Assembly (NCBI RefSeq): GCF_026151205.1
Contig: NC_087078.1
Coordinates: forward strand, 7,206,675 to 7,270,674
Direction of reading: 5' to 3'
Source: Bolinopsis microptera
Lineage: Eukaryota > Ctenophora > Tentaculata > Lobata > Bolinopsidae
Length of the DNA stretch: 64,000 bases
The translations under genes and the position numbers were made by a program. A model generated the notes under the pieces. That model was not told where the DNA came from. It did not search any database and worked only from the letters and a program-made list of their open reading frames with translations. Positions 1-64,000 of the stretch are shown here, piece after piece. Position 1 is the stretch's first letter. The number at the start of each line of letters is the position of its first letter.

Positions 1-968
1 ATCGTGTGTTTACTTTCCTTATCTTTATTTGACCCTCTGTTCACATTGTTATCTCTACCACATCTTGACTCGGCAAGGTCCGCGTGCAATATCTGCACCG
101 CGGTAAACACGCCATGATTACGTCATGAACTTGAAATAGTGTGATTGTTGTACACTTATATAACCGTGCCCATCGCCCACGTACATTACAAACTGCTGGG
201 GGGTGGGGGTGGGGGCGGGGGATGGGGTTTAAGATAAACAACCGATCTTGATAGTGTGTTGGTCGCTCCTCCAACTGACTGTGATGCTTATCGTCCAGTC
301 AGGAACAGAATAATAACATAATTTTTTAGTTATAGTATGTCTCGGCTGAACTGCGGAGATAAGTACAGTTTGCTGTAATATGTACAGTTTGCTGTAATAT
401 GTGGTCGCGATTATCAACTCAGTGGAATTCCAAATGATGAACTGTGCTTTAAGTTTACACCAACTGGAACCAAAGGAATATACCCATGAGTGCTCCCTAA
501 CTTAACTTGGACGGTCTAACCTGGCAAAAATGAACTGCACCATGTTGAACTAGTACTTCAACTCTGTCAGGTATAACCATGCTTGTCCTCCTGTATACTG
601 CCTCCTCCTGGAACATACAGTTCTTGTCAGTGAAGTCGTGTCCTAGATTCTGTTTCCAAACACTTACTGTCTAAAGGTCTAAGTTAAGCAAAGGAGCACT
701 CATGGATATATGCATTATTCCTTTGCTTCCAGTTGGTGTAAACTTAAAGCACAGTTCATCATTTGGAATCTCACTCAGTTCATAATCGCGACCTCATATT
801 AGAGTAAATGTTTTTAATAATACTAATCTCCGCAATTGAACAATGAAACCGAAACATGCTATAACTAAAGAATGTTAATGTTCCGTTCATGACTGGACGG
901 TTAGCATCACAGTCAGTTGGAGGAGCGACCAACACACTATCAAGATCGGTTGTTTATCTTAAACCCCA

Positions 969-1010
<42 letters not shown>

Positions 1011-1207
1011 CAGTTTGTAATGTACGTGGGCGATGGGCACGGTTATATAAGTGTACAACAATCACACTATTTCAAGTTCATGACGTAATAATGGCGTGTT
1101 TACCGCGGTGCAGATATTGCACGCGGACCTTGCCGAGTCAAGATGTGGTAGAGATAACAATGTGAACAGAGGGTCAAATAAAGATAAGGAAAGTAAACAC
1201 ACGATAT
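1..1207. repeat. Long inverted repeat (foldback element), cut by the window edge
   Basis: Bases 1 to about 300 are the reverse complement of about 905-1207. An inner pair, about 418-500 and 677-785, is also inverted, so the whole stretch folds into one hairpin with a loop near 500-675. The right arm holds an uninterrupted run of about 39 C (970-1008); the matching place in the left arm (199-226) is G-rich but interrupted, so the arms have diverged there. No transposase is visible. This fits a foldback or non-autonomous DNA transposon. The outer end may lie beyond base 1. Confidence 0.8.
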
Positions 1208-2110
1208 CGATCTGCTCACTTTTCCTGTTTGTGATTGGACGGATCGGTGTCACATGACATAACACCTCTATTACAAGTGGTCGCTCGTTGAGGACCACGG
1301 AGCACATCAGGGCTGCCCGTCTTCAGAATACATTTAATTCAGTTGTCAGTATGGTTGTTATATTGTGGTGTTGGTAACCTACCTTCATTGTGTTTCTTTT
1401 GACTTTGTTATCATGCTGTGCTCTGGAAATTGTGATAGTACCTGTTCGATTTGTTAAGGAGACGATCTCCCTGTTTATATGTTACAGGATCAGAATGTTC
1501 GTGAGGAACAGTCACCAAACGTGAGTTGCTTACCTGCTGTGTGTTTTCGTACTCTGGTCTTCACTCAAGTTGCAAAGCTGCAATAAACGTATCGCAAAGA
1601 ACATTTATATCTGAAAATTGTGTTAGTACCAGTTTGATCAGTTAAGGTGAGGATTGCCTCAATCTGTCGGGTTCAGCTTAACTGTCTAGGTCATGAGTAG
1701 AACCGAAGCTAAGGATCAAAATATATATGTTGCTTGTTGGTCGTATTAACTATAAAACATCAATTTTGAGGGATAAGGAAGTGTCAATAGGTTCTGAAAC
1801 CTAGCTAAATCGATTTTTCGTGCAATTTTAGGTCAGAAACAGTCATCAAAATGAGTTAATAAGAAGGTCGATTTCTCGGTTATTTTTGAGCTTTCGTTCA
1901 GAAAATAATTCGGGGTCCTCAAAGGGGGGTAACAAGAAGGCGTTACAAGTGTTACAAACCTTCTATAATACAAAATATGTATCACCTCCTCAGCCTGCTT
2001 AACATGTGCTCGACCTAAAATGTAAACAAACAATTATCACCTCCTCAGCCTGCTTAACATGTGCTCACTATTAATGTAAACAAACAATTATCACCTCCCC
2101 GCCAGTATCC
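1208..2110. other. Intergenic stretch, no gene seen
   Basis: AT-rich sequence without a supportable coding exon. Around 1980-2090 a short segment with 'cctcctcagcctgcttaac' occurs twice about 65 bases apart. Confidence 0.5.
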
Positions 2111-2116
2111 ACATCT

Positions 2117-2206
2117 ATAACTCTTATAATAACTCTTATAATAACTCTTATAATAACTCTTATAATAACTCTTATAATAACTCTTATAATAACTCTTATA
2201 ATAACT
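2117..2206. repeat. 12-bp tandem repeat (unit AACTCTTATAAT)
   Basis: About seven perfect copies of a 12-base unit. Because 12 is a multiple of three, the minus strand reads as a repeated tetrapeptide, which is an artefact of the repeat. A single copy recurs near 2500 before the same TGTGACAAAGT sequence. Confidence 0.95.
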
Positions 2207-3560
2207 GATGTGACAAAGTAAACATGTCTTGCCCCTATTTTGAAGATCTATAACTCTATTAGAATTCAACATTCTTTCAGAAACGATTGGAAGAATATTG
2301 TCCAGAACATAAGAACTCAATTTTAAAAATTTAGATTTATTTGTCAAAGACATTGAAAATGTGACAAAATTAACTTTCCCTGCCCCAACAGTATCAAGAT
2401 AGTGTGTTAAAATTGGCATAGGATTTATTACAGGTATATTAAAGTATTAATCGATCCGAACTACGAAAAATATCTTTTAATCTGATGACGATTACCTAAC
2501 TCTTATAATAACTGATGTGACAAAGTAAACATGTCTTGCCCCTATTTTGAAGAACTATACTTCTATTAGAATACTATGTAACTTTATCATCAAAAAAATT
2601 TCGATAAACTAGTTATTTTGCCAGCAAGGAGCTAACAGAGTTATAATAATTTTTTGTGACGAAATTACCCTATTTTTGACCATGTTGCGGTAGTTTAATT
2701 GTGACACTGTTAACATATTACCACCTGATAATGATTTATGTGACTGGTGCATGGTACTAGCAGTGTTGTTTGATCCATAGTACGTATAATATAAGGGGTT
2801 TAAGCTGGTATATCATTATTTGTTCAATTTCACACATGTTCAGATATCATCAAGATTATGTGACAAAGTTTAATTGTGACACTGTTAACATATTATCACC
2901 TGATAATGATTTATGTGACTGGTGCATGGTACTAGCAGTGTTGTTTGATCCATAGTACGTATAATATAAGGGGTTTAAGCTGGTATATCATTATTTGTTC
3001 AATTTCACACATGTTCAGATATCATCAAGATTATGTGACAAAGTAAGCTTGGTTGTGCCTTCTGTGTTTTAATTCCCTACGACTATATGATATAATAACA
3101 ATTCCCAGCACTTCCAGGCCATCAAATAAACTTACACTACTCAGCATTGCTTATCAGGGTGCCCTAAACATTCATCACATATTTTCTTTAATGTGTGACA
3201 GAGTAAACCTGAATGCACCATCTAACGAAAAAAGTCGTCAAATATGTAGGTAATGGTCATATGTACCCATCCAATCAACTGGACACTCAAAAATTTGGTC
3301 AAAAACGGCAGCAATAGCAAGGGGTCCATATTTACTCCGTCACATGTTTATAGTGTGACAATGTAACCATTTCCGTGCCGGCGGTATTTAAGCGATATCT
3401 TATCACCTGATTAAGATATCGTTATGTGACAAAGTTAGCCTGGAGGATGAGACGATTATCCTAACCATCAAGGGTTTAAGTAATTTCATAGTGTGACAAA
3501 GTCAACTACACTGTGCCTTTTAATAGGGTCACTTATATTTACCAATATCCTCAAACTCAA
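2205..3560 (+). repeat. Degenerate array of TGTGACAAAGT-type motifs
   Basis: The motif TGTGACAAAGT, or close variants, recurs at least ten times at irregular 70-170 base spacing, usually followed by a purine-rich start and then a TGTGCC or TGCCCC-like segment. A 175-bp segment (2694-2868) is repeated in tandem at 2869-3043. Related sequence recurs at about 13.08-13.69 kb and 17.50-18.05 kb. No protein is encoded. It is best described as a diverged satellite-like or transposon-derived array. Confidence 0.7.
2694..3043 (+). repeat. 175-bp direct tandem duplication
   Basis: Two near-identical copies, 2694-2868 and 2869-3043, including a TATAATATAAGGGG stretch and the phrase 'gtttaagctggtat'. 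The same phrase appears once in each segmental-duplication copy near 13110 and 17515, so the tandem doubling is specific to this locus within the window. Confidence 0.9.
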
Positions 3561-3847
3561 ATGAACGTGTCCATATAAGAAGTTATTTGATTTTGCTTGG
3601 GCTATTATATTGACTATTGAGGTTTAATGATGATATGGAATTTGAATTTTATATAAATTTACACTATGTGGTTGGGGCATTTTGCATAGTAAATATGGTT
3701 ACTACTCCTATATATCATATTATTTGATTGGTATTCGATTTCTGATTATTTCCCTAGGAATATGATTATTATATCTCAATTTGGCTTTAGGTAGGGTGCC
3801 CCGCTAAAAGAACTGGATTCTTCCAGGAAGCATCCCGTGCACAGAGC

Positions 3848-5236
3848 TTGGTCTACATATATATTAAATTATTACTTACTGCTCTTGAGGATGCCCTCAA
3901 TAGTGATACCAACTTCTCACAAGAGCTAAAAGCGGCTTTGCATGAGTTCACTGACCTGATTTTCCGGGAGTCCTTTGTCACTTATCAAGGAGAGGGATAC
4001 ATTAACAAGGAGGGTATCCCGACGGGAAATTGTATCTCAAGACAAGTGGCAGATGTGACGATGCATTGGCTATTGTTTAAACAGATCAAAGGAAAGATGA
4101 AAAACTGGAGTTTAGTAGACCTCTGGAGGAGATTTATTGATGATGTACTTGGGGTGTGGTTAGGAACAGTCCGACAGTTCAATCTATTCGTGGAGCAACT
4201 GAACAAACTGGCAGAACCATTTGGAATCAGATTTGCTGACCAACAAATCGGTAAAACTGTTAATTTCCTTGACATCACTCTAACCTTGGATACTTACAAC
4301 CAGATCCAATATAGACTCTACAGAAAGGAGACAGATGCTAGGAATTACTTGCGAACGGATAGCTTTCATCCTCACCATGTATTCGAATCTGTGGCGTTTT
4401 CCCAGATGATACGAATCATAGAAAGGAACTCGCAAGACTCAACCTGTGTAGAAGACTTAATGGAGCTGAAAGCAGATTTATCTAAAAGCGGACATAACAG
4501 CGTTAAGTTAGAGGAGATCGAGCCGAGAGCAGTTGTCAGAGTACTGGAGAACACCCACGGAGCCAACAGGTCTAAGGAGAGTGAGAACGCTGATAACTTA
4601 GTCTTTTCAGTACAACACTCTTCGGACAACATTCAGCTGAAGAAGTTGATTCACGAACTTGGACCGGACATCAGGAGGATATGTGGAGATATACGTGTGA
4701 TATTTGCCACACGAAAACATCCTTCAATCGGGAACAGGGTAGTGAAGAATCGACAACTTGGAAATAAGGCTGAATGTCCCCAAAAAACATCACAGAAGTG
4801 CTCAGCACCTGGATGCAAGACTTGCCCGGTATTGTTCGATCTTGACTCTAAGATCATGGTCAACGGCATGGAGCTTAATCTAGACGAATCCCTCACGTGC
4901 AAAGATAAGCACATTATTTACGTTGCACAATGCCAGCAGTGTAGGACTATTGAGGGATCTGAGGACACTTACTTTGGGCAGACGTTGACTCCATTCCACA
5001 TTAGGCTCAATGAGCACCGGAACAAGTTCAACATTGACGACCGTGCCCTCTACGAGCACTCAGCCTTATCAATGCATTGTTACGATGTACACAAGGACAC
5101 TTTCAGTTTTGACTGTTTCAAATTCGGGATTGTGAAAAAGACTAAACCTTCCCTATTAGATAGGGAAGAGGCTAGATTTTGTGCAAAGTTTAGAACTAAT
5201 GTTTGGGGTTTAAATAGGATGGAAATTAAAAGATAG
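3848..5236 (+). CDS. Penelope-like element, reverse transcriptase C-terminal part plus GIY-YIG endonuclease (5'-truncated)
   Basis: A 462-codon open frame. Seen: a palm-type segment with IPTGN (residues 57-61), the catalytic FIDD (96-99), NFLD (139-142), and the HPHHVFESVAFSQ stretch typical of Penelope-type thumbs. A cysteine cluster (C318, C323, C326) is followed by a GIY-YIG domain with IIYVAQC (356-362), YFGQT (375-379), RLNEHR (386-391) and a likely catalytic Glu near 440. In the family these form one polyprotein that copies RNA and nicks target DNA. The N-terminal fingers and first RT motifs are absent upstream, so this is a truncated insertion; the given ATG is unlikely to be native. 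PTGN replaces the more usual MGS-type motif, which suggests a divergent clade. The frame is intact, so it is fairly recent. About 280 bases of 3' region follow. Confidence 0.93.
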   Translation: MVYIYIKLLLTALEDALNSDTNFSQELKAALHEFTDLIFRESFVTYQGEGYINKEGIPTGNCISRQVADVTMHWLLFKQIKGKMKNWSLVDLWRRFIDDVLGVWLGTVRQFNLFVEQLNKLAEPFGIRFADQQIGKTVNFLDITLTLDTYNQIQYRLYRKETDARNYLRTDSFHPHHVFESVAFSQMIRIIERNSQDSTCVEDLMELKADLSKSGHNSVKLEEIEPRAVVRVLENTHGANRSKESENADNLVFSVQHSSDNIQLKKLIHELGPDIRRICGDIRVIFATRKHPSIGNRVVKNRQLGNKAECPQKTSQKCSAPGCKTCPVLFDLDSKIMVNGMELNLDESLTCKDKHIIYVAQCQQCRTIEGSEDTYFGQTLTPFHIRLNEHRNKFNIDDRALYEHSALSMHCYDVHKDTFSFDCFKFGIVKKTKPSLLDREEARFCAKFRTNVWGLNRMEIKR

Positions 5237-5610
5237 TTTTTTTGTGGTTTTTACCAATATCTGTAATTAATTAATTTTAACAATTTTGTGCCAATTTTGC
5301 GTCATTTTTCCTTATAAATTTTATCTACCACGTTATCAGTGAAACAATTTTATCGTATTCCAATTTCTGATAGACTTTCATGATATTCTCTAATCATGAC
5401 CTTTTTATAAATTTTTGAATCTCTTTGACTGAGTATTATGATTGATTTTATCTGACTAATTTATTTCTTTTTTGTAGGCTCTAGCGATGTAATAAACGAA
5501 GTTTCCAAGCCAAATTTGTGTGTTTCCCTTCGTGTCCAAAATCAAACAATTATTAAATTATTAACCATTCATTCTGTATGTGCACGAAAATTTATTTCAA
5601 TCAATTATAT
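5237..5610 (+). other. Probable 3' untranslated tail of the Penelope-like element
   Basis: AT-rich non-coding sequence following the stop. It includes a TAATAAACGAAG segment near 5490 that could be a polyadenylation region. The 3' boundary cannot be fixed because no second copy is present in the window. Confidence 0.45.
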
Positions 5611-5629
5611 ATACTAGCAGGAACCCGTA

Positions 5630-5765
5630 TAATTTTTTTTTTTGTTTGAAAATTCAATTAATCATTATATATATAAATCAAGCGTTACATTTCAGCCATG
5701 CAAAATTACAATGACATATTTTGATTACTAAATGATAAATGGTACTGCAATATAAGTTGCTTAAT
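5630..5765 (+). repeat. Dispersed direct repeat, copy 1 (copy 2 at 16206-16340)
   Basis: About 130 bases containing 'aatcaagcgttacatttcag' are nearly the same as 16206-16340. Copy 2 ends exactly where the second copy of the transporter promoter region begins. The short stretch 'atactagcaggaacccgt' just upstream (5612-5629) resembles the start of the hairpin element at 53255. Confidence 0.85.
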
Positions 5766-6008
5766 GTTTGGCCGGATGACAACTAACGAGAAAAATAAAC
5801 TTGATTAAATATAATAATTAATTCGGCTGAACCAACACATAGCAAGAGCAACATTAACGTTGGGGCCGTCGAAATATATAATCCTAAATGGTATCAAGAC
5901 TCAAAAGACTAAAATATTTGTTACCAATTTAATTCGCGTTTTTAACACCACTTGGGGTCCAAATTTTGGGCTCTAAAATTACTATTCCTTGGCCAATGTT
6001 TTATTTTT

Positions 6009-6147
6009 TCATGCTGATTTGGAGGCCATTAAAGCATTTGATTCAGTCAAAAAAGTTTCAGTTGTATATCTTTTGCGGTTGTTGTGGAAAGTCGAGTTGA
6101 AGTTGATCATGATACCGTGGTGTCAGTAAAATGGCACGGATATATAT
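6009..6147 (+). repeat. Dispersed inverted repeat, copy 1 (copy 2 at 29016-29152, opposite strand)
   Basis: Sequence from 'catgctgatttggaggccat' to 'ggcacggatatatat' reappears reverse-complemented at about 29016-29152 with few differences. Non-coding in both places; a small member of an unidentified transposon family. Confidence 0.85.
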
Positions 6148-6554
6148 CGTCTCGCTTTATATATAGTAAGATGCTAGCTAAATACTCCGTAGGTAGCCAA
6201 AAAAACAGCTTATTGGCTGGGGACCAGGATATTTCCGAAATAAAAATAAATAGAGCCATTCGGTTTTTTGCAAAATTTTCGTTTCGCATAAATAACGTTT
6301 TCTCCCCAAAAGAAAAATTATATTGTATATATAGCAGCTCGTTGAGGCCCAGTGGTGCATTTCGCCGATCTACCGAAGTGGTTGCGAGAAGAATTATATT
6401 GAATGCGCGGCGCGGCCTAGTAGTGCATTGCGCTACAAGTTTAATTGTATTTAACTAAAGATTACGTGCATTTCAATACTTGGACATTGGACATTAAAAT
6501 TCGTCACACGTGCAAGTTGTATTTACAACTTGATGTCACGTGCGAGCTCCAATT

Positions 6555-8650
6555 TGCTGTAATGTAAAAAGAATGCATCTCACACGACACAGGAGGACCA
6601 AAATGCAAAGAAACTGCTGCTAACTGCTACTCTCTGCTACTAACTGCTATTAACTGCTGCTTGCTCGAGCGTGCTAAATCACTTTACAGTCGATCTTCGA
6701 GATTGTTCTAAAAGGGCCCTCGATGGTTGTAACCAACTTCAATCGATGTATTTTCGGACGCTGATTCCGAATCACCCCCCATGACATAGGGTTAAAATGC
6801 TCCCCTGACGAGATATTGGCGAAAAACTGTATCGATCACGTGATTTGACCGTATAAGGAAGTTAGTCTAATTTCTCGTTAGGGTTAGGGTTTCAGCATAT
6901 GTTTTTGTTAAGGATTGGGTTAGGGTTAGGGTTTGGATCAGATTAGAGGGTTAGGGTTTCGAAAAGTCGTTCAGAACCAGCTAGATCTAGAGAATGGGTT
7001 AAAGAAGTCACGTGACAGTCGAGGTTAGAGTAATTAATCATCATCCCTGCTTGCTCTAACCAGATCCCTCTCCCTTGCAGTAGCGCGCGTGTACACATGG
7101 CTATGTGAAAACTGCTGCAATCGCGCCCACGTTGCTCTAATCAGAGCCATCTCGCTTGCAGTAGCGCGCGACCGTCACGCAGTACGCGTATACACATGTC
7201 TATGTTAAGCGCCCACGCATTGCGCGCGCCGTTTGCAACAGTTAGTAGCAATTAGTAGCATGCAGTTAGTAGCAGTTAGTAGCTACTATCAGTTAGTACT
7301 AGTAGCAGTAAGTAGCAGTTAGCAGCAGTTTCTTTGCACTTTGGTCCTCCTGTGGGGAGGACTATAGTGCAAAGAAACTGTTGCTAATTGCTGCTATGGG
7401 CGCGCGCGCGCCCATAGCAGCAGTGAGCAGCAGTTAGCAGCAGTTAGCAGCAGTTAGCAGCATTTGCTCGGATTTTCAAAATTTTTGTACCATTGTTTTC
7501 TATAAGAGACTGACAATTTTCACAATACCAAATTTGTCATACCTTTTTGGAAAGATCAGTGAGTTTCGCCTAGGTGCCATATTTGATGGTGCGCGGCTTT
7601 TGGAGCAAAATTAGCTGTAAAAGTCGCGTAATTTGACCAAATTCGTTGATTTTTGTCGTATTATTTGGATATATCTTCAGTTCCTTGAATAAGATCATTC
7701 TGAAAATTGGCGACTACCTTCCAATAGGGCTTTTACAACTGTCCCAAAAATTTGGTGGATATCGGAGTTGATATAGTGATCAAAATGGGGAAAAATACGC
7801 TGCTTTTAGCTGTAACATAATGTCTGATAGTTGGATATGCTTTAAACTTTTCGGACACCTTCCTTGTAAGTCTATGAGTAAGCTTACCAATTTTTGTTGC
7901 AATCGGAGGTCGGGAAGGATACTTAATATCTATTTGTATGAAGAAAATTGTGCTGGCCGAAATTAGCGCTAAAAAACCATCCTACAGTCGGCCGCTCCTA
8001 CTAAATCGCTCGCCCAAATTTTAAGAAAATTCTTGTGAAAAGGCCCTTTAGGCATGAAAGTGATCTAGATCGGTGTATTTTTGGACGCTGATTCCGAATC
8101 ACCCCCCATGACGTAGGGTTAAAATGCTTCCCTGGAGAGTTATGGGCAAAAAACCGTTTTGGTCACGTGACAGGCTAGTAAAACGTGAATTCGATTATTT
8201 AGGGCTCGGGTTAGGGTTAGGGTTGTGGTTAAGATTATGGATAGCTTCGGGGTTATGGTTAGGGTTAGGGTTGGGATTAGGGTTTATGTAAAACCGTTTT
8301 GTACGGCTGCAAAACCAAAAAAACCAAAGTCACGTGAAATTTTTGGGCGAGCGATTTAGTAAGAGCCACAGTCGGCACGCGCGGCTCACTGTCGATGGCG
8401 CACTACCTATTAACCCTATGTCATGGGGGGTGATTCGGAATCAGCGTCCGAAAATACATCGATTGAAGTTGGTTACAACCATCGGGGGCCCTTTTAGAAC
8501 AATCGTGAAGATCGACTGTAAAGTGATTTAGCACGCTCGAGCAAGCAGCAGTTAATAGCAGTTAGTAGCAGAGAGTAGCAGTTAGCAGCAGTTTCTTTGC
8601 ATTTTGGTCCTCCTGTGTCGTGTGAGATGCATTCTTTTTACATTACAGCA
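6555..8650. mobile_element. DNA-transposon-like composite with ~250-bp terminal inverted repeats
   Basis: The ends match as inverted repeats: 6555-6805 begins TGCTGTAATGTAAAAAG and 8407-8650 ends with its reverse complement. Inside are many AGTTAGTAGC-type decamers (7240-7350), a 30-base perfect palindrome at 7391-7420, degenerate TTAGGG runs (6880-6960 and 8205-8285), and a hairpin junction near 7320-7380 where the 'aaagaaactgctgct' sequence meets its own complement. No transposase ORF is present, so it is non-autonomous, perhaps two related elements joined head to head. It shares the phrase 'gattccgaatcacccccc' with copies at 8090, 15180 and 21645. Confidence 0.8.
7391..7420. repeat. 30-bp perfect palindrome with (CG)n core
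   Basis: CTGCTATGGG, then CGCGCGCGCG, then the exact reverse complement of the first ten. The alternating CG core could take Z-form or extrude as a cruciform. It sits inside the 6555-8650 element near its centre. Confidence 0.95.
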
Positions 8651-8700
8651 GCCGACAGTAGGATGGATTTTTAGCGCGAGCGCTAATTTCGGCCAGCACA
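7950..8700. repeat. Second, nested inverted pair around the right half of the element
   Basis: 7950-7992 ('gtgctggccgaaattagcgc' onward) is the reverse complement of about 8651-8700, directly outside the 8650 terminus. A second element therefore overlaps or encloses the right part of 6555-8650. The 8700-side copy carries a four-base insertion (GCGA) in the AGCGCT core. Confidence 0.75.
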
Positions 8701-8714
8701 AAATCATTCCATGC

Positions 8715-9163
8715 ACTTTTGATAGCTCCTAGGCCTAGCATTTAATTTTATCATTCTTAGCAGTCCGAATCGAGGCTTCCCAGCACTCAAATATAGCCAA
8801 TACTTCGATGTCCCCATGTCCCCAAAATGGTTCCAAAAATTTGGATACTCAGAAGGATTATTTATATTGGGACAAATAAAAATTGGAACCACCCTCACAT
8901 CGGTTCTAGACATGCAGTGATTCCCAAACTTGGATTGAGTGGCCTTAGGTCCAATATTAACTGTTTCCGAGCAATTTTAAACCATTCTGAGCAGTTTGAG
9001 GAGAATGTTCGTTTTCGTTCATTTCTGGTCAATCCATGAACCTGGCTAATGCTTTGCGACTTTTGATGGCTCCTAGCTTACAGCTACATTAATCTTAAAA
9101 AACCGAATTGAGGCTTCCCAGCACTCAAATACAGCCAATACTTCGATGTCCTCATGTTCCAAA
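8715..9163 (+). repeat. Direct repeat pair (8715-8822 and 9060-9163)
   Basis: Both begin with 'acttttgatggctcctag'-type sequence and share 'cgaggcttcccagcactcaa' and 'gccaatacttcgatgtcc'. Divergence is modest. Between and around them (8823-9330) no coding exon is supportable. Confidence 0.75.
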
Positions 9164-9330
9164 TGTACGAATTCATCTACTGAATATTATTATTTCTATC
9201 AAAAATTCAAAACGTAAAAACCATAAATCTGAGGCAAAATTAGTGTATAATTATTTACTTTTAATTCAATCAACTTAATCCAAAAATGCGATACAAATGT
9301 CGCATCAAACGGGATCAATAAAAATTTACC

Positions 9331-9530
9331 CAAGAAAACAAGTTGACCTCACTGAATGGTGACTGGTAAAAGTTTCAGTCAAAACTGTGAAATGTCGGTC
9401 TAGGAAACGGCACAAAAGCAAATATTCAAAAATCTTCCAAAATGTTTCCTTCGATTGTGATGATTTTCCGTTTAACAAAGCTTTATTTGGTAATTTCAAT
9501 CGTGTAGCATTATGTGGGCCATCCACAGTG
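9331..9530 (-). repeat. Inverted repeat flanking the transporter gene, downstream copy
   Basis: Reverse complement of diverged sequence at about 12340-12540 on the other side of the transporter, and of 16775-16970 in the duplicated segment. Shared phrases concern 'aaaatcttccaaaat', the 'cggaaaatcatc' segment and 'cagtgaggtc'. Similarity is clearly lower than between the two segmental-duplication copies, so this pair is older. Confidence 0.6.
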
Positions 9531-9568
9531 AACTCTTTAATTAGTTAATTGGTCATCCAAATCCGAAC

Positions 9569-11957
9569 TTATGTAACCAGATTACAAAGAAATAGTCCCA
9601 ACGTTAAAAAAATACCAATTCCTGAAATCGCAGCTATAGTTGGAATTTCACTCTTTTCTGTCAACGACAGTGCAGATACAGCAGTCCCCATAGCAGAAGC
9701 AAGGTTTAAAACGATGTTGAAGATCTTGGCTGACTGTTCTCCGAGGCCACTGTTGTCTACACTCCATTTTTTGTAAAGATAAAACTTGCTGGGGGTGTAC
9801 AGGTTAAAACTGAAACCCTCCCCTAGACCCATTAGAATCAATCCTATCAACAACTGGTGTGTCAATTCCAAGAATTTGAAATCACATGTTGTGGCTCCGA
9901 ATGCCACTACTGCTCCACCGTAGTAAACTGCGTTTCCTATTGCCATTGTCATGATGACATTAAACTTTTTGATTCTGCCTGCAATGAAGCTCAATGTTAA
10001 AGCAGAAATAAATGAGACAAAGCTGAAGATGCGCACAAGTTGTAACTTGTACGGCTGAAGAAACGGAAAGTGCAGAGGAATACAAGATCCTTGCAGGCAG
10101 CAGATACGTTATGAAATCACATATTGCATTATTCAGGAACAGCATTAGATCGGGAAAGTATAATGCAATGTTTCGTAGCCATAGTGAAATTGGTCGAGGG
10201 ACAATGTTTTTACTTCGATCTGTCGAATTTGGGGACTCCTTATCGGTAGGATCAACTTTTTTCCTACAACTTTCTTTCACCTTCGTCAGTAATGGTAGTA
10301 CAAAAAGAGGAAGGATATTGAAGGAGGCCGTACCAAAACTAACTAATACCCACCCACCAGCTACAAATAGCTCAGTGCCCAATATTGATGATAAGACTGC
10401 CCCAAATTGCACGAAACTGCTTATCAAGATCATCGCCTTCTTATCTTCTTTAAGATACAAATCTATAACCTCGCCCTGAAATATATTAATGATAACTATT
10501 TCTGCAATTTACAAAATAAATAAATTTAAATTTGTAATTTTTTGAGGCTGTAAATCCTATGCTTCAGTTTAGGATAAAAAAGGTCAGGATAAAAAGCTAA
10601 AAAAGACAAATGGCCGCAGATAGAGTAGTTCCTCACCTGAACAAACACAAGCATTATGCCGATTGCAACACCTTGAAACCCCTCAGTAATGCTATAGTTC
10701 CGAAAAGAACTGAAGCACCAGAGTTCGTATCAATGAATACTCGGATCAAAGCCATCATGGAGGAACAGATCAGGTTCAACATGCTCACACACAGATATCG
10801 TTTGAGAAGGGACGCGTTTCTGGTGGTCTTTGGTAAAAGGTTGTAGATGTATGGGCCAGCAGGCGAAGTAATAAAAGTTGCAGAAATGGAAACAGTGCCT
10901 GAAAAATAAACACAATGATTTTTGAACATTATTAGATTATTCTAATTTTATATAGGAGTATAAGAGGGTTATTTGGGTTCAAACTCCCGATGCATCTTCC
11001 TTAAAACTACAGTTTTCTTGGTGTGAGGACTGCCCATCCACCTCACGGCTGGAATCTAAAGTCCTACTTTCCAACCACCAGCTACACATGGAAGTAGAAG
11101 TTCCACTTCCAACCTACAACATGACCAATTGATAAGATCCCAGACACTCCTGGAAACCGATTTACCTGAAGACCTGGAATCCCAAACCATCATCCCAGTA
11201 ACGCGGCTCACGGCTGATTAGGTACAGCTTTAGCGTCTACCAAATTGGAAACATCCTTTCCCGTACCAACTGGGAACAGTTACACGACTCAGTTACAGCG
11301 TCAGTGCCAATTTGAACCACTCTCCCCCGTATCGTCGGAGACCCGTTACATGACTGTAAGTCTAACCTAAAGCACCAGTGCAAACCAAACTACTATAAGG
11401 GACCTCAGCGAGAAGAACCAGAAAACTCTAATAAATCTCTTCCATTTGCATTCCTGAGCAACGGTCAGGAACGGGAGCAGAATGGATTGTCCTCTGCAGG
11501 CTTTGCAAGGAGTTAGTACCTCCCTCCCTTTTGGCTTACTGTCTCTCAACCGTTTAATTAGCTGTGACTGTAGTTATCAGTCCAGCCTGTGATCTAAAGT
11601 AACTCAAGTAAATCCGTGCTTGACACGATGACTCAAAAGTGCAAAGTATTCTAAATGAGACCGAATCCGGTTGTCATGACTAAACCGTGAATGAAATTGT
11701 GGATGAAATCGTAAATTAAACTGTCATTGAAATTAAAGGCCATTAATCAAAGATTGTACATTAATCGCCCCCCCCCCCCCCCCCCTGTATTTCTGAAAAA
11801 GCTTGAATATGTAATCTTACTCACCTATTATGGTACTGAAGCCAGATTGTTGAAGGAAATCTACATAAAATCCGGAGGGATACAGCCGGGTCATAGATAC
11901 GACGTACATTCCAAGGCAAGCAAAGATCACTATCGTCGTCCGATGACATGTTGTCAT
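9569..11957 (-). CDS. MFS-type multi-pass membrane transporter, three exons, with two single-base frame breaks
   Basis: Exon 1 is 11825-11957 (ATG at 11957; MTTCHRTTIVIFACLGMYVV begins TM1), exon 2 is 10637-10898, exon 3 is 9569-10475 ending in a stop. Boundaries have CAG acceptors and GTGAG/GTGAGG donors, and the phases match. The protein would have about 430 residues with around 11-12 hydrophobic helices and a charged central loop (VKESCRKKVDPTDKESPN), as expected of the major facilitator superfamily; substrate unknown. The last part (MGLGEGFSFNLYTPSKFYL, then GLGEQSAKIFNIVLNLASA) is typical MFS C-half. Odd: exon 2 lacks one base near 10700-10720 and exon 3 has one extra base near 10075-10095, each shifting frame between clearly coding parts. 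Either assembly indels or a recent pseudogene. Confidence 0.72.
10958..11824. other. Intron 1 of the transporter, no other gene seen
   Basis: Non-coding by context. It contains a relatively GC-rich, repeat-like stretch (about 10990-11560) and an 18-base C run at 11768-11785, close to the exon 1 donor. Confidence 0.5.
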
Positions 11958-14224
11958 TTCTGCAAAGGTTATAATTAAAGGTAATCTTGGACATTTCGCA
12001 TTGTGAATTTGAAGTTACCGTGCGGACTACAGAGTAGGAACTGACTGGTATAGAGTTTTGGCTGACAGACCGAAAATGGCCGGCTATCAATCTATTTTCC
12101 GATTTGCCGGATTTTTCCGGACCGGAACCGGGTGTGTAGAAAATGAAATTTCAGGCTGCTGGATCTTAATTGATCCCTTTTAAACCTTTATCATTAAAAA
12201 ATGTGGTACTAAAAGCCAATTATTTATTCAATCGGGTAATAACATTTACCCACACCTGCTATCTTTTTCAAATATCAGCTTTCCGCGACCAATATTTCAC
12301 TGTTGTGACTGAATTTTTCTTCAGTGACCATCTTACAAGGTCACTGAGGATGGCACAAGACACGATTGAAGTACTCAAAGTTCTATTCCCAAAAATAGCT
12401 TTGATAAACGGAAAATCATCAAAATATAAAAAGACCTATTTTGGAAGATTTTTGAAGAGGAGCTTTTCTGCCGTCCCATTGACCGAAATTTCGCGGTTTT
12501 GACTGAAATTTGACCAGTGACCAATCAGTGAGGTCGGTGAGAGTGACATAAGTCGCCATCAAGGTACTGGAAGCTGTATATCCGGAGAAAACTTTGATGC
12601 AATGAAAATATGAATATGTATGAATGGCACTGGCAGTATCTAGATAGCCCGACCCCTGTTCGCGAACAACTGTTCGCGAACAGGTGTTCGTGTCACCAGA
12701 TCATATGACTGCATAATAACAGTAACCCCTGAATCAAGCTGGGTTCACATCATGAATATATGAAAATATGAATAAATGATAATATGTCCTACCGGTAGAG
12801 TAGGACATTTTCAAATTTCCGCGACTCACATTTTACTGTTTTGACTAAACATTTGTTCAATTTTTGAAATTTTCGATTTTCGAAATCACCTAATGACATT
12901 GGACCCTTTAAATTCAATCCCATGCTAATGACCCAGGCTGTAGCCTTTTTACCAGACATCAGATCTTGACGCATGCTTTCAGGTCTCGAGATCAGACTGT
13001 GAGAATCCGGAATGTTGCCTGAGTAACCCAAATCAAATTTTCAAAAATTTCCGGTCGTTATCCGGCAAAGCACCTTTTATCATTGACCCGTTGTACGTTA
13101 TATAGGGTGTTTAAGCTGGTATACCAATATTTGCTCAATTTCACACATGTTGAGATATCATAGATATATGTGACAAAGTTTACCTATTTGTGCCTCATAT
13201 GTATTTATTTGCTCATAGTAATGAGATATTCTTACAATTCCCAATACATTCAGGTCAAAAAATAATGCTAGACTATTCGGCATTCCTTTTCAGGGTGTCA
13301 TAAACATCCTTCGTATAAATTTCTTAAATGTGTGACGGAATTGACCAGGTGGTGCATTTTAACGAAAAAAGTCGCTAAATATGTAGATAATTGTCATATG
13401 GAACTATCCTGCAAGGGGCCTCTGTTAACTCTGTTACGTTTTTATAATATGATAATTTTGGCATCTCACTGCCGGCCGAATTTAAGCGATATCTTATCAT
13501 CTGATAAAAATGTCGTTATGTGAAAAGTTTATCAAGAGGATGAGACGATTATCCTTACCATGGAGGGTTTATATAGTTTCATAGTGTGACAGACTTTACC
13601 TCATCATGCCATTTAATAGCGCCACTAATATTTATCAATATCCTCAAACTTCAATGAACGTGTCCTCATATAATTTTCGTGACTGGAAAAGAAAATAATA
13701 ATTTACCCTCCGAAAGTTCCTCGTCATCTGATGACAGCGTTTCCTCCCCTTCTGAAGTGTCATACCAAAAGTATTAATTTCCAATGTCAGGATAGAGTCT
13801 GAAATTATGATTTATCGTCAGCTTATCATTAAATATTTTCGCTTTGGAAATAAAAGCGTCATGTGATATTAAATTACAAAAATAATGATTCCACCCTATT
13901 TAACCGAAAAAAAATGCAGCTAGTGTTATAAAGATTGCGAATTTTACTTAACATATGTTTTGCTCTGAGCAGATTTACTTTTTGAATTATCGAAGTCCTC
14001 AACGTTCAAAACAGGATTTGCTATGACTACGTTTTCGTCAAACATTTCTTCTACCATGACTACAAATACAATGATAAATGTAGCTGATTTTCGGTAAAAC
14101 AGCACTAGCAGATTGTGGGTGCTAAAATAATGCAAGTCTCTCGTCAGGAGAAAAAGTAATAATAGTATTAATATTATAAATAGTTGCAAAATAAATAGCA
14201 CAGATGTATGGTGGTTCAGACCCA

Positions 14225-14735
14225 CGCCATCGTTTTAAAATTGATTTGAAGAAAAAAACCGAGGTCAAATCGTTTTTTATTTTAATTTTGAAATTGAATT
14301 GAAATTTCATGGCTCAAACCCGCCATGCCGTTTTAAAATTGTCAAATCAATTTCTATTTTTAATATTGAATTGGAATTTCATAGCTCAAACCCGCCATCG
14401 TTTTCTATTTCAATATTATTATTATTGCCATTGGATCGGAAGGTCATGGCTCAAACCCGCCATGCCGTTTTAAAATTGATTTAGAAAAAACCAAAAGTCA
14501 AATCAATTTCGATTTTGATATTGAATTGGAATTTCATAGCTCAAGTCAAACCCGCCATCGTTTTCTATTTTAATATTATTATTATTGGATCGGAAGGTCA
14601 TGGCTCAAACCCGCCATAATATTAAAATAGAAAACGATGGCGGGTTTAAAATTGATTTGGAAAAAACCCAAAGTCAAATCAATTTCGATTTTGATATTGA
14701 ATTGGAATTTCATGGCTCAAACCTGCCATGACTAA
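14225..14735. repeat. Minisatellite of ~110-140-bp units containing AAACCCGCCATCG/GCCATGCCG
   Basis: About four irregular units, each with 'ggctcaaacccgccatgccg', 'ttttaaaattgattt' and 'tttcgattttgatattgaat'. One unit is partly inverted (14600-14650), giving a local palindrome. A corresponding array is at 19645-20060 in copy B. Confidence 0.85.
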
Positions 14736-14897
14736 CCCTAACCCTAACCCAATTAATAACTGAAATATATATTCTAAAATCATATACCACATACTAACCA
14801 TAACGGGAAATAAGACTGACTTCTTTATATGGTCAATTTCATGTCACGTGATCCATCGATCCAAGTTGGTCTGAATTGTCATACGTTGTATGACCCG

Positions 14898-14916
14898 CCG
14901 CGCACGAAGTGCGCGG
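14898..14916. repeat. GC-rich perfect hairpin with GAA loop
   Basis: Stem CCGCGCAC/GTGCGCGG with loop GAA, in AT-rich surroundings. It lies in a segment present in copy A but not in copy B of the segmental duplication, so it marks an inserted or lost element. Compare 40757-40813 and 53264-53280. Confidence 0.85.
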
Positions 14917-15169
14917 CTCCCCCTGTATAGTGAAGCGACCGTGGGGGTCACCACGTGATACAAGGTCTGAACTGTCGGAGGCCTTTTAGAAACATTTCGA
15001 AGTTCGTGTGTAAAGTGATTTAGCTCGTAATCAACAACCCACACATACACCCTCCTGAGCTCCTCCTCCCGTAATCCACTCCCACTAAATTGCTCGCCCA
15101 AATTTTAAAAAAATTCTTGCTAAATATAATAGGCCCTGAGGGTATGAATGGAATAAAAATCGGTGTATT

Positions 15170-16000
15170 TTTCATGGACACTGATTCCGAATCACCCCCC
15201 ATGTAGTAGGGTTAAAATACTTCCCTTAACTACCTGGAGAGTTATGGGCAAAAACCGTTTTGGTCACGTGACAGGCTAGTAAAACACGAATTCGATTGTT
15301 ATTGTTAATTAGGGCTGATCGCGGGTTAGGGTTGCGGTTAGGGTTACGGATAGCTTCGGGGTTATGGCTAGGCCCTAGGGTTAGGGTTGGGATTAGGAAC
15401 TGTTTTGTTCGGCTGCAAAATCATAAAAACCAAAGTTACGCCATCGTTTTTAAAAAAATAGAAAACGATGGTGGGTTTGAGCAATGAAATTGCGGCTGCC
15501 AGACAGTTGCACCCAATTTAAATCTAGCTAGACCATGGAAAGAGGACGAATCATAAAAACCAATTAAAAAACTGCTTGATCAGAATCAGATACGACAGTT
15601 GCGCCCAATCGATATTGAAATCCCCCAATTATAATAAAAATTAAACTTTATTCAATCAAAAATCGTACGATCATAACGATAGATGCAAAGCTACGAAGAA
15701 TGGTACGGATGATGATTAATCACTCTACACTCGACTGTCACGTGACATTTTTAACCCGTTCTCTAGCTGGTCCTGAACGACTATTCGAAACCCTGACCCT
15801 CTAATCTGATCCCAACCCTAACCCTAAACCAATCCTTAACAAAAGCATATGCTGAAACCCTAACCCTAACGAGAAATTAGACTAACATCGATTGAAGTTG
15901 GTTTCAACTGTCGGGGGCCCTTTTAGAACAATCTCGAAGATCGACTGTAGAGTGATTTAGCACGCTCGGAATGGTACAAATAGGAACGAGGACGGGATTA
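15170..16000. repeat. Degenerate TTAGGG-bearing transposon pieces
   Basis: 15175-15440 matches 8085-8330 in the same orientation ('gattccgaatcacccccc', 'tttggtcacgtgacaggcta', then degenerate TTAGGG). 15705-15960 is inverted and matches 6700-7050 and 50333-50545, with CCCTAA on the plus strand. These are interspersed family members; no gene is supportable. Confidence 0.75.
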
Positions 16001-16205
16001 TTATTATCTTTACCCTATAATATCACAAATAAGAAATAGTGAATATATGCATTCTTCAGTCCGAAATTTATTTTTAGATTTTGCAGATTTAATTTGTAAT
16101 TTTAGCCAGCGGCCTAGGATCTGTGGCTTTATGCCAAAGCTTAGGCGTATAAGGCATAAGCATCCTGGGTAGTGGGTGGTTTCCACGAACAGTTTATGGT
16201 GTATT

Positions 16206-16340
16206 GCTATTTTTTGTTGTTGAAAATTCAATTAATTATTATATATATAAATCAAGCGTTACATTTCAGCCATGCAAAATTACAATGACATATTTTGATA
16301 AACTAATTGATAAATTGTACTGCAATATAAGTTGCTTAAT
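16206..16340 (+). repeat. Dispersed direct repeat, copy 2 (copy 1 at 5630-5765)
   Basis: Near-identical to 5630-5765. It abuts copy B of the segmental duplication at about 16345, marking that breakpoint. Confidence 0.85.
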
Positions 16341-18590
16341 GAGAATTTTCCAAAGATCACTATCGTCGTCCGATGACATGTTGTCATTTCTGCAAAGGTT
16401 ATAATTAAAGGTAATCTTGGACATTTCGCATTGTGAATTTGAAGTTACCGTGCGGACTACAGAGTAGGAACTGACTGGTCTAGAGTTTTGGCTGACAGAC
16501 CGAAAATGGCCGGATATCAATACATTTTCCGGTTTGCCGGATTTTTCCGGACCGGAACCGGGAGTATAGAAAATGAAATTCAGGCTGCTGGATCTTAATT
16601 GATCCCTTTTAAACCTTTATCATTAAAAAATGTGGTACTAAAAGCCAATTATTTATTCAATTAGGTAATAACATTTACCCACACCTGCTATCTTTTTCAA
16701 ATATCAGCTTTCCGCGACCAATATTTCACTGTTGTGACTGAATTTTTCTTCAGTGACCATCTTACAAGGTCACTGAGGATGGCAAAGACACGATTGAAGT
16801 ACTCAAAGTTCTATTCCCAAAAATAGCTTTGATAAACGGAAAATCATCAAAATATAAAAAGACCTATTTTGGAAGATTTTTGAAGAGGAGCTTTTCTGCC
16901 ATCCCATTGACCGAAATTTCGCGGTTTTGACTAAAATTTGACCAGTGACCAATCAGTGAGGTCGGTGAGAGTGACATAAGTCGCCATCAAGGTACTGGAA
17001 GCTGTATATCCGGAGAAAACTTTGATGCGATGAAAATATGAATATGTATGAATGGCAGTATCTAGATAGCCCGACCCCTGTTCGCGAACAGGTGTTCGTG
17101 TCACCAGATCATATGACTGCATAATAACAGTAACCCCTGAATCAAGCAGGGTTCACATCATGAATATATAAAAATATGAATAAATAATAATATGTCCTAC
17201 CGGTAGAGTAGGACATTTTCAAATTTCCGCGACTCACATTTTACTGTTTTGACTAAACATTTGTTCAATTTTTGAAATTTTCGATTTTCGAAATCACCTA
17301 ATGACATTGGACCCTTTAAATTCAATCCCATGCTAATGACCCAGGCTGTAGCCTTTTTACCAGACATCAGATCTTGAGGCATGCTTTCAGGTCTCGAGAT
17401 CAGACTGTGAGAATCCGGAATGTTACCTGAGTAACCCAAATCAAATTCTCAAAAAGTTCCGGTCGTTGTCCGGCAAAGCACCTTTTATCATTAACCCGTA
17501 GTACGTATAGGGTGTTTAAGCTGGTATACCAATATTTGCTCAATTTCACACATGTTGAGATATTATAAATATATGTGACAAAGTTTACCTATTTGTGCCT
17601 CATATGTATTTATTTGCTTATAATAATGAGATATTCTTACAATTACCAATACATTCAGGTCAAAAAATAATGCTAGACTATTCGGCATTCCTTGTCAGGG
17701 TGTCATAAACATCCCTCGTATAAATTTCTTAAATGTGTGACGGAATTGACCAGGTGGTACCTTTTAACGAAAAAAGTCGCTAAATATGTAGATAATTGTC
17801 ATATGGAACTATCCTGCAAGGGGCCATGTTAACTCTGTTACGTTTTTATAATGTGACAATTTTGGCATCTCACTGCCGGCCGAATTTAAGCGATATCTTA
17901 TTATCTGATAAAAATGTCGTTATGTGAAAAGTTTACCATGGAGGGTTTATATAGTTTCATAGTGTGATAGACTTTACCTCATCGTGCCATTTAATAGCGC
18001 CACTAATATTTATCAATATCCTCAAACTTCAGTGAACGTGTCCTCATATAATTTTCGTGACCGGAAAAGAAAATAATAATTTACCCTCCGAAAGTTCCTC
18101 GTCATCTGATGACAGCGTTTCCTCCCCTTCTGAAGTGTCACCAAAAGTATTAATTTCCAATGTCAGGCTAGAATCTGAAATTGTGATTTATCGTCAGCTT
18201 ATCATTAAATATTTTCGCTTTGGAAATAAAAGCGTCATGTGATATTAAATTACAAAAATAATGATTCCACCCTATTTAACCGAAAAAAAATGCAGCAAGT
18301 ATTATAAAGATTTCGAATTTTGCTTAACATATGTTTTGCTTTGAGCAGATTTACTTTTTGAATTATCGAAGTCCTCAACGTTCAAAACAGGATTTGCTAT
18401 GACTACGTTTTCGTCAAACATTTCTTCTACCATGACTACAAATACAATGATAAATGTAGCTGATTTTCCGTAAAACAGCAGTTTGTGGGTGCTAAAATAA
18501 TGCAAGTCTCTCGTCAGGAGAAAAAGTAGTAATAGTATTAATATTATAAAAAGTTGCAAAATAAAGAGCACAGATGTATGGTGGTTCAGA

Positions 18591-19639
18591 CGAGAGGCCG
18601 ACGACCAGGCCCCCTTATTATTAGGGGTCCCACGTAGATCAGATCATATCACCAATTAGTGACGTATAATTAGTGATGTGATCCATCAGTAGAATTTAAC
18701 TGACCTAGAAATGGGCTAGATACAGGGTAGAGTTCACTCGTATATCACATAAGTGGTCGCATTACAAGGGGGAAGCTTCGATTCCAAAATCGTATATCGA
18801 GAGGTAGGTACTACTAAAAGGTACGGGCTTCAGTAAAGTAAATCGTTGACACACCCTTTTGATCGCAACGTGTAGCAAGTAAACCGGAAAAAATATGTTA
18901 GGCTCATAATGATCATAATGATCATTATGCAAACATTCACATGACGATGACTCACTCACTTAAGGAATTGTGCGAGAAGATGAACAATCAACAAAGGCAA
19001 AGATGAGGAAATAAAATAATGTGTAATGCGTGTTAGGCATAAGGTAAGTTAGGCATAAGGTTAGTTAGGAGTTAATTTGTTAAGTGAAATTGAATCATGA
19101 GATTTGGAACAATGAGAACATTGATCAATTGTTAAGACAATATATACAGACAACATCTCATGAGGGTAAAGGAAATATTACTATGAACGTAGTGATCAGG
19201 AGTGTCAGCTTTATACTCGGACGACGAGCCCTCAGTCCCCACAAAAGATAATCTTTATAATTATAGTTAAGACTAGTAGTACAATCTGTGTAAAAGAACT
19301 AATGGTCAGTCTATAAAACACATGAAAAGCAGTGTGCTCCATACCCCTTAGTCTCTAGCTTTGTTATCAAAACACGTGATTCGATCATGTGATGTTATCT
19401 CATTGTAAACAGGGTTTATTTGTTTTATTACGTGTAGTATGGTAAAGTATTAACACAATTTAACTAATAATATTATGTGAACAGAGTCGACATGTGAACT
19501 CTACTCTGTATCTAGCCCATTTCTAGGTCAATTAAATTCTACTGATGGATCACATCACTAATCATACGTCACTAATTGGTGTCATGATCTGATCTCCGTG
19601 GGACCCCGAATAATGAGGGGGCCTGGCCGTCGTGCAGCC
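18591..19639. mobile_element. Non-autonomous DNA transposon with ~145-bp imperfect terminal inverted repeats
   Basis: 18591-18735 and 19490-19639 are inverted copies of each other ('ccaggcccccttattattag' versus its complement at the right; 'agaaatgggctagatacag' on the inner side). Copy A of the duplication has no insertion here and reads straight through 'gtggttcagaccc'; copy B has GTTCAGA on both sides (18584-18590 and 19640-19646), a 7-base target duplication, possibly 8 with one mismatch, which would suit the hAT superfamily. About 750 internal bases have no transposase. Confidence 0.88.
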
Positions 19640-19644
19640 GTTCA

Positions 19645-20060
19645 GACCCGCGCCATCGTTTAAAAATTTATTTGATAAAAAAACCGAGGTCAAATCGTTT
19701 TTTATTTTAATTTTGAAATTGAATTGGAATTTCATAGCTCAAACCCGCCATCGTTTTCTATTTCAATATTATTATTATTGCCATTGGATCGGAAGGTCAT
19801 GGCTCAAACCCGCCATGCCGTTTTAAAATTGATTTAGAAAAAACCAAAAGTCAAATCAATTTCGATTTTGATATTGAATTGGAATTTCATAGCTCAAGTC
19901 AAACCCGCCATCGTTTTCTATTTTAATATTATTGTTATTGGATCGGAAGGTCATGGCTCAAACCCGCCATGCCGTTTTAAAATTGATTTGGAAAAAACCC
20001 AAAGTCAAATCAACTTCGATTTTGATATTGAATTGGAATTTCATGGCTCAAACCTGCCAT
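19645..20060. repeat. CGCCATCG minisatellite, copy B
   Basis: Counterpart of 14225-14735 with one fewer unit and no inverted unit, so the array has changed copy number since the segmental duplication. Confidence 0.85.
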
Positions 20061-20779
20061 GACCAACCCTAACCCTTACCCAATTAATAACTGAAATATA
20101 TATTCTATAACGGGAAATAAGACTGACTTCTTTATATGGTCAATTTCATGTCACGTGATCCATCGATCCAAGTTGGTCTGAACTGTTGGAGGCCTTTTAG
20201 AAATATTTCGAAGTTCGTGTGTAAAGTGATTCAGCTCGTAATCAACAACCCACACATACACCCTCCTCCTCCCGTAATCCACTTCCACTAAATCGCTCGC
20301 CCAAATTTTAAGAAAATTCTTGCTAAATATAATAGGCCCTGAGGGTATGAAGGTAATCGTACTGTAGTGCGACACGTACTCTAGTGCGACACGTACTCTA
20401 GTGCGAAGTCCGACAAAAACACCCTCTGTCGCACTACAGTACGTGTCGCACTACGATCCAGGTAGCGTACTCTAGTGCGACAAAATATCCTGACTTATTT
20501 CCAAGTTCAGGTCACATCCTATCCTTCTTATGGACCATTAAGTGATTCGTCGGGTCGGTTCACGTCACTTATTTCGAAGTGATCCACTGATCATAATTCC
20601 TTCGGGTCAGTTCAAGCCACGTATGCCACGTATGCAGTGTGTGATCCACTGAGCATATGATCCTCATTCTTATCACACGCATCGTATGAAGGTATATCTC
20701 CGATTGGGATAACAAGTTCATATGCTTGGGCCATAAATAAGGTCACGATGATTCTACCAAATCATCGAACAACATCAAC

Positions 20780-21006
20780 ATGTCTTCTTCAATCACCTTC
20801 ATTACTGGACGCAAGCTACTGGTTCAAGATACGTTATCCATGACGGATACCGCTACTGCCTGGATAAGAATCGCGACGACAAGACCTACTGGCGATGCAC
20901 TGAGAAGACCTGCTCCGGACGTCTCAGTCTGACGAACAACACTACTGTGACCTGGACGCAGCTGAAAGCAACCCTTCCCTCAGAGATGGATTCCTTTGCT
21001 GCCTAG
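20780..21006 (+). pseudogene. FLYWCH zinc-finger N-terminus of a MULE transposase (frameshifted)
   Basis: ATG at 20780 starts MSSSITFITGRKLLVQ; after a one-base shift the next frame reads HDGYRYCLDK, YWRCTEKTCSGR and ends with a stop after the GLN/PRO-poor tail. The pattern Y-x-C with WxC-x4-C-x-GR is the FLYWCH zinc-finger signature, which sits at the N-terminus of many animal MULE transposases and binds element DNA. The frame break and missing catalytic domain make it non-functional. Confidence 0.8.
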
Positions 21007-21060
21007 TGACTACTACGAACGTATCTGGGTAGGAACACAAATCTCCTCTCCCCCTTGATA

Positions 21061-21195
21061 GGCTGCACCAACCCTACTATCTGGCGATTTATCGACGTCC
21101 TGAAGAAGGAGCAGGATCTAACCCAATGGAAGATCAACCAGAAGAATGAAGATGCTCAGACAACTACCTCCTCGCCGACTGAAGAAGTGGACTGA
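21061..21195 (+). pseudogene. C-terminal fragment of the same MULE transposase
   Basis: Reads NPTIWRFIDVLKKEQDLTQW and ends in an acidic/Thr tail and TGA. The PTIxxFIxxLxxEQ pattern is shared with the fragment at 27751-27994 (PTIYNFITALQMEQ) and is the usual region after the DDE domain in animal FLYWCH-MULEs. Confidence 0.78.
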
Positions 21196-21714
21196 TTACG
21201 ACCATTGCTTGAACGCTGTGATTGATAGCTACGATGATTATGACAGAATGGATTAGTTGAAGTGTGTTGGAACGATGATTTTGAATTGAATATTGTGATT
21301 GCAATCTTTGATTTTATATTTAACCCCATTACTCATACACGACTACACTCTTGTCATTAAAAATGGAAATTTTTTTATTGAATGTGTAAAGTGTTTTGTC
21401 GCACTTTAGTTCGTGTCGCACTACAGTCCAGGTAGCGCACTGTAGTGCGACAATGTCGGCCTTGAAAATTCTCTGTCGCACTAGGGTACGTGTCGCACTA
21501 CGATCCAGGTAGCGTACTTTACTGCGACAGTGTCGATCTTGGAGGTTTCGCACTAGGGTACGTGTCGCATTAGAGTACGTGTCGCACTACAGTACGTGAA
21601 CCGGGTATGAATGTAATAAAAATCGGTGTATTTTTCATGGACACTGATTCCGAATCACCCCCCATGATGAGTAGTAAATATAGGTATACATACACCTGGC
21701 CGGCAATCACCTAG

Positions 21715-22110
21715 GTGTGAACTGCCCCCGGTGCCTCCCCGGGCTGAGCTGCCCCGGAGAACTGCCCCGGGACCCCAGGAACTGCCCCGGGGAGCTGGGG
21801 AACTGCCCCGGGAACACCCTCCGTGAACCCCCGGTCCTCACCAGGGGCAAATAATCGCAACAACAATCACCACAGCAATAGCCCGGGAACTCGCCCGGGC
21901 AGACGCCTCCCCGGGCTGATCCGAGGGTGAACAGAGGTCGACTGTGCACACATCTATTGAATTTAAAACGGTGACAGGTACCACACTGAGCTGCAGGTGG
22001 AGCTGAACACTGATGCAGTGTTGCTGATGATTCTGGGCCTTCCCCGAACTCGCTTTCCCCGGAACGAGCTCCCCGTGAGCCAGGTGTGAGATGTCCTCGG
22101 AGCGGGCCCC
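21715..22110. repeat. GC-rich CCCCGGG repeat cluster
   Basis: 'gaactgccccggg' and related CCCGGG-centred phrases occur many times, against an AT-rich background. A stretch near 21865 shares about 35 bases, inverted, with 27043-27077 ('tattgctgtggtgattgttg'). No convincing gene; open frames here come from the repeat. It could be a CpG-island-like promoter or foreign repetitive DNA. Confidence 0.6.
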
Positions 22111-23604
22111 GGGGACCCTCGAGAGATTAATCGTTCATTTGTTGCTGAGTTCGATTGTTTAGTTTCACACCTTACTCTCGAACTGGAACAAGACATTTCA
22201 GATGTAAGTATAATTTTATTTTGTAGCGAATATTTTGTACACGGGGCACACAAAACTGTCCCGGGCCCTTGTTCCAAGATTCCTAAGTGCGAACTCCGCG
22301 AGTCTGGTGTGATCATCTTTCTTAGAGCTCGAGGACTTTTATTGCAATAAATCCCTCGATGTGAGCCCTCCCCTCCCAGAGCAATAGGTCCCGCAATTTG
22401 CAGCAAGTACTTGCTACAGCAAAATCTACACAATCATATTTCAACTTACCCTCCCGATCTCCGCGTGATCACTCCCGGATTTATTATGTTTATCATCATT
22501 TCATATGTGTTATCTTTGAAACAGCAATCTACGACACGGCGAGATCTTGGCCAATTTTTGTTTACACCTTGATGTCTGGTAATGCTACATCAATTTCACA
22601 AGTCCGTTTTTTATTTTCAACTTGAACTCGAGCAATTGACGCTGCATTATTATTTTGAGGTGTAAAAATTGTTTAAAGACAGGATTTCATAGATGTGTCA
22701 TGAGACCGTGATATGTCGAATATTGTCAAACCTGCTCCCCCGTATCACTCCTGATTTACTCGAAATTCGTTTACCAATTTTTTAACGTGGTAATTTGTTG
22801 TTATTTCGAAAAGAAGTGAGCTGTAAAGGTGCCAATTTTTCAATTCTGGGACTTGCAACAAAACGTTAGTTTGACAGGTGAGTCAGTCATACTGTTAAAC
22901 ATGAAGAGTAGTGGTTGAAACATGTATGTAAAATTTTCGATTGTTGTGCATTCTACGTATTCCAACAAATCTTGTTTTTCTTCATTTTGCTAATTCCGGG
23001 AAGCATTAATTTTACGCGCTTCCATCATATTGTAAGATTTTTTTAGTAATTATAGGACTGTCAAATATTGCAACAAAATTTACAGGGGTCAATAACAGAT
23101 AGTGATCCAATCACGTTACCGTTAATCCTTTCACGATACAGTATTACTCATTACGGACATAAACCATGTAGTGGAACTCCAGCTAGGAGCTCTACGTTTG
23201 AGACTCTGGCTAGGGAGAACTATCCACCTTCACGAGATGCATGCCCCAGAGGTAGGCAAAGCATCTTAATGCTATCCTCCAGTGGGCTTTCTATGCCCAG
23301 CCTCTCTTTAAAAAAATATAAAAAAACCAGGTAATTACAGATTGAAGCAAATCCCAGCTACAGTTTTCAGTTTATTCAACCGAATCTGTTTTCCCTTTTG
23401 AATTATATAATGATCATTTTGTAACAGTGCTAATTTTCATAAAACATCACGCAAAACATTCCAGGGTCTAGAACTGGTGACGATGCAACAAGACTGAACA
23501 ATATCAAAACAACATTCAAGCAAAATTGAGCGATGTTTGAGTAAATTTCTGATCAGTCCCCAAGTATATAAGAGAACACGGTTGGAAATCCATTTCAATC
23601 AGAG
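22111..23604. other. No gene recognised
   Basis: Mixed AT-rich sequence. Short open frames on both strands have no recognisable domains and no splice-compatible partners. Confidence 0.4.
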
Positions 23605-24273
23605 ATGTCGGTGTTTTGTCCTCTCTGCGATAAACAATTCGCAAACAAGTAAAGTCTGTCTTCGTGTCACACAAAAGTCGGTATCGTCGGAAGAAGGGAG
23701 AATCACACACAAGTTCTATCAACCACCCACCGTCAAAAGCTTATGTGACTGATGTAAAAAGGGATAATCCTGAATACTCAGACGCCATGATACAACAATA
23801 TCTGAAGAATATTATCAAGACAGTTCTAACTCTGAAGTAGCAAGTGTTGATGATGAGTCAATAACAGAATCTGATCATATGACAAGTAGAGATAAGCTAC
23901 ACTCTGACTCCCTGTGCCAACAAAAATGTAAGCGGAAAGGAGTAGCAATCAAACAAATAAACAAAAAGGTGAAGATGTCGAAATTTATCAAAACTTTAGA
24001 CGTTCTGTCACAAAGAAAGTTATGTAAGGAGGAAGACAAACGTTTTGACATTTTATCCTGTTATATAATGAGAAATGAAATATTTGAGACATTGAAGCAG
24101 CGACTCAATAACTCTAGGCAAGACATCGCCACTCTAGGCAAGACATCGCCACGGTTGTGAATTTGGAAGAACGAGCTCTATTGGATGCAGTTATTACAAC
24201 TACAAGTCTATCTGATGTCAACAAGATAATGAACGAGAATAAAAATATTGTCAAAAAGATTCTTGAACTTTAA
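23605..24273 (+). pseudogene. Broken C2H2 zinc-finger/coiled-coil gene or retrocopy
   Basis: ATG at 23605 gives MSVFCPLCDKQFANK, then an in-frame TAA where a Lys or Gln codon is expected, then SLSSCHTKV, a single N-terminal C2H2-like finger. More frames are broken before 23879, where an open stretch follows (acidic Ser-rich, then basic KCKRKGVAIKQINKKVKMSK, then helical). A 20-base tandem duplication (24111-24130, 24131-24150) then shifts the frame; the ancestral frame continues as VVNLEERALLDAVITTT to a TAA at 24273. No introns, several lesions: a dead intronless copy. Family not identified. Confidence 0.6.
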
Positions 24274-26302
24274 CCGTTGTTAACTATTGTTAAGTTGAAT
24301 AATGAACATAATATAGTTATTGAATATTTTGGATTAAATTAACACAGTGTTGAATATTACAGTACACATGTTACTGCATGTTGTTGGAATTATAATTATA
24401 TTTCTGGATTTAAAAGTATGATCGATATTGTACACAAGGTTGTACACAATTTTAAATAAACTGGCGGTGTTTTTGCGTTGATCTTCAATCCAGCACAAGA
24501 GCTGCAGTAGTACTAGTACCATCCGCAGGCCATCCACCTATTTTGGGGTCAATCTCTTTTCATAGTAAGGTTTCGACTCTAGTAAACAAACCTATCCACT
24601 AATGATGATACAGACAAAGTTACTAACCTGTTTAACAGCCCTACCCCACTGCCAGTTAGATACTGTCTCTTATTGTATAGAACCATAGACAGTAACTTTT
24701 TGGTGTTGATCCAGCATGAGAGCTTAAGTGAACAATGAGGAGGTTCATGTAACCCTCCTCTTGTGATGATCTCCTTATGGTGATGATTTAAGAGGATCAG
24801 GTGTTTAATGTAATAAAATCTCTGTATACTACCCAACTGTTGGTGATCACTGCTTCTTGTGTGATCCTCATTCACATGACTGTTACAACTCCAAGTGACA
24901 TGCAACAACACATTTGTAGGATGCTCTCAAGACACATGCTACTGCACTGTTAAATTGCTGATAGGCGATTGCAAGAAAGATTGTTCCCGTTAATACGACG
25001 TCTGGGGGGGGGGGTCACGAAATCCTCTCCGAACCTCCACGTGGTGTGGCCTGGTTGGCACTAACGGGTGGTGTGCTCTCTTGTTGAGTACTAAGGTTGG
25101 GACTTGCCAACTCAAAGTTCCCATGAGAACCAGGAAGTCAACAATAACAGCTACCAAGCACCAGGAAATTTCTCTTTCAGATATCAGGTTACAAGATAGT
25201 ACACACACAAATGACGATACGTTAGACACAGATACCTAGCTCTAAGAGCTATTAAATCACCAGGAAATTCTCTTTCAGCTTTCAGGTCCCATCGAAGTCA
25301 CCCACCACAGAGCTAGGGATTCCAATTCGCTCATCCTGACTACAAGGACACACTGATGATGAGTAGTATTGGCACTTCTCCCTCCAGTAACCACTTTTCA
25401 GGTCTTTTCAGTTAAGACAGCTAATGCGTAAGGGCTGACACACGCTAGACACAGGCTCGTGATAAGACAGAATTAGGGATTTCAACTCTGACTACGAGGA
25501 CACACTGATAACGAGAATTCCTGGAACTTCTTCCTCCAGTAACCACTTTTCAGGGGACCAGGTTAGCTTTGCCACACTCTTTATTGAAGTGTGACTGGAC
25601 GCTCTACAATCATCTAGTAGCAGCAGAGTTTGACTGACATCCTTTCTGGTTCTATTCAGTTTCTACAGCGGAAGTTCTCAACACTCGAATCAGTTCATCT
25701 CGGACATCCTGCAGAGATGCTTTATCACAGCCTGCCCCATTACACGGGGAACCCTTAGATCTACAGTACCCTGGTGGACAGCTTAGCTCATTAAAGCATA
25801 GTGGACCTCTTTATTTCTGAGACGCAAAGCTTACCGGACCAGGAATAAACATCAATGCAATGCTTAGGGGATGCAAATAGGACATACAACGTTTAACGAT
25901 TTACTCGAACTTTTGATTCATTTTTAAGCTCGACGTTACATGGTATCAATTCAGGACAGATATTCCTTCTTCAGGTTCATTGAGGAAATCGTACCCGCTA
26001 TTTGCGTTATACATGGCAAGTATCTGGACTAATGATAACTTAGGATCTCAATCAAACATAAATTCCTCTCAGATTCCCAGGCTGCATTTAAAGCCCTTAA
26101 GCCCTTAACAGCACCAATTTTAACTCCAGGTTCGTTCTGAACATCTCAGACCAACTCAACTCGCTAGGTTTTCTCATCGAGTAGAACTTTGTTCCAGGAC
26201 ATGAAGGAGTATACGGTAAAGAACTATAATCAACACCCAAATAAAAGATTACCTCTTCAATCTCCATATCTAGAAGTATAAACAGGTGGCACTCAGTGAT
26301 AA
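24274..26302. other. No gene recognised; local direct repeats
   Basis: 25159-25300 and 25313-25560 hold repeated phrases: 'caccaggaaattctctttca' occurs at about 25159 and 25257, and an ~85-base block ending 'ccagtaaccacttttcag' occurs at about 25313-25400 and 25476-25560. A run of nine G follows GTCTG at 25003. Possibly remnants of an LTR or LINE, but no protein motif supports it. Confidence 0.45.
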
Positions 26303-26656
26303 AGGAAAAACCCCACTAACATTTTTCCTCAACAATACAGGTACAAGAAAATTAACATCACAGGTGCTCACATCAGATGGCTAACATGGCTACTATCAGG
26401 ACACAGCCCACTAGCATACTTCCAGACGGTAGCAAACAACTCCAATTTCGAAACACAAGACTGTGAACACTGCCCAGGGGAAGCAGAAACATCACAACAC
26501 TTCCTATGTGAATGCATCCAGCTGATGACAACTAGAATGAGGATATTTGGTAAACCCATCCTAACAATTGAGGAACTCATCAATAGTAAACTCGACCACA
26601 TTATCAAATTCGTGGAACAGTCAACAAGGTTTGACAGAGACGATCTATTTGGATAA
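26303..26656 (+). pseudogene. 3' end of a LINE-type retrotransposon ORF2
   Basis: An open stretch without a native start encodes RWLTWLLSGHSPLAYF, then CEHCPGEAETSQHFLCEC, ending at TAA 26656. The C-x2-C-x(7-8)-H-x3-C pattern is the zinc-knuckle-like C-terminus that follows the RT/RNase H region in many non-LTR elements. Everything upstream of this tail is missing, as expected of a 5'-truncated copy. Confidence 0.75.
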
Positions 26657-27355
26657 GCATCTAGGACATACACCAAGGTTCATAAACAATCATACACTAG
26701 ACCCACACAGGACTATCTCAGATAGTGACACATATTCAGGTGTGGACCATGCTCGGAAGTCCCTCGCCTGCCCGCCAAAGAAGAACATCTGAAGTGGGTT
26801 TGCTCTGAGCAAGGTAGTAACAGCTTCGAGACTCCAGAGGTCTGTTGCGTTGATATCTATTATTCTATGTTTTTGTATATAAGGAGTCCTGGAGTGTGGC
26901 TAGCAGGAGTCACACTCTGTGGGCACGGCGAGAAGGCCTCCCTCTTCACTAGGAGGCCAGAAACCGTTGACCAAAACAGAGAGAGAGAGACGACGTCTGG
27001 GATGACAGAAGAAGAGTGGACCCCTGTAGATCCATCTGGGAACCGTTATTGCTGTGGTGATTGTTGTTGTGATTATTTGTGAAGATGTGATCCTCCGATA
27101 TGTAGTTCCTGCTCGCTCCTGCCTCTTGTGATACCCCATGTTCAGATTGGCAAGCTTTTTATTCCTTGATTTAGCATATTAAAACAGCTTATTCAGTCAT
27201 CAACACTTCTGAGCAGATCCAGGTAAGTCAAGACATCTTCTTCTTCGTAGGGGGCGGTGGTCTTTACTACTAAGGAATAGATCAAAACCACTATAAGATA
27301 GAGCATTGAAGCCCTGTGCTTACCCCGGTAAAGTTAATCTGTGAAGAAAGCAAGG
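26657..27355. other. No gene recognised
   Basis: Contains a sequence block (about 26900-27080) that shares a 35-base stretch with the inverted GC-rich cluster near 21865, suggesting a common dispersed repeat. Confidence 0.4.
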
Positions 27356-27739
27356 TTAAGCCTTGTCCTCTCCACATTTGGTAAAACGTTTTGTTGCTTG
27401 TATGAAGCCGATGATCCTTGGTAATGAGAACTTGTCCACTATATCTGTCACACTGAGGTAGAAGGAGTCAAAGTATCCTCCTCGCTGGTAAGACCATTTC
27501 GGGCACTGACCAATAAAGTGGTTCATTGTCTCCTCTTCCATGAGACAGTGTGGACAGGTTTTAGGGACAGTTGTCGGCTTGTACTTATTGATGTGATAGT
27601 TTAATTCACAATGTCCCGTGAGGAATTGTGTTGCTGTTCTTGTGCTCTCTTTGCCAAGTTTCGGGATTGATCTGGCGAACTTTTGTCTCAATACTCGTTT
27701 AAAGTGAGTGTTGGGTAAAGTTCTCCATCTTTCCCTCAT
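27356..27739 (-). pseudogene. C-terminal fragment of a second LINE ORF2
   Basis: Minus-strand open stretch with FLTGHCELNYHINKYK, then CPHCLMEEETMNHFIGQCP and a helical tail, ending at 27356. Same kind of C-x2-C...H...C terminus as the 26.3-kb fragment but clearly a different family (RNase H-bearing LINE type). No RT domain is adjacent. It directly abuts the MULE fragment at 27751. Confidence 0.78.
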
Positions 27740-27750
27740 CTTCCGATGAC

Positions 27751-27994
27751 TTATACTCCGCAGTGCTCCCTTCCATAATAATAAGTCAAGACATCATCTT
27801 CGTAAGAGTGGTAGTTCTGCACGATGCGGTGAATCCTCCTGTCCTTGTCGCTGTGAGCTTTCTTCCTCTTCGGTGGGTTCTCTCCGACCAGGTAAGCTGC
27901 GTGCTTCCCATCTGTTGAACTCTGCTCCATCTGAAGTGCTGTGATGAAGTTGTAGATGGTGGGCTTTCCATCTTTGGAGTAGCGGAACCACGGT
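27751..27994 (-). pseudogene. C-terminal fragment of a FLYWCH-MULE transposase
   Basis: Reads PWFRYSKDGKPTIYNFITAL, then LVGENPPKRKKAHSDKDRRI and HRIVQNYHSYEDDVLTYYYG, ending at 27751. The PTIYNFITALQMEQ core, the ENPPKRKK basic segment and the D-R-R-I-H tail match the C-terminal end of animal MULE transposases and the 21061-21195 piece. An in-frame stop lies just upstream, so it is a relic. Confidence 0.75.
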
Positions 27995-27999
27995 GTAGA

Positions 28000-29370
28000 A
28001 GGTTCTGACTGTTAGCAGTTCTCCCTCTGACCACCTTCACCGTATCTTCATCGAACATCGTTGTAGCTGTTGTACTCAAATTGTAGTGTTGGAGTACTGG
28101 AGATGGTAGTGCTAATGAGATACTCTCCTCAACTTTGATCCGCTTTATATACTGTTCGTCTCTATCATTATCTACGCTTCACTGAGCAAGCTCTCTTCTT
28201 CTATGGTTGATCAGATTCCTGGATGCGATCCCTCGTGACGTGTTCTCATGCCCTTGTTATTACCCATTGCATCTCGGCGCAGTGATATGAGATCTCATGA
28301 CCGTAACAAGCTCATCATGCACTCGCTTAACCACCGTTGTGCAGAGCGGACGCGATCTGATACGAACCAGAAAGTGGAACAAGAACTGTTCTTAGCAATC
28401 ACAATGTATATGTTAAACTTTATCCAAATTAATTTCGAAGTAACAAAGAGGAAAATAGAACTTTATTAAGCTAATCGATTTTGTTATATTAGCAGTGCTA
28501 GGTCTATCTTATAGGTACAGTTTCTAGTGCCGCCGTACTGTCCAAAGTAAAGTGGGTGTCATGTGATCCGCTGTTCCGTCCAACCTTTTTGGAAAGTACC
28601 GCCGTACCGGCCTCCGCTGTACCGTCCTCCGCCGGACTGTACACCGCTGCAGTGACTTCCGCCACTGAGTCCTATACCCAAATGAATCCTATGAGTCCTT
28701 ACGTAGTAATGTACGTGTTATTGTGTGATCTACGGTATCTAGTGTGTGCGTTTATTTGCCATGGTAACATTTGCAAAGTTATTTACATGAGCCATGGTTG
28801 AATACACACTAGGTTTGCTCAGCACTGGTCGAATAAAAAATGGACGTCAGCCTTGTAAGTTGCATTTTAGAACTATTTGCTATTGTTAAACACAAAAATG
28901 TATTTTTTGGTAGATGTATGTCTTTTGGTTTGTAAACAGGGACGACCAAGATGACAAAAAGAAGATCTGATTGGGAGCTTCAAATTCATTAATCTTACTA
29001 TAAAGCAAGACGATATATATGGATCCGTACCATTTTACTGACACCACGGCATCAACTTTAACGCGACTTTCTGCAAAAACCGTAAAAGATATACAACTGA
29101 AACTTTTTTGACTGGGTCAAATGCTTTAATGGCCTCCAAATCAGCATGCAAAAAAATCCACTTAAATCTACTTCCAATTTTAAGCTTCATGAGAATTTAA
29201 ACTCAATATTAAATATGATAATGTAATAATTCAATAATATAATAACTCAATAAAATGATAACATTGTTCAACAAATTTGGCATGTTCCTGGATGCGGGTC
29301 CTATGATAAACAAAGAAACATTCAAAAGTTATTGTTGAATGATAACTCGATCGACATGTAACATGGCAGG
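28000..29370. other. No gene recognised; one dispersed repeat copy
   Basis: 28560-28670 holds repeated 'gccgtaccg'/'tccgccg' phrases. 29016-29152 is the inverted copy of 6009-6147. Otherwise AT-rich non-coding. Confidence 0.45.
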
Positions 29371-29374
29371 GTAC

Positions 29375-29800
29375 TGGGTAGTGTTGGTTATGTGCCTAAC
29401 CTGGTGAACACAGTGTAGTGGAGGCTCCGTGCAGACCAACCTACCTGTGGCTAAAGCTCTAATATACAAAAACAATGCATTGTATACGTAGCTGGGTGAG
29501 AAGTGTGTGGCTGTTCCTCCGCCCTACGGGCCACATAAAGGCTAGTTTATATAACATCTGAACCGAAAGTAACAGTACTTTCTTGACGAAAGTCAAATAC
29601 AAGGAAATACTTTTGAGAAAACCATTGTATATAGCTGACTTTGGCAGGGTAGTGTTGGTTATGTGCCTAACCTGGTAAACACAGTGGATATCCATGCTGT
29701 ACAGTGTACGGCTAGTTAAACAAGGAATTGAAACTGTGGGGCTCCGTGCAGACCAACCTAGCTGTGGCTAAAGCTCCAATATACAAAAACAATACATTTA
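29375..29800 (+). repeat. Duplicated short element (29385-29480 and 29645-29795)
   Basis: Both contain 'gtgttggttatgtgcctaac', 'ggctccgtgcagaccaacct' and 'ctgtggctaaagct'. A third, diverged copy is at about 45550-45660 in the intron of the Ig gene. Size and shape resemble a SINE-like dispersed repeat, but no clear pol III A/B boxes were seen. Confidence 0.65.
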
Positions 29801-30129
29801 TTACATAGGATAACGTTATTCTCTTATACTAAACCTCGTAATTGTCTTTACGATTAAAATAGTCCATTACTAAATATTAAACACAAGAAACAAGAAACCT
29901 TTGTTGTCTATTCCTACAGGAAATAAACAAAAAAACAGATATCAAAACTCAATCAAATTAAATTGATAACTGAACCAACAACTGTAACAATTAAACGAGC
30001 AGTCATAATTTATCAGTCATAGCAATCCCCTTTGTTCACATCTTATGATCACTGCAAATTGCAATCAATGGTACACAATACACATTACACATGGACAATC
30101 AATTTTAGTTCAAGGAATCTAGAGGCAAT

Positions 30130-30306
30130 CTAGTCATCCGTCGGGGCGATGGTTCTGCAACAGGGAGTAAGATCAGTGCGATCCCATTTTCCCGTTTTGG
30201 TATCGCACGTTGCCTCAGTCCGATCAAACCTCATTATCACATATGTCGGATCATCATCGGCACAGGTAACTTTTAACTTGTAGTTGCTTGAGCCGGCCAA
30301 TTTCTC
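30130..30306 (-). CDS. Last exon: C-terminal part of the CCP/sushi domain and stop
   Basis: Phase 0 acceptor (CTCAG) joins to 30522-30627. Encodes SSNYKLKVTCADDD, ATCDTKTGKWDRTD, LTPCC and a short tail, then TAG at 30130-30132. The pattern Y-x-V-x-C, then C with G-x-W, then P-C is the sushi signature. No hydrophobic tail follows. Confidence 0.85.
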   Translation of the reverse strand, partial: EKLAGSSNYKLKVTCADDDPTYVIMRFDRTEATCDTKTGKWDRTDLTPCCRTIAPTDD

Positions 30307-33300
30307 CTGAGATTAAACCAAAATTACTGACAATAATTTTAACAACAGAAAGAATATTGCGTCATTAAATAAGTAATAACTGTTATCCGAATTTAACTTT
30401 GTTTCTCACTCCCAGATTAATATATCGACTGTCTAGTGTCTATTTATTTTAGTAAGGTCAGAAAAACATGTTATATGGCATAATTATAAATTAATTATAA
30501 AATCAGGACTATTATAATCACCTCTGTAAGTACTGTGTTTGGTGGTGTTGTGAGGGGTCTACACATTCTTTTCACCGCAAGCTTTACCTTGCTTGTTTTG
30601 TAATGTAGTCCAGTCTCAAACGTAATTCTAAGAAAACAGTTATTTAATTTAAAGAATCGCACTTATTAGTTTATAAATTATGCATGAGATTATCTTATGA
30701 GGGCCTATCAAAAGGTTAATTAAATGAAGGCACTTTATGTTTATAAAGATTAAATAGGTTGATAATATTACTTGAAGTAGTAGGACCCATCATCACAGGA
30801 AAATACATCCTTCAAAACATGGTTCACTTCAAAAGGACTTGAAGTCATACTCGATAAGTTTATTTGCACTTCTTTACCACTCTCTGAGGATTGAAACGTG
30901 TAAAAAACCTTCTAATCTATCAAAATCTTGGCTTTAAATATCACCACTCTTCAAAAAAATGACTGGACATCAGCTTGACTGGCAAAAAAACTTGCTAGTG
31001 ATATGAGTGATATGAGTAGTAATAGTAGAATTTTAAGTTTTTAAATTCTAAGATATTTAGTTACTTATTACTTACGTTCATGAACTAACTTCACAATTAA
31101 TGGTTTGGGACCAACTGTTATCGCTACATGAAAAAATGCAGATTTGCCCTCAAAGACAGGATCTTTGACCACTGGCACATTGGCTGAGACAGCTTTCAAT
31201 GTTATCAAATCTGTCGTCACTTCGAAACCAGACATCTCAATCCGAGCCTTGTATACTGGAATTTTTGGACTGTTTCACAATAAATTTAATGTAAATTATA
31301 ATTTATAATTATAATATTATTATTATTATCAAACAGAAGCATCATCTATCCCGATACAAATAGATTATGATTGGCCCAACAATTGTTGCACTTTGCTAAA
31401 TTTTTAATTTTATTCAGCTCTCAAAAATTATTTATACTTATTTTCATTTTTTAGGCCTTCCTAGTCTCCCAACAAATAAATTATCAGATTGTAGTGCAAA
31501 AGACAAAGCTAGTTGAGCAGTTCTCCTGGCTCCTAAATTAATGGCTCCAATCACCTGATGTTCAAAATTGTCCTAAAATGAGTCTGTGAAACGTTATGTT
31601 TGGAGTCTTTGGTAAGACTCCAACTGTTTGAAATATACAGGAACACTGATTCAACGATAATTTATGAGTCATTAAAGAATATCCAAAACGATATTCCTAG
31701 ATAAATCCAATTTGAATAATATTACCAGGTAAAGTCGCTTGACTGAGTGCGAAATCAATTTTAGAATTTTGAACATTAATCTTTGTTATAACTAAAAAGA
31801 AATTTTCTAATTCACTTGTTATATCGGATTCCTTTATCTTATCGATGATGAGGTTAGCGTTCAGCACACCCCTATCATTTATCTTTGAGCGGATGTTGTG
31901 GTAACCGCCTGTTCCGAGATCTTGCCATATTCCCTCCGCGCCTGCATACAAAAGCTTACTTGGCGATGAACTATAATTTGTAAATGTGATAAGTTAAGTT
32001 TATGCCGACAGAGTGAACTGATGATTTTTAAGTTTTAAAAATATGATTTCAAATCTTACCCTTTTGCTGCCAGGTCACGGTAACACTGGATGTCTCAGAG
32101 GCTGTGAAATAAGCATTCAGTGTGGTCCTCCCTCCGACCTTTGTCCATTTGGTGGATGTGTCAACAAATGTCTGTCCTGGTTAAATATCGGGTCAGTGAA
32201 CACAAAAGGATGCGGCTATTGAAATATCTCATCAATGATTTCAAAGCGAAAAGTTAGGAACAAGATTCGAGGAAACAAATTTCTATGATGATTATATAGT
32301 CAAATTTATTTACCTTTCAGTATTTGTATAATTATGGTAAGTGGCTGATTTTAGAAAAACAGGGTCAGTTTAACTCAATCTATAATCTTAGAAACATTTT
32401 ACTTCGAAGTAGGCAATACTGAGTAGCAGGAATGGGGGACCAAAACGCTTTGTGCTAACAATGGTCACAAACCAAATCATTCCATCTATGCTTAGTTGAT
32501 TTGTATGAAACTGGCTCTTATGCACTTATACCTTTATAAAAATCTGTAGGTTGAAATACTTCCAACATTATTAGGTATCGAAAATCAACTTTCTAAATTT
32601 TTCAGAAATATCAGAATTGAGGAAACATTGTATCAAAAATAAGCTAAACCTATTACGAAAATTTTTCCGGAAATCACAAGTTCTGAAGGCAGCCCCGAAT
32701 TGATGGTGTAGTTGTACCAATATTTCTTTTTAAAGAGGTTCTCCCTCGTTTCCACTGTAGCAGGTGTCGAACCTGAACTGAAAAAGTTTTCTATTAGTTC
32801 TTTTATAAGTGTCCGCATACTTTGAAATTTTTGTTGAATAACGCTAACTACAAAAAGGATGCAAAAATGAATTCATCAGGTACCTAAAGAATTTGATCGA
32901 TTCTTTGAACAGTATCCCATCACCATTTACAGTTGTATTTTCCGCTGTTGACTGAATAATCTCTTGTTGAATACCCTAAAAAATCAAAATACATAACATA
33001 TTTTTATTTTGCCCCTCCTCCTGAATTGAAAAAAAAAACCCACTTCAATAAACTCAGCCTTCGGTGAATTGGTCATATAAATTTAAATGATCTTTTATAT
33101 ATCTACATTCTACAAGTCCTAGCAAACTCTCCCTTGAGTTACAAATGGATAAGGATATATCACAGAGAATACTAACAGATTTAGATCGGACGTTGGTAGT
33201 TGAAGGTTTGGACTGTGCCCAAGTAGAGAAAGTTACAGCAGCCCCATCAGTTGGGGTTATCAAAATCAACTCAGAGTTCGATGTAAGCGTTATTAAATTC

Positions 33301-36300
33301 AGGTTGCTACTAGGTGTCTTTATCTCATGTCCTGTAGATATAAATCGTTATTGGTGAGTTAAATTATTAAATTCCCTAATTTTTCGTAAAAATAGAAGAC
33401 CTATGCCCCAATTGAACAGAACCGTCCGGGTGCTCATTTAGGCTGTGGTGTAAGGAACCAAAGGTCCCCGCAAATGGTAACATTCCACCACTACATTTAG
33501 GACATCGATCTTTGTACTTGCGACCTCTTATTCGTCAACTTTGTATGAGACATAATTATATGTATTATGCATTAAAAGATGTGAAATTAAATGAAAAGCA
33601 AAGCGAACCTGTACTGTACATAGCTATGCACTGAAGGTTCCCTACAGCATCCTGGGAATGAGTGAAGGAGATTATAGACGTAATATTCGTTGCTGTCCGG
33701 ACTTTGTCCGCCAGAGTGAAACTTCACTATTTCGTGGTTCTTGTTGAGTGTCACTCCTTCCTCACTGATAATCTTACTGTCTAGTTGCCACCTTTATTAG
33801 GAATCAGGTTAGTAAGTTTCATACAAAGATGACTCGGTTTATTTGCTATTTTAACTGTTCAACAGTATGGTCAATGATTATGATATATTATATGATATTT
33901 AGGTTTATTTCTGGAATTTTAAGATTTGACATTGCTGAGTATATAAAAATGTATTTGTTAGACTTTTTCAGCCTCATTATCTGAAATAAATAAAACGTAC
34001 TGTATGTAGGAGAGATTAGAATATGTAAGACCGTTTAAGACTGTACAAGTAACTGTAGACGTAGTCCCAGCGGTCCCCCATACAGAGTTAGGAGTCTGCC
34101 TGCCACTCGTACTGACCCCCTCAACAGTCAACTTGTCATAGCTCTGCATTATTCCATCTGATGATAATCAACAAATTAAATTGCCACTTACTAATGTACC
34201 TAAATTTTTTGATGAAATATGATAAAGTATATGCTTATTTTAAATATTTTTAAACATTTTTAAATATTTTTAAATTTTAAATACTCAATAAAATGAACCA
34301 ACCACCGCTTTTTTTGGAGAATGAACAACCCCAGACGCCATCAGTAGAGTTATCAATGCTCAGTGTCAACGTTGACGTTAAACCTGTGTTCACTGGGTTC
34401 CTGAAATATTATTGATTAAAAAATATTGTATATTTCCCATTGAAATTATCAAAATAAAAAGTTACAAAAGTTAATTAGAATGTTTTCATTTTCCAATGTT
34501 GCCTTTTTAAATTTGATTACATTATCATCGTTTAATTGCATACTTGCAGGCACGAGTTTCACATTTCTTCCCGTCGATAGTCCAAGAGAAGACTCCTTCG
34601 CTGAAGACAGTAGAAAAATATCGACAGGTCAAAGTAAGATTCGATCCGGTAAAGACACGGCATCCTCCATTTGGTCGTAGAGATAAATCTATGGAAATTT
34701 GATGAGCTTGAAACAATTAAAAAATTATGATTTTTCAAACTGGACATGGAAAAAGCTATACATATCTACCCTTACTCATATAAAATATAGAAACTTCCCA
34801 TCCCTAATTTTTTCACTCTGATTAATATGCAGAAAGGCTACACTCATAATAATCAATGTCATTATACTCACTGTAGATTTGAGAGTTGACAGCAGCAGTC
34901 TGGTTTGTAACTTTATGTTCGTTAGAGGTGAAGAGGCACATATAGGTCTCGTTTAAGATGTTGAGCGTCCCAGGAATAGTTAAGGTGATAGTTTGAGAAC
35001 CGTTTGTGGTGATAAACCCACCATCAGTAACGGTATAGCCACCGTGTTTAGTTGTTACTGGAATACCGCTAGAAGTGGTCCATTCAATCGAGTCTAGTTC
35101 CTTCGTCAGACCAGTTACAGTACAAGATATCGTTGCTTCTGTACCGAAAAGTTGTGGCGTGTTGACCTTATTGACACCTGCAAATCAATGAACTTAGTTT
35201 ATACAAGAGGAAGCGTATTGTTCAAAATGTTAACCCATAACACGTTTACCAGGTTAATATAAATTTTTGGATCTTACCTAGTTCCAGAACTTTGGCTACA
35301 ACATTTAAGTCGGTAGATGCAGGAGAGTCTGTGTACTGAGACGAAGTTACCGAGCACTTGTATGTGAAGGATGGTTCAGCAGCAAAACCAGCTAGTTTGA
35401 CAGCCTTGATGGTGAGTTCTGCCAATTGGAGGCCGGTACCATCAACTCTTCCTTGGCTGACAACGTAGTTGGTGGTATCGGAGACAGAAACTGCAAAACC
35501 ATCAGGATCCTTCCAGACCACATTAACAGGGGTTCCACCTGCGTCTAATTCTCCGATAGTACAGGTGAACGTCTGATCAACAGCAGTAGTGACCAACTTG
35601 GGATCTGAACTGACCACTGAGAGAGATAAATGTTAATAACTTATTAAAGTATTAAGAAACTATTACAGAAACTAGTATACTTCATCATTAGATACCTTTA
35701 AACTTTTGAAAAACAATGGATATTTAGCTGAGGTTTATCGAATCGCTATTGCCGAGTACAGCTGCCTCCGGGTAGTGCTCCTTTATCTATTGATCTATTA
35801 AAATTGTCGAAATTTTATCGTCGTTTCGGGTTGTTTTTTAACAATTTTAGCAAATAATTTTTCCATCGATTTTTAATACAGTAAGCAAGAAAAGCAGTCG
35901 CTAAGCAGTAATAATATTGATATATAAGGGGTGAGGTCAAAGTTCAGTACACATAGTCATACGTTGGGGATTATTTCTCAGTCGCTGAATGCCCATTGCC
36001 CTATTCAAATATTGTTAATGCTATTGAAATAATTATTTTTGGTATACACTAAATCAAATAAAATCGATGTTAATTTGACCAAAACCCATAATCATGGGTA
36101 GAGTGTACCGCTGCCAGTGTCTCTCTTTTCCAAACAAAAGGAAATGATATAAATTTGAGGAACAGTCCGCTAATGCAAATTGATACCGAGAATGAAATCG
36201 GTCGCTCGCTTTTTCAAATCAATAAGCTTTATTACAATTCGTGAGCCGTGATCGAATGGAAAAAGCGAGCGACCGATTTCATTCTCGGTATCAATTTGCA

Positions 36301-39300
36301 TTAGCGGACTGTTCCTCAAATTTATATCATTTCCTTTTGTTTGGAAAAGAGAGACACTGGCAGCGGTACACTCTACCCATAATTATGGGTTTTGGTCAAA
36401 TATCATCTCTTTTTGATTATAATGTCAGGATAATTTACACAGCTAGTCGAAACTTCATTAACAAGAAGGTAATTTCGACGATTCCGAAATTCTGCCTTTG
36501 AAAACGTTTCCTTGTGTTTAGTTAGGTATATCTGTCGATAACCGACTGAATATGGCACTTTTTACTCATTCAAGTTGGCATTAAATTCATATATAATGCC
36601 ATTTAAATATCGTGGAAAGCAGAATATATTCGAAATCACGAATGAGCAAAATTCTCACCTTTCGCACGTGCAAACTTTGAGCGGACGTTGCGTGCGCATA
36701 CAATATTGAATCACCGTAAATTTTTGCATAGTGGTATTTAATATATAGTTTGATAAGCATGCAAAGTTTCAGAAGATTTCAAAAAGAACTTGGATCACAA
36801 CGGGACTCCAAAGTTGATAAAAATCGTGAAAATCAAAATTTTTAGTGATTTTAGCTATTTTAAATCAATTTGGGCGTGTCCCCACGTGTGCAACTTTTCG
36901 ATTTTTAACTTTAAAACTAGCCTATAACACAATTTACACCTTTAAGAAGCAAAATTGAGCTCCACAACCCAAGGGATAGCCCAACACCAGAGAATACTAA
37001 TTCACAACTTTTGTGTTTTTATAAAATTATTCTTCAAAAAAGCACTAACTTCAATAGCAAATATCTTTATGAAGGAGTAAGGTAGGAAACTTTTCCGGTA
37101 GATTTTTAGAATGCTTGAACAATTATCTAAGATGAAAATGTCCTCAGATTTTGAATAAAATTACTCTTTAATGGTGTAAAATCGATTTGAAAAGTTGTTA
37201 CTTTGTCAAAAGTCAAGTTTTAAAAACACTTAACTTGATGACGTCATCAAGTGATGATGATGATGATAAATTATTTTTCAATGTAAAGTAAAGTAAAGTA
37301 TAAACGATTATCTTTAAAACTTGTGGTTCGAAATGACTGTATCTTTTATACTATTGAATCTACGGACACTTAAATGTAGGCTACAATTGACTGCAAAAAG
37401 CGTCTATACATATATATCTTCACGACAATCTGTTGTAAAACAGGGGTTCCAGAAAACCCACTTCCCGATACTCCTGAAACATGAATTTTTTTACTGTCGA
37501 CTTGGACAAGGTCTAGACGCCCTGCAAAGTTTCAGATCTCTAACTCAATTTTAACATGGTTTTTAAGGCACCTGAATATGGCGATTTTGGGTTTTTTACC
37601 TAATTTCGTATAACATGCTGGCGCGTATTTTGCTCGCTTTTTCGAATCAATAAGCTTTATTACAATTCGTAAGCCGTGATCGAATGGAAAAATCGAGCGA
37701 CCGATTTCATTCTCGGTATCAATTTGCATTAGCGGACGGTTCCTTAAATTAATATCATTTCCTTTTGTTTGGAAAAGAGAGACACTGGCAGCGGTACACT
37801 ATACCCATGATTATGGGTTTTGGTCAAATATCATCTCTTTTTGATTATAATGTCAGGATAATTTACACAGTCGAAACTTCATTAACAAGGAGGTAATTTC
37901 GACGATTTCGAAATTCTGCCTTTGAAAACGTTTCCTTGTGTTTAGTTAGGTATATCTGTCGATAACCGACTGAATATGGCACATTTATTCATTCAAGTTT
38001 GCATTAAATTCATATATAATGCCATTTAAATATCGTGGAAAGCAGAATATATTCGAAATCACGAATGAGCAAAATTCTCACCTTTCGCACGTGCAAACTT
38101 TGAGCGGACGTTGCGTGCGCATACAATATTGAATCACCGTAAATTTTTGCATAGTGGTATTTAATATATAGTTTGATAAGCATGCAAAGTTTCAGAAGAT
38201 TTCAAAAAGAACTTGGATCACAACGGGACTCCAAAGTTGATAAAAATCGTGAAAATCAAAATTTTTAGTGATTTTAGCTATTTTAAATCAGTTTGGGCGT
38301 GTCCCCACGTGTGCAACTTTTCGATTTTTAACTTTAAAACTAGCCTATAACACAATTTACACCTTTAAGAAGCAAAATTGAGCTCCACAACCCAAGGGAT
38401 GGCCCAACACCAGAGAATACTAATTCACAACTTTTGTGTTTTTATAAAATTATTCTTCAAAAAAGCACTAACTTCAATAGCAAATATCTTTATGAAGGAG
38501 CAAGGTAGGAAACTATTCCGGTAGATTTTCGGAATGCTTGAACAATTATCTAAGGTAAAAATGCCCTCAGATTTTGAATAAAATTACTTCTTAATAGTGT
38601 AAAATCGATTTGAAAAGTTGTTACTTTGTCAAAAGTCAAGTTTTAAAAACACTTAACTTGATGACGTCATCAAGTGATGATGATGAAGTTAAATTATTTT
38701 TCAATACAATGTAAACTAAAGCTTAAACGATTATCTTCAAAACCTGTGGTTCGAGATGACTGTATCGTTTATACTTTCGAATCTACGGACACTTAAATGT
38801 AGGCTACAATTGACTGCAAAAAGCGTCTATACATACATATATATATATTATATATTTGACCAAAACCCATAATCATGGGTAGAGTGGACCGCTGCCAGTG
38901 TCTCTCTTTCCCAAACAAAAGGAAATGATATTAATTTGATTGACCGTTCTCAAATGCAAAATGATACCGAGAATGAAATCGGTCGCTCGCTTTTCCCATT
39001 CATTCACGGCTTACGAATTGTAATAAGTTTCGATTGATTAGGTACATCAATCAGATGCTGTAAAAATCTCTTTAGGTTGCGTTCGGGTCGATATCTAGTA
39101 TTTCGGGGTAAGGGTGGTAGTTATTACTTATTGAATTAGCTGAAGTTTATTGAATCTTTATTGCCGAGTACAGCTGCCTTTGGGTAGTTCTTCTTAATCT
39201 ATTACAATTGTAAATGAATGGGAAAAGCGAGCGACCGATTTCATTCTCGGTATCATTTTGCATTTGAGAACGGTCAATCAAATTAATATCATTTCCTTTT

Positions 39301-42300
39301 GTTTGGGAAAGAGAGACACTGGCAGCGGTCCACTCTACCCATGATTATGGGTTTTGGTCAAATATCATCTCTTTTTGATTATAATGTCAGGGTACTTTAT
39401 AAAGTCGAAATATAAACTGATGTCTTCATTAATAAGGAGGAAGTTTCAACGATTTCGAAATTTTTCCTTTAAAAACATTTCCTTGTGTTTAGGTAAACAT
39501 ATCGGTCGATCACTGACTGAATATGCCACTTAATACTCATTCAAGTTGGCATTAAATTCATTTATAATGACATTAAACTGTCGTGGCAAAGCAGAATTTG
39601 TTGGAAATCACGAATGAGCAAAATTCTCACCTTTCGCACGTGCAAACTTTGAGCGGACGTTGCGTGCGCATCCAATATTGAATCGCCGTAAATTTTTGCA
39701 TGTAATTGTTTTATATATAGTTTGATAAGCATGCAAAGTTTCAAAGTATTTCAAGAAGAACTGTAATCACAACGGCACTCTAAAGTTGACAGAAAATGAC
39801 GAAAACAGCAATTTTCAGTGATTTTAGCAATTTTCTATCAATTTGGGCGTGTCCCCACGTGTGCAACTTTTCGATTTTTTACTTTAAAACTAGCCTAATG
39901 CACAATTTATACCTATAGGAAGCAGAACTGAGCTCCACAACCCAAGGCATGGCCCAACACCAGAGAATACTAAATCGCAAAATTGACGTTTTTATAAAAT
40001 AATTCTTCAAAAAAGCACAAACTTCAATGACGAATATCTTTATGAAGGAGCAAGCTAAAAAAACTTTCCGGTAGATTATCAGAATGCTTGAACAATTATC
40101 TAAGGTGAAAATTTCCTCAGATTTTGAATACAATTACTTTTTAATGGTGTAAAATCATTTTTAAAAGTTATTACTTTGTCAAAAATCAAGTTTTAAAAAC
40201 GGTTAACTTGATGACGTCATCAAGGGGTGTTCATGACGTCAAATAATTTGTTTATACAATGTAAACTAAAGTGTGAACAATTATTCTCAAGACCTGTGGT
40301 CGGAAATGGCTGTATCTTTTATACTTTTGAATCTATGGACAATTAAATACAGGCTACAATTGACTGGCAAAGCGTCTATCCCTGATATATATATATATAT
40401 GTATATATCACGACAATCTGTCGTAAAACAGGGGTTCTAGAAAACCCACTTCCTGATGTTCCTGAAACCTGAAACTTTTTTTGCAGTCGATTTGGTCAAC
40501 GTCTAGACGCCCTAGAAAATTTCAGATCTCTAACTCGATTTTAACATGGTTTTTAAGGCACCTGAATATGGCGATTTTGGGTTTTTTACCGAATTTCGTA
40601 TAACAGTGCTGGCGAGTATTTTATGCAAATTTCTTAAAAATCTCAACATAACTATTTTTTATTCCTGTCATCTTTGACATCAAATTAGAATGTTTTGAAC
40701 TAAAAATAAATCTGCTGAACGACTTCCGATGAGTCTTAATGCCTGAAAAACTCCTGCCGGAGGCGGCGGCCTTCGGCCGCCGCCTCCGGCCGGAGTGCAC
40801 GCTTCGCGTGCACGAAAGAGGCTTGTAACGTGTACCAAAGGGGGTATAATAGTAAAGGGGGTACATAGTATACCCACAATAAATGCACCGGTCGTGCTTG
40901 CCAGCACTGTGATCTTCACGACAATCTGTTGTAAAACAGGAGTTCCAGAAAACCCACTTCCCGATACTCCTGAAACATGAAATTTTTTTTACAGTCGATT
41001 TGGACAAGGTCTAGACGCCCTGCAAAGTTTCATATCTCTAACTTAATTTTAACATGGTTTTTAAGGCACCTGAATATGGCGATTTTGGGTTTTTTACCTA
41101 ATTTCGTATAACATGCTGGCGCGTATTTTGCGCAAATTTCTTAAAAACCTCCACATAACTATTTCTTATTCCTGTCATCTTTAACATTGAATTAGAATGT
41201 TTTAAACTTAAATATGCCTGCTGAACTACTTTCGATGAGTCTTAATGCCTGGAAAACAATAAAGGGGATATACTAGTATAGGGGGTAAATAGTATTGTGA
41301 ATATAAGGGCGACGGTAATGCTTGCCAGCATTGTGATTTTCGGAATGAACCATAATTTTCGCGTTTTTAGATATTTTTAATAATTGGATCGATTCAATTT
41401 GTGATGCGTTGTGCTTGGCTTGTTGAAATAATATCCTGGACAATAAGTAAGAGTTCGTAGTGGACTACTTTTCGGAAAAATGAATGTTCTTCCAAATAAA
41501 GCCCTGTAAGGTAAAATTATTTATTCTTACTACCAGCCTGTTTCACTTCTTTGTTTTCTGATTTAACGTCGGAAGTAAGTTATCGCAAAGCATTTTGAAG
41601 TTTTGTTGAAAGATATAAATTCAAACTGAAATTATCAAAACTGTAGTCCAATATGGATGTAAACATTCTAACATTTAAAGAACATACCATAAACGTTTAG
41701 ATTGACGGTGGTATCCGAATGGCTGGAATTAGGTAAAGAACCAGAAGTCACTCTGCAAGTGTACGCAGTATCTTCATTCACAAGAGTCCCGTCTACAGCA
41801 AGATTTGATGTTTGTGTCCCTCCAGAATGGCTTCCTTGGACAGAGGTAAACTTTTCAGCTGTAACTGGTCCTGTAATAGTTCGCCAGGTCACTGTTGCTG
41901 TTTTTGTCAATCCAGTGATAACACAGGATATTGTTGTATCTGAGCCTTTCTTCACTTCTTTGTTTACTGATTCAACGTCTGAAGCAAGTTATCGTTAAGT
42001 ATTTTGAAGTTTGACTGTAAGTATAAATTCAATCTGAAATTATCAAAACTGTAGTCCAATATTGATGTAAACATTCTAACATTTAAAGAACATACCATAA
42101 ACGTTAAGATTGACGGTGGTATCCGAATGGCTGGAATCAGGTAAAGAACCAGAAGTCACTCTGCAAGTGTAGGCAGTATCTTCATTCACAAGAGTCCCGT
42201 CTACAGCAAGAGTTGATGTTTGTGTCCCTCCAGAATGGCTTCCTTGGACAGAGGTGAACTTTTCAGCTGTAACTGGTCCTGTAGTAGTTCGCCAGGTCAC

Positions 42301-45300
42301 TGTTGCTGTTTTTGTCAATCCAGTGATAACACAGGATATTGTTGTATCTGAGCCCTTCTTCACTTCTTTGTTTACTGATTCAACGTCTGAAGCAAGTTAT
42401 CGTTAAGTATTTTGAAGTTTGACTGTAAGTATAAATTCAATCTGAAATTATCAAAACTGTAGTCCAATATTGATGTAAACATTCTAACATTTAAAGAACA
42501 TACCATAAACGTTAAGATTGACGGTGGTATCCGAATGGCTGGAATTAGGTAAAGAACCAGAAGTCACTCTGCAAGTGTACGCAGTATCTTCATTCACAAG
42601 AGTCCCGTCTACAGCAAGATTTGATGTTTGTGTCCCTCCAGAATGGCTTCCTTGGACAGAGGTAAACTTTTCAGCTGTAACTGGTCCTGTAATAGTTCGC
42701 CAGGTCACTGTTGCTGTTTTTGTCAATCCAGTGATAACACAGGATATTGTTGTATCTGAGCCTTTCTTCACTTCTTTGTTTACTGATTCAACGTCTGAAG
42801 CAAGTTATCGTTAAGTATTTTGAAGTTTGACTGTAAGTATAAATTCAATCTGAAATTATCAAAACTGTAGTGCAATATTGATGTAAACAATTAAAGAACA
42901 TACCATAAACGTTAAGATTGACGGTGGTATCCGAATGGCTGGAATCAGGTAAAGAACCAGAAGTCACTCTGCAAGTGTAGGCAGTATCTTCATTCACAAG
43001 AGTCCCGTCTACAGCAAGAGTTGATGTTTGTGTCCCTCCAGAATGGCTTCCTTGGACAGAGGTGAACTTTTCAGCGGTAACTGGTCCTGTAGTAGTTCGC
43101 CAGGTCACTTTTGCTGTTTTTGTCAATCCAGTGATAACACAGGATATTGTTGTATCTGAGCCTTTCTTCACTTCTTTGTTTACTGATTTAACGTCTGAAG
43201 CAAGTTATCGTTAAGTATTTTGAAGTTTGACTGTAAGTATAAATTCAATCTGAAATTATCAAAACTGTAGTGCAATATTGATGTAAACAATTAAAGAACA
43301 TACCATAAACGTTAAGATTGACGGTGGTGTCCGAATGGCTGGAATCAGGTAAAGAACCAGAAGTCACTCTGCAAGTATAGGCAGTATCTTCATTCACAAG
43401 AGTCCCGTCTACAGCAAGAGTTGATGTTTGTGTCCCTCCAGAATGGCTTCCTTGGACAGAGGTGAACTTTTCAGCGGTAACTGGTCCTGTAGTAGTTCGC
43501 CAGGTCACTTTTGCTGTTTTTGTCAATCCAGTGAGAACACAGGATATTGTTGTATCTGAGCCTTTCTTCACTTCTTTGTTTACTGATTCAACGTCTGAAG
43601 CAAGTTATCGTTAAGTATTTTGAAGTTTGACTGTAAGTATAAATTCAATCTGAAATTATCAAAACTGTAGTGCAATATTGATGTAAACATTTAAAGAACA
43701 TACCATAAACGTTAAGATTGACAATGGTATCCGAATGGCTGGAATCAGGTAAAGAACCAGAAGTCACTCTGCAAGTGTACGCAGTATCTTCATTCACAAG
43801 AGTCCCGTCTACAGCAAGAGTTGATGTTTGTGTCCCTCCAGAATGGCTTCCTTGGACAGAGGTGAACTTTTCAGCTGTAACTGGTCCTGTAGTAGTTCGC
43901 CAGGTCACTGTTGCTGTTTTTGTCAATCCAGTGATAACACAGGATATTGTTGTATCTGAGCCTTTCTTCACTTCTTTGTTTACTGATTCAACGTCTGAAG
44001 CAAGTTATCGTTAAGTATTTTGAAGTTTGACTGTAAGTATAAATTCAATCTGAAATTATCAAAACTGTAGTGCAATATTGATGTAAACATTTAAAGAACA
44101 TACCATAAACGTTAAGATTGACAATGGTATCCGAATGGCTGGAATCAGGTAAAGAACCAGAAGTCACTCTGCAAGTGTAGGCAGTATCTTCATTCACAAG
44201 AGTCCCGTCTACAGCAAGAGTTGATGTTTGTGTCCCTCCAGAATGGCTTCCTTGGACAGAGGTGAACTTTTCAGCTGTAACTGGTCCTGTAGTAGTTCGC
44301 CAGGTCACTGTTGCTGTTTTTGTCAATCCAGTGATAACACAGGATATTGTTGTATCTGAGCCTTTCTTCACTTCTTTGTTTACTGATTCAACGTCTGAAG
44401 CAAGTTATCGTTAAGTATTTTGAAGTTTGACTGTAAGTATAAATTCAATCTGAAATTATCAAAACTGTAGTGCAGTATTGATGTAAACATTTAAAGAACA
44501 TACCATAAACGTTAAGATTGACGGTGGTATCCGAATGGCTGGAATCAGGTAAAGAACCAGAAGTCACTCTGCAAGTGTACGCAGTATCTTCATTCACAAG
44601 AGTCCCGTCTACAGCAAGAGTTGATGTTTGTGTCCCTCCAGAATGGCTTCCTTGGACAGGGGTGAACTTTTCAGCTGGAACTGGTCCTGTACTAGTTCTC
44701 CAGGTCACTGTTGCTGTTTCTGTCAATCCAGTGATAACACAGGATATTGTTGTATCTGAGCCTTTCTTCACTTCTTTGTTTACTGATTCAACGTCTGAAG
44801 TAAGTTATCGTTAAGTATTTTGAAGTTTGACTGTAAGTATAAATTCAATCTGAAATTATCAAAACTGTAGTGCAATATTGATGTAAACATTTAAAGAACA
44901 TACCATAAACGTTAAGATTGACGGTGGTATCCGAGTGGCTCGAATAAGATAAAGAACCAGAAGTCACTCTGCAAGTGTAGGCAGTATCTTCATTCACAAG
45001 TGTTCCGTATACAGCAAGAGTTGATGTTTGTGTTCCTCCAGAATGGCTTCCTTGGACAGGGTTGAATTTTTCAGCTGGAACTGGTCCTGTACTTGTTCGC
45101 CAGGTCACTGTTGCTGTTTCTCTCAAACCAGTGATAACACAGGATATTGTTGTATCTGAGCCTTTCTTCACTTCTTTGTTTACTGATTTGACGCGAACTT
45201 CTGAAGTAAGTTATCGTAAATTATTTGAAGTTTGGTTGTAAGACATAAATTCGAACTAAAATATAAAAACTGCAGTACAAGATTATTGTTAGAGTTTAAA

Positions 45301-48016
45301 CTTTTAAAGAACATAACGTCAATTTATAAATAATTTTACCGCCGTAGTTATTCTCTGCTTAACGATTCTATCTTATAGTTAGTTACCCAAGTATAAAACT
45401 ATATTATACAAAAAAATTTACGGCAAAGTTCGAAATTGCCCTGTTATAAGGAAAGGGAAAGGAAGCAGTTCTAACGAGCTCTTCTCAAATACAAGGATAT
45501 ATCTTGTGAACTTGGCTAGTATATATGAAACATTTGATATGGAGTTGTAGAGGGAGTTATGTGCCTCGCCGGGCTAAAGTAGTGGATGACCTTGCTGTAC
45601 GGCAAGTTAAACAAGGATCTGAAACTACTAGGTTCCGTACAGACTCAACTCTGCACCCGTGTCAATATGTTCATTATATGCAAGCCTCTTGATTTATAAT
45701 ATGGTCCGTATGATTTGACTGCTAATCTTTTAAGTATAGCTTAACAAACCCGGTTTATGGAACCGTAATTGCATGGAAAACCGTACACAAACAGTCACAA
45801 CAAGTGCCTCCAATTCTTTACGGTTTACCTTCATCATATCAAGATATTACAATGGTGTAACCTTATCGGACATACCTTATCGGACCTTATTTGGACGGAC
45901 ATTACTTGAACGCTGGAGGCCCTAGCGTTCATCTTAATGTCCGTCCAAGTTAAAGTCCGTTGAAATGTTTTCAAAAATTTTTTCATTTCGAACTTTTTGT
46001 CCAGAATATGACAACTTTGAGAACTTTATTGTGCCGTAAGTTAACGATGGAAAGGTTCTCCTTGGTCTGCCGGAGGCACAGAAAACTCTACTAGTATATG
46101 ATATTTTCAAGGGTCACTTGGCGGAAAAAAGTCAACGAAATTATGGCACTCAACAACATAGTTCATGAACTAGTCCCCGCCAACATGACAAACTTGTTCC
46201 AGCCTCTAGATATTACGGTAAATCGTGTTTCCAAGGACATTGTCCGACGTTGTTATAGTTCATATTACTCGGGGGCGGTCATGAAACAGTGCTAGGAAAG
46301 CTCCACGTGATGTTAAGGTTAACCTAAGTTGTCTAAGATAAAACCACTTCACGCCGAATGGCTTGTAACAGTTAACACTGAAATGCAGGACCGGGGTAGT
46401 TTGATAAAAAAGGTTTCCATAAAGCTAGAAATCACTGATGCTTTAAGCATGGACTATTTCATGCACGAAAACCCATTTGATGAAGATGATATGTGATATT
46501 AGACACTGATCATGTACACATATTTTAACATTTTTACTGCTCAATGACTGCTTTTCTTACTTACTGTATAAAAAATGGATTTAAAAATCATTTGCTGAAA
46601 TTTAAAAAACGTCAAAAAAATTGAAAAAATTCAGATTTTTGATGGTTTTGAATGCCTTCGAGCGTTCATATTAATATCCGTTCATAATTATGTCCGTTCA
46701 GGTAACTGTCACGGACATTTTCACGGACCAAATTTTTCACGGACATAATTATTCACGCTCATGACCGCCCAAAAATGTCCAAAAATTTGTGAACATTTTT
46801 TATTTGGTGATTTTTTTAATAAGTGTTTTACTCTTTTTTTTTTTGAGTTTTTCTGAACTGTAGAATGTGACTGAGGAGTTATTATATTTGTCCTAGTATA
46901 CTAATAAACTAATATAGTAATCGGCTACACACTTATCTACGTATAATGCATATGTAGGGACACACACACATTAAAATTAATAGAAATAATCACCGGACTT
47001 TATTATTCACGGGCCTTAATGCCACCGACATTATTTTCACGGACTTAATTATTCACGCTAAAGTAATGTCCGTGATAGTTATGACCGATAAGGTATGCAA
47101 ATAATACCATTATCAATTATGACGTCATTAAATTAAGGTTTTCAAGAATGAAACGTGATCTGTGAAGTTTATACCTAAAAGGGTGCATACAAGGTATACA
47201 TCATTTCCATGAGAGCAGTCACTGACTTCAAAATCATAACTGCAGGTGCCAAAATCTTTGTCGCTGTGACAGTCCAAGTTATCTAGCGTTATCCGGTAAT
47301 TGTTCTGCATGGTATGAAGGTATCCACTTCTCCAACTATCAGAGCCATAATATCCCATCCGTCTACAGACTGCATCAGCTGAATAGTCGTCAAACCGATT
47401 GTCTGTGTCACATACCGTCCCTCCGTTATAGAGAACCAAATAACTGACACCGTTCTTAGCCTGTACCGTGTTACCGCCAGTGTCTACCAGTCGGAACTGT
47501 CCTTCTGAAAATGTAAACCAATTAAAATCTGTATGTTAATTAAGACCCAATGTAATTTTCTTTGCGTTAAAATAATTATGAATTACCGTCGAAAAGATCG
47601 TGGTTTGTGATTACCTGGGAACCTCACTACCTCAAGCTTAAATGTTTATAGGCAAAGCGTTAAAATCTGGCTCAATAATCCTCGGTCCAATTCAGACAGA
47701 AGATCCAACTTGACAAATTTTGAAAATATAAACGAACTTTTTCGACACTTTCAACTTCATGGTCTTATCACTTATTCTACGGCTTCGTATGCACCCCTTC
47801 TACCATCTCGGCTACAGGGCCGTCAGACGTAGTACGGGCGTTGTGGAGGGGTTGCTCATTTGATCAATGAGATGAGGTCGGGCAACGTCTGACAAATCAC
47901 TTATTGTCACTTAATCTCACTCATGATTTCTTGTTCTAAGAAAACAAATAAACTACTCAGTACTCACCAACGCAGGTCACCAGAAGAACAATAATACCGA
48001 GTATTATCTTCACCAT
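30130..48016 (-). CDS. Large secreted SRCR - multi-immunoglobulin - CCP protein
   Basis: A minus-strand gene reconstructed exon by exon. Order: signal peptide (47968-48016), SRCR (47175-47504), nine tandem Ig exons (41688-45200), Ig (35278-35616), Ig (34872-35177), Ig split over 34544-34688 and 34306-34400, Ig split over 34001-34157 and 33609-33791, uncertain modules (32650-33331), Ig-like split over 32060-32176 and 31726-31941, an unassigned module (31076-31255, 30772-30883, start of 30522-30627), and CCP (end of 30522-30627, 30130-30306). Every module begins and ends in phase 1, the hallmark of exon-shuffled extracellular proteins; about 1,800 residues in all. No membrane segment before the stop, so it is predicted to be secreted. 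Such mixtures occur in invertebrate recognition and adhesion proteins; ligand unknown. One single-base break in 33609-33791. Confidence 0.8.
30522..30627 (-). CDS. Exon entering the CCP domain
   Basis: Phase 2 start, phase 0 end. Its end encodes CRPLTTPPNTVL, the first Cys and Pro-Asn-Thr of the sushi domain that is completed in 30130-30306. The first part (ITFETGLHYKTSKVKLAVKR) belongs to the preceding module. Confidence 0.8.
30772..30883 (-). CDS. Exon of an unassigned extracellular module
   Basis: Phase 1 start, phase 2 end, consistent with neighbours on both sides. Contains FSCDDGSYYFK. Together with 31076-31255 it makes a beta-rich module that I cannot name. Confidence 0.65.
31076..31255 (-). 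CDS. Exon of an unassigned extracellular module
   Basis: Open frame reading YKARIEMSGFEVTTDLITLK onward to a GTAAGT donor. The acceptor chosen (TTCCAG before TATACAAG) gives the required phase 1; the neighbouring CAG 14 bases upstream would hit a stop. No diagnostic motif. Confidence 0.6.
31726..32176 (-). CDS. Ig-like domain split over two exons (32060-32176 and 31726-31941)
   Basis: First exon carries the B-C strand region ending SSVTVTWQQKG with the core Trp; second carries the D-F region (NANLIIDKIKESDI, FFLVITKINV). Phases 1/1 and 1/1. The expected F-strand Cys is not evident, so this is a diverged Ig-like fold. Confidence 0.6.
32650..33331 (-). CDS. Candidate exons of uncertain structure (33331 leftward, 32884-32975, 32650-32777)
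   Basis: 32884-32975 and 32650-32777 join cleanly in phase 2 (KESIKFF then SSGSTPATVET, WYNYTINSGL). An exon ending at 33331 starts in phase 1 and is open to 33054, but its donor is unclear: GTTAGT and GTAGAA sites are candidates. In another phase 32884-32975 would read NSGKYNCKW, which resembles an Ig F strand, so alternative joining cannot be excluded. Confidence 0.4.
33609..33791 (-). CDS. Second half of an Ig domain, with a one-base frame break
   Basis: Starts with the core Trp (QWQLDSKI) in one frame and ends with SFTHSQDAVGNLQCIAMYS, a typical F strand, in another. Its length is 183, where 182 would keep phase 1 at both ends: one extra G in the GGCGGAC stretch near 33715-33725 explains it. 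Acceptor AAAG and donor G/GTTCGC are weak-to-fair. Confidence 0.65.
34001..34157 (-). CDS. First half of an Ig domain
   Basis: Phase 1 start, phase 2 end at a GTACGT donor. Encodes QSYDKLTVEGVSTSGR, then TSTVTCTVLNGLTYSN with the B-strand Cys. Completed by 33609-33791. Confidence 0.75.
34306..34688 (-). CDS. Ig domain split over two exons (34544-34688 and 34306-34400)
   Basis: First exon: GSNLTLTCRYFST and FSWTIDGKKC (B-strand Cys, C-strand Trp), ending phase 2. Second: TSTLTLSIDNSTDGVWGCSF (E-F strands with Cys), ending phase 1 at a weak GTGGTT donor. Extra cysteines (GGCR, KKCETRACK) suggest additional disulfides. Confidence 0.78.
34872..35177 (-). CDS. Ig domain, single exon
   Basis: 306 bases, phase 1-1. 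ATISCTVTGL, SIEWTTSSGI and LNETYMCLFTSN give the Cys-Trp-Cys core. Related to the array units (VTGLTK, SG.P) but clearly diverged; several N-x-S/T sequons. Confidence 0.85.
35278..35616 (-). CDS. Ig domain, single exon
   Basis: 339 bases, phase 1-1, CTCAG acceptor and GTAAGA donor. Core QTFTCTIGEL, NVVWKDPDG, FTYKCSVTSS. It is the next coding exon after the Ig array, across a 6.1-kb intron filled with repeats. Confidence 0.87.
37233..37252. promoter_or_regulatory. 20-bp palindrome with a CRE/ATF-type TGACGTCA core
   Basis: ACTTGATGACGTCATCAAGT reads the same on both strands and contains the full consensus cAMP-response element. It recurs at 38656-38675 and, at 18 bases, at 40207-40224, always at the same place in the repeat. 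Function is inferred from the motif only. Confidence 0.55.
40757..40813. repeat. Two adjacent perfect GC hairpins with TTC loops
   Basis: 40757-40771/40775-40789 is a 15-base perfect stem with loop TTC; 40795-40802/40806-40813 is an 8-base stem GTGCACGC with the same loop. They interrupt the third repeat's 3' flank and are far more GC-rich than their surroundings. Confidence 0.9.
41525..41575 (-). pseudogene. Remnant of a tenth Ig-array unit
   Basis: Minus strand reads the same intron end and exon start as the other units (ACGTTAAATCAGAAAACAAAG, coding VKSENKEVK), but the acceptor CAG has become CCG and similarity stops after about 45 exon bases, followed by a stop. It sits at the 3' end of the array where the repeat block begins. 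Confidence 0.75.
41688..41978 (-). CDS. Last (3'-most) intact Ig exon of the array
   Basis: Encodes a domain identical to that of 42504-42794, with TWRTITGPV, TSNLAVDG and LPNSSHSD. Its GTATGTTC donor is intact. The next downstream unit is the dead remnant at 41525-41575, so it must splice across 6 kb to 35616. Confidence 0.87.
44904..45200 (-). CDS. First (5'-most) Ig exon of the array
   Basis: The most diverged unit: it starts EVRVKSVNKEVK, six bases longer than the rest, and has AVYGTLVNED and LSYSSHSD where others have AVDG and LPDSSHSD. Its introns and frame are intact. It joins the SRCR exon in phase 1. Confidence 0.88.
45550..45660 (+). repeat. Diverged third copy of the 29.4-kb short element
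   Basis: Shares 'gttatgtgcct', 'gctgtacggcaagttaaaca' and 'ggttccgtacagac' with 29645-29760. Intronic. Confidence 0.5.
45871..47098. mobile_element. pogo/Tigger-like DNA transposon relic
   Basis: Ends are short inverted repeats (CATACCTTATCGG at 45871; its complement ending at 47098). Subterminal zones are rich in ACGGACATTATTCACG-type repeats (46660-46760 and 46990-47075). Inside is a decayed DDE transposase at 46100-46496. It lies in the intron between the SRCR exon and the Ig array of the host gene. Confidence 0.75.
46100..46496 (+). pseudogene. Decayed DDE transposase C-terminal part (pogo/Tigger type)
   Basis: Fragments in changing frames: DIFKGHLAEK, then VNEIMALNNIVHELVPANMT, NLFQPLDITVNRVSKDIVRR, then after stops IKPLHAEWLVTVNTEMQDRG and ALSMDYFMHENPFDEDDM, ending TGA at 46496. 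The VPANxTNxxQPLDxxVN block and the D in DIFKGH are typical of pogo-like DDE domains. A frameshift and in-frame stops make it dead. Confidence 0.8.
47175..47504 (-). CDS. SRCR domain exon
   Basis: 330 bases, phase 1-1, TTCAG acceptor and GTATAA donor. EGQFRLVDTGGNTV, LVLYNGGTVCDTDNRFDD, ADAVCRRMGYYGSD, ITLDNLDCHSDKDFGTCSYD, SDCSHGNDVYLVC match a whole scavenger receptor cysteine-rich domain, with at least six cysteines in the expected order. In the family this is a ligand-binding extracellular fold. Follows the signal peptide directly. Confidence 0.92.
47968..48016 (-). CDS. Signal-peptide exon, start of the SRCR-Ig-CCP protein
   Basis: ATG at 48016 encodes MVKIILGIIVLLVTCVG, a short basic start and a hydrophobic core, then a GTGAGT donor in phase 1. 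This is the classic first exon of a secreted or surface protein. Confidence 0.88.
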
Positions 48017-50330
48017 AAATTATAAACTGATGAGTAATATTTATTAAATAAGTTAGATAGCATATAATATTACTTTACGTTATTAAATTAGACCGATTTC
48101 GGCTCAAAATTATACGTCCACGTAAGGTCCCCCCAAATGATGTCCGATAAGGTTAACATTTCTTTAAGCGACAGTATTCACATTTGTCAACGAATTTATC
48201 TATTAAATAATATTATGAGTACCAAGATTATCAAAAGGTGGAACGAGCTTTGTTTCAATTTAAAAATGCACCTGTTACATTTGATCCGTGCGGACCCATC
48301 TATGACAATCTTATAAAGTTATAATTACTATTAAATAAAGCGTGTGACTGTTACTAGTTATTATTTAACTACTCAAAACAAATTACAACTTCAAAAACAC
48401 ACTGTTCGTTATATATCTTAACATTTAAGTTAACCAATTCGAGTGTGGCAATCCTCGAAACAAATCACAACGTACTCAAAAACTAAAAGATTTCTTTAAA
48501 TAAGTTTTTCAAGTTTGACGTGATGATACCTATTATCTATTCATCATTCTTTAGCTCCATTTAAACTCTTACAGCCTTCAAATTTTTATGATCGAAGCTG
48601 TTATTCAAAGCTGTATTGTTTAAAGATTCAGTCCTGTCGGTTTTTCATGTTACTGTCCACGAACATAATATGTTTGTTTACTCATTTCTGTGCGTCAACA
48701 ATTTCCATTCTTTCTGCCGAATCTTCGATTGTGGAGTAATTTTAAGTCGAGTATTATAAAAATTAAAAACGTCACGCTAATTGCAGCTGCAGGTAAAAAA
48801 TTTTGCAGTATTGACGCAGTTGCCAGTTAAATTTCACAGTTGTATTACGCTGTAATATATGATAAAAGAAAGTGTTTTTCTTGTGAACTAGTGGTTTGCA
48901 GAAGACAAACCGAACACAATTGATTCAGCTCTTCTAAAGAAATTTACTAGCCACACTCAAGCTCACTTAATAAACAACTTTTTGCAACTCATACTCAACG
49001 CCTGCAACAATGAATGAGAGGGAGGTAATCCTTAAAAAGTAATAATGGTACAATTATTTTGATGTTACCCTCGGCTGCTCAAATTCTGGCTGCCCGCCAC
49101 TAACATTATGAAAGCCTTTATCTCTGAGACGAAGGGCGTGTCCCTGCCTAAATCTGCTGCGAAGGACGTGTTAGAAACAACGCACAGGAAGATCAATTGC
49201 AGTTGTACCCCAGTGTATCCAGTATTTTAACAAGCAGTGGTTGGCAATGCTGTTAAATTCGCACTAAACGTATTATTCGAATTAAATTCGCGTACTTAAA
49301 AAAAATACGGAAACAGGAAATCACGTGCCCATATCAAAATGTTCACGAAAGTTTAAAGTTGGCTTTGTATGGTGGAATATTGCCAAAACATGTGCTTCCC
49401 GCAATACGTGCGTGGTTACTGGTTAGTGACTAGCCTGGCCATACTGACCAAGATCGCAAGGGGTTAAATTTAGGTCATACCCAAAGACGTTATGCAATGG
49501 AGTAAACTAACTTCTCTTAATATACTTGAAATTACTTTATTTCCTCTACAGTCTAGTCTGTTAATCGAGATTTGTAAGTTTGATCGATTTGAAGTATAAC
49601 GTCACAATTCACATATTCAACTAAATATTATAGATTCGAGAATGCTGTGTGTTCCCACTATCTAGCATTGCCGCATTTTTACCGAATTTTCCGCGCATTT
49701 TTTGGCGAATTTAACAGCCCTGAAAATTAAAACTTGAAGTTTTAAATTGGCGAATTATTCGCGTACTTTCTGAGAACACTAAATTAAAATAGTAAATACG
49801 CCCTACTTTTTGACCAAAATTTGGCGAATTTAACAGCCTGGGTGGTTGGTAAGGTCAACACTCTCCTACACAACACCTGACAAGAACAAAACTGCTCAAT
49901 CTTATGTTATATTGGAGATCAGATCTAATCAACCAATCCAAGATAGTATCCTAACATTCAGTAAAAACAGAGTTCAGGGAAGAACTGTACCTACAGAGTA
50001 CAGCTGCCATAACTAAGCAGATCCTAAACAGTCCACATTGGAAAACTTCGTTGACGTGTACGTGTTTTTTAACGTTGTACCTTTTTCCGGTGTTCACTTT
50101 CTCGACGTTGTACCACCTTTCTTTTATCTTTTAGCGTTATTTATCTATATTATATTTTAAACTTCATGACGAAATCCTACCGGCAACAGAAAGAAAAACA
50201 GAAAATTTACCAAAAATCCTTCTTCCTGACCAATTTCAGCTTGCAAATATAATGGAGTTGAAACCTGATCGCGAATTTTAGCAAGGTTGTACTAAAAAAG
50301 GGCAGAAATAGGACCATAATTTATTTCGGA
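48017..50330. other. Upstream region of the Ig gene, no gene seen
   Basis: AT-rich. Its promoter should lie at the left end, but no motif is convincing. A 'gatgtccgataaggtt' near 48137 resembles the pogo-like terminus. Confidence 0.4.
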
Positions 50331-50332
50331 CG

Positions 50333-50545
50333 CTGATCACGTGATATGACCGTATAAGGATTAAGGAAGTTAGTCTAATTTCTCGTTAGGGTTTCAGCAT
50401 ATGCTTTTGTTAAGGATTGGCGTTAGGGTTAGGGATGGGAATAGATAAGAGGTTTAGGGTTTTGAATAGTCGTTCAGGGCCAGCTAGAGAACGGGTTGAA
50501 GGAGTCACGTGACAGTCGAGTGTAGAGTGATTAATCATCATCCTT
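50333..50545 (+). repeat. Copy of the TTAGGG-bearing transposon family
   Basis: Matches 6826-7050 in order ('gaccgtataagga', 'gttagtctaatttctcgtta', degenerate TTAGGG, 'agtcacgtgacagtcgag', 'gattaatcatcatcc') and 15705-15900 inverted. It is the only member of this family right of the Ig gene. Confidence 0.85.
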
Positions 50546-50863
50546 TCATGTTACTGTCCACTGTTTATATCCATGCTTTTCATACAAGTTACAACAAAGC
50601 CTTCATTTTATGTACCTATAATCTATATGTATGTTTACTTTAATATGTTTGTTATTCTATAGTCTATACGGACTAATAGTACCGTATAGAGTTGTACGTG
50701 ATTTGAAACCAAATTCGAGTAGTGGTCCCGCGCATATGCATTAAGATTTAGCCATAAGTCATGAGTTCTAACACTTGGATTGAAGTTCGTTTTCTTAATT
50801 AAAACAATCCGCAATTTTCTGCGATACACTACAATCTGATTTTAAATATTGGAACTCTCCCAG

Positions 50864-50965
50864 AGACGAGACTCTAGCAACTTAAGCGATGCTCCTAACT
50901 GGATCTGGCTTGATGGAACTGATGCTGCTGAAGAAGGGGTCTGGACATGGGTCGACGGATCTCCT
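50864..50965 (+). CDS. Isolated C-type lectin-like exon
   Basis: 102 bases between a CCCAG acceptor and a GTAAGT donor, open throughout. Encodes PNWIWLDGTDAAEEGVWTW then VDGSP, the WIGLxD...G.W.WxDGS core of a C-type lectin fold. The flanking exons with the cysteines and the calcium-binding WND region are not seen within several kb, so it is either part of a gene with long introns or an orphan exon. Confidence 0.7.
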
Positions 50966-51381
50966 GTAAGTTCTGTACATTTTAAAGAGATCGAAGTCAC
51001 AAATAATAATATTCACATTTGTAAAAACCGAAGAAATTATGAGTATGACGGACATCAATAAAACATTTCCTCCATTTTTCAATAGTTTTTAGAAAATAAA
51101 ACAACCGTAAATATAAAAAAGGTCTTTTCCTTTATGAAATTGCTTAACTCGTAATATTAATAGTTTCAATAAAACATTTTTCAAAAAAGCTTTTTAATTT
51201 GAGTCCTCGACAGTGAAAATGATGGACGCTATAGTATTTCAGAGAAATGAACTCCAAAACAATATTGACATTCCACACTTGGAAATAATAAAAAGATACG
51301 AACAAAAGAGAAGTTCAGAAATAAATTTAATCCAACAAAGATGACTTCTCAAATTAGCTGTCATTATAATCCAGTGCATCA

Positions 51382-51894
51382 TTATCGGCTAATCATATTA
51401 ATACTGCTTCCCAAGTCAGATGTCATGTCTGTAAGATCTGCCTCTTTCCTGGCAACCACCATCAGAAACTCTGGTGACATTGAAAACTCTGTTTCTTCCT
51501 TGACCTTGTATTTTGAGGGAAGGAAAGGTTCACCTAGTAACTCTTTGTTGTATTCCTTCCAAAGTTCCTCATAATTCCTCTCCGTTTCAACTCTCACCAT
51601 CTTCAACATGAGAGATCTGAACCCTTTACTAGCCTCCATCTGTTCCTGTCTTCTAGAACTAGGGTTCAAGGAGCCGTTCACGGCAGACACAAGAGTAGCA
51701 AGCCCTCCCAAACCAGCAGCAGCGTATTGGCTGATTGGTAGAAGGGTGGCGATTGTAGTGAAGGCGGAGAGGAAAATGAGGGTTAAACTCAAGAAATTGT
51801 GAACCCCATCCCAATATTGAGCAACGTTGCCGTGAGATTCAGCTTTCGCTCGCGTCATTTCAATGAATGAACTCCAGTTATCTGCTATTCCCAT
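51382..51894 (-). CDS. Intronless 170-residue two-TM protein resembling SLATT effectors
   Basis: ATG at 51894, stop at 51382. N-terminal amphipathic helix, TM1 about residues 33-52 (LSLTLIFLSAFTTIATLL), a short turn, TM2 about 57-74 (AAAGLGGLATLVSAVNGSLN), then a charged helix (RRQEQMEASKGFRSLMLKMV) and a conserved-looking acidic/aromatic segment (NYEELWKEYNKELLGEP). This layout fits the SLATT family (SMODS- and SLOG-associating two-TM effectors), known best from bacterial nucleotide-signalling conflict systems and also found in fungi. The assignment rests on layout and residue pattern, not a search. No partner SMODS/SLOG gene is visible. The frame is intact with normal flanks, so a single-exon host gene or transferred gene is likely. 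Confidence 0.68.
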   Translation of the reverse strand: MGIADNWSSFIEMTRAKAESHGNVAQYWDGVHNFLSLTLIFLSAFTTIATLLPISQYAAAGLGGLATLVSAVNGSLNPSSRRQEQMEASKGFRSLMLKMVRVETERNYEELWKEYNKELLGEPFLPSKYKVKEETEFSMSPEFLMVVARKEADLTDMTSDLGSSINMISR

Positions 51895-52077
51895 TGTTAA
51901 TATTCTCTATTGGTAATGATGTTAATGTCGGAATGTCTAAATGAACAAGATCTTTTAGAATAAAAGTATGTTTAGGTGATAACAATTGAGCTCCGCATGA
52001 TATCAAGCTATCAAGGTTGAAACCCACAAATATTTAATTATACAAATTTAAATCTAATCAGAAAAGTCTGTTTTTCT

Positions 52078-52205
52078 TCTACTATGAGAACATGGCAACT
52101 GCAATTTGCATAATCATGCATAATGGGCTGACACTACAATGAACTGAGAATTTTAACGTTAAATAAAGGAGTTCTTGACAATGAACACTAGATGACGGCT
52201 TGGTT
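52078..52205 (+). repeat. Direct repeat upstream of the SLATT-like gene (second copy 54188-54312)
   Basis: About 125 bases with 'tttgcataatcatgcataat' and 'gggctgacact' are duplicated 2.1 kb further right. The first copy lies about 180 bases 5' of the minus-strand gene start; the second has no gene beside it. Confidence 0.8.
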
Positions 52206-52259
52206 TATTATATTTTAACTAAACAGACATGCTCAGATCTCCAGATACGACGGCTGTCA

Positions 52260-53240
52260 ATTAAACAATAGAAGTGGATCTTTGAAAATTGGCTGCTAAA
52301 AATTGAACAAAACTCCAAACTATATCGGTGTCACGCCAAGACGGTTATTGGGCACGAGGGCAGAGGATCAGGACACAAGGGCGGTAGACACAAGAGCGGA
52401 GGACACGAGTGACACTTGTGTCCTCCAGCTCCACCCTCGTGGTCCGGTTCCCGTCATTCGCCTTAATTTTAAATGTAAGCCCATTGTTGATCACAATGAA
52501 ACAGTTAACAGCCGTGTACTATCATGGAGCTATAATTGCGAGGTATAGAGAAGAGCTGATGCAAACAATGCTACCCTCTTAATTCTTAAGATTTATCACT
52601 CAGCCTCCTAAAATTTGGTCAAATTGACAATGTAACTCTAAAGATTGTCCAGTTCCCGTAGTAAATCACAGTGGATTTGGTTCAATCCTACAGAAAACCA
52701 TTTGCCAATTTTGTAATAAAACAAAAAAGTGGGAAACAAAAAATCATTAAATCGCTTTTTTATTGCGCCAAAATTGATTATTGTTATAAAAGAAAAAATT
52801 TGAATCTTGGCAAATGAATAACTGGTCAACTGTCAAGCTGGATCGCGATCCCTCGACAGACTGAAATGGAGTCACATGTTAGCTTATATTTATTTTAATA
52901 TTTATATTAAGACGCATGAAACTAACGGACTACGATGTATGGGGACTTGCCACCCCATGGCAACATAAAAATATATCGACTCTGCATTACACGTAACCAC
53001 ATAATGTATTGGATTATTATATTCTAAGGTTATAATATCGAATACTCTGCTCCGTCTGATTGTAGAACTTTCTATGAGGGTAATTCTATAGATTTATGCA
53101 TTTTTAATTTTTAGGAATCTTACTCTTAGCGAAAGAAGATAACCTTATATATTTGTTCTTTTGTTTATAGAACCCGTCCCCAATCTCGTATCGGAAAATG
53201 ACTAAACTCAGGTCTGAGTGTGAATAATAAATAGCCTTAT
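52260..53240. other. No gene recognised
   Basis: Contains a small GC-richer block (52340-52440) of 'ggacacaagggcg'/'gaggacacgagtg' repeats that gives a short Arg/Thr/Asp-rich open frame; a repeat effect. Confidence 0.4.
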
Positions 53241-53254
53241 ACTCTTATAATATA

Positions 53255-54085
<831 letters not shown>

Positions 54086-54312
54086 TGATTACCCTGTCAA
54101 ATAATCCTGAGAGTACATAATGGCTGCAAATTTGGCGAATTGTTTAATGGCCACTATCTGTACCGTCTAGAATGTTATCTTTATTGTATTTCTACTACGA
54201 GAACATAGCAAATGCATTTTGCATAATCATGCATAATGGGCTGACACTGTAACAATTAACTGAGAATAGTTAAAGTAAAATAAAGGAGCTCTTGACAGTA
54301 ACCACTGAACGA

Positions 54313-55660
54313 CGGAATCTTTCACTTGTTGAAATGCAAAACTTAAATTTCAAATGATGGATTATTACTATAGTTCCTCAACCTCAAATTAACATGTCCT
54401 AATACGATTCTATTAATACAAACTTTTCGTGTATAATGACGCATATGACGAATGATACTAATATTACACAAAGTATAAAGCAGCTAAAGTACTTATGTAG
54501 TTATGTCAATACGGCTTATGTTATATGTAGTCGGACACATACTCACATAGGATTAGGACAATGTCTTACTTGGTGAGGTTCTGTTACATAACACCTGTTT
54601 GGGAATCAAGTCTGAACTTAACTTACGCAAATGGGAATATAATTTAATTAATTAATTTAATAAAAATTATCAAGGGTTCTTTTAATCTCGCCACATTAAA
54701 AGAACCCATCAGAGAAACTTAATGTTACAACATTAGAAAATTCACCTTTGTATTCCGGCCGTATTTCTTTAATTGTGGGCGGCCGCTCAATTTTCTGATC
54801 CACAGTGTTTCGTATAACTTAATAATTCAGCTCATTTTCATCTCAAAATATTTGTAAATCTCCAATGGCAGGTTAACCTTTTAATATGTTCTCTTAGACA
54901 TATACTCTCCTAATCACCTCTGATGTAAGCTCTCCGAAATTGTTTCCATCCACCTTTTTGCAAAAAAGTAAAGGGAAAAAACGTAAAGATCGTTAGAAGT
55001 GGTAGGAAGTGAGGATGTAATTTAACGATAGTTGCTTTACTACATAAGATTAAGGTGATTGTTGTAATTACTATTAGGTATAATTCGGTGTTTATTGTCT
55101 ATGATGCTATAATGATATAATTAAGAATTGAGTTATCAATAATAAAAACAAAAGTCTGCAGCAGCATGAAAATGCATTATTTTTAATCTCTGATTAATAA
55201 TTTCTTTTACGAAGGATACAATAAGTCGATAACGAATGATCGATAGAGTAATGACGCTACAGTAAAGAGTGATAGAACTGTCAAAAAGTGAGCGTGACTG
55301 CTTTACTCAGCTGTCCGCCCAGAAGCCAGAACTATAAATGTTCACAGTTCACACTAGGTTCATATGAGCACATCCAATATCGCCGTTACTTTCAGTATAT
55401 GAGACAGTTAGTAGTTCTGATTCTAGGATTATAGCTTTTGAGTTAGCGAGCTTTGGTTCATCTTCTCGTAGTTTTATCGAGTATGTAGCCAGAGTGTGGT
55501 CGTACGATTACAAATGATAATACAAGTTTTTTTTTAAATGCATTATTTTGATAATCATCGCAAACACTAAATAAGGTTACAAGAATAACTTTTAAATGTT
55601 TTAAATAATTGCTAAGTAGCAACATTATACGATGCTTTACTCTGTGAATTATGTGGCAGA
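54313..55660. other. No gene recognised
   Basis: AT-rich; one hairpin 'gggttcttttaatctcgcca' with its complement at 54675-54706. Confidence 0.45.
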
Positions 55661-55674
55661 TCATTGTGGGGCTG

Positions 55675-56805
55675 CCATCTTCTGTCACCTTCTACTGCTG
55701 TCTTCTGTCACCTTCTGCTGCTGCCTTCTGTCACCTTCTGCTGCTGCCTTCTGTCACCTTCTGCTGCTGCCTTCTGTCACCTTCTGCTGCTGCCTTCTGT
55801 CACCTTCTGCTGCTTCTTTCTGTCACCTTCTGCTGCTGCCTTCTGTCACCTTCTGTTGCTGCCTTCTGTCACCTTCTGCTGCTTCTTTCTGTCACCTTCT
55901 GCTGCTGCCTTCTGCCACCTTCTGCTGCTCAGCTGCTGCCTTCTGTCACCTTCTGCTGCTGCCTTCTGTCACCTTTTGTTGCTTCTTTCTGTCACCTTCT
56001 GCTGCTGCCTTCTGCCACCTTCTGCTGCTGCCTTCTGTCACCTTCTGCTGCTGCCTTCTGTCACCTTCTGCTGCTTCTTTCTGTCACCTTCTGCTGCCGC
56101 CTTCTGTCACCTTCTGCTGCTTCTTTCTGTCACCTTCTGTTGCTGCCTTCTGTCACCTTCTGTTGCTGCCTTCTGTCACCTTTTGCTGCTTCTTTCTGTC
56201 ACCTTCTACTGCTGCCTTCTGTCACCTTCTGTTGCTGCCTTCTGTCACCTTCTGCTGCTTCTTTCTGTCACCTTCTGCTGCTGCCTTCTGTCACCTTCTG
56301 TTGCTGCCTTCTGTCACCTTCTGCTGCTTCTTTCTGTCACCTTCTGCTGCTGCCTTCTGCCACCTTCTGCTGCTCAGCTGCTGCCTTCTGTCACCATCTG
56401 CTGCTGCCTTCTGTCACCTTCTGTTGCTTCTTTCTGTCACCTTCTGCTGCTGCCTTCTGCCACCTTCTGCTGCTGCCTTCTGTCACCTTCTGCTGCTGCC
56501 TTCTGTCACCTTCTGCTGCTGCCTTCTGTTACCTTCTGCTGCTGCGTTCTGTCACCTTCTGCTGCTGCCTTCTGCCACCTTCTGCTGCTGACTTCTGTCA
56601 CCTTATGCTGCCACTGGCTGCCGCCTTCTGCCACCTTCTACTGCCACTGGCTGCCGCCTTCTGCTGCTGCCTTCTGTCACCTTCTGCTGCTGATTTATTT
56701 CACCTTCTGCTGCTGCCTTCTGTCACCTTTTGCTGCTGTCTTCTGTCACGTGCTGCTGCTGACTTCTGTCACCTTCTGCTGCTGCCTTTTGCCATATTCT
56801 ACTGC
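55675..56805 (+). repeat. 23-bp minisatellite, open in all three forward frames
   Basis: About 48 units of TTCTGTCACCTTCTGCTGCTGCC with variants (CTTCTTT, CTGTTGC, GCCACC). Because 23 is not a multiple of three, each forward frame passes through the same three phases and encodes the same 23-residue hydrophobic, Cys/Leu/Ser-rich repeat without stops for 319-407 codons. A shorter related block follows at about 56947-57040. No start context, splice signal or composition argues for a real protein. Confidence 0.93.
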
Positions 56806-56946
56806 CGCTGACCAGGGACAAAAGAAAATCGCGATTATTTTGGCCAAAAATCGCAGTACTGCGACAAGCCAAACAGGCGACATATAAAATTTGTCGCAAA
56901 AAATGGGAAAAATCGCGATCCGCACATGCCGCGATTTTCTTTTATC
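56806..56946. other. Spacer with an inverted repeat between minisatellite blocks
   Basis: 'agggacaaaagaaaatcgcg' near 56813 is the complement of 'cgcgattttcttttatccct' near 56930, so 56813-56948 is a hairpin-ended insertion (about 135 bases) that splits the minisatellite. It also contains 'gccaaacaggcgacatataa'. Confidence 0.75.
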
Positions 56947-57164
56947 CCTGCCACTGGCTGCCGCCTTCTGCCACCTTCTACTGCCACTGGCTGCCGCCTT
57001 TTGCAACCTTCTGTTGCCAATGGCTGCCGCCTTCTGCTACCACCCTTCTGCCGTCGAGATTCTCATGTGTGCGTAACTAGGGACCATTCAACAAAAAAAC
57101 GCCTTAAAAAAGGCACAATATTATTCTCAATTTTCAATTTTCTTGTTGTATTCCACAACTGAAC

Positions 57165-58403
57165 TAAAAATTTTACGATATCGCAGTCCGGTCAACCAAG
57201 GTTTTTGATATTTATCCAGTCCTAACCGACACTTGGAAAGTAGAAAAGTGCCGTCTCTTGCAGTCATATCAAACATCTCAGGATGCTTTGATCAGAGCGG
57301 TGCAACCCCAGGTGCGGTCTGGGAGAGTTTGGAAGGCAGATGCTCAGCTTCACGAAGCTGAAAGAGACTTGGTGTGTGAGTCAGTGCGAGGTATGGTGCA
57401 ACCTCTTAGTAGAGCGGGAATTGGTTTCGGTGATTGGAAGAAGCCCTGGGAGAAGATGTCAGAAAAGGAGCAGCAGAGGGAGGTGTTGGATAGGGTTAAG
57501 GAGAACATCAGGAAGGAAAGAGAGGTGCAGTTGGGTACGTTGGAGATGCAGTCCAGGTGGGGTAATTGGAGAGAGTTGGTGACAAGGACTGACATGAGCT
57601 GGCACACGCTCTTCAAGTATGGGGACTCATTAATCGGTTTTCTGCTTAGTGCTGTGTATGGCACGCTTGTTACACCAGCTTTAGCATCCAAGTGGAGCGA
57701 GGATGAGGATGGGATGTGCAAGCTGTGTGGTGACAAGTTGGGAACTGTGCCGCATATCCTGGCTGGTTGTCCTGTGGCACTAAGTCAAGGGAGATACCGA
57801 TGGCGCCACGATAAGGTGCTTAAACAAATAGCAGACCAGGTTAAATTCCATTGTGAGCGGAGAGTCAACAAGAGGAAGAGTTCTTGTGTCACTCGGAAAG
57901 CCATTGAGTTTGTCCCAGCAGGAGGGAGGTTTAAGGAGGTGAAGAGGTCGAAAGTCAGTGAGTTTGGGATTCTGAGTGGGGCCACTGATTGGATAGTATT
58001 AGCAGACCTGGATAAGCAGCTGAAATTCCCGTCGGATATAGCAACGACCAGATTAAGACCAGATTTGGTTCTTTTCTCGAAAGCTTCCAAGAGAGTAATC
58101 TGGTGGGAGCTTACAGTACCGTCGGAAGAGAGAATAGCTGCATCACATGAGCTGAAGCTTGATCGGTATAACAGTCTACAAGCGGAAATACAAGCTAATG
58201 GGTGGTCATGTTTCAGCTTTGCTGTTGAGGTTGGTGCTAGAGGTGTGGTCGCAGCAAGTTTGGAGTGTGCATCAAGGAAGATCGGTCTGACTGGGAGAGC
58301 CCTCAAGAAGTTGGTCAGAGATTGTGGGAAGGATGCAGCCCATTGTTCAAGATGGATTTATCTGCTGTCTAGGAAAAGAGAGTGGGAGATGAGAGCTGTT
58401 TGA
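57165..58403 (+). CDS. C-terminal part of a non-LTR retrotransposon with restriction-like endonuclease (R2/NeSL type), 5'-truncated
   Basis: The frame is open upstream of 57258 (RSTKVFDIYPVLTDTW) to about 57165 and ends at 58403. Counting from 57258: a C154-x2-C157...H166...C171 knuckle (CKLCGDK, PHILAGCP), then a PD-(D/E)XK-type nuclease with RPD at 267-269 and E284 in WWELTVPSEE, followed by KLDRYNSL and the typical tail to the stop. In such elements this nuclease cuts the target site for reverse transcription. The RT domain is missing. The intact frame and a long 3' tail suggest a fairly young insertion directly after the minisatellite. Confidence 0.88.
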
Positions 58404-59456
58404 GCTTTATGACTTCACCTAACAGCCAGAGGTACCATAAGCTAACTCGTCGTAAATCGCGAGCTCTAGCAGGTATCCTCGGGTGATTGTCAGATCAGAT
58501 GGTGGTCCAAGAGAGACTGCTGGGGCACCTGACAGAAAACCGTATCGCAATGAAAGCCCCGAAACGGTGTCAGGTTTGTGACTGAAGATTCTGATCAAGC
58601 TCAGGGTTGAGTCTACACAGTGTCGCCACTTGCCGATGCCATTTGATGCGAGAAGACACTGATGTAAGTGGGAAGTTATGTCTAAGAAACAGCGTGTGGT
58701 TCGGGTGCCGGTTGAACGCATGTAAAAGGGAGGGTATATCCGTATTTCGCTGCTAGTGATGCAGTCCTTGGCCCGGTAGCTAAGGCTTCCCCGTTTCTCG
58801 CTCATTTGTGCTCCGATGGGCTTGTGACCTCTGCGGGGGTCAAGTGCAGGATGAGGGACATGGCCGACCAGGAGAATGTTGTTTTTGGGAGATAGAGTAG
58901 GGTTGATTTGGTGTTGTGCCTTCGCAGTTTAACTGTATCTTTACTTTAAGGTATGGTTGGCTCCTATAAAACTGTAGGTATGTATGTGCTGACTGCTGAG
59001 ACTCTTGGTTTAAATTCCTAGTTAAATAAACCGTGTGACTGTAAAGCTTAAAGATGAATATCCACTATAAATACCCAATGGAAACTTTTGTAATTATAAA
59101 GGAAAGTATAATTATTTCAACGGGAGCTTAGTCGACATATGGCTCGCAATTAATTTGGCAAACTTTCACCTGCAAAAGGGCGTGATTACATTTTATCATT
59201 CGAAGTATACGTTAGAGGTTAAAATAATGATACATAATTTATATACTTCAAGGATAATGTGAAAATATTTAGGTCTGATCGTATGATATTTAACAGCATA
59301 ACGCCATAGGGGTCGTTTAAATTCTTGTTTTGAAATAAGATCTTAACAATCACCATTACTCAGTCACGGATAAAAGCATCAGTTGTGTTTTTTGGGAAGA
59401 ATCATGTTATCGTATTTTTTTGTCGGATAATATAAACAAAATCTAAGTAAGCGTCG
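58404..59456 (+). other. Probable 3' untranslated region of the LINE, then non-coding DNA
   Basis: 58404 to about 58950 is GC-richer and continuous with the LINE; it reads as a 3' UTR. The remainder is AT-rich with nothing recognisable. Confidence 0.5.
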
Positions 59457-60062
59457 GCTATTAGGTGGCTGTTAGAGTGCTGTTAGAGGGCTATTAGGTG
59501 GCTGTTAGAGTGCTGTTAGAGGGCTATTAGGTAGCTGTTAGAGAGCTGTGGTCAGAGGGCTGTTAGAGGGCTGTTAGAGGGCTGTTAGAGGGCTATTAGG
59601 TGGCTGTTAGAATGCTGTTAGAGGGCTATTAGGTGGCTGTTAGAGGGCTGTGATCAGAGGGCTGTTAGAGGGCTGTTAGAGGGCTATTAGGTGGCTGTTA
59701 GAGTGCTGTTAGAGGGCTATTAGGTGGCTGTTAGAGTGCTGTTAGAGGGCTATTAGGTGGCTGTTAGAGGGCTGTGATCAGAGGGCTGTTAGAGGGCTGT
59801 TAGAGGGCTATTAGGTGGCTGTTAGAGGGCTATTAGGTGGCTGTTAGAGGGCTGTGATCAGAGGGCTGTTAGAGGGCTGTTAGAGGGCTATTAGGTGGAT
59901 GTTATAGGGCTGTTAGAGGGCTATTAGGTGGATGTAAGAGTGGTGTTAGAGGGCTATTAGGTGGCTGTTAGAGGGCTGTGATCAGAGTGCTGTTAGAGTG
60001 CTGTTAGAGTGCTGTTAGAGGGCTATTAGGTAGCTGTTAGAGTGCTGTCAGAGGGCTGTTAC
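59457..60062 (+). repeat. Minisatellite of GGCTGTTAGAG/GGCTATTAGGT units
   Basis: About 55 copies of an 11-base unit arranged in higher-order blocks; a marker variant GGCTGTGATCAGAG recurs about every 90-130 bases. G-rich on the plus strand. It ends about 90 bases before the first exon of the right-edge gene. Confidence 0.95.
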
Positions 60063-60148
60063 CGTTACCGCCAGCTTACAGCCGGTCAGCATTGTACATA
60101 TTTGCCCCAATTCGTTCTTTATATTTTCCATAACAATTTCCACCCCAG

Positions 60149-60316
60149 AATGTTGATAGAAAATGAAGGAGCTGAAACGGGGACCACACTTTCACCACAA
60201 CTTGTGTCAAACTATAAGACTATGTGTTACAAGGGAGCTAGTGGAGAAGCAGAGAGGGATGCACAACCAAAGATCCTAATCATAGCGAATAAAAACACTG
60301 TCACTGATCCTGACTG
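60149..60316 (+). CDS. First coding exon of an unrecognised gene at the right edge
   Basis: ACCCCAG acceptor, ATG at 60150 (MLIENEGAETGTTLSPQL), open to a GTGAGT donor after GACTG in phase 2. The ATG just inside the exon could be the start, with a non-coding leader exon upstream. Contains KILIIANKNTVTDPD. It joins 63812-63929 in frame across a 3.5-kb intron. Hydrophilic; no motif. Confidence 0.6.
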
Positions 60317-63300
60317 GTGAGTTTTCAATTAAAGTTTAGGGGCTGAAATTTTCAGAATCGATATAGAACTAACATAAAAATTGTATTCTGCACTTAAGTT
60401 GTTTATTGTAATTTGTATCAGCCATATGTAAATTGTATCAGCCATATTTAAGAAACTTTTAAAGGTTTGGGGGTTGCAGTGTATGTTGGAGATCAGATTT
60501 ACGGGTATAAACTGTAAATGTATGACTGGAACAAAATGTCTGAAGCGATATCACGCGATAGAGAACTGTGATTTAGTAAAAGCCCTTGTGTTACCATAGC
60601 AGTAATCAGCTATGGTTGGATTAAAGATACTGATCTCCGATAACACTGGATAGCAATACTCTCTCGCCTTTTATTGGAAAGGAAAGGATTTCCGTGATCA
60701 AAGATCGGCTGATACCCCATTTCATTGTTTGTTTTTGGTTTAGACTCACATGTTCACATAATCACTAATCAGACGCATACAACCAAAGCGGTTTCTTATT
60801 TCAGAAAAACATAAGTGCATGACGTCCTTTTTCATGCTTTTGTCGTTCTGATTCCTGGTGTCTATACGTTTAGCTCCATTTTATCTACACTGTCTACAAA
60901 TCAGGTGGTTTACTGTTAAGGTCAGTCATGACAGTGCAGGTGTCGTCTGGATGCTAACTGTTCTGCACTTATCAGTGTAACTTCATTTAACTTTTAATTC
61001 CTTGCTCCCAGCAGTCTTTAAAGTCAACTGAAGGCGTTTCAAAATGCTTATACTTAAGATTAGATTGTGGAGCGCTTTTAGTTTTATTTGTAGCCTATAG
61101 CTTTACGTTTTTACTAATACAAATCTTATCTGCTGTTATTTTTGATTAATTTTCATTTCAATTTCATATTGAATTGAAATTTCGGTTCCCATTATCGGTT
61201 CATTTTGAACTCGTAGAAATAAAAAATCACCGTCCAGTAGGTCATATTAAAGTATTAATATTAAAGATGACACTCAATTTAATAAATATATACGCCGACT
61301 GAATTGATTAGTGGATCAGGAATTTATGTTTTGACGAGCTATAATGAATAGTGAATACTGCATTTACTTTTTAAAAGTTTTAAAATGCATAAATACGACT
61401 GCAGTTGACAGCAGGCCTGATTCTGCTGAATATAACATTAAATTTTGAAACTTGCTGACGTACTTGAGCACTTAGGTTTGAGTATGAAACTTGGGGAACT
61501 GCTGAATGTGACATTAAAGTTTGAGTATGAAACTTGAGGAACTGGCTACAAATTTCTTAACTCCGATAAGAAGCTTCGTAACTGGCTAAAATGGATCAGG
61601 GACACAACTTAAAATGTAATTAGTTTGCAGGCCCGGGAAAATGGGACATATTACAATCATGGATATTAATTCTAAATTTGATAAATCTGTGACTTTTTAC
61701 TCCCGTGACGGGTCACCATGAAAATATGGATATAGGTTTACAAAAATCTTAGAATCTACAACAAATTTTCATTTACAATTTTAATCTTCGCCGTTTCTGA
61801 GGTAGAGATATGAGGTAAGCTTCAATTTCATAGCTTATTTGTCTTACCCGAACCTATTCAAGTTTTTATACTTATATTCATTACTTTATGTTATATATTA
61901 TCATAGTTATTGAAGTTATTAATACTTCGATAGTTTTAAGTCCTACAGCATACTCTTATAATATAACCTTATATTCGCATAGGATTCCGATTAGAGCAAT
62001 GTTTGAACATTTTCTTTGTTTTAGTGATGTGAGGTGCAGTAACTTTTGATAACGAGCAATCATGCCTCGGTGAGAATTGTAATGTTCATGATACAGTAAT
62101 CGGTTTCATTTCTACGAATTTCATTCATATGGTTCCATGTACCTTCGGTCTGGCTTTTTGTTATGTTACCTCGCATTTACATCATGATATAAGATATCAA
62201 AATTAAACATACATGCAGATTACAGGTCGATAATCGGGTATTGGTTACGTGTGATCCCGTTTAATCCCGTTTAATCCCGTTTATGTAAATTGAACAAGAG
62301 TAAAAATGTAATATTAATTCAGAAAATATGCGAAGGTAATATGTGTATAGACTTTCACAGTTCATTAAATTAAATATTTCCACCGCGTTTGACTTTAGAC
62401 TGGAGAGCTATTCAGTTATTCCTTTACTATATTGTGTAGGACGTGTCCCTAATTTGTGCTTCCTAGCAGGGTATTACGACTACACGTCACAGCCTGCACC
62501 GTAATCAAACACTCATCCAACTTAGTTTGAGTACATTGCTTAACTTTCTGTGTAGCTTGTATTTTATTAGTTGTTGTGTTTTATATTTTAACTTATCACT
62601 TAACATATAATGACTTGCTGAATGACTTGCTGTTTGTCCAAAATTTCAAATTTCAGCCGCTAAAATTATCAAACGTAAATATTTTTGGCATGTATGCGAC
62701 AAATTCTTAAAGTCTTATAGGAATGCAGCCAAACAGAATTACTGATAGTATCTACTGCTAGTGCTAAGTCTAGATTAGTACCCATTCGTTGCACTTGCAC
62801 TACCTAGAGATTTTAAGCTTGATCAATGATCACCTGATTTTTACTGATCACCTGATTTTATTTTAATCATTACGGTACGGTACCATCAGTACCTGCAGTG
62901 TCTTCGTTCCTTTACTATAGGAAACTGTATCTTAAATTGTTTATTATTAAGCTTATTTTACATGATGTTTGTTCATTAGCGATCTTTTATTTTCGTTCTT
63001 TTGAGGAGATGCTGCATGTATGTTTTTGTATGAGGTCAATCAAAAAAGGTTGCAACCGAAAATATTAGACCATTAGAATATAAAATATTAGAGAGTATCA
63101 GGTTCTGACTATTACATTAGCAGTCCTCCCTTAAAGAGGAGGACAAATACTCAAATAAGGGTGTTTGTATTCCGACTACGGTATAATCTGAACTACCTTG
63201 TAAGTTTGCGAAACTTACGACTTTGTGGAATTTCCACAACTTCTTTAGTATTTGAACTGGGAAATACCAGTCCCCACAACTCCCAAAGCGTGGATTAATT

Positions 63301-63811
63301 ATTGTTCCTGTGTATCGATTATGTAGATTCTAAAAATATTGGTGATAGAAATTACAAAAGTATAAACTATGTTAAATAAGCAGCTGTAAAAAACATACGC
63401 TCATAAATTCATAAGATACGATTATATTGTTTGTTATGATAACCTATATGAGGACACTTTACATGTGAGATAAATATAATAGCTTTGTTTGCTTTACACC
63501 TGAGATCCAGACGTGTTGTTGTAAATCTGTGTGTGTTGCAATTGCTTTGTTCTCTCGTGCATCAAACCTAAATTTATTGACCAGTTTAATCCCTTTGCGA
63601 GTCGTTCAAATTCATGAGATCTGAGTAAACTCATGGGTTACACAAATTTTCAAAAGTAAGTTTCTCAGCCACGTTAACAATGTGACCGTGCTCGCTGTAC
63701 CAGTAGCTCTGTGTGGTATTTTTGTTGTCATCTTCACCACAACTTAATCAGTCCTATCTAAAATGAAAACTCACTCTTGTAGACTGGTGTTCTAAATACC
63801 TTTAAATTCAG
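60317..63811 (+). other. Intron of the right-edge gene, no other feature seen
   Basis: AT-rich, no repeats shared with the rest of the window, only a short tandem 'gtttaatccc' (62257-62280). Unusually transposon-poor for this window. Confidence 0.45.
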
Positions 63812-63929
63812 CGAAGAGATGCCAGAGGGGGCGGACTATAAGAAACTAGGAGCACATGAGAGTTGGGATGACACAGATAGGAAGATAACCCAGATGGGTT
63901 ATATGGGGTGGCGACCACGCTTCTTGGAG
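63812..63929 (+). CDS. Second coding exon of the right-edge gene
   Basis: ATTCAG acceptor, GTAACA donor. Joining TG/C gives Cys, then EEMPEGADYKKLGAHESW, DDTDRKITQMGYMGWRPRFL. The end, MGYMGWRPRFL, faintly resembles the N-terminal 'CGxGxxxPxxLQ' of organic-anion transporters (SLCO family), where the first membrane helix follows. That is a guess; the gene continues beyond the window. Confidence 0.6.
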
Positions 63930-64000
63930 GTAACACGTCCATGTTAAATAAATAATGTTATCATGTCCAACTTTAGTTTCTTCACCTCTTTCGAAACGAA

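Follow-up and report, generated by a model that had tools for sequence, protein, structure and literature searches.

Why should nine immunoglobulin (Ig) exons of one gene, together with the introns between them, be nearly identical, and what kind of protein do they encode? The array that raises this question lies on the minus strand of a 64,000-nt stretch of the Bolinopsis microptera genome (NC_087078.1, positions 7,206,675 to 7,270,674), hereafter termed the window. The best explanation, to which we assign a probability of roughly 60%, is an extracellular protein with an Ig rod that is homogenised by exchange and kept under purifying selection as protein, the rod most likely being a polyvalent element or spacer for an SRCR head.

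Structure of the Ig exon array

Nine intact Ig exons of phase 1-1 span 45200-41688 (-), eight of 291 bp and only the 5'-most of 297 bp. All nine exons and the eight internal introns (109 or 117 bp) were read out, with unit-to-unit steps of 400 (six) or 408 (two). TRF called 41535-45284 with period 400, 9.3 copies, 96% matches and a score of 6596, in agreement with this read-out and with an earlier note on this DNA, which had described nine Ig exons homogenised together with their introns at a 400/408 period. A GTATGT donor and a TTCAG acceptor were present at 9/9 Ig exons and no stop was found within them; as the exons are phase 1-1, any subset is splice-compatible in frame. One Ig unit scanned against Pfam generated a hit on I-set (E 3.3e-6, 27.5 bits, cut-off 23.7) and also on C1-set (25.5 bits, cut-off 21), and the hallmark residues C18, W31 and C74 were invariant across the aligned units; with profile scores over the curated cut-offs and with the two cysteines and the tryptophan, the array unit was regarded as an immunoglobulin domain. 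The structure model of one unit placed the strands in Ig order at a mean pLDDT of 48.3, a confidence too low for fold searching.

No two of the nine exons have the same DNA sequence, and neighbouring Ig domains are 94-100% identical (eight neighbour pairs). Identical domains are encoded by the units at 41976/42792 and, separately, by those at 43992/44392, confirming the duplicate pairs 1/3 and 6/7 of the earlier note. The 5'-most unit (45200-44904) showed a mean of 21.1 exon differences from the remaining units, whereas inner units average 8.4; it had been called the oldest, and its divergence stands, greater age being one possible reading of it. The stretch 41535-41690 matched the window array at 78-91% and contains a truncated tenth unit (Table 1). 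A terminal exon reading VKSENKEVKQAGSKNK was dropped because its acceptor is CCG.

Candidate 5' and 3' ends of the gene

The exon at 47968..48016 was the sole signal peptide candidate in 45.3-50.5 kb in a scan for an ATG, a hydrophobic stretch and a phase-1 GT. The SRCR exon was assigned to the SRCR superfamily by its match to Pfam PF00530 (E 5.1e-10, 40 bits, cut-off 26.1). A signal peptide, one SRCR domain and nine Ig domains make a coherent 5' model of 1,001 codons with no stop.

Table 1. Features of the array gene and its surroundings, with positions in the window.
Feature	Position	Strand	Remarks
First coding exon, candidate signal peptide MVKIILGIIVLLVTCV, phase-1 donor	47968..48016	-	Simple sequence scan
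SRCR exon, 330 bp, phase 1-1	47175..47504	-	Pfam SRCR; TTCAG acceptor, fitting phase
Ig exon 1 in gene order	44904..45200	-	297 bp; 5' edge unit, most divergent
Ig exon 2	44504..44794	-	291 bp; protein identical to a common C2-array unit
Ig exon 3	44104..44394	-	291 bp
Ig exon 4	43704..43994	-	Protein same as Ig exon 3
Ig exon 5	43304..43594	-	
Ig exon 6	42904..43194	-	
Ig exon 7	42504..42794	-	
Ig exon 8	42096..42386	-	Both flanking introns with 8-bp insertion (117 bp)
Ig exon 9	41688..41978	-	Protein same as Ig exon 7
Truncated tenth Ig unit	41535..41581	-	First part of exon left; acceptor CAG to CCG; stop soon after
Repeat-rich stretch, array to next Ig-like exons	36073..41341	.	Direct and inverted repeats; partly genome-dispersed
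Ig-like exon of other type, phase 1-1	35278..35616	-	Could splice to array
Ig-like exon, phase 1-1, distant relative of array unit	34872..35177	-	
Possible last exon with stop codon	30130..30313	-	5' limit approximate; candidate link to array

The exon at 35278..35616 matched exons 5' of the C2 array (arrays outside the window are denoted C2, C4a and so on) at 64% and 60%, has its own arrays elsewhere in the genome and generated no Pfam match at E 0.1. The exon at 34872..35177, at 34-39% to the window units and roughly 50% to two of the exons 5' of the C2 array, matched Pfam Ig_3 at 0.0078, below cut-off, and for 30130..30313 neither a membrane segment nor a Pfam match was seen. The array gene may include these exons (35616 to 30130) and would then continue to 30.1 kb, which makes any 3' end placed at the array provisional. 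As a signal peptide candidate is present and no membrane exon was found for the array gene, secretion of the array protein is plausible.

Two candidates in the repeat-rich stretch were rejected. The TM-like sequence at 40860-40988, which has a phase-1 acceptor, belongs to a dispersed repeat: as a query it gave 1,667 first-look candidates, and the 150 of these that were scored all match and are spread over large contigs. The signal-peptide-like exon at 41331-41273 was dropped, as it sits inside this stretch.

A genome-wide family of array exons

The array-type Ig exon occurs at at least 248 places, in about 20 clusters on five chromosomes of this small animal genome; this family, the truncated tenth unit and the upstream SRCR exon go beyond the earlier note. 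Other arrays start with different 5' exons, C4a and C4b having another signal peptide in common. Signal-peptide-like exons lay upstream at 4 of the 14 array starts examined (the window array, C4a, C4b and C13c), and no candidate was present at the other 10 within the stretch examined. The proteins of separate loci are nearly alike: Ig exon 2 of the window encodes the same protein as a common C2 unit. As to assembly, two loci outside the window look suspicious: a C13 array with its centre near 1.003 Mb is palindromic, and the C4b stretch contains 1,743 Ns.

Homogenisation within arrays

Introns and synonymous sites were both alike inside 7/8 arrays. The window introns differ by 0.012; the exception, C4b, is barely homogenised (within-array pS 0.185, introns 0.184). 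The closest exon was in the same array for 123 of 136 exons from 11 arrays (4 ties, 9 elsewhere), and the closest intron for 91 of 115 introns (16 ties, 8 elsewhere). Neighbouring units were more similar in five of the seven arrays tested (p up to 0.0175, the value for the window array, with Mantel r 0.39), and not significantly so in C13a (p 0.21) and C4b (p 0.27). The pattern of concerted evolution, likeness within and divergence between arrays, was found for the window array and six of seven others, C4b again being the exception.

Since introns are homogenised along with exons, the likeness within arrays is explained by exchange, beyond protein selection alone, and the divergent 5' edge unit and alike neighbours are as unequal exchange predicts. 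The earlier note had likewise invoked exchange, not protein selection alone; the intron and Mantel values bear this out, and strong protein selection also acts, between arrays (see below). Exchange points inside exons were not used as support: 10 of 55 pairs of two-letter sites had four combinations (26 of 78 with three-letter sites included), and all ten involve site 4 or 213, so that two repeated mutations would suffice. Between the C2 and C7 arrays (pS 0.064, introns 0.121), exon-only exchange was considered, the sites being too few to claim it.

The suspicious loci named above raise the idea that collapse or expansion of repeats during assembly accounts for part of the array length. This is highly improbable for the window, which contains no N: its nine exons differ in DNA, its neighbouring units have intron variants in common, and no second full copy of the upstream flank or SRCR exon was found in the assembly.

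With each Ig domain of the rod encoded as a single phase 1-1 exon, an exon and its short intron would act as a 400-bp direct repeat open to misaligned exchange (unequal crossing-over, possibly conversion), which would add, remove and homogenise units inside each array, edge units tending to escape. Gain or loss of units would keep the frame, so that length variants would be tolerated. The array is known from the genome sequence of one haplotype, and the length of its protein may differ between individuals.

Protein constraint between arrays

In 22 of 28 array pairs, introns and synonymous sites had diverged by 19-30% and nonsynonymous sites by 4-9%. Comparing the window array with C4a, C4b and three C13 arrays gave pN 0.055-0.071 and pS 0.215-0.272, and against C4a the fixed differences were 0 nonsynonymous and 10 synonymous. 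The comparison of synonymous and nonsynonymous change among units proposed in the earlier note thus indicates that each array is homogenised privately and that the protein is constrained across arrays. Fixed nonsynonymous differences between arrays were below the expectation from within-array segregation in 11 of 43 pairs (p < 0.05), the reverse never occurring; the remaining 32 showed no significant excess of between-array constraint, and some C13c-C11 pairs fix more nonsynonymous than synonymous changes (22 to 16). Segregating changes within arrays numbered 217 nonsynonymous and 176 synonymous, which suggests that constraint on a single copy is weak or recent, and in C13a within-array pN (0.040) exceeded pS (0.028).

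These nonsynonymous variants inside arrays, and a repeat structure that allows copy-number change, could also fit the length-variable recognition molecule proposed in the earlier note, if diversifying selection acts on it and unit number or variants mark individuals or bind varied ligands; the excerpted text of PMC11797021 discusses Mnemiopsis SRCR genes, some with Ig, as immune receptors. This explanation is unlikely, however, as all 11 significant array pairs are short of fixed nonsynonymous change, clustering of the variable residues falls short of significance (p 0.088), which lends no support to a diversified binding site, and separate loci encode nearly the same protein. Also unlikely is a structural role for the rod in extracellular matrix (mesoglea or adhesive), in which case array length would be a nearly neutral consequence of exchange among repeats. 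The constraint between arrays, the near-identical adjacent domains and the similar arrays behind different 5' exons, including the other signal peptide of C4a and C4b, agree with it, but the SRCR head suggests ligand binding, and no matrix-specific domain was found in the frames given to Pfam.

We thus prefer the exchange-homogenised rod behind an SRCR head. Purifying selection would maintain its Ig domain sequence, and the rod would be polyvalent or a spacer, not a collection of diversified binding sites; how far the SRCR head reaches, or how avidly it binds, would depend on rod length, by analogy with human DMBT1. More doubtful than the two alternatives just weighed is a combinatorial system of identity or defence based on length, in which dispersed, frame-safe Ig (and SRCR) exon cassettes are privately homogenised at many loci and individuals differ in the lengths of a whole set of Ig rods, secreted or on the surface.

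Comparison with known systems and implications

The closest known cases are human DMBT1 and LPA KIV-2, as far as the excerpts of the sources cited here describe them. DMBT1 (SALSA, gp340), likewise an SRCR-containing extracellular pattern-recognition protein with in-gene tandem coding units, has 7 to 21 SRCR domains via copy-number variation, which affects bacterial binding (PMC9038570); SRCR is the repeated unit there, whereas the gene model here places repeated Ig domains behind one SRCR domain, the likeness being one of architecture. LPA kringle IV-2 is an in-gene coding tandem repeat of 1-40 units per allele (PMC11462820), but its unit is a 5.6-kb Kringle domain repeat in one gene, and here a 400-bp, one-exon unit at many loci. 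In Mnemiopsis leidyi, of the same phylum, 12 SRCR genes shifted expression upon a second Vibrio exposure and Ig domains are noted in some SRCR proteins, whereas homogenised Ig-exon arrays are not described in the excerpted text (PMC11797021). Arthropod Dscam has tandem duplicated exons for whole or partial Ig domains (PMC3236188) that are mutually exclusive alternatives; the exons here are near-identical and frame-compatible and, judged from sequence, all could be included.

In this one family, likeness among repeats can be traced to two separate causes: within arrays to exchange of DNA, across arrays to selection on the protein. One idea holds that neighbouring domains of multi-Ig proteins usually differ, which would avoid joint misfolding, and the 94-100% identical neighbours in the window are a natural case bearing on it. 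Ctenophora are frequently regarded as the sister group of other animals. If array lengths vary between individuals, the family would be an invertebrate parallel to DMBT1, with Ig instead of SRCR repeats and at many loci.

Structure of the window array and of its gene

The earlier note's claim of nine Ig exons in tandem was borne out: TRF identified an array of period 400 with 9.3 copies and 96% matches (score 6596), which is real and far exceeds chance, and all nine exons are in phase 1-1 and free of stop codons. Eight are 291 bp long and the 5′-most is 297 bp; each is preceded by TTCAG and followed by GTATGT. Of the eight introns, six measure 109 bp and two, which carry an 8-bp insertion, 117 bp; adjacent domains share 94-100% protein identity (eight neighbour pairs). 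In Pfam, one unit matched I-set (E 3.3e-6) and C1-set (E 1.7e-5), both exceeding the cut-offs. A PDB sequence search yielded 42 distinct matches at E ≤0.01 (best 1.4e-4), whose names all denote Ig-type chains, among them CD276, antibody chains, NCAM, Dscam and hemolin. The structure model of one unit, with a mean pLDDT of 48.3, was too poor for use.

Upstream lie an SRCR exon and a candidate signal peptide exon; in-phase joining of these two and the nine Ig exons gave 1,001 codons with zero stops. Among the candidates scored, neither the SRCR exon nor the upstream flank turned up a second time in full in the assembly. Downstream of the ninth exon lies a tenth unit, truncated near 41535; it has CCG where the acceptor CAG would stand, which makes it unusable as an ordinary terminal exon. 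About 5 kb of repeats separate the array from two Ig-like exons, beyond which more exon-like frames end at a stop near 30130. Nine downstream frames were compared with Pfam (E ≤0.1): two gave matches under the cut-off, and the remaining seven gave none. Judging from the phase 1-1 Ig-like exons and the following frames, the gene may extend to this stop. An unsystematic look at the locus found no membrane anchor.

Features of the window (positions on the 64,000-nt stretch)
Feature	Position	Strand	Remarks
Candidate signal peptide exon	48016-47968	-	Simple scan; sole candidate between 45.3 and 50.5 kb
SRCR exon	47504-47175	-	Pfam 5.1e-10; upstream of Ig array
Segment of intron before array	45453-45700		Dozens of copies at 92-100% identity across all thirteen large contigs, some of them tandem at 317-bp steps (e.g. 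C10:2377193-2377757); young dispersed repeat or satellite
Tandem array	41535-45284		TRF
Nine Ig exons	45200-41688	-	Phase 1-1
Nested direct and inverted repeats	36073-41341		One piece reads hydrophobic on the minus strand and recurs throughout the genome
Ig-like exon	35616-35278	-	Phase 1-1; 60-64% to exons 5′ of C2 array
Ig-like exon	35177-34872	-	Phase 1-1; about 50% to exons 5′ of C2 array
Frame	57168-58403	+	Resembles, by eye, the zinc-binding C-terminal region of reverse transcriptases from retroelements; Pfam gave no match at E 0.001
Frame	27793-27359	-	As preceding, by eye
Large minisatellite	55679-56788		23/46-bp CTTCTGTCACC... units (TRF)
Large minisatellite	59456-60061		11/33-bp GGCTGTTAGAG units (TRF)

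Related arrays in the assembly

The assembly (264.65 Mb, 232 contigs) contained at least 248 matches to one 413-bp unit used as DNA query, a lower bound since the array on contig C2 was absent from the 150 listed DNA matches and was recovered by protein search (150 of 820 candidates scored). In the searches with other parts of the window, such as the SRCR exon and the upstream flank, matches at megabase positions were confined to the thirteen large contigs, C1 to C13; on other contigs with hits, these lay below 0.1 Mb. By our own count, about 20 clusters on C2, C4, C7, C11 and C13 were present among the matches listed.

SRCR exons (150 of 296 candidates scored) and another Ig exon type (150 of 315) were likewise clustered. 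Clusters of the latter, the type of the window exon at 35616-35278, lie at G000:C9:10552284-10562979, C7:9298084-9306235 and C1:16753623-16760589, with steps of ~950-1040 bp and several units scoring equally. Ig and SRCR arrays form mirror-image palindromes at G000:C13:999936-1005675 and G000:C2:17838497-17845560, reflecting either genuine inverted duplication or faulty folding-back in the assembly. Two arrays on C4, C4a and C4b (stretches L013-L020), have in common a signal-peptide-like exon that differs from the window's and reads MKxLSLIGLIVILSLTFLPTHC; it lies 5.5 and 3.6 kb upstream of them.

Divergence within and between arrays

From 150 unit matches at E ≤1e-20 in the examined stretches, 136 full-length gap-free exons in 11 arrays were kept; the absence of stops among them is a filtered figure, as the 14 dropped matches were partial or gapped, several from C4b, and included a C13 exon running into a stop. 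Divergence was calculated for 97 exons of eight arrays, the stop-bearing C13 exon included; up to eight introns were used from each array, and gap columns were excluded.

In the window array, synonymous divergence (pS) was 0.065, nonsynonymous (pN) 0.023 and intron divergence 0.012. The 5′ edge unit supplies much of this pS; without it (28 pairs, summed by hand), pS and pN were about 0.042 and 0.017. Within seven of the eight arrays, pS was 0.007-0.065 and intron divergence 0.005-0.077, the exception being C4b (0.185 and 0.184). Between arrays, 22 of the 28 pairs showed pS of 0.19-0.30, introns of 0.20-0.28 (gap columns making up at least a third in pairs with C13) and pN of 0.04-0.09; the other six, which join closely related arrays (C7, C2 and C4c with one another, and likewise the three C13 arrays), showed pS of 0.014-0.100 and introns of 0.007-0.172. 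Therefore, homogenisation operates within arrays, and protein constraint is visible between them. The synonymous/nonsynonymous comparison proposed in the earlier note thus upholds its attribution of unit similarity to exchange, introns and synonymous sites being alike within seven arrays, and adds protein constraint between arrays.

Fixed and segregating differences were counted for 45 pairs of ten arrays, C13b being left out, and 43 pairs had fixed differences. Between the window array and C4a, there were 0 nonsynonymous and 10 synonymous fixed and 62 and 47 segregating differences (Fisher p 0.0004). Eleven of the 43 pairs reached p <0.05, every one with a deficit of fixed nonsynonymous differences, and 32 did not; these tests are not independent, as pairs have arrays in common and units are related. 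In some C13c pairs, fixed nonsynonymous differences outnumbered synonymous ones (e.g. 22 vs 16 against C11b).

Marks of exchange between units

For 123 of 136 exons, the nearest exon belonged to their own array (four ties, nine elsewhere), and the same held for 91 of 115 introns (16 ties, eight elsewhere). In the exon tree, most arrays hold together, but units at the edges tend to stray. The window's first unit was placed with C4c (support 0.83), the second with the second C2 unit (0.74), and the 5′ edge unit of C4a with a C4b unit (0.94); the remaining supports range from 0 to 1, and C11a is intermixed with C11b, and C13b with C13c. Unit distance rose with separation in five of the seven arrays tested (p ≤0.0175; window r 0.39) and not in C13a or C4b; four small arrays were left out, and C4a was taken as one array despite a gap. 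Mean base differences in the window array were 21.1 for the 5′ edge unit, 9.4 for the 3′ edge unit and 8.4 for inner units. The likeness of neighbours and the straying, divergent edge units are marks of unequal exchange. Within exons, 55 pairs of sites with two letters were compared; ten had all four combinations, each involving one of the same two sites, so that two repeated mutations would explain the pattern without exchange points inside exons.

Possible role of the arrays

Among the papers listed on SRCR and Ig genes, allorecognition and exon arrays in ctenophores or sponges, which include few subscription papers, none describes ctenophore arrays of this kind in its title or the opening of its abstract, which weakly suggests that they are new for ctenophores.

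Nonsynonymous variation is densest in a 22-residue stretch beginning at residue 34, without reaching significance (p 0.088), and identical unit protein occurs on different chromosomes. Together with the protein constraint between arrays, these results speak for a constant rod rather than a diversified binding site. Repeat number in the SRCR protein DMBT1 is described as changing bacterial binding (PMC9038570), and this protein serves as our model for such an effect. By analogy, the length of the Ig rod would set avidity or reach, a reading that we place ahead of a structural rod and of diversified recognition. The explanation as a whole, an extracellular SRCR protein with an Ig rod whose units are homogenised by misaligned exchange and whose length would set reach or avidity, is given a probability of roughly 60%, slightly lowered because C4b is unhomogenised and the evidence for exchange within exons did not hold.
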